From: a virus
IMG/VR virus record: IMGVR_UViG_3300021961_008928
Location: 1-22,563 of that record
Strand: one strand, 5' to 3'
Length of the DNA stretch: 22,563 nucleotides
Shown here piece after piece: positions 1 to 22,563 of the stretch; within the stretch, counting starts at the first letter, position 1; the number at the start of each line of letters is the position of its first letter. A model generated the notes under the pieces. It did not search any database. It was given only the letters and a program-made list of their open reading frames with translations, and was not told where the DNA came from. The position numbers and the translations under genes are program-made.

Positions 1-3000
1 CTGGTTTTGCCGTTCAAGCGAGAGAATTAACACAAGCACAATCAATACTACAAAACCAGATGGAACGATCTGGCGATCACTTCTTTAAAAAAGGAGCGAT
101 GGTTATTCCAGGTGAAATAGCTTTTGATGTCAATTATTATGCTGTAAAATTATCAAGTATTGAAAGTGGTGTTTCTTTATCTTCTTTTAATGGTATTACT
201 ATTACAGGTGGTACTTCAGGTGTTCAAGCTAGAGTCGTAAATGTTGTTGCTACAGATGGTACAGATCCAAATACTCTTTATGTAAAATATATTGATTCTG
301 GTACATCTAAAACAGCTACTGCTTTTTCAAACGGAGAAACTTTATCAGGTACAGCTTCATTAAGTGGAGTTGATACTACAATTACTTGTGTTGTTGATAC
401 TACAGCAACAGGTTCAGCTGCTTCAATTGTTGCAGGTGTTTATTACATCAATGGATTTTATGTATCAGTTGACGATCAAACAATCATACTAGACAAATAT
501 ACAAATACACCAAGTTATAGAGTAGGTGTTACAATTACAGAATCATTTGTAACTCCAAATGATGACGCAAGTTTAAATGATAACGCTGCTGGCTCATCAA
601 ACGTAAATGCTCCAGGTGCTCACAGATTTAAAATAAATTTAACATTAGCTAAGAAAACTTTAACAACAACTGAAGATAATAACTTTATTGAATTGTTAAG
701 ATTAGAAAATGGTTTTAGACAAAACCAAGTTAGAAATACTGAATATGCTATATTAGAAGATAATTTAGCAAGAAGAACTTTTGACGAATCAGGCGATTAC
801 ACAGTAAGAGAATTTGATTTAGATGTAAGAGAACATTTAAAATCAGGATCAAATAGAGGAATTTATGCTTCAGGTAGTGGAGGAGATTCTGCAAAACTAG
901 CAGCTGGTATCGGACCAGGTAAAGCATACGTAAAAGGATATGAATTAGAAAATATCGGAACAACATATGTTGACATTGATAAGGCTAGAGATTTTAATAC
1001 AGACAATAATTTTAATACAAGATTTGATGTGGGTAATTATGTTAATGTAACAAACGTTTATGGTTCTCCAGATATAGGATTTGTTTCTGGTGATGTTGAA
1101 GCTTTTAAATTAGTTAATTTATTTAAAACAGCAACATCTTCACGTGGTACCGCTCAATCAACTTCAGGTGTAGATGTACCTCAAATTGGTCGTGCTAAAT
1201 CAAAAGGTTTTGAATATGTTACAGGCACAGCTTCAGGTAATACTTTTGCTAGTAGTTCATTAACTTCAGCAATTTACAAACATTACTTATTTGATATTAA
1301 TATGTTTACTCATATTAATATTACCACAAATCAAACTTTTACAACAGGCGAAGTAATTACAGGTAGCACTTCATCAGCTACCGCTACTGTACAATCAATT
1401 TCTGCTGTTGAATCACAAACAGTAAATAGTATTACATCTGCAAGTCCTGGCGTTGTAACAATTTCAGGCGGCCATAATTTTATAGAAGGCCAACAAATTA
1501 CTTTAGCAGGAACATACGAAGTAGATTCAGCTGCTGTTAGTACGGCGGTTTATACTGTAAGAAATCCAGACTCAACTACTTTTGAATTATATGAAACAGA
1601 CGGTACAACGGCTGTTAATGTTACAGGTTTTACTTCAGCAACAGCTACACACGGTGTTGTTGTAGTTTCAAATGTACAAGGTACTTTTAATACAGGTGAA
1701 ACAATAACTGGTGGAACTTCAAGTAATACTGCTGTTATACAATCAAACGCTGTAGGTTTTAATGCTATTAGAAATTATGATTTTCCTAGTGTTAAACAAA
1801 TTGCTATGGCAGGTTCGCCTACGTACACAGCTGACACAGCTACAGACGCTACTTATGGAGAAAATTTCCCATTATTTGGTTCATTATCAGTAGCAAATAG
1901 TGGAACAACAGTAACAGGATTTGGTACTTTATTTACAACAGAATTAAAAATAGGTGATAGTGTTACATTTACTACAGACGCTGGTACATCTATTACAAGA
2001 ATCGTAGAATCAATTACATCAGACACAAGTTTAGAATTATTAACGGCTGTTGGTGGTGGTGACGTATCAACAAAAACATCTGCTACAAGAAAAAGAGGTA
2101 AATTACAAGACTCAAATAAAAACATATCAATATTTGAATTACCTTATACAAGAATTAAAACTTTAAAAACAACAACCAACTCTGGAATTACAGATACTAA
2201 TTTTGAAATTAGAAGACATTTTACAGGTACTTTATCATCAAATGGTGATGTTACAATTACAGCTGGTACAAACGAAACATTTAGTTCTTTAGCAGAATTA
2301 GATTTTACAGTTTCAATAATGACAACAGGTGCTGGAGTTTCTGGTGCTGTCGGTGATGTATTAAGTTTATCTGGAAACAACCACGAAGGCGATCCAATAT
2401 TTAATTTAGGTGGCTCTCCATCTGGTAAAACTTTGACAATAGACTTTGGCGCTAATTATCAAGGTCATAAAGTAAAAATTTTAGCAACAATTAATAGATC
2501 AGTTGCTAACTCAAAATCAAAAACTTTAAATTCAAATTCAACTATACAAAAAACAGGCCAAACAGAAATTGAATCAGGTACAATTGGTTTAGGTAAAGCT
2601 GACGTTTATCAAATTAATGCTGTTTATATGTCTGCTAACTTTAGTACAAATGCTACTACAAGTGATACTGATATTACAAGTAGATTTACTTTAGATACAG
2701 GTCAAAGAGATAACTATTATGATATTGGCCGACTGGTTTTAAAAACTGGTGAATTAGCACCAACAGGTAGATTACTTGTTGATTTTGATTTCTTCTCTCA
2801 CGGTTCTGGTGATTACTTTGATGTAGATTCATATTCAGGCGTTATTGATTATGAAAATATTCCAAGTTACTTATCTGATACTACAGGACGACAATACGAT
2901 TTAAGAGATTGTTTAGATTTTAGACCAAGAGTTGATGACGCTTCAACAATTAATTCAGGCACACAAGATCGTTCTTATGATGGCTCTGGTGGTTCTACAG

Positions 3001-6000
3001 TTGATGTTGTTAAGTTTAATTCAAACGTATCAACAGACTTTGAATATTATTTACCAAGAATAGATAAAATCTTTTTAGATAAAGAGGGTAACTTTAAAGT
3101 AATTAAAGGTTCAAGTGATTTAAAACCTCAAATACCAAAAGGTTTAGATGGTGCTATGCATTTGTACACACTATTCTTAAATCCATATACTTTAGATGAA
3201 AAAGATTTAACTGTTGAAAAACAAGACAACAGACGTTACACAATGAGAGATATTGGTAAATTAGAAAGAAGAATTGAAAACGTAGAATACTATACACAAC
3301 TTTCTTTATTAGAAGCTAATGCTCAATCTTTACAAATACAAGACGCTGAAGGTTTTGATAGATTTAAAAATGGATTTATCGTAGATAACTTTACAGGTCA
3401 CGGAATAGGTGACGCTGGTAATTTAGATTACAAAGTTTCTATGGATATGGGTAGAGGACAAATGAGACCTTTATTTAATGAAGAATCTGTTCAACTAATT
3501 GAAGCTGATGATGACGGTACGTCAATACTTGCTTCAGATAGAACAGCAGCTAATTATCAAAAAACAGGTGACTTAATTACTTTACCATATACTGAAACTA
3601 CAATTGTAGATCAACCTTATGCTAGTAAATATGTTAATGTTAACCCATACAATATCTTTACTTGGACAGGTTCAATTGCACTTGATCCTCCAGGTGACGA
3701 ATGGAAAGAAACAGAAAGAGTACCAGATTTATTAATAAATGAAGAAGGTAGTTTTGATACTATGGTTGCTGCTTTAGGTAATCCAAATTTAGAAAGTATT
3801 GAAATAGATACTGTTTGGAACGAATGGCAAGATCATTGGATAGGAGCTCCTGTTGAAACAGTTACAAGAGGTCAAATTCAAAGAACACACAATAGAGTTG
3901 CTGGTAGAGGAAGAGGTGCTGGTGGTTGGACAGTAAATGCTAGAGATAATGTTGTTACTACAAATCAACAAGTTCAACAAACAAGATCAGGTATTAGAAC
4001 AGCAATAGTTCCTCAAGTTGTAAGAACAGCTTTAGGTGACAAAGTTTTAAGTATTGCTTTTATTCCTTTTATTAGAAGTAGAACAGTTAACTTTACAGCA
4101 ACAAGATTAAAACCAAATACAAGAGTTTATGCTTTCTTTGATGATGTTGATGTAACTTCATACGTTACTCCGACAGGTGGTTCTTTAGGTGGTAATTTAG
4201 TAACAGATTCAAGTGGTGCTGTATCAGGTACTTTTGCTATTCCTGATCCAACAAATAATTCAAATCCTAGATGGAGAACAGGACAAAGAGTTTTCAGATT
4301 GACAAGTTCAGTAACAAATTCAACAACAGATGTTGAAACTGCTGGAGAGGCCGACTATATTGCTAGAGGTTCTATTGAAACAGTACAAAACACAATTGTT
4401 TCTACAAGAGAAGCTCAAACAGTTAGACAAACGGTTACAGATACAAGAAACTTAAATAGAACATCAACAAGAACAACACAAGAAGTTATTGATTGGATTG
4501 ACCCTATTGCTCAAACATTTATGGTTGATGACAATGGTGGTGCTTTTATTACATCTATTGATTTATATGCTCAATCAAAAGATGATACACTTCCAATCAC
4601 TTTACAAATTAGAGAAGTTGTAAACGGTTATCCTTCTCGTACAATTGTACCTTTTGGTGAAGTTGTTTTAAATCCTAATCAAGTCAATATAAGTGCTGAC
4701 GCTAGTACAGCAACCAAATTTACATTTAATAGTCCAGTTTATTTACAAGAAAAAACAGAATACTGTTTATGTTTATTAGCGAATACAAATAATTACAATA
4801 TGTGGGTAGCCAGAGTTGGAGATAAACAAGTTGGTTCTGATAGAACAATATCAGAACAACCATATGCTGGTGTTATGTTTAAATCTCAAAACGGTTCTAC
4901 TTGGACAGCCGAACAATTAGAAGATATTAAGATGAAAATTAATCGTGCTGAATTTAGTAATGTTACAGGTACAGTTACTTTATGTAATGATAGTGTTCCT
5001 GTTAAAACATTAAAAAATAATCCTATTAGAACAACAAACACTTCAGGTGTAATTAGAATATTCCACAAAAACCACGGAATGCACGGTACATCTAACAATG
5101 TTACAATTGCTGGTGTTCCTTCAGGAACATATAATGGTATTACAGCCGATCAAATTAACGGCACATACACAAGTATTTCAAATGTAACTTTAGATAGTTA
5201 TGATGTTACAACTGCTGGCACAGCCACAGCAACAGGCGATGTTGGTGGTACTGCTGTTACAGCAACTCAAAATAGATTGTTTGATGTAGCAAACGTAAAC
5301 TTAGCTACAATGACAGTTCCAGGTACAGGCATTACATATAGTATTAGAGGTACAACTGGCCGATCAATTCACGGTTCAGAATCAGAATTTAGTTTAACAT
5401 CAGCTACAAATGCTTTAGGATTTAATCCTGGTGATAATATTTACTTTACAGCTCCTCAAATGGTAGCAAGTGATATTAACCAAACAAATGAAATGGCAGG
5501 AAGTAAATCATTGTTTATTAATTTATCAATGACTACAACAAGCACAAACTTATCTCCAGTTTTAGACGTTGCTAGAATGAGTATGGTTGCTGTTCAAAAC
5601 AGATTAAATCAACCAACTGCTGGCAATACACCAAACTTTATTGATGATACAGCTTCAAGTGGTACTTCATCAGCGGCCGTTTATGTAACTAAACCAGTTA
5701 CACTAGAAAACGAATCAACTGCTATAGATGTACGATTAACTCAAAATGTTCAATCTACTTCAAGTGTAGAAGTTTATTTTAGATTATCTGGTGCTGAAGA
5801 AGATAGAAACATTAACGATATTAGTTGGACACCATTTAATGGTGATGGCTCGGAAGATATTTCTGTAGCACCTGCTGAAGACGATAATACATTTAAAGAA
5901 TACAAATATTCTGCTAGTAACTTAAATACATTTACATCATTCCAGATTAAAATTGTAATGAAAGGTACTAGTTCAGCATATCCTCCTATTATTAGAGATT

Positions 6001-6026
6001 TAAGAGGAATTGCACTGGCGGTTTAA
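1..6026 (+). CDS. DUF4815-type giant tail/baseplate structural protein (5' partial)
   Basis: The reading frame is open to the left edge (first full codon at 3), so the ATG at 60 is an internal Met. The upstream codons read ARELTQAQSILQNQ and run straight into MERSGDHFFKKGAMVIPG, the usual start region of DUF4815 proteins in marine T4-like phages. At least 2007 residues are present. Counting from the Met at 60: short G-E-x-[IL]-[ST]-G beta repeats lie near residues 45, 92, 430 and 546; a GHNFIEGQQITL segment near 472; a KLERRIENVEYYTQLSLLEA helix near 1067; DWIDPIAQTF near 1478; and a late beta module starting at HGMHGTSNNV near 1672. The composition is rich in Thr, Ser, Gly and Asn, with no signal peptide or membrane segment. 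DUF4815 proteins are virion proteins of marine T4-like phages; a role in the baseplate or proximal fibre is inferred. A small coiled-coil gene follows directly. Confidence 0.85.
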   Translation, partial: GFAVQARELTQAQSILQNQMERSGDHFFKKGAMVIPGEIAFDVNYYAVKLSSIESGVSLSSFNGITITGGTSGVQARVVNVVATDGTDPNTLYVKYIDSGTSKTATAFSNGETLSGTASLSGVDTTITCVVDTTATGSAASIVAGVYYINGFYVSVDDQTIILDKYTNTPSYRVGVTITESFVTPNDDASLNDNAAGSSNVNAPGAHRFKINLTLAKKTLTTTEDNNFIELLRLENGFRQNQVRNTEYAILEDNLARRTFDESGDYTVREFDLDVREHLKSGSNRGIYASGSGGDSAKLAAGIGPGKAYVKGYELENIGTTYVDIDKARDFNTDNNFNTRFDVGNYVNVTNVYGSPDIGFVSGDVEAFKLVNLFKTATSSRGTAQSTSGVDVPQIGRAKSKGFEYVTGTASGNTFASSSLTSAIYKHYLFDINMFTHINITTNQTFTTGEVITGSTSSATATVQSISAVESQTVNSITSASPGVVTISGGHNFIEGQQITLAGTYEVDSAAVSTAVYTVRNPDSTTFELYETDGTTAVNVTGFTSATATHGVVVVSNVQGTFNTGETITGGTSSNTAVIQSNAVGFNAIRNYDFPSVKQIAMAGSPTYTADTATDATYGENFPLFGSLSVANSGTTVTGFGTLFTTELKIGDSVTFTTDAGTSITRIVESITSDTSLELLTAVGGGDVSTKTSATRKRGKLQDSNKNISIFELPYTRIKTLKTTTNSGITDTNFEIRRHFTGTLSSNGDVTITAGTNETFSSLAELDFTVSIMTTGAGVSGAVGDVLSLSGNNHEGDPIFNLGGSPSGKTLTIDFGANYQGHKVKILATINRSVANSKSKTLNSNSTIQKTGQTEIESGTIGLGKADVYQINAVYMSANFSTNATTSDTDITSRFTLDTGQRDNYYDIGRLVLKTGELAPTGRLLVDFDFFSHGSGDYFDVDSYSGVIDYENIPSYLSDTTGRQYDLRDCLDFRPRVDDASTINSGTQDRSYDGSGGSTVDVVKFNSNVSTDFEYYLPRIDKIFLDKEGNFKVIKGSSDLKPQIPKGLDGAMHLYTLFLNPYTLDEKDLTVEKQDNRRYTMRDIGKLERRIENVEYYTQLSLLEANAQSLQIQDAEGFDRFKNGFIVDNFTGHGIGDAGNLDYKVSMDMGRGQMRPLFNEESVQLIEADDDGTSILASDRTAANYQKTGDLITLPYTETTIVDQPYASKYVNVNPYNIFTWTGSIALDPPGDEWKETERVPDLLINEEGSFDTMVAALGNPNLESIEIDTVWNEWQDHWIGAPVETVTRGQIQRTHNRVAGRGRGAGGWTVNARDNVVTTNQQVQQTRSGIRTAIVPQVVRTALGDKVLSIAFIPFIRSRTVNFTATRLKPNTRVYAFFDDVDVTSYVTPTGGSLGGNLVTDSSGAVSGTFAIPDPTNNSNPRWRTGQRVFRLTSSVTNSTTDVETAGEADYIARGSIETVQNTIVSTREAQTVRQTVTDTRNLNRTSTRTTQEVIDWIDPIAQTFMVDDNGGAFITSIDLYAQSKDDTLPITLQIREVVNGYPSRTIVPFGEVVLNPNQVNISADASTATKFTFNSPVYLQEKTEYCLCLLANTNNYNMWVARVGDKQVGSDRTISEQPYAGVMFKSQNGSTWTAEQLEDIKMKINRAEFSNVTGTVTLCNDSVPVKTLKNNPIRTTNTSGVIRIFHKNHGMHGTSNNVTIAGVPSGTYNGITADQINGTYTSISNVTLDSYDVTTAGTATATGDVGGTAVTATQNRLFDVANVNLATMTVPGTGITYSIRGTTGRSIHGSESEFSLTSATNALGFNPGDNIYFTAPQMVASDINQTNEMAGSKSLFINLSMTTTSTNLSPVLDVARMSMVAVQNRLNQPTAGNTPNFIDDTASSGTSSAAVYVTKPVTLENESTAIDVRLTQNVQSTSSVEVYFRLSGAEEDRNINDISWTPFNGDGSEDISVAPAEDDNTFKEYKYSASNLNTFTSFQIKIVMKGTSSAYPPIIRDLRGIALAV

Positions 6027-6027
6027 T

Positions 6028-6249
6028 ATGACTAGAGTTAAAGTTGAAGGATATGAAAGTTTAGTTAGAGATGTAAGTTCTAACGCTATTGTAAACACTA
6101 ATAGAAGTGAATATCAACTTTATATGGCTAGAATTAAATCCAGAGAAAAACAAGGTGATGAAATAAGAAGTGCTGTAAAGGAAATAAATAATTTAAAGGC
6201 AGAATTAAGAGAAATTAAAAGTTTATTACAAGAGGTAATTAAAAAATAA
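6028..6249 (+). CDS. small coiled-coil protein of unknown function
   Basis: This gene encodes 73 residues starting at the ATG at 6028, one base after the stop of the giant tail gene. An in-frame TTG at 6010 would add six residues but lies inside the upstream gene and is less likely. The start probably depends on translational coupling. The protein begins MTRVKVEGYESLVRDVSSNA and ends in a Lys/Glu-rich helix of about 35 residues (EIRSAVKEINNLKAELREIK) with a heptad-like pattern of Ile and Leu, suggesting a coiled coil. Its stop overlaps the next start (TAATG at 6247-6251). I do not recognise a named family. Its position between a tail protein and a fibre-like protein suggests a small virion component or an assembly factor; this is inference only. 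Confidence 0.75.
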   Translation: MTRVKVEGYESLVRDVSSNAIVNTNRSEYQLYMARIKSREKQGDEIRSAVKEINNLKAELREIKSLLQEVIKK

Positions 6250-6734
6250 TGGCCGCTAGAACAGTATTAACAACCGATACACTAGAAACGTTTAGAACGA
6301 CCTTTAATAGTCTTTCTTCAACGGATATAGGTGATCCTAGTACACTTACAACAACAGCGACAAGTGTTGTTGGTGCCATTAATGAATTAAATGCCAGTAC
6401 ATATGCTGGATTTACTATTGTAGATAGTGGTTCTTCTACTACTCAACCAATTTCAAGTGGTGATACACTTACTTTTGATGGTGATTCAAATATTACTGCT
6501 GCCGTTTCTGCTACGGATACAGTAACATTTACACTAAATACTACCATTACAGGAATTTCAAGTATTACCTCAACCACTTTTACTGACGGAACAGCTACAT
6601 TAACAGGTGGTTCAATTTCAGGCGCTGTGAATATTACGGCTACTGGAACAACCGAAAGTGCTATAATTACAGAAAATTCTGTAAGAATAGCTACAAGGCC
6701 TTTTGCAATTGCTCAAGCAGTTGCCTTAGGATAA
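6249..6734 (+). CDS. small fibre-like virion structural protein
   Basis: This gene encodes 161 residues. The ATG at 6249 shares one base with the preceding stop (TAATG), so translation is coupled. The N-terminus (TLETFRTTFNSLSST, then SVVGAINELNAS) is a short helical region. The rest is low-complexity Thr/Ser/Gly beta sequence with phrases typical of marine phage fibres, such as SSGDTLTFDGDSNITAAVS, TGISSITSTTFTDG and an ending in SVRIATRPFAIAQAVALG. There are no catalytic motifs, Cys residues or membrane segments. The likely role is a short fibre or tail decoration subunit, judged from composition and from neighbours on both sides that are tail proteins. The next gene has its own doubled late promoter, so this gene probably closes the upstream operon. 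Confidence 0.75.
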   Translation: MAARTVLTTDTLETFRTTFNSLSSTDIGDPSTLTTTATSVVGAINELNASTYAGFTIVDSGSSTTQPISSGDTLTFDGDSNITAAVSATDTVTFTLNTTITGISSITSTTFTDGTATLTGGSISGAVNITATGTTESAIITENSVRIATRPFAIAQAVALG

Positions 6735-6737
6735 TAT

Positions 6738-6746
6738 TATAAATAG
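6738..6746 (+). promoter_or_regulatory. T4-type late promoter, first of a tandem pair
   Basis: TATAAATAG begins four bases after the stop of the fibre-like gene and 33 bases before the next ATG. It matches the late-promoter core (TATAAATA) used by the T4 late sigma factor gp55 with the sliding clamp. It directly abuts an identical second copy. Confidence 0.7.
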
Positions 6747-6755
6747 TATAAATAG
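6747..6755 (+). promoter_or_regulatory. T4-type late promoter, second of a tandem pair
   Basis: This is a second perfect TATAAATAG immediately after the first, giving an exact 9-bp direct repeat. It lies 24 bases upstream of the ATG at 6771, with AAAGGA at 6758-6763 as the ribosome binding site. It is inferred to drive the block 6771-13398. Confidence 0.7.
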
Positions 6756-6770
6756 TTAAAGGAAAACAAA

Positions 6771-7139
6771 ATGGCTAACGATTTTAAAAGATTTGCAAAA
6801 CCAGATGTGGGCACAGGCACAGGAGCTTCAGCGACAACTGTTTATACAGTTCCAGCAGGAGCAGGCTCTTCAGCATTAGAAACAATCGTAATTGGTATAA
6901 CTCTAGCAAACAAAACAGCAGCAGGTGTTACTGCTTCTGTGTTTATAGATAACTACGATGGAACTAATGATGTGTACATTGTCAAAGACGCTACAATTCC
7001 AGCAGGTTCTTCACTTGAAGTAATGTCAGGAAATAAAATAGTGTTAATGAACAATGGAACAACTGGTGATATTTTAAAGGTTTCTGCTAGTTCAGCAACT
7101 TCAGTTGATGCAACTGTAACTGTACTAGAAGACGTATAA
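6771..7139 (+). CDS. small beta-rich virion structural protein
   Basis: This gene encodes 122 residues, with a good ribosome binding site (AAAGGA at 6758-6763, 7-nt spacing). After MANDFKRFAKPDVGTGTGAS comes a beta-rich sequence with VYTVPAGAGSSALETIVIGI, then GVTASVFIDNYDG and ATIPAGSSLEVMSGNKIVLM, ending in TVTVLEDV. This arrangement (YTVPA, an IIG-type strand, an AN.T...VTV strand, then an ...IPAGSSLE turn) recurs in small structural proteins of marine T4-like phages and looks like a single beta-sandwich. It is the first gene behind the doubled late promoter and sits nine bases upstream of fibre copy 1. A fibre-associated or decoration subunit is plausible, but no precise function can be assigned. 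Confidence 0.75.
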   Translation: MANDFKRFAKPDVGTGTGASATTVYTVPAGAGSSALETIVIGITLANKTAAGVTASVFIDNYDGTNDVYIVKDATIPAGSSLEVMSGNKIVLMNNGTTGDILKVSASSATSVDATVTVLEDV

Positions 7140-7148
7140 GGATAACAA

Positions 7149-9227
7149 ATGGCATATATTGGAAAACAACCGAGTACAAAGTTCTCGGCAGCTGCTAAAA
7201 TAGATACATTTACAGGAGATGGCTCTACAGTTGCTTTTGATTTAGCAAATATCGTACCTGCAGGTGGTGAAAACGGTTTACAAGTTTATGTAAATAACGT
7301 AAGACAAAAACCAGGTGCTTCAAATGCTTACACTTTAGGAAATGATGGATCAGGTGATTTAAAAAGAATTACTTTTACAGAAGCTCCAGAAAACTCGGCT
7401 GAAATATATGTTATTACAACTTTTGAAGCTACAAATATTAAAACTGTAGGTGATGGTACTATTACAAATGAAAAAATAGCAGATGGTGCTATTGATAATG
7501 CCGCTGTTTCTCCAAGTGCGGCCATCGCTGATACAAAATTAGCAACTATTTCTACATCAGGTAAAGTTGCCACTTCGGCAATATCTCAACCAGGTTCTCC
7601 TGGTGTTTACCTTGACGGTACAGGAAGTTGGTCTGCAATAGACACTTCACAACAAGATACAAACGCATTTAACATTGGCCTATTAGGATTTAAAATGGCA
7701 GTAAACGAAGGTTTAACTGTATTTAATTTAGTAGATGGTGTCGTAGATGAATTTAATGATGAGTCTGGAACAGACGAAGCGGAAGGTTCAAACGATTTAT
7801 ATTGTGGTACAAGTGATTACTATATTAACAGTAATACTCCTTCAGGTATTTCAGTTCCTGCTGTATCGGCTGGATTTACAGTAAGTTCTGTTACTGAACC
7901 AGACACTTCAACTGCTGGAACAAATCCTAAACATAGTTTTGGATCATTAGGAACTTTTACAGTTCCCTCTGGATTAACTTCTGTTAATATTAAAGTATGG
8001 GGTGCTGGTGGTGGAGCTGGAGGGCAAGGTGCTGGACCTGATGTAGGTGGATCAGGAGGTTTTGCTTCAGGCACTTTAGCAGTTTCAAGTGGTCAAGTTT
8101 TAACAATTTCTGCTGGTGAAGGAGGAAGGTCTTACAAACGTGGTGATGGTAGTTTAGGACCTTTAAGTCCTGTAAACTCATCAGGAACAGCATTTAGAGG
8201 TGGTGGATTATTTGGAGGTGGAGGAATTTTAGGACCAGATCCAGGATCAGGTAATGATAGAAGTGGTGGTGGCGGAGGAGTTTCAGGCGTTTTAACAGAA
8301 AATTCTACGATACCAGGTTGCCACGCTGCTCCTGAAGTTTACATAATTGCTGGTTCAGGAGGAGGTGCATCAAATGATGGTTATGGCGGACCAGGAGGTG
8401 GACTAACAGGAATAGCAGGAGCAGTTCCAGCAACAGGTAATTTAGCTCAAACAAGCAATAATGGTTATTTTGGTGGTGGAGGTGGTCAAAGTTCAGGTGG
8501 TCAAGCAGGCTGTGGAACACCTGCAGGAGGTAATGGTGCTTTTTTAAAAGGTGGTGATGTAGGCTCTGAACCTAGTCCAATTACAATTACTGGACATATG
8601 GGAGGTGGTGGAGGTGGATATTATGGTGGTGGTGGAGCAACTAGACCTAGTACCACTGACGGTAGTGGTGGTGGAGGTTCATCTTATTATGGCCATCCTC
8701 AAATAACTTCTGGTTCTACAACAGCGGGAACTAATCCAGCTGGTGGAGGAACATCAGATCCAGATTATGTTCCAGGTACAAATGAAGGTGGTGTATCTAC
8801 TGACAATTCTGGTCCTGCTTATACTGATTGTGCACCAGCTCCAACAGCTGCTGCTCAAGGTGAAAACGGATATGTTTTATTAACAGCTTCTGCTGTATGT
8901 GCTACTGCTACATCAACAACAATCGTATCAACGGCCTTTTCTTCAACTTCAGTACCAACAAGTGCTCGTATCGTAGTATTTGAAGAAAACATTGACACAC
9001 CTACATTAAATACTGACATTGTTGCTAGTATTAGTAGAGATGGTGGTACAACATTTACCAATGCGACATTATCAGATTCAGGATATGTAACAGGATCCTC
9101 TGGACAAAGAATTTTAACTGGACAAGCAACTATTTCTGGCCAACCAAGTGGTCAATCAATGAGATGGAAACTTGCCCTTGCTAACAATCAAGTGAAGATA
9201 CACGGTGTATCTTTACAATGGGCTTAA
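7149..9227 (+). CDS. glycine-rich tail fibre / putative receptor-binding adhesin, copy 1
   Basis: This gene encodes 692 residues; AAGGA at 7138-7142 overlaps the previous stop and sets the start. Residues 1-95 form a MAYIGK-type N-terminal module (FTGDGSTVAFDL, then ITFTEAPENSAEIYVI), known from marine phage fibres and probably the virion-attachment end. Residues 100-135 hold stalk repeats (GTITNEKIADGAIDNAAVSP). Residues 174-227 are the conserved acidic linker (NIGLLGFKMAV to SDYY). FTVP near 270 and WGAGGG near 284 open a glycine-rich module that runs to about 575, with GGGGGGYYGGGG and GGGGSSYYGHPQI near its end. Residues 590-692 are the conserved C-terminal domain ending HGVSLQWA. It is the only one of the six copies with the MAYIGK module fused to the fibre. 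The expected role is host-surface binding at the tip of a fibre; the receptor is unknown. Confidence 0.85.
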   Translation: MAYIGKQPSTKFSAAAKIDTFTGDGSTVAFDLANIVPAGGENGLQVYVNNVRQKPGASNAYTLGNDGSGDLKRITFTEAPENSAEIYVITTFEATNIKTVGDGTITNEKIADGAIDNAAVSPSAAIADTKLATISTSGKVATSAISQPGSPGVYLDGTGSWSAIDTSQQDTNAFNIGLLGFKMAVNEGLTVFNLVDGVVDEFNDESGTDEAEGSNDLYCGTSDYYINSNTPSGISVPAVSAGFTVSSVTEPDTSTAGTNPKHSFGSLGTFTVPSGLTSVNIKVWGAGGGAGGQGAGPDVGGSGGFASGTLAVSSGQVLTISAGEGGRSYKRGDGSLGPLSPVNSSGTAFRGGGLFGGGGILGPDPGSGNDRSGGGGGVSGVLTENSTIPGCHAAPEVYIIAGSGGGASNDGYGGPGGGLTGIAGAVPATGNLAQTSNNGYFGGGGGQSSGGQAGCGTPAGGNGAFLKGGDVGSEPSPITITGHMGGGGGGYYGGGGATRPSTTDGSGGGGSSYYGHPQITSGSTTAGTNPAGGGTSDPDYVPGTNEGGVSTDNSGPAYTDCAPAPTAAAQGENGYVLLTASAVCATATSTTIVSTAFSSTSVPTSARIVVFEENIDTPTLNTDIVASISRDGGTTFTNATLSDSGYVTGSSGQRILTGQATISGQPSGQSMRWKLALANNQVKIHGVSLQWA

Positions 9228-9239
9228 TAGGAGAAACAA

Positions 9240-9437
9240 ATGGCTATACAAAGAATTACAAAATCATCTGCTCCAACAGGCAACGCTAAAATCAAAATCG
9301 TTTCAGGTCCTAATAAAGACCAAGACTATATCAAACTTCCTGAAACACCTTATGATCCAAGCGCTGAAGGTGAAAATAGAAAAGTTGATACTTCTACAGG
9401 TTATTTTGGTAAGACAATTGCTCAATTAAACGAGTAA
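9240..9437 (+). CDS. small hypothetical protein inside the fibre array
   Basis: This gene encodes 65 residues, with AGGAGA at 9229-9234 five bases before the ATG. The protein begins MAIQRITKSSAPTGNAKIKI and ends GYFGKTIAQLNE. It is polar, lacks Cys and Trp, and has no membrane segment. Its start MAIQRITK resembles the MAINKIK and MAITKITK starts of fibre copies 2 and 3. It could therefore be a detached fibre N-terminus or a small fibre-associated protein, but the match is short. A strong ribosome binding site and its fit between two conserved genes favour a real gene. A longer open frame at 9205-9429 overlaps it but lacks a ribosome binding site. Function unknown. Confidence 0.7.
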   Translation: MAIQRITKSSAPTGNAKIKIVSGPNKDQDYIKLPETPYDPSAEGENRKVDTSTGYFGKTIAQLNE

Positions 9438-9461
9438 AAAAAATTTAAAGAGAGAGATTAG

Positions 9462-11102
9462 ATGGCAATTAATAAAATCAAAACAGGCTCTATTCAGGAT
9501 AACACAATTACGGCTGATGATATACAAGACGGTGCTATTACAAACGCCAAAGTAAATGCTTGTGCCGCTATTGCTCAATCTAAAATATCTGGCCTTACTA
9601 CATCTATTTCAAATCTTTGTTCTTCTATTTCAAGTGTTTCAAGTAATATAAGTCAACAAGCAAATAATATTGGGTTGTTAGGTTTTAAAATGGCCGTCAA
9701 TGACGGTTTAACAATTTTTAATCTGGTCGATGGTGTCGTTGATGAGTTCAATGATGAATCAGGAACAGACGAGGCCGAAGGATCAAATGATTTATATAAT
9801 GCCGATTCAGATTTCTATGTTAATTCAGATTCACCAACTGGTGCACCTTATTCAGGTTCACCTGTGTGTTATAGTGCAGGTTTTGGTTCAAATTCTATAA
9901 CCGAACCTGATACTTCAACAGATAATGGTAATGGTAACTCAAAAGATTATACAGTACCACAAGGTATGACAAGTGTATCATTCGTTGCTTGGGGTGGTGG
10001 AGGTGGTGCTGGAGGTGATGGTGGAAATGGTGGTGGAGGAGGAAGTGTTTCTGGAAATCTTGCTGTTACTCCTGGGCAATCGTTAAAAGTTTTTATTGGA
10101 GAAGGTGGTACATATCAGTTTGGTGGTGGAGAAGGTGGTGGACCTCATCCTAATAGAGGTAATGGTTTTGGTGGTGGAAGAGGTAATATAAGTTCAAACA
10201 ACTTTGCTGGTACTGGTGGGGGAGCAACTTTTGTTTCTTTTGGTTGTACACCTAATAATAATTTTGATCCCGTTCCTCAGATGGCTTTTGTAGCAGGTGC
10301 TGGTGGTGGAGGTTCTGCTTCACCTGCAAATAATGAAGGTGGTGGAGGTGGAGGTACCGTAGGTGCTAATTCAGTAAATGCAGATGGTGGACAACAAACA
10401 CAAGGCGGTCCAGGTTCTCAAAATGGTGGATATGGTTTTGGTGGTGATGGTGGACCAGGAACACCTAGTGGTGGTGGAGGCGGATCTGGATTTTATGGTG
10501 GCGGCGGTGGACCTCCAAATGGAGGTGCTGGTGGTGGAGGTTCTGGATATGTAGGAAACCCAGCTGTATCTTGTGGCGCTCAAGCACAAGGTGCTAGCCC
10601 TGTTGTTGCTAATGCAGGTAATCCACTTTATCCTTCTGCTGTCAATGACTCATCTGAAAATGGAAATGTAGGTGATGGAGGAACAGCAGGAGTAGCAGGA
10701 GGTGGTGGAGCTCCCGCAAATAATCAAGGAGATGGATACGTATTTTTATATGGAACTGGTATTCCATCAGTTACAGCAATAACTCAATCAACGACTATTA
10801 TATCAACAGCCTTTTCTTCAACAAGTGTACCAACAAGTGCTCGTATCGTAGTATTTGAAGAAAACGTGGACACACCAACTTTAAATACAGACATCATAGC
10901 GTCTGTTAGTAGAGATTCTGGTGTTACTTACTCAAATGCTACTTTATCAGATTCAGGCTATGTAACAGGATCAAGTGGTCAAAGAATTTTAACAGGTCAG
11001 GCTGATATTTCAGGACAACCAAGTGGACAGTCTATGAGATGGAAACTTGCTTTAGCAAATAACACAGTTAAGATACACGGTGTTGCTTTACAATGGTCTT
11101 AA
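9462..11102 (+). CDS. glycine-rich tail fibre / putative receptor-binding adhesin, copy 2
   Basis: This gene encodes 546 residues; a purine-rich AAAGAGAGAGA tract just upstream is the likely ribosome binding site. The short stalk (residues 1-68) carries repeats of the type NTITADDIQDGAITNAKVNA, then CAAIAQSKISGLTTSISNLC with spaced Ile and Leu that could form a trimeric coiled coil. The linker is at 69-121 and has the variant MAVNDGL, shared only with copy 5. YTVP near 163 starts the glycine-rich module, which runs to about 430 and includes GGGGGSGFYGGGGG and GGGGSGYVGNP. The C-terminal domain is at 443-546 and ends KIHGVALQWS, identical to copy 5. There is no MAYIGK module, so virion attachment must differ from copy 1 or occur through a partner. 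An oxygenase gene follows 35 bases downstream. Confidence 0.85.
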   Translation: MAINKIKTGSIQDNTITADDIQDGAITNAKVNACAAIAQSKISGLTTSISNLCSSISSVSSNISQQANNIGLLGFKMAVNDGLTIFNLVDGVVDEFNDESGTDEAEGSNDLYNADSDFYVNSDSPTGAPYSGSPVCYSAGFGSNSITEPDTSTDNGNGNSKDYTVPQGMTSVSFVAWGGGGGAGGDGGNGGGGGSVSGNLAVTPGQSLKVFIGEGGTYQFGGGEGGGPHPNRGNGFGGGRGNISSNNFAGTGGGATFVSFGCTPNNNFDPVPQMAFVAGAGGGGSASPANNEGGGGGGTVGANSVNADGGQQTQGGPGSQNGGYGFGGDGGPGTPSGGGGGSGFYGGGGGPPNGGAGGGGSGYVGNPAVSCGAQAQGASPVVANAGNPLYPSAVNDSSENGNVGDGGTAGVAGGGGAPANNQGDGYVFLYGTGIPSVTAITQSTTIISTAFSSTSVPTSARIVVFEENVDTPTLNTDIIASVSRDSGVTYSNATLSDSGYVTGSSGQRILTGQADISGQPSGQSMRWKLALANNTVKIHGVALQWS

Positions 11103-11137
11103 TTTTCTTATATATAATTTAAACTATAAGGATTATT

Positions 11138-11698
11138 ATGAATGTTGATTTTATTGAAGAATATAAAAATGTTTTTACAAAAGATGAATGTAAAAATTTT
11201 ATAAAACATTTTGAAGATTATGAAGAAATTGATAAAACTTTTGGAAGAAAAACTTCCAAAAATATGATTGATGATAAATCGTGCTTAATTACAAAAAGTA
11301 TTCCAAGTGATGAATTATTATTAAATTTATTATTTAATAAACTTTCACCATTATTTGCTGAATATGTAAAAAAATACGAAATAGGAATCAATCAAAAAAT
11401 TATTGCTTTAAAAACTTGGGTTAAAATACAAAAAACTTTACCAGGTCAAGGATATCACGGTTGGCATCCTGAAAATATATCATTGAAAGATAGTGCTAGA
11501 ATATTATCATTTATTGTATATTTAAATACAGTAAAAGGTGGTGAAACTGAATTTATATATCAAAACAAAAGAGTAGAAGCTGAGGAAGGTAAATTAGTTG
11601 TATTTCCAGCATATTTTACTCACGCCCACAGAGGAAATCCTCCTTTAAATAAAGAAAAGTATATTTTAACAAGTTGGTTATATAAAACTGATAATTAA
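11138..11698 (+). CDS. 2OG-Fe(II) oxygenase (prolyl-4-hydroxylase-like)
   Basis: This gene encodes 186 residues, with AAGGA at 11128-11132 before the ATG. The protein has the double-stranded beta-helix pattern of the 2-oxoglutarate/Fe(II) oxygenases. Iron ligands are probably H110 and E112 (W-H-P-E, an HxE form of the HxD/E motif) and a distal His in FPAYFTHAHRG (H162 or H164). K174 in KYILTSW is the likely 2-oxoglutarate carboxylate ligand, as in prolyl 4-hydroxylases. RILSFIVYLN at 121-130 and GGETEF at 134-139 are typical core strands. It would oxidise a substrate using O2 and 2OG, releasing CO2 and succinate. It sits between fibre copies 2 and 3 and is very AT-rich compared with them, suggesting separate acquisition. 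The substrate is unknown; a fibre protein is one possibility. Confidence 0.8.
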   Translation: MNVDFIEEYKNVFTKDECKNFIKHFEDYEEIDKTFGRKTSKNMIDDKSCLITKSIPSDELLLNLLFNKLSPLFAEYVKKYEIGINQKIIALKTWVKIQKTLPGQGYHGWHPENISLKDSARILSFIVYLNTVKGGETEFIYQNKRVEAEEGKLVVFPAYFTHAHRGNPPLNKEKYILTSWLYKTDN

Positions 11699-11724
11699 AT
11701 AAATATAACATAAGGAGATAGATA

Positions 11725-13398
11725 GTGGCCATTACAAAGATAACTAAACTACCTGATAACGTAGTCAGTACAGCAAAAGTTGCACCTAATACGGTAACCA
11801 ATGCTGATCTAAATACTTGTGCCGCTATTGCTCAATCAAAACTTTCAGGTCTTACCACTTCATTAAGTAATATTTGTTCTGCTGTAACAACAGCAACGGC
11901 AGAAAATAGTAGAAACGCTTTTAACATTGGCCTTTTAGGATTTAAAATGGCCGTCAATGAATCATTAACGGTGTTTAATTTAATTGATGGTGTTGTGGAT
12001 GAATTTAATGATGAAAGTGGAACGGATGAGGCCGAGGGTTCAAATGATATTTATTGTGCTACAAGTGATTACTATACAAATCAATGTACTTCACCTGCTT
12101 CTTTTTCAGCAGGATTTACAACTACATCAATAACTGAACCTGATACTTCAACTGCTGGTACAAACCCAGCTTACGGTTGCGGTTCTTTTGGCACATTTAC
12201 TGTTCCTGATTCAATGACATCATTGATAGCATATACTTTTGGTGCTGCTGGAGGAGGTGGGGATTTTCCAAGACCTTACACAAATGCTGGAGGTGGAGGA
12301 GGATATGCTACAGGAACTTTAGCAGTAACTCCAGGACAATCAATAAAAATTGTTGTTGGTGAAGGTGGAGGAAGTGAAGGAGCTACACCTACAACCAATT
12401 CTTTAGGAGGTGGTGGTGTAAGTGGAACATCACAAGGTGGTGATGGTGGAGGATTATCAGGTTTATTTAGTGATGGTGAATTAACAGATTGGACTAGATG
12501 TGGCCACGGAGTTTCAGCTCCTCAAGTTTTACTAATTGCTGCTGGAGGTGGAGGGGCACAAGATCCAGTTGAAGGTGGTGCTGGAGGAGGAACAACAGGT
12601 CAAACAGGTACAGCAGGAACTGGACCACAACAAGATACACACGCAACTCAAACAAGTAATTTTGGTAGCGTACCTGATGGTTCAACAAATATAGGTGGTG
12701 GTGGAGGAGGCCAATCTTCAGGTGGTGCTGGAGGACAAGGTGCTGCTCCTCAAGCAACTGGAGGATTTTTATTTGGAGGTGATGCAGCTCCTGGTGGTAG
12801 TAGTACAAGTCCTCAATATGCTGGTGGTGGCGGAGGCGGATATTATGGAGGTGGTGCTGGTAGTAGACCTTTAGGAGGACACGGAAGTGGTGGAGGAGGT
12901 TCTTCTTATATAGGTAATCCTCAAATATCTAGTGGTTCAACTGAAGCTGGCGATCAAAACGCTGGTGGAGGAACAGCAAGTCCTGTTTATGTTCCTGGTA
13001 CAAATGAAGGATTGCCAAGTGCTAACGCAGCTGGAGAAGATGGTTATGTATTACTAACAGGTTGTGGAACTGTAACAACAACAGCTTCAACAACAATAGT
13101 ATCAGCGGCCTTTACTTCAACAAGTGTGGCCACATCTGCTAGAATAGTTGTATTTGAAGAAAACATTGATACACCAACTTTAAACACAGACATTATAGCA
13201 TCCGTTTCACGTGATGGTACTAATTTTACCAATGCCACACTATCAGATTCAGGTTATGTAACAGGTAGTTCAGGTCAAAGAGTATTGACAGGACAAATAG
13301 ATATTTCAGGCCAACCATCAGGTCAATCAATGAGATGGAAGTTACAATTGGCCAATAACCAAGTAAAAATACACGGAGTATCTTTAAGTTGGGCTTAA
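11725..13398 (+). CDS. glycine-rich tail fibre / putative receptor-binding adhesin, copy 3
   Basis: This gene encodes 557 residues from a GTG start at 11725, supported by a strong TAAGGAGA at 11711-11718 and by the MAITKITK start matching other fibres. The stalk (1-66) has TVTNADLNTCAAIAQSKLSG and SLSNICSAV, close to copy 2. The linker is at 67-119 with MAVNESL, shared only with copy 6. FTVP near 158 opens the glycine-rich module, which ends near 445; the AVTPGQSIKIVVGEGG motif lies near 200 and GGGGGGYYGGGAG near 368. The C-terminal domain spans 455-557 with SVATSAR and ends HGVSLSWA. No promoter-like site precedes it, so it is probably co-transcribed with copies 1 and 2. It is the last gene of the first late operon. 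Confidence 0.85.
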   Translation: MAITKITKLPDNVVSTAKVAPNTVTNADLNTCAAIAQSKLSGLTTSLSNICSAVTTATAENSRNAFNIGLLGFKMAVNESLTVFNLIDGVVDEFNDESGTDEAEGSNDIYCATSDYYTNQCTSPASFSAGFTTTSITEPDTSTAGTNPAYGCGSFGTFTVPDSMTSLIAYTFGAAGGGGDFPRPYTNAGGGGGYATGTLAVTPGQSIKIVVGEGGGSEGATPTTNSLGGGGVSGTSQGGDGGGLSGLFSDGELTDWTRCGHGVSAPQVLLIAAGGGGAQDPVEGGAGGGTTGQTGTAGTGPQQDTHATQTSNFGSVPDGSTNIGGGGGGQSSGGAGGQGAAPQATGGFLFGGDAAPGGSSTSPQYAGGGGGGYYGGGAGSRPLGGHGSGGGGSSYIGNPQISSGSTEAGDQNAGGGTASPVYVPGTNEGLPSANAAGEDGYVLLTGCGTVTTTASTTIVSAAFTSTSVATSARIVVFEENIDTPTLNTDIIASVSRDGTNFTNATLSDSGYVTGSSGQRVLTGQIDISGQPSGQSMRWKLQLANNQVKIHGVSLSWA

Positions 13399-13416
13399 TA
13401 TGATGAAAAAAAATTG

Positions 13417-13425
13417 TATAAATAG
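13417..13425 (+). promoter_or_regulatory. T4-type late promoter dividing the fibre array
   Basis: TATAAATAG lies in the 55-nt gap after fibre copy 3, 28 bases before the ATG at 13454. It is the only perfect late-promoter core I found between 6755 and 18935, so it splits the six fibres into copies 1-3 and copies 4-6. Confidence 0.72.
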
Positions 13426-13453
13426 TATTAGAATTAAAAAGGATTAATCTTAT

Positions 13454-14056
13454 ATGGCTTACATAGGTAAAACACCCGATTATGGAACTTTTGAAAAACA
13501 ATTGCTTACAGCAGACGGGTCAACAACTACATTTAATTTAAACTATACAATAGGGTCATCTAGCTCTATTTTAGTATCTGTTTCAGGTGTTGTACAAGAG
13601 CCAGAGGTCGCTTACAATATTTCAGGTGGCGGAACATCCATTGTGTTTTCAGCCGCTCCAGAATCAGGCGAAACAGTTTTTGTAATCTTTTTAGGTATTG
13701 CCTTTGATTCAGCAAATTTATTATCAACAGGTTCAATTACAAGTCAAACAGAATTAGCCGAACAGGCCGCTGAAGATGATTTATTATTAATCTATGATAC
13801 TTCAGCAACAAGTTTAAAGAAAATTACAAAGGCCAATTTATCACCCGTTCTTTCATATACAACAAGAACAGCAACAGGTGATGGTTCAACAACAGGTTAT
13901 ACAGTTACAAGTGGTGTCACAGTAGATGATGTATTAGTATTTGAAAACGGTGTGTGTCAACAACCAACAACAGATTATACAGTTTCAGGAACGACTTTAA
14001 CTTTTGGTACTGCCCCAGCAAGTGGAGTTAAAATTGTAATAAGGGAATTACCATAG
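13454..14056 (+). CDS. MAYIGK-type fibre attachment-like protein
   Basis: This gene encodes 200 residues. The ribosome binding site AAAAAGGA is about ten bases from the ATG, a rather long spacing. Two related beta modules are visible. Residues 1-85 begin MAYIGKTPDYG, with TADGSTTTFNLNY, VSGVVQEPEVAYNISG and FSAAPESGETVFVIFLG. Residues 135-200 have TGDGSTTGYTVTSG, FENGVCQQPTTDYTVSG and FGTAPASGVKIVIRELP. Between them is a helical spacer (QTELAEQAAEDDLLLIYDTS). The module is common in marine phage fibres and is also the N-terminus of fibre copy 1. Here it ends without a linker or glycine-rich module, and fibre copy 4 starts 18 bases later. It could be the proximal half of a two-gene fibre; this is inferred from gene order. 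Confidence 0.8.
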   Translation: MAYIGKTPDYGTFEKQLLTADGSTTTFNLNYTIGSSSSILVSVSGVVQEPEVAYNISGGGTSIVFSAAPESGETVFVIFLGIAFDSANLLSTGSITSQTELAEQAAEDDLLLIYDTSATSLKKITKANLSPVLSYTTRTATGDGSTTGYTVTSGVTVDDVLVFENGVCQQPTTDYTVSGTTLTFGTAPASGVKIVIRELP

Positions 14057-14074
14057 TAGGAGATAAATAGTAGT

Positions 14075-15526
14075 ATGACAACAAAAATTACTTCAGCAAA
14101 TATAGACGCTACAGTTGCTTCAGCAGCTGATATAGCACCAATAGATTCAAACGCTTTTAATATCGGCTTACTTGGTTTTAAAATGGCCGTTAATGAAGGC
14201 CTTACAGTATTCAATCTTGTAGATGGTGTTGTGGACGAGTTCAATGATGAGTCTGGAATAGACGAAGCGGAAGGTTCAAATGATTTATATTGTGGTACTT
14301 CAGACTTTTATCAAAATCTTAGTGTATCTCCATTTTGTTCGAGTGCTGGATTTACAACATCAACAATAACAGAACCAGATACATCAACTGCTGGTACAAA
14401 TCCAGGTCAATCTGTGTTAACTTCAGGTTCATATACTGTACCTTGTGGAGCGACAAGTGTAACTGCCTATTTATGGGGCGCTGGTGGTAATGGTTGTGGC
14501 TATACAGGTGGTGGTGGTGGATTTGTTTCTGGTAATCTTGCTGTAACAGCTGGACAAACTTTACACGTTGGTGTTGGAGAAGTTGCTGGATATGGACACA
14601 AACCTGGCGCAAGAGCTGGTGGTGGTGTATCTTTCTTAATGAATACTCCAGCAAGTAGATGTGGACCAACTCAAGGAATGCCTGGCATTACAACACCTCA
14701 AATTTATTTCATAGCTGGTGGCGGTGGAGGAACTTCAAGTGCAGGTCACGTTGGAGCTAACGCTGGTCCATCTGCTGGAGCTGGTGGAGGAACAACAGGT
14801 GAAGCTGGTAGAGGTGGAGGAAATCAAACGTCTGCTAATAGTGGTGGTGGAGGAGGAGGTTCTCAATCAACGGGTGGTCAAGGCGGTCCAGGACCTGGAC
14901 AAACAGGAAATCCAGGAGGTTTTTTAGTTGGTGGTTGTATCCAAGATGGTAACTCTGGAAATGGAGGTGCTGGTTATTACGGAGGTGGTGCTGGAGGATC
15001 TGGTACTGCTCAAAATACACCAGGTGGTGGAGGTTCTTCTTACACCTCTCATCCACAAATAACCTGTGGTACAAATGAAGACGGAGATTTAGGTGAAGGT
15101 GGTGGTGTAACGAGTCCTCTTTATGTTTGTGGTACGAATGAAGGTATTGATGGAAATGGTGAAGATGGATATGTTTTACTTACAACAAGTGGATGTATTT
15201 CTTCTCCAGGTGGTTCATCAACAATTGTTTCCAATTCATTTACTTCAACAAGTGTACCAACAACGGCTCGTATTGTAGTATTTGAAGAAAATGTAGATAC
15301 ACCAACTTTAAACACAGATATTATTGCTTCCGTATCACGTGATGGTACAAACTTTACTAATGCCACTTTATCTGATTCAGGATATGTAACAGGTTCAAGT
15401 GGTCAAAGAATTTTAACTGGTCAGGCCGATATAAGTGGTCAACCAAGCGGACAATCAATGAGATGGAAGTTAGCCCTTGCTAACAATACAGTAAAAATAC
15501 ACGGCGTAAGCCTTCAATGGAGTTAA
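14075..15526 (+). CDS. glycine-rich tail fibre / putative receptor-binding adhesin, copy 4 (short stalk)
   Basis: This gene encodes 483 residues, the shortest of the six fibres. AGGAG at 14058-14062 is 12 bases from the ATG, longer than ideal. Only 28 residues (MTTKITSANIDATVASAA...) precede the linker at 29-81, so there is almost no stalk or attachment region. The linker (MAVNEGLTVFNLVDG, then LYCGTSDFY) matches copy 1, with one change (GIDEAEG for GTDEAEG). YTVP near 120 opens the glycine-rich module, which ends near 370; it contains Cys residues at C123, C141, C196 and C288. The C-terminal domain spans 381-483 and ends HGVSLQWS. The missing N-terminus fits with a partner protein supplying the attachment end, and the MAYIGK-type gene directly upstream is the natural candidate. 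Confidence 0.85.
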   Translation: MTTKITSANIDATVASAADIAPIDSNAFNIGLLGFKMAVNEGLTVFNLVDGVVDEFNDESGIDEAEGSNDLYCGTSDFYQNLSVSPFCSSAGFTTSTITEPDTSTAGTNPGQSVLTSGSYTVPCGATSVTAYLWGAGGNGCGYTGGGGGFVSGNLAVTAGQTLHVGVGEVAGYGHKPGARAGGGVSFLMNTPASRCGPTQGMPGITTPQIYFIAGGGGGTSSAGHVGANAGPSAGAGGGTTGEAGRGGGNQTSANSGGGGGGSQSTGGQGGPGPGQTGNPGGFLVGGCIQDGNSGNGGAGYYGGGAGGSGTAQNTPGGGGSSYTSHPQITCGTNEDGDLGEGGGVTSPLYVCGTNEGIDGNGEDGYVLLTTSGCISSPGGSSTIVSNSFTSTSVPTTARIVVFEENVDTPTLNTDIIASVSRDGTNFTNATLSDSGYVTGSSGQRILTGQADISGQPSGQSMRWKLALANNTVKIHGVSLQWS

Positions 15527-15529
15527 TCA

Positions 15530-17206
15530 ATGGCTTTAACAAAAGTTACAGGTAAAGGGATTACTTGTAGTGCTGTTACTGAAGACAAATTAGGTACTTC
15601 GGCAGTTACTACAAATAAAATCAATAATGACGCTGTTACTTCAGCAAAGATTTCTAATGGTGCGGTAACAGCTGATGATTTAGCTTCTACTTTAGATTTA
15701 TCTTCAAAAACAGTTACATTACCAAGTGATGTTGTAGCGGCCGCTAAACGACCTGTACAAGACAATATTGCTTTACTTGGTTTTAAAATGGCCGTAAATG
15801 ATGGCCTTACAGTTTTCAATTTAGTTGACGGCGTAGTAGATGAGTTCAATGATGAATCGGGCACAGACGAAGCGGAAGGTTCTAATGATGTTTACTGTGC
15901 TACTTCAGACTATTATCAAAATGTTACTTTATCACCATTTTGTGTATCAGCGGGAATGGCATATAATTCTGTTACTGAACCTGATACTTCAACAGCACAA
16001 TGTCAACCTGGTGCTCATACTATTTGTATGACTACTGGAACATTTACAGTACCTACTGGTGTTACATCTATGAATTTTTATGCTTGGGGTTCTGGAGGTG
16101 GTGGTGGAGGAGGACCTTGTGTAGCAAGTTGTGTTTTAGGCGGCGGAGGTGGATTTACCTCTGGTGCAATATCAGTTACTCCTGGACAAACTATCTATCA
16201 CTTTGTAGGTAATGGAGGTCAAAGAAATCAACCACCAAATGGTGCTTATGGTGTTTTTGGTTCTATTGGAGGTGGATGGAGACCTGGAACTCCAGGTAAT
16301 GGTGGTGGAGGTGGTGGATTAACATTAATTGGTACATCTCCAGGAGTTAATATAGGATATGCTGCTCCTGGCAATTCTTCATATCCTGCTCCAGCTGTTA
16401 TTTCAATAGCGGGTGCTGGAGGAGGTAGTTCTAATCAAGGAACAGGTGGTGCTGGTGGAGGAACAACAGGACAACGAGGTGCTGGTCCTGCTTCTCAAAG
16501 TTCATATGCTACTTGTGCAAATGGTGTACACGGTGGTGGAGGAGGACACGATGCTGGAGGGCAAGCAGGCTCACCTGGTGGATCATCTGGAGGTTTTATG
16601 CAAGGTGGATGTGCTAATTTATATGCTGGTGCTGGTGGTGCTGGATGGTATGGTGGTGGAGGTGCAGGAAATACTGGACCTCAACACGGAGGCGGAGGTG
16701 GAGGATCTTCTTACATAGGTCATCCACAAATAACTGGCGGTGTTACTGAAAATGGAGCAGGTCCTGCTGGAGGTGGTACAGCAAGTCCTTTTTATGTTGC
16801 AGGAACTAATGAATCAGGTCCAACAGGTAGATCAGACGGTGAAAAAGGATATGTTTTATATACAGCAAGTGGTTGTTCTAGCACACCAGGTGCTTCTACA
16901 ACAATCGTATCAACAGCATTTACATCAAGTTCAGTTGCTACATCAGCAAGAATAGTAGTGTTTGAAGAAAATGTAGATACACCAACACTTAACACCGATA
17001 TTATTGCTAGTATCAGTAGAGATGGAACAAATTTCACTAACGCTACTTTAACAGACTCAGGTTATGTTACAGGTAGTTCGGGACAAAGAATTTTAACAGG
17101 CCAAGCCGATATATCAGGACAACCGTCTGGTCAATCTATGAGATGGAAATTAGCATTGGCCAATAACACGGTTAAGATACACGGAGTGGCACTTCAATGG
17201 AGTTAG
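15530..17206 (+). CDS. glycine-rich tail fibre / putative receptor-binding adhesin, copy 5
   Basis: This gene encodes 558 residues. It starts three bases after the stop of copy 4, with its ribosome binding site (TGGAG) inside the last codons of copy 4. The stalk (1-78) has roughly ten-residue repeats such as NNDAVTSAKI, SNGAVTADDL and TLDLSSKTVTLP, very close to copy 6. The linker at 79-131 has NIALLGF and MAVNDGL, the latter shared with copy 2. FTVP near 172 opens the glycine-rich module, which ends near 445 with GWYGGGGAG and GGGGGGSSYIGHPQI. This module is Cys-rich (C197, C201, C329 and C361), and an extra QCQPGAHTIC loop precedes it. The C-terminal domain spans 456-558 and ends KIHGVALQWS, as in copy 2. 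Confidence 0.85.
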   Translation: MALTKVTGKGITCSAVTEDKLGTSAVTTNKINNDAVTSAKISNGAVTADDLASTLDLSSKTVTLPSDVVAAAKRPVQDNIALLGFKMAVNDGLTVFNLVDGVVDEFNDESGTDEAEGSNDVYCATSDYYQNVTLSPFCVSAGMAYNSVTEPDTSTAQCQPGAHTICMTTGTFTVPTGVTSMNFYAWGSGGGGGGGPCVASCVLGGGGGFTSGAISVTPGQTIYHFVGNGGQRNQPPNGAYGVFGSIGGGWRPGTPGNGGGGGGLTLIGTSPGVNIGYAAPGNSSYPAPAVISIAGAGGGSSNQGTGGAGGGTTGQRGAGPASQSSYATCANGVHGGGGGHDAGGQAGSPGGSSGGFMQGGCANLYAGAGGAGWYGGGGAGNTGPQHGGGGGGSSYIGHPQITGGVTENGAGPAGGGTASPFYVAGTNESGPTGRSDGEKGYVLYTASGCSSTPGASTTIVSTAFTSSSVATSARIVVFEENVDTPTLNTDIIASISRDGTNFTNATLTDSGYVTGSSGQRILTGQADISGQPSGQSMRWKLALANNTVKIHGVALQWS

Positions 17207-17209
17207 ACC

Positions 17210-18934
17210 GTGGGTTCAAAAACTAAACATAACACAAAGTCATTTGCTGACACTACTGTTGAATCAACTAATATAGCCAACAACGCTGTTACATCTAATA
17301 AAATAGGTGCTGACGCTGTTACAAGTGCCAAAATAAACAATGGTACAATTACAACAGATGATTTATCGTCAACTTTAGATTTATCTTCAAAAACAGTAAC
17401 ATTACCTAGTAGTGCCATTTCTTTTGATAGCGAATACTACAACATTGGCCTTTTAGGATTTAAGATGGCCGTTAATGAAAGTTTAACGGTGTTTAATCTT
17501 GTAGATGGTGTTGTTGACGAGTTTAATGACGAATCAGGTACAGATGAGGCCGAGGGTTCTAATGATACATACAACTCAACAGATGATTATTATGTAAATT
17601 CTGACCAAGTTGGAGGTGTTCCTGTTCCTAATCCTTGTCAACCCTTTTCAGCAGGATTTTCAACAACAGCTATAACTGAACCTGATTCTTCTACAACAGG
17701 AACAAATCCTGCTGTAGGTTCTGGAACCTTTGGACAATTTACTGTTCCTACAGATATGACAAGTTTGGTAGCATATGTATGGGGTGCTGGTGGAGGATCA
17801 GGAGGTCCTGCATCACCTTACGATCCTACAGGAGGAGGTGGAGGATTTTCAACAGGAACTTTAGCTGTTACTCCAGGTCAAACAATTTATGTTTCTGCTG
17901 GTGAAGGTGGTAGTGAAGGAGGTACTAATATAACGGGAGCATTTTATGGTGGTGGTGAATGGTCAGTTGCTGCTGGAGGTAATTTTGGAGGTGGCGGAGG
18001 TGGTATATCAGGATTATTTACCGCAGCTCACGGATGTTTATCTTCAGCACCTCAAGCTTATTTAATTGCAGGATCAGGTGGTGGTGGAGGTTCATATGGC
18101 GGTGCTGGAGGTGGTCCAACTGGTTGTGCTGGTGGAACACAAACAGAACAAACAAATGCTGGTCCATCCAGAGGTCCTCAACCACAACCAAGTGATAGTG
18201 GTGGAGGAGGTTCACAAACTCAAGGTGGTCAAGCAGGTTCACCTAGTACAGTTTATTCATCAGGAACTCCAGGTTCTTTATTTCAAGGAGGTGATAGTAG
18301 TTGTCGTACAGGAGGAACTCCTGCTGATTCTTTTCCGTTTTATGCTGGAACTGGAGGTGCTGGTTATTATGGAGGTGGAGGAGGTTCAACTGAAAACGGG
18401 TCCTTTGGTGCTGGTGGAGGAGGTTCATCATATATAAGTCATCCACAAATATCAAGTGCTTCTACTGAAGAAGGCGGTGGAGTATCTGGTGGTGGAACAG
18501 GAAATCCAAATTATGTTGCTGGTACAAACGAAGGAGGTCCAGTTGGTGGTAATGCTACAGGTGAAGATGGATATGTACTATTAACAGGAACTGGAACATC
18601 TACAACAACAGCAAATACATTGTCAACAACTATTATTTCAAATGCTTTTACCTCTACAAGTGTAGCTACTTCAGCAAGAATAGTTGTATTTGAGGAGAAT
18701 GTTGCTACGCCAACTTTAAATACAGACATTATAGCGTCTGTCAGTAGAGATGGTACTAACTTTACCAATGCCACTTTAAGTGATAGTGGTTATGTTACAG
18801 GTTCAAGTGGCCAACGTATATTAACAGGTCAGGCCGACATCTCTGGTCAACCTAGTGGTCAAAGTATGAGATGGAAGTTACAATTAGCAAATAATACGGT
18901 GAAGATACACGGAGTTTCGCTATCCTGGGCATAG
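17210..18934 (+). CDS. glycine-rich tail fibre / putative receptor-binding adhesin, copy 6
   Basis: This gene encodes 574 residues from a GTG start at 17210, three bases after the stop of copy 5; TGGAG in the end of copy 5 is the ribosome binding site. Like copy 3, it is one of two GTG-started fibres. The stalk (1-77) contains NNAVTSNKI, ADAVTSAKI, NNGTITTDDL and TLDLSSKTVTLP, nearly the same repeats as copy 5. The linker at 78-130 has MAVNESL, as in copy 3. FTVP near 177 opens the glycine-rich module, which ends near 459. It contains a Pro/Gln-rich insert (SRGPQPQPSDS) and GYYGGGGG followed by GGGGSSYISHPQI. The C-terminal domain spans 472-574 and uniquely has ENVATPTLN where the others have EN[IV]DTPTLN. 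It closes the second late operon. Confidence 0.85.
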   Translation: MGSKTKHNTKSFADTTVESTNIANNAVTSNKIGADAVTSAKINNGTITTDDLSSTLDLSSKTVTLPSSAISFDSEYYNIGLLGFKMAVNESLTVFNLVDGVVDEFNDESGTDEAEGSNDTYNSTDDYYVNSDQVGGVPVPNPCQPFSAGFSTTAITEPDSSTTGTNPAVGSGTFGQFTVPTDMTSLVAYVWGAGGGSGGPASPYDPTGGGGGFSTGTLAVTPGQTIYVSAGEGGSEGGTNITGAFYGGGEWSVAAGGNFGGGGGGISGLFTAAHGCLSSAPQAYLIAGSGGGGGSYGGAGGGPTGCAGGTQTEQTNAGPSRGPQPQPSDSGGGGSQTQGGQAGSPSTVYSSGTPGSLFQGGDSSCRTGGTPADSFPFYAGTGGAGYYGGGGGSTENGSFGAGGGGSSYISHPQISSASTEEGGGVSGGGTGNPNYVAGTNEGGPVGGNATGEDGYVLLTGTGTSTTTANTLSTTIISNAFTSTSVATSARIVVFEENVATPTLNTDIIASVSRDGTNFTNATLSDSGYVTGSSGQRILTGQADISGQPSGQSMRWKLQLANNTVKIHGVSLSWA

Positions 18935-18943
18935 TATAAATAA
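18935..18943 (+). promoter_or_regulatory. T4-type late promoter before the Trp-rich protein gene
   Basis: TATAAATAA starts at the base after the stop of fibre copy 6 and lies 29 bases before the ATG at 18973. It keeps the eight-base TATAAATA core, with A instead of G in the ninth position. Confidence 0.7.
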
Positions 18944-18972
18944 CTATATCATTAACAAGTGAGGAAATTATA

Positions 18973-19662
18973 ATGGCAAAAAGAGATATACCAACAGAAT
19001 TTAAAAGAATAAAAGTACCTGAAGGCTACGAGTGGGAAGTTCATAACTTACACGCATACGCTGAAAAGAAAAAGGCCTTTGAAAGAGGTGAAATTACTTT
19101 AGTACAACTACAAGAATTTGAGCACAAATATAGAGAAAGTGCCGAACAAAGAGAATGGCGTTGGCGTAGAGAACATATTATGGCCGAATTAGAACAACAA
19201 AACGCTAAAAACTTTAGGTCGTTTAAAGAAAACGGTAAAGAGTTTGCTAAAAAAATGGCCGATATGGGTAGAGGTATTTCTATGTGGTGGTGGAGAAGAC
19301 CTAAAAAAGGTGCTGGTAAAGGTAGAATGATTCAAAATCCTATTACAGGAGCTTGGCAACAAGAATACAAACCTAATAGATCAATGAATATGAGAGCTTG
19401 GTTAGCGGCTGCTGAACAAGGTAAAGTTATGCCTCATATGAATCCAAAAGGTGTGCCATTAAATAGAGAACCTACTGAAGAAGAAAAAGGTATTAGTGCT
19501 GAAGCTAAAAAGACAAGAGCTCAAAAAGTATGGCAGTGGGTTTTAGGTGAAACAAATAACTTTGGCCGAGGCTGGAATGACCCTAAATGGGGTAGAATTG
19601 ATAAAAGTAGGCCAGGTAAAGGTGGTAGAGGTCCTAGAAGATCAACATACACAGTAAAATAG
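18973..19662 (+). CDS. basic, tryptophan-rich protein of unknown function
   Basis: This gene encodes 229 residues; GTGAGGAAA provides a ribosome binding site before the ATG. I do not recognise the family. Residues 20-100 look helical and charged (VQLQEFEHKYRESAEQREWR, then HIMAELEQQNAKNFRSFKEN). A striking WWWRRPKKGAGKGR stretch starts at residue 105. The second half is Gly/Pro/Arg/Lys-rich, with WNDPKWGRIDKSRPGKGGRG near the C-terminus. I count 12 Trp residues and a clear excess of Lys and Arg. There is no signal peptide or membrane helix, although WWW in a basic context could sit at a membrane surface. It has its own late promoter directly after the fibre array, suggesting a late role such as a virion, internal or assembly protein. 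Nucleic-acid binding is also possible. Neither is supported by a recognised motif. Confidence 0.8.
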   Translation: MAKRDIPTEFKRIKVPEGYEWEVHNLHAYAEKKKAFERGEITLVQLQEFEHKYRESAEQREWRWRREHIMAELEQQNAKNFRSFKENGKEFAKKMADMGRGISMWWWRRPKKGAGKGRMIQNPITGAWQQEYKPNRSMNMRAWLAAAEQGKVMPHMNPKGVPLNREPTEEEKGISAEAKKTRAQKVWQWVLGETNNFGRGWNDPKWGRIDKSRPGKGGRGPRRSTYTVK

Positions 19663-19670
19663 TATCCGAA

Positions 19671-19699
19671 TTGACAATATAAATAAAATGTGTTATAAT
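19671..19699 (+). promoter_or_regulatory. consensus sigma70-type promoter with extended -10
   Basis: TTGACA at 19671-19676 and TATAAT at 19694-19699 are both perfect and are separated by exactly 17 bases. TG at 19691-19692 adds an extended -10 element. Transcription would start near 19706, just before the ribosome binding site and the ATG at 19723. It is the only full consensus promoter I found between genes. Confidence 0.75.
19678..19686 (+). promoter_or_regulatory. T4-type late promoter inside the sigma70 spacer
   Basis: TATAAATAA lies wholly within the 17-base spacer of the sigma70-type promoter, 36 bases before the ATG at 19723. Spacing to the gene is similar to the other late promoters here, so the gene could be read both early by host polymerase and late. 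Confidence 0.65.
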
Positions 19700-19722
19700 T
19701 ACAAAAATGAAAGTGAGATAAA

Positions 19723-20409
19723 ATGAAAAGTCCATTTATACAGGTTGAACAACCTAAACAATTAGAATTTAAAGTAGAAGATATTTTTAGGTGCCCAATC
19801 TATATTTCCCATAAACCTGAATGGGTAAAAGATTTAAATAAGGCTTCTGATCCAATTATTAAAAGAGTTGAAGATAATTGGAAAAAGAAAATTAAAGATA
19901 AAAACGATCCAACAACTACAATGCCTAATTCACTACATAGTGAATTGTTATGGCAATATCCAGAATTTAAAGATATAGCAAATTTAATCTTACAACAAGG
20001 TTGGAACATATTACATTGGCAAGGTTATAATTTAGATAATCGTATACCAATGTTAACAGAATTATGGGTACAAGAATTTCCTGAAGTTGGTGGATTCCAC
20101 GATATACACGAACACGGCAATAATCACATTTCAGGTTTTTATTTTTTAAAGTGTTCAGAAAAAACATCTCATCCTGTTTTCCACGATCCAAGACCTGGTA
20201 AAAAAATGACGGACTTAATGATGAAAGACCCTAGTAAAGTAAATTATGGTTCTTCACAAATACATTATAAAGTAAAACCAGGACAATTTATTTTCTTTAA
20301 CTCTTATATGCCACACGCTTATGTACATCATAAGGGTAAAGAGAAATTTAGATTTATACACTTTAATATGCAGGCCGTGATTGATCCTGGTAAGTCAACA
20401 CAGGTCTAA
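19723..20409 (+). CDS. 2OG-Fe(II) oxygenase-like protein, dual early/late promoter
   Basis: This gene encodes 228 residues; AAGTGAG upstream of the ATG is the ribosome binding site. The likely metal centre is in GGFHDIHEHGNNHISGFYFL (H126, H129, H131 and H135 are candidates), followed by HDPRP at 154-158 and a distal His in FNSYMPHAYVHH (H198). R210 in FRFIHFN is a candidate 2-oxoglutarate ligand. This order (His cluster, SG-x-YY/FY-x-K strand, DP turn, distal His, R.....FN) is that of the phage-abundant 2OG-Fe(II) oxygenase group represented by TIGR02466/PF13759, and it parallels the gene at 21106. The His-rich first motif is denser than usual. It opens a set of three oxygenase genes. Substrate unknown. 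The consensus sigma70-type promoter suggests it may be needed early in infection. Confidence 0.75.
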   Translation: MKSPFIQVEQPKQLEFKVEDIFRCPIYISHKPEWVKDLNKASDPIIKRVEDNWKKKIKDKNDPTTTMPNSLHSELLWQYPEFKDIANLILQQGWNILHWQGYNLDNRIPMLTELWVQEFPEVGGFHDIHEHGNNHISGFYFLKCSEKTSHPVFHDPRPGKKMTDLMMKDPSKVNYGSSQIHYKVKPGQFIFFNSYMPHAYVHHKGKEKFRFIHFNMQAVIDPGKSTQV

Positions 20410-20418
20410 TATAAATAA
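20410..20418 (+). promoter_or_regulatory. T4-type late promoter before oxygenase pair
   Basis: TATAAATAA starts at the base after the stop of the preceding oxygenase gene, 25 bases before the ATG at 20444. A strong GAGGAG ribosome binding site lies between. It is inferred to drive 20444-21843. Confidence 0.7.
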
Positions 20419-20443
20419 AACATACTGAATTGAGGAGTAAATT

Positions 20444-21106
20444 ATGCCTAAAACAAAAAAGAAAACAACAAAAAAGGTTGTAACTAAAACAAAAAAACCT
20501 GTTGTTCAAAAAGCACAACAGCCTGCTGAACAACAAAATCAAGTAAAACTACAAGCAAATAATCAATTTTGTTCTATACTTCACGCTACATTTTTTGATA
20601 CAAAACAATGTGACGCTATATTAAAACAAACTGTAGAAGAATTATGGATGTCAGGTGAAACAATTGGTGGTGGTGTTAATAAAAAAGTTAGACACGTTGA
20701 ACAACAAGTTTTACCAATCAATGATAAAGGTTGGCCATTAATAAGAATATTAGAATTAGCAAAACAAGCTAATAATGCTAGATTTAAATTTGATATGGCA
20801 GGATTTTTAGATGTTGACGCACCTATGATTATGAGATATGAAAAAGGTGGACATTATGATTGGCACGTAGATACAGGTAATTCTGTATGTCATAGAAAAT
20901 TAAGTTTTACGATACAACTATCTGATTCAAAAGATTATGAAGGTGGAGATATTGAATTTATTGGTTCAAAAGTAGATACAAAGGCCTTTAGACAAAAAGG
21001 TGTTTGTATAATCTATCCATCATTTTTACCTCATAGAATTACAAAAGTAACAAAGGGTGTAAGACACGCAATCGTTGGATGGATTCACGGTCCTACTTTT
21101 AAATAA
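20444..21106 (+). CDS. 2OG-Fe(II) oxygenase (P4H/PKHD-type) with Lys-rich N-terminus
   Basis: This gene encodes 220 residues; GAGGAG precedes the ATG. Residues 1-40 are Lys- and Gln-rich (MPKTKKKTTKKVVTKTKKPV, then QKAQQPAEQQNQ) and look disordered, a possible tether or nucleic-acid contact. The catalytic domain follows. H141 and D143 in GGHYDWHVDTG are the canonical HxD iron ligands, H197 in YPSFLPHRI is the distal ligand, and R207 in GVRHAIVGWIHG is the 2-oxoglutarate ligand. RKLSFTIQLSDSKDYEGGDI supplies the core strands typical of PKHD and prolyl-4-hydroxylase-like enzymes. All key residues are present, so an active enzyme is expected. Its stop overlaps the next start (TAATG), suggesting coordinated synthesis with the following oxygenase. 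Substrate unknown; protein side chains, including virion proteins, are plausible. Confidence 0.88.
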   Translation: MPKTKKKTTKKVVTKTKKPVVQKAQQPAEQQNQVKLQANNQFCSILHATFFDTKQCDAILKQTVEELWMSGETIGGGVNKKVRHVEQQVLPINDKGWPLIRILELAKQANNARFKFDMAGFLDVDAPMIMRYEKGGHYDWHVDTGNSVCHRKLSFTIQLSDSKDYEGGDIEFIGSKVDTKAFRQKGVCIIYPSFLPHRITKVTKGVRHAIVGWIHGPTFK

Positions 21107-21843
21107 TGCCTAAAAAAAAGAATCAACCTAAACAACCTGAAGTACAAAAACAATTTCAAGTACAAAGAGAACTGTTTTATGCTACACCTATCTTTTTTAA
21201 AGATTTACAAAATTCTGAAGAATTAAATAAACATCTCTTAAAACATATCAAACAATGGAAAAAAAGAGATGAAAAAGGTATTATTCGTTCAAACTCTTTA
21301 GGTTGGCATAGTGCTGTTGATATGCACCATAGAAAAGAATATAATCCTTTAACAAAAGAATTATTTAAAATGCAACAGGAAATATATGAAGCTGAAGGCT
21401 ATCATCCTGATACTGAAGCCATATGTGATAATATGTGGGCAAATGTAAATTACAAATATTCTCACAATAAAAATCACGTTCATCCTGGTGCTCAATGGTC
21501 AGGTGTTTATTATATTAAGTGTCCACCAAACTGTGGCCATATCTGGTTTACAGACCCTTGTGGTGAAAGACATTTAGATTTGCCTATTATGGCAGATAAA
21601 AAACAAAAACCTACACACTATTGGAGAGAAGTACATTATCAACCAATTGAAGGCCGTTTAATAATGTTTCCTGGTTGGTTAACACACGAAGTAGCACAAA
21701 ATATGTGTGATTTAAAAGGAGAAGATGGTTGGAGAGTTTCAGTATCTTTTAACTTTAAACAAAGATGGAAACAAGGTAAATACATACCTCCTGCAAAAGG
21801 CCACGATAGTGGTGGTATAATTGATATTAATAGTTTAAAATAG
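21106..21843 (+). CDS. 2OG-Fe(II) oxygenase (TIGR02466/PF13759-like)
   Basis: This gene encodes 245 residues, starting at the ATG that overlaps the previous stop by one base, so translation is probably coupled. A short Lys/Gln-rich leader (MPKKKNQPKQPEVQKQFQVQ) resembles that of the upstream enzyme. The core is typical of the TIGR02466-type group. It has ATPIFF near residue 26, H124 and H126 in NKNHVHPGAQWSGVYYI, and FTDP at 148-151. IMFPGWLTHEV follows with distal H194, and then R210 in WRVSVSFNF. These residues match the expected metal and 2-oxoglutarate sites. It differs from the 20444 enzyme in subgroup, so the pair is not a simple tandem duplication, and is closer in layout to the 19723 protein. 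The substrate cannot be read from sequence. Confidence 0.85.
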   Translation: MPKKKNQPKQPEVQKQFQVQRELFYATPIFFKDLQNSEELNKHLLKHIKQWKKRDEKGIIRSNSLGWHSAVDMHHRKEYNPLTKELFKMQQEIYEAEGYHPDTEAICDNMWANVNYKYSHNKNHVHPGAQWSGVYYIKCPPNCGHIWFTDPCGERHLDLPIMADKKQKPTHYWREVHYQPIEGRLIMFPGWLTHEVAQNMCDLKGEDGWRVSVSFNFKQRWKQGKYIPPAKGHDSGGIIDINSLK

Positions 21844-21844
21844 G

Positions 21845-21853
21845 TATAAATAG
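21845..21853 (+). promoter_or_regulatory. T4-type late promoter before small coiled-coil gene
   Basis: TATAAATAG begins two bases after the stop of the last oxygenase, 19 bases before the ATG at 21873. AGTGAG in between serves as the ribosome binding site. Confidence 0.7.
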
Positions 21854-21872
21854 TATAGAAAGTGAGTAAATT

Positions 21873-22097
21873 ATGGAAGAAGAAAAAACATATACAATTG
21901 ACGGAAAAACTTATAAAGAATCAGAATTGTCTTTAAGATGTAGAAATGTCATTGTTGCTAGAGCTGAAATTCAACAATCAAAAGTGCGACACGAAATTGA
22001 ATTGGAAAAAATTGAAGTTTTAACTAATTACTATAACGAACAAATTAAAAAAGAATTAGAGCAAATAAATGGCAGCCAGAGCAAATCTACAGATTGA
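21873..22097 (+). CDS. small coiled-coil protein, DUF6447-like
   Basis: This gene encodes 74 residues, with AGTGAG about nine bases upstream of the ATG. The N-terminus has KTYTIDGKTYKESELSLRCR, like small phage proteins with a short beta hairpin (I-D-G-x-x-Y) followed by a long helix. The rest is a charged helix (ARAEIQQSKVRHEIELEKIE, then NYYNEQIKKELEQING) with a coiled-coil pattern. The arrangement recalls DUF6447 proteins of marine T4-like phages, but I assign this from memory of the pattern only. The 3' end overlaps the next gene by 29 bases in another frame. Role unknown; its place beside small virion-type genes suggests a structural or assembly part. Confidence 0.72.
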   Translation: MEEEKTYTIDGKTYKESELSLRCRNVIVARAEIQQSKVRHEIELEKIEVLTNYYNEQIKKELEQINGSQSKSTD

Positions 22098-22416
22098 TAG
22101 AGGGGCAACTTTTTCAAGTGATGTAACTGTTACCGATACAGACGGTACAGCATTTGATTTAACAGGTTATACGGCCGCTGCTAAGATGGCATTAGGATAT
22201 GCCTCTACTCGTACAAGAGTATCATTAACAGCCGCAATAAACGGTGATCCTACAACAGGCATCATCACTATTTCTTTAACAGCCGATCAAACAAAGGCTT
22301 TAGACGCTCCAGCAAGATACGTCTATGACGTTGAAATTACAAAGACTTCCGATAGCACAGTTACACGAGTAATTGAAGGTATTATTACAATAAGTCCAGA
22401 CGTAACTACTGATTAA
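22069..22416 (+). CDS. small beta-rich virion-type protein
   Basis: This gene encodes 115 residues. The ATG at 22069 lies inside the previous gene, an overlap of 29 bases with only a weak purine tract upstream, so coupling is likely. The protein starts MAARANLQIDRGATFSSDV, then FDLTGYTAAAKM, TTGIITISLTADQTKALDAP, RYVYDVEIT and VTRVIEGIITISPDVTTD. This order (D.GATF, DLTGYT, G.I.ISLTADQT, Y.YDVEI, R..EG.I.I.P.V) recurs in small proteins next to fibre genes in marine myoviruses and looks like one Ig-like or baseplate-upper-protein-like beta-sandwich. I expect a virion protein but cannot name its position. Confidence 0.78.
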   Translation: MAARANLQIDRGATFSSDVTVTDTDGTAFDLTGYTAAAKMALGYASTRTRVSLTAAINGDPTTGIITISLTADQTKALDAPARYVYDVEITKTSDSTVTRVIEGIITISPDVTTD

Positions 22417-22444
22417 ATTATAGTTTTTCTCAACATATTTTTGT

Positions 22445-22453
22445 TATAAATAT
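22445..22453 (+). promoter_or_regulatory. T4-type late promoter near right edge
   Basis: TATAAATAT lies in the 60-nt gap after the small virion-type gene, 23 bases before the ATG at 22477. It keeps the eight-base core TATAAATA. A purine-rich AAAAGAGAGAGA tract follows as the probable ribosome binding site. Confidence 0.68.
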
Positions 22454-22476
22454 TACAAAAGAGAGAGATAATCTTA

Positions 22477-22563
22477 ATGGTTAAAGCAGTAATAAACAGT
22501 AGTGGTGGCGTTAGAGCTAATATTAATTCTAACACTTCAGCTGGACCTCAACAGGTTTCAGTA
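22477..22563 (+). CDS. start of a structural or fibre-like gene (3' partial)
   Basis: Only 29 codons are present before the window ends. The visible protein is MVKAVINSSGGVRANINSNT followed by SAGPQQVSV. A late promoter and a purine-rich ribosome binding site precede the ATG, so the start is credible. Short openings of this type (a basic V..VI strand, GGVRA.IN, then Ser/Thr-rich sequence) occur at the start of fibre-like or structural proteins of marine phages, but 29 residues are too few for a firm assignment. Confidence 0.6.
   Translation, partial: MVKAVINSSGGVRANINSNTSAGPQQVSV

Follow-up and report, generated by a model that had tools for sequence, protein, structure and literature searches.

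What an array of six glycine-rich fibre genes does for a virus, and how its members come to differ, is the question raised by positions 7149–18934 of IMG/VR record IMGVR_UViG_3300021961_008928, a 22.6-kb fragment analysed here at its full length of 22,563 nucleotides (the window). An earlier note, made from the letters alone, had described six tandem paralogues with conserved ends and a variable middle, as in a cassette system for receptor switching. The six ORFs (483–692 aa, all on the + strand) proved to be real, and each carries a common acidic linker and C-terminal domain. They are neighbours on one strand, as "tandem" implies, but the row is broken by three interleaved other genes. The features are as follows:

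60..6026, + strand: VrlC/DUF4815 baseplate protein (PF16075, E 1.1e-49; phrog_358, 1824 bits)
6771..7139, + strand: gene c, a conserved gene bordering the array upstream and present at 80 viral loci, with late-promoter cores at 6739 and 6748
7149..9227, + strand: fibre F1, 692 aa, with a long 'MAYIGK' fibre-base N-terminus; linker 7674–7835, middle module ~7836–8912, C-terminal domain 8913–9224
9240..9437, + strand: s1, a 65-aa ORF after F1, with neither a Pfam nor a PHROG match; a 64-aa ORF lies at the equivalent place in relative G005
9462..11102, + strand: fibre F2, 546 aa; linker from 9669, middle ~9831–10787, C-terminal domain 10788–11099
11138..11698, + strand: ox1, a 2OG-Fe(II) oxygenase between F2 and F3 (PF13640, E 1e-10; phrog_61, E 3.4e-43)
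11725..13398, + strand: fibre F3, 557 aa, GTG start; late-promoter core at 11699; linker from 11926, middle ~12088–13086, C-terminal domain 13087–13395
13454..14056, + strand: s2, 200 aa, whose N-terminal domain resembles that of the T7 tail fibre (PF03906, 28.8 bits; phrog_18673, E 4e-25)
14075..15526, + strand: fibre F4, 483 aa, with a very short N-terminus; late-promoter core at 14063; linker from 14162, middle ~14324–15214, C-terminal domain 15215–15523
15530..17206, + strand: fibre F5, 558 aa; linker from 15767, middle ~15929–16894, C-terminal domain 16895–17203
17210..18934, + strand: fibre F6, 574 aa, GTG start; linker from 17444, middle ~17606–18622, C-terminal domain 18623–18931
18973..19662, + strand: gene t1, a conserved gene bordering the array downstream; late-promoter core at 18936

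In pelagimyophages, the host-recognition cluster (HRC) lies between VrlC and gp14 as a variable island, with tail fibres downstream of VrlC (PMC7029224). The VrlC gene of the window, whose product is 65% identical over its length to that of Pelagibacter phage Mosig, places the array in this cluster. The array follows VrlC directly in a T4-like marine genome, a layout that agrees with PMC7029224, and the window stops at 22563, short of the gene for the neck protein gp14. The source genome is probably that of a T4-like marine phage of the pelagimyophage type, and its host is probably SAR11.

Every copy has the same order of parts: a gene-specific N-terminus, the acidic linker (~55 aa), a glycine-rich middle (~300–360 aa; ~25–33% glycine, with repeated GGGG motifs of the GGGGxGG type), and the C-terminal domain. 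The linker was detected in all six copies (E 8e-54 to 2.5e-48), as was the C-terminal domain (E ≤ 7.3e-58; 91–96% identity to one consensus copy), whose length is 103 aa in four of them and 104 aa in the other two, close to the 103 residues first proposed. Identity between the window copies was 84–93% in the C-terminal domain, 38–55% in the middle, and 9–49% in the N-termini; of the "conserved ends", the linker and C-terminus are indeed common to the copies, but the N-termini are gene-specific. Recent gene conversion was considered as the source of the C-terminal likeness in the window and rejected, because the fourfold-degenerate sites are saturated (0.45 within and 0.42 between genomes). A tblastn search of phage records with the whole F6 protein returned no matches, probably because its glycine-rich part was masked as low complexity, and domain queries were used in its place. 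In Rhizobium phages, as well as in HTVC011P and HTVC028P, remote relatives of the C-terminal domain (34–42% identity) follow lectin-like domains, which shows that this end domain is in wide use. Its structure model (pLDDT 90.8) had no match in the PDB at E ≤ 0.001.

The middle, hereafter also called the head, is predicted to adopt the TNF-like plus glycine-rich ('TG') fold of ALK and LTK. When the F4 model (pLDDT 74.3) was compared with the PDB using Foldseek, all 21 matches with E ≤ 0.001 were ALK/LTK TG domains (E 1.5e-7 to 1.1e-4, probability 1.00), with modest TM-scores of up to 0.45 by target. Against the ALK/LTK glycine-rich domain PF12810, with its curated cut-off of 24.5 bits, F2 (26.0 bits) and F6 (29.8) scored above the threshold and F1 (22.4), F3 (22.2), and F5 (23.1) just under it; F4 gave no match. 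The fibre tip of cyanophage Pam3 has a head of this kind, and the Pam3 fibre (gp24) was the top PDB match of a profile built from 57 fibres, at a non-significant E of 0.21. The fold, together with the Pam3 and S16 analogues, suggests that the heads may bind receptors.

The change in copy number that the earlier note proposed to look for is found in related viral contigs, which carry 1, 2, 3, or 6 copies at the equivalent place (counted between comparable flanking genes: 6, 6, 6, 3, 3, 2, and 1); contigs whose flanking proteins match at 96–98% differ by having 3 versus 2 copies. The F1 slot is also present in G005 (N-terminus 76% identical), G007, G003, and G001, and the position of s2 is kept in G005, G007, and G003, where it is 63.5–67.5% identical. 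When the window was compared with G005, slot memory was found in the N-termini only (p = 0.0014; middle, p = 0.88; C-terminus, p = 0.34). Slot-specific N-termini would also be expected if the copies were not alternative tips but subunits of one heteromeric fibre with a fixed stoichiometry, in which the C-terminal likeness arises from mutual contacts or from one shared partner. This reading is consistent with a C-terminal identity of 84–93% within the window versus 72–87% against G005, with silent sites that are equally saturated within and between genomes, and with a C-terminal tree that groups the copies largely by phage. However, a copy number ranging from 1 to 6 among relatives means that a fixed set is not needed, the middles are exchanged regardless of slot, and old gene conversion would yield the identical C-terminal pattern. 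We therefore regard a fixed heteromeric fibre as possible but rather doubtful.

The exchange of middles is most evident in orthologous genes of close relatives, in which the ends are mostly 80–98% identical and the middle is either kept or down at the level of unrelated copies (mean identity of unrelated middles, 31%). Among 98 pairs whose N-termini matched at ≥80%, which come from metagenomic fragments and are not independent of one another, the middle was <50% identical in 44, 50–60% in 1, 60–80% in 15, and ≥80% in 38; single contigs may be chimeric, but the key states recur in several samples. The same contrast was seen at fourfold-degenerate sites: in replaced pairs, identity was 0.89 in the flanks, 0.80 in the N-terminus plus linker, 0.54 in the middle, and 0.70 in the C-terminal domain, compared with 0.50–0.56 in the middles of unrelated paralogues and 0.86–0.90 throughout in kept pairs. 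For example, F5 and its G002 orthologue (L005:568-2238) are 92% identical in the N-terminus and 98% in the C-terminus, with a middle of 49% identity that begins with a sharp drop just after the linker; F6 and its G002 orthologue are 70%, 54%, and 90% identical in the N-terminus, middle, and C-terminus, respectively. Conversely, like middles occur on unlike N-termini (23% identical), with middles 98% identical in L054 and L059 and 99.5% identical in L078 and L104.

Furthermore, several lineages contain 'empty' fibres, in which the linker leads straight to the C-terminal domain. The length of the middle was bimodal: it measured -1 to 2 aa in 13 of the 137 fibres with a linker and C-terminus, 143–239 aa in 4, and 269–433 aa in the rest. 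The empty fibres of L083 and L084 show purifying selection (dN 0.017, dS 0.116), and that of the L087–L092/L100 group was recovered on seven contigs with seven sample ids. Since the ends stay while the middle drops in identity, silent sites included, and since middles are shared across N-termini and empty fibres exist, the sequences themselves show that recombination between viruses replaces the whole middle at once. The module exchange anticipated by the earlier note is thus borne out, and a constant six-gene array whose module changes no faster was not what the relatives presented.

It is improbable that the middle instead diverges in place, by fast point mutation, indels, or positive selection (in an arms race, or through a diversity-generating retroelement), without block replacement. 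The middle is certainly the most variable part, and its dN/dS in kept pairs (0.41) exceeds those of the C-terminal domain (0.16) and linker (0.14); however, these kept middles are under purifying selection. In replaced pairs, the silent sites of the middle fall to the unrelated-copy level beside conserved adjacent silent sites, and the longest exact match in an alignment-free check was only 16–20 nt over ~1 kb. Near-identical middles on different N-termini also speak against gradual change. Diversification by a retroelement was rejected because neither a reverse transcriptase nor the template repeat of a diversity-generating retroelement was found among the proteins of the window, a 22.6-kb fragment.

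T4-type late-promoter motifs lie upstream of the main transcription units of the array; 9 of the 10 testable cores were intergenic, although intergenic DNA makes up 1.7% of the sequence. Scans for sigma-70-type promoters and terminators gave no clear excess over shuffles. Fibre loci with several versions and an invertase are known elsewhere, the phage Mu G segment being an example, and a programmed switch (phase variation or an invertible segment) might likewise select a single copy of the six at any given moment. We consider this very unlikely here: the genes are co-directional and joined by late-promoter cores or 3-nt gaps, the only inverted repeat in the array is a single imperfect 23-nt pair (83% complementary), and the window yielded no invertase, recombinase, or invertible promoter. 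The late promoters and the absence of a visible switch make co-expression likelier than programmed switching, and since all copies appear to be late-transcribed, several different heads are most likely made simultaneously. The proposed receptor-switching cassette is accordingly supported in part, as exchange of modules between phages but not as a programmed mechanism, for which the window has no recognisable invertase, reverse transcriptase, or invertible promoter. Every contig is a metagenome assembly product, yet an array created by misassembly of mixed strains is scarcely credible, given that exact repeats between window copies reach at most 39 nt in the compared parts, below the usual mis-joining length, and that near-identical arrays (G005/G006 and G007/G008) and the seven-contig empty fibre come from separate samples.

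We consider it likely that the locus is a tail-fibre/adhesin array in the host-recognition cluster, the heads of which are exchanged blockwise between phages and several of which are made at once. The sequences show how the fibres are built, that heads are replaced blockwise or are absent, that copy number changes, and where late-promoter motifs lie; beyond this, we infer that the fibres trimerise, that they attach by the N-terminus, and that a virion may carry several or all six heads. The slot-specific N-terminus would fix the attachment site, followed by the acidic linker, a plug-in TG head, and a C-terminal beta-sandwich. During co-infection, recombination between phages would swap the entire head, probably using the conserved N-terminus/linker and the C-terminal domain as homology arms. 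Exact homology spans 8–39 nt in the linker or C-terminal domain among the window paralogues and 18–65 nt between orthologous slots of two phages, which would make exchange within one genome harder than between two phages. Loss of the head can occur too and results in a short fibre, and entire fibre genes are gained and lost. More tentatively, the linker and C-terminal domain could form a dedicated socket for any TG-fold head, functional even with no head in place and kept similar across the copies of a genome by a common assembly partner that every head must use, giving the virion a changing mixture of heads aimed at many receptor targets.

SAR11 phages belong to the most abundant phages of the sea. 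The locus offers a concrete exchange unit with defined edges, and natural controls in the form of empty fibres, one head on different bases, and one base with different heads, so the part that decides host recognition becomes directly testable. The swappable middle suggests how such viruses keep pace with changing hosts.

The array resembles the pelagimyophage HRC in its position after VrlC, kind of phage, hypervariability, and several tail fibres (PMC7029224). What the present analysis describes is the order of linker, head, and C-terminus, the exchange of heads, and the fibres that lack one; the main text of that paper does not contain the word 'glycine', and no direct precedent for a Pelagibacter phage with glycine-rich tail fibres emerged from the literature searched. 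The best fold match and a weak sequence match were to the TG domain of ALK/LTK (PF12810), which are animal receptor kinases, and this points to kinship of fold only. Pam3 gp24 (PDB 7YPX/7YFW; PMC9608196) and S16 gp38 (PDB 6F45) also bear a glycine-rich head at the fibre tip, that of Pam3 likewise with a TNF-like domain (PMC9608196), and their proposed receptor site is a glycine-rich lattice with variable tips. Here, on the other hand, the head is internal, followed in 6/6 copies by a conserved domain of 103–104 aa, and there are six copies. The multiple tail spikes of Ackermannviridae similarly provide several receptor-binding proteins per phage that are exchangeable or lost, but they have conserved N-terminal domains and form one branched complex, whereas in the present array each N-terminus is specific to its slot and exchange affects an internal piece (PMC11414711). 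In the metaviromic islands of marine phages, host-recognition genes are again among the most variable between close relatives; there it is the C-terminus of the tail fibre that varies, whereas in the present fibres conservation is highest at the C-terminus and variation lies in the middle (PMC3909814).

The six fibre genes noticed earlier in the window (F1–F6, + strand) were confirmed, and all six encode proteins with the same four parts. Between the window copies, the N-termini are gene-specific (9–49% identity), the linker of approximately 55 amino acids (NIGLLGFKMAVNE..DEFNDESGTDEAEGSND) is 78–89% identical, the glycine-rich middle, or head, is 38–55% identical, and the C-terminal domain is 84–93% identical. 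The AlphaFold2 model of F4 (57 sequences) had a pLDDT of 74.3, with good middle and C-terminal regions and a poor N-terminus and linker. All 21 of its PDB matches at E <= 0.001 were ALK/LTK TG domains (TNF-like plus glycine-rich), and its matches in the viral library were mainly proteins annotated as glycine-rich or 'receptor protein-tyrosine kinase', many from phages and several marine. The C-terminal domain modelled by itself was predicted to adopt an all-beta fold (pLDDT 90.8), with no significant match in the PDB. Four related loci (L108–L111) have the same linker and C-terminal type with glycine-poor middles of 143–239 amino acids; these middles may represent further kinds of head fitted to the same socket.

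Linker and C-terminus were both present in 137 fibres. Of these, 13 lacked a middle altogether, the linker joining the C-terminal domain directly (empty fibres), four had glycine-poor middles of 143–239 amino acids, and the rest had middles of 269–433 amino acids. In 98 pairs of fibres, the N-termini shared at least 80% identity; like every comparison made here, these come from metagenomic contigs, and the pairs are not independent of each other. Among them, the middles were <50% identical in 44, at least 80% identical in 38, and between these values in 16; unrelated middles had a mean identity of 31%. For example, F5 and its orthologue in the related contig G002 shared 92% of the N-terminus, 98% of the C-terminal domain, and only 49% of the middle, with a sharp drop directly past the linker, and the flanking proteins were approximately 92% identical. 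In such replaced pairs, fourfold-degenerate sites matched at 0.89 in the flanking genes, 0.80 in the N-terminus and linker, and 0.70 in the C-terminus. For the middle the value was 0.54, compared with 0.50–0.56 for the middles of unrelated paralogues. Because the silent sites of the middle were at the level of unrelated paralogues and the flanks were conserved, the divergence indicates replacement of DNA; amino-acid selection would predict neither this silent-site loss nor the short exact DNA matches in the middle (longest 16–20 nt; 27–65 nt on the N side and 18–62 nt on the C side). As glycine-rich alignments are error-prone, these alignment-free match lengths matter, as do pairs sharing a middle: L054/L059 and L078/L104 have middles 98% and 99.5% identical, respectively, on N-termini 23% identical. 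Furthermore, 10 of 55 middle clusters at 70% identity occurred on at least two N-terminus types. Kept middles were under purifying selection (dN/dS 0.41 vs 0.16 in the C-terminal domain), as were the empty fibres (dN 0.017, dS 0.116), which are therefore not plain wrecks. The main configurations were found again in separate samples (G005/G006 and G007/G008), including an empty fibre under seven sample ids (L087–L092/L100). The earlier suggestion of a cassette with conserved ends and an exchanged middle is thus supported, at the sequence level, by block replacement among relatives.

The window and G005 have the same order of six fibres. The N-termini of these two arrays retained a memory of their slot, or array position (same-slot mean 0.52, off-diagonal 0.21, p = 0.0014), whereas the middles (0.43 vs 0.44 in other slots, p = 0.88) and C-termini (0.80 vs 0.80, p = 0.34) did not. 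G007 and G003 showed the same pattern, with three slots each, too few to test. C-terminal domains were more similar inside one genome than across genomes, and their tree clustered largely by phage. Recent gene conversion was ruled out because silent sites were saturated both within (0.45) and between (0.42) genomes; the likeness is consistent with ancient homogenisation or with the domains having co-adapted to a single partner.

Copy-number change, which the earlier note had proposed looking for, was evident when viral contigs were scanned with the C-terminal domain, the linker, and the border genes c (upstream) and t1 (downstream). Comparable borders enclosed six copies in the complete arrays of the window, G005, and L042, three in G007/G008 and G003, two in L196 (one empty), and one in G013, G016, and L055. 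At a second location, in another phage group, L082/L085 had three copies and L099/L061 two between the same neighbours; since the flanking proteins were 96–98% identical, copy number changes fast. Downstream of gene c, other relatives carry runs of up to four glycine-rich genes without this linker. In L158, L175, L194, and L164, the run consists of four tandem genes, most of them glycine-rich, which suggests that other fibre families build similar arrays at the same genomic place.

The IMG/VR record (22,563 bases) begins inside a VrlC/DUF4815 baseplate gene, followed by the six large + strand fibre genes, the conserved gene t1, and three 2OG-Fe(II) oxygenases. As its VrlC resembles those of Pelagibacter phage Mosig EXVC030M (65% identity) and HTVC008M (46%), the phage is T4-like, most likely a pelagimyophage, presumably with a Pelagibacter-type host. 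Pelagimyophages have a 'host recognition cluster' between VrlC and gp14 (PMC7029224), and the fibre array, judged by gene order, occupies this position. The linker and C-terminal domain were both absent from searches of the isolates Mosig, HTVC008M, and Melnitz; HTVC008M and Melnitz have different glycine-rich genes close by. The neighbouring genes and expression signals are as follows.

11138–11698, 19723–20409, 20444–21106, 21106–21843: 2OG-Fe(II) oxygenase-type genes, one inside the array and three beyond it
22069–22416: 115-amino-acid protein, 'L-shaped tail fiber protein assembly' (phrog_3304, E 2.7e-18), weakly LtfC/BppU_N
6739, 6748, 11699, 13418, 14063, 18936, 19679, 20411, 21846, 22446, + strand: late-promoter cores (mostly TATAAATA) upstream of genes
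15510–15529, 17190–17209: TGGAGT in the last C-terminal codons of F4 and F5, whose GGAG doubles as a Shine-Dalgarno-like site of the fibre gene that follows

Similar oxygenase clusters occur in relatives, and one guess is that they modify the fibre or host surface. Many relatives also keep the gene for the 115-amino-acid protein downstream of their arrays, making its product a candidate shared assembly partner of the fibres. Of the 10 testable occurrences of the T4-type late core ATAAATA on the + strand, nine were intergenic, yet intergenic DNA accounts for 1.7% of the sequence (binomial p ~1.6e-14). Late cores precede gene c (then F1, the 65-amino-acid ORF s1, and F2), F3, the 200-amino-acid gene s2, and F4; F5 and F6 come after F4, each behind a gap of 3 nt. 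This arrangement points to all copies being expressed late and together. The window showed no invertase, reverse transcriptase, or long inverted repeats.

We propose that the N-terminus anchors each fibre at its own place, that the head binds a surface receptor, and that the C-terminal domain may aid folding or trimer formation. During co-infection, the conserved N-terminal/linker and C-terminal DNA would serve as recombination arms, importing another head or none. A repertoire of several receptor-binding heads in one virion is plausible. In known TG folds, the chain runs out to the tip and then returns. The two ends of the head are therefore expected to sit near each other, and this would account for an empty fibre still being able to fold.
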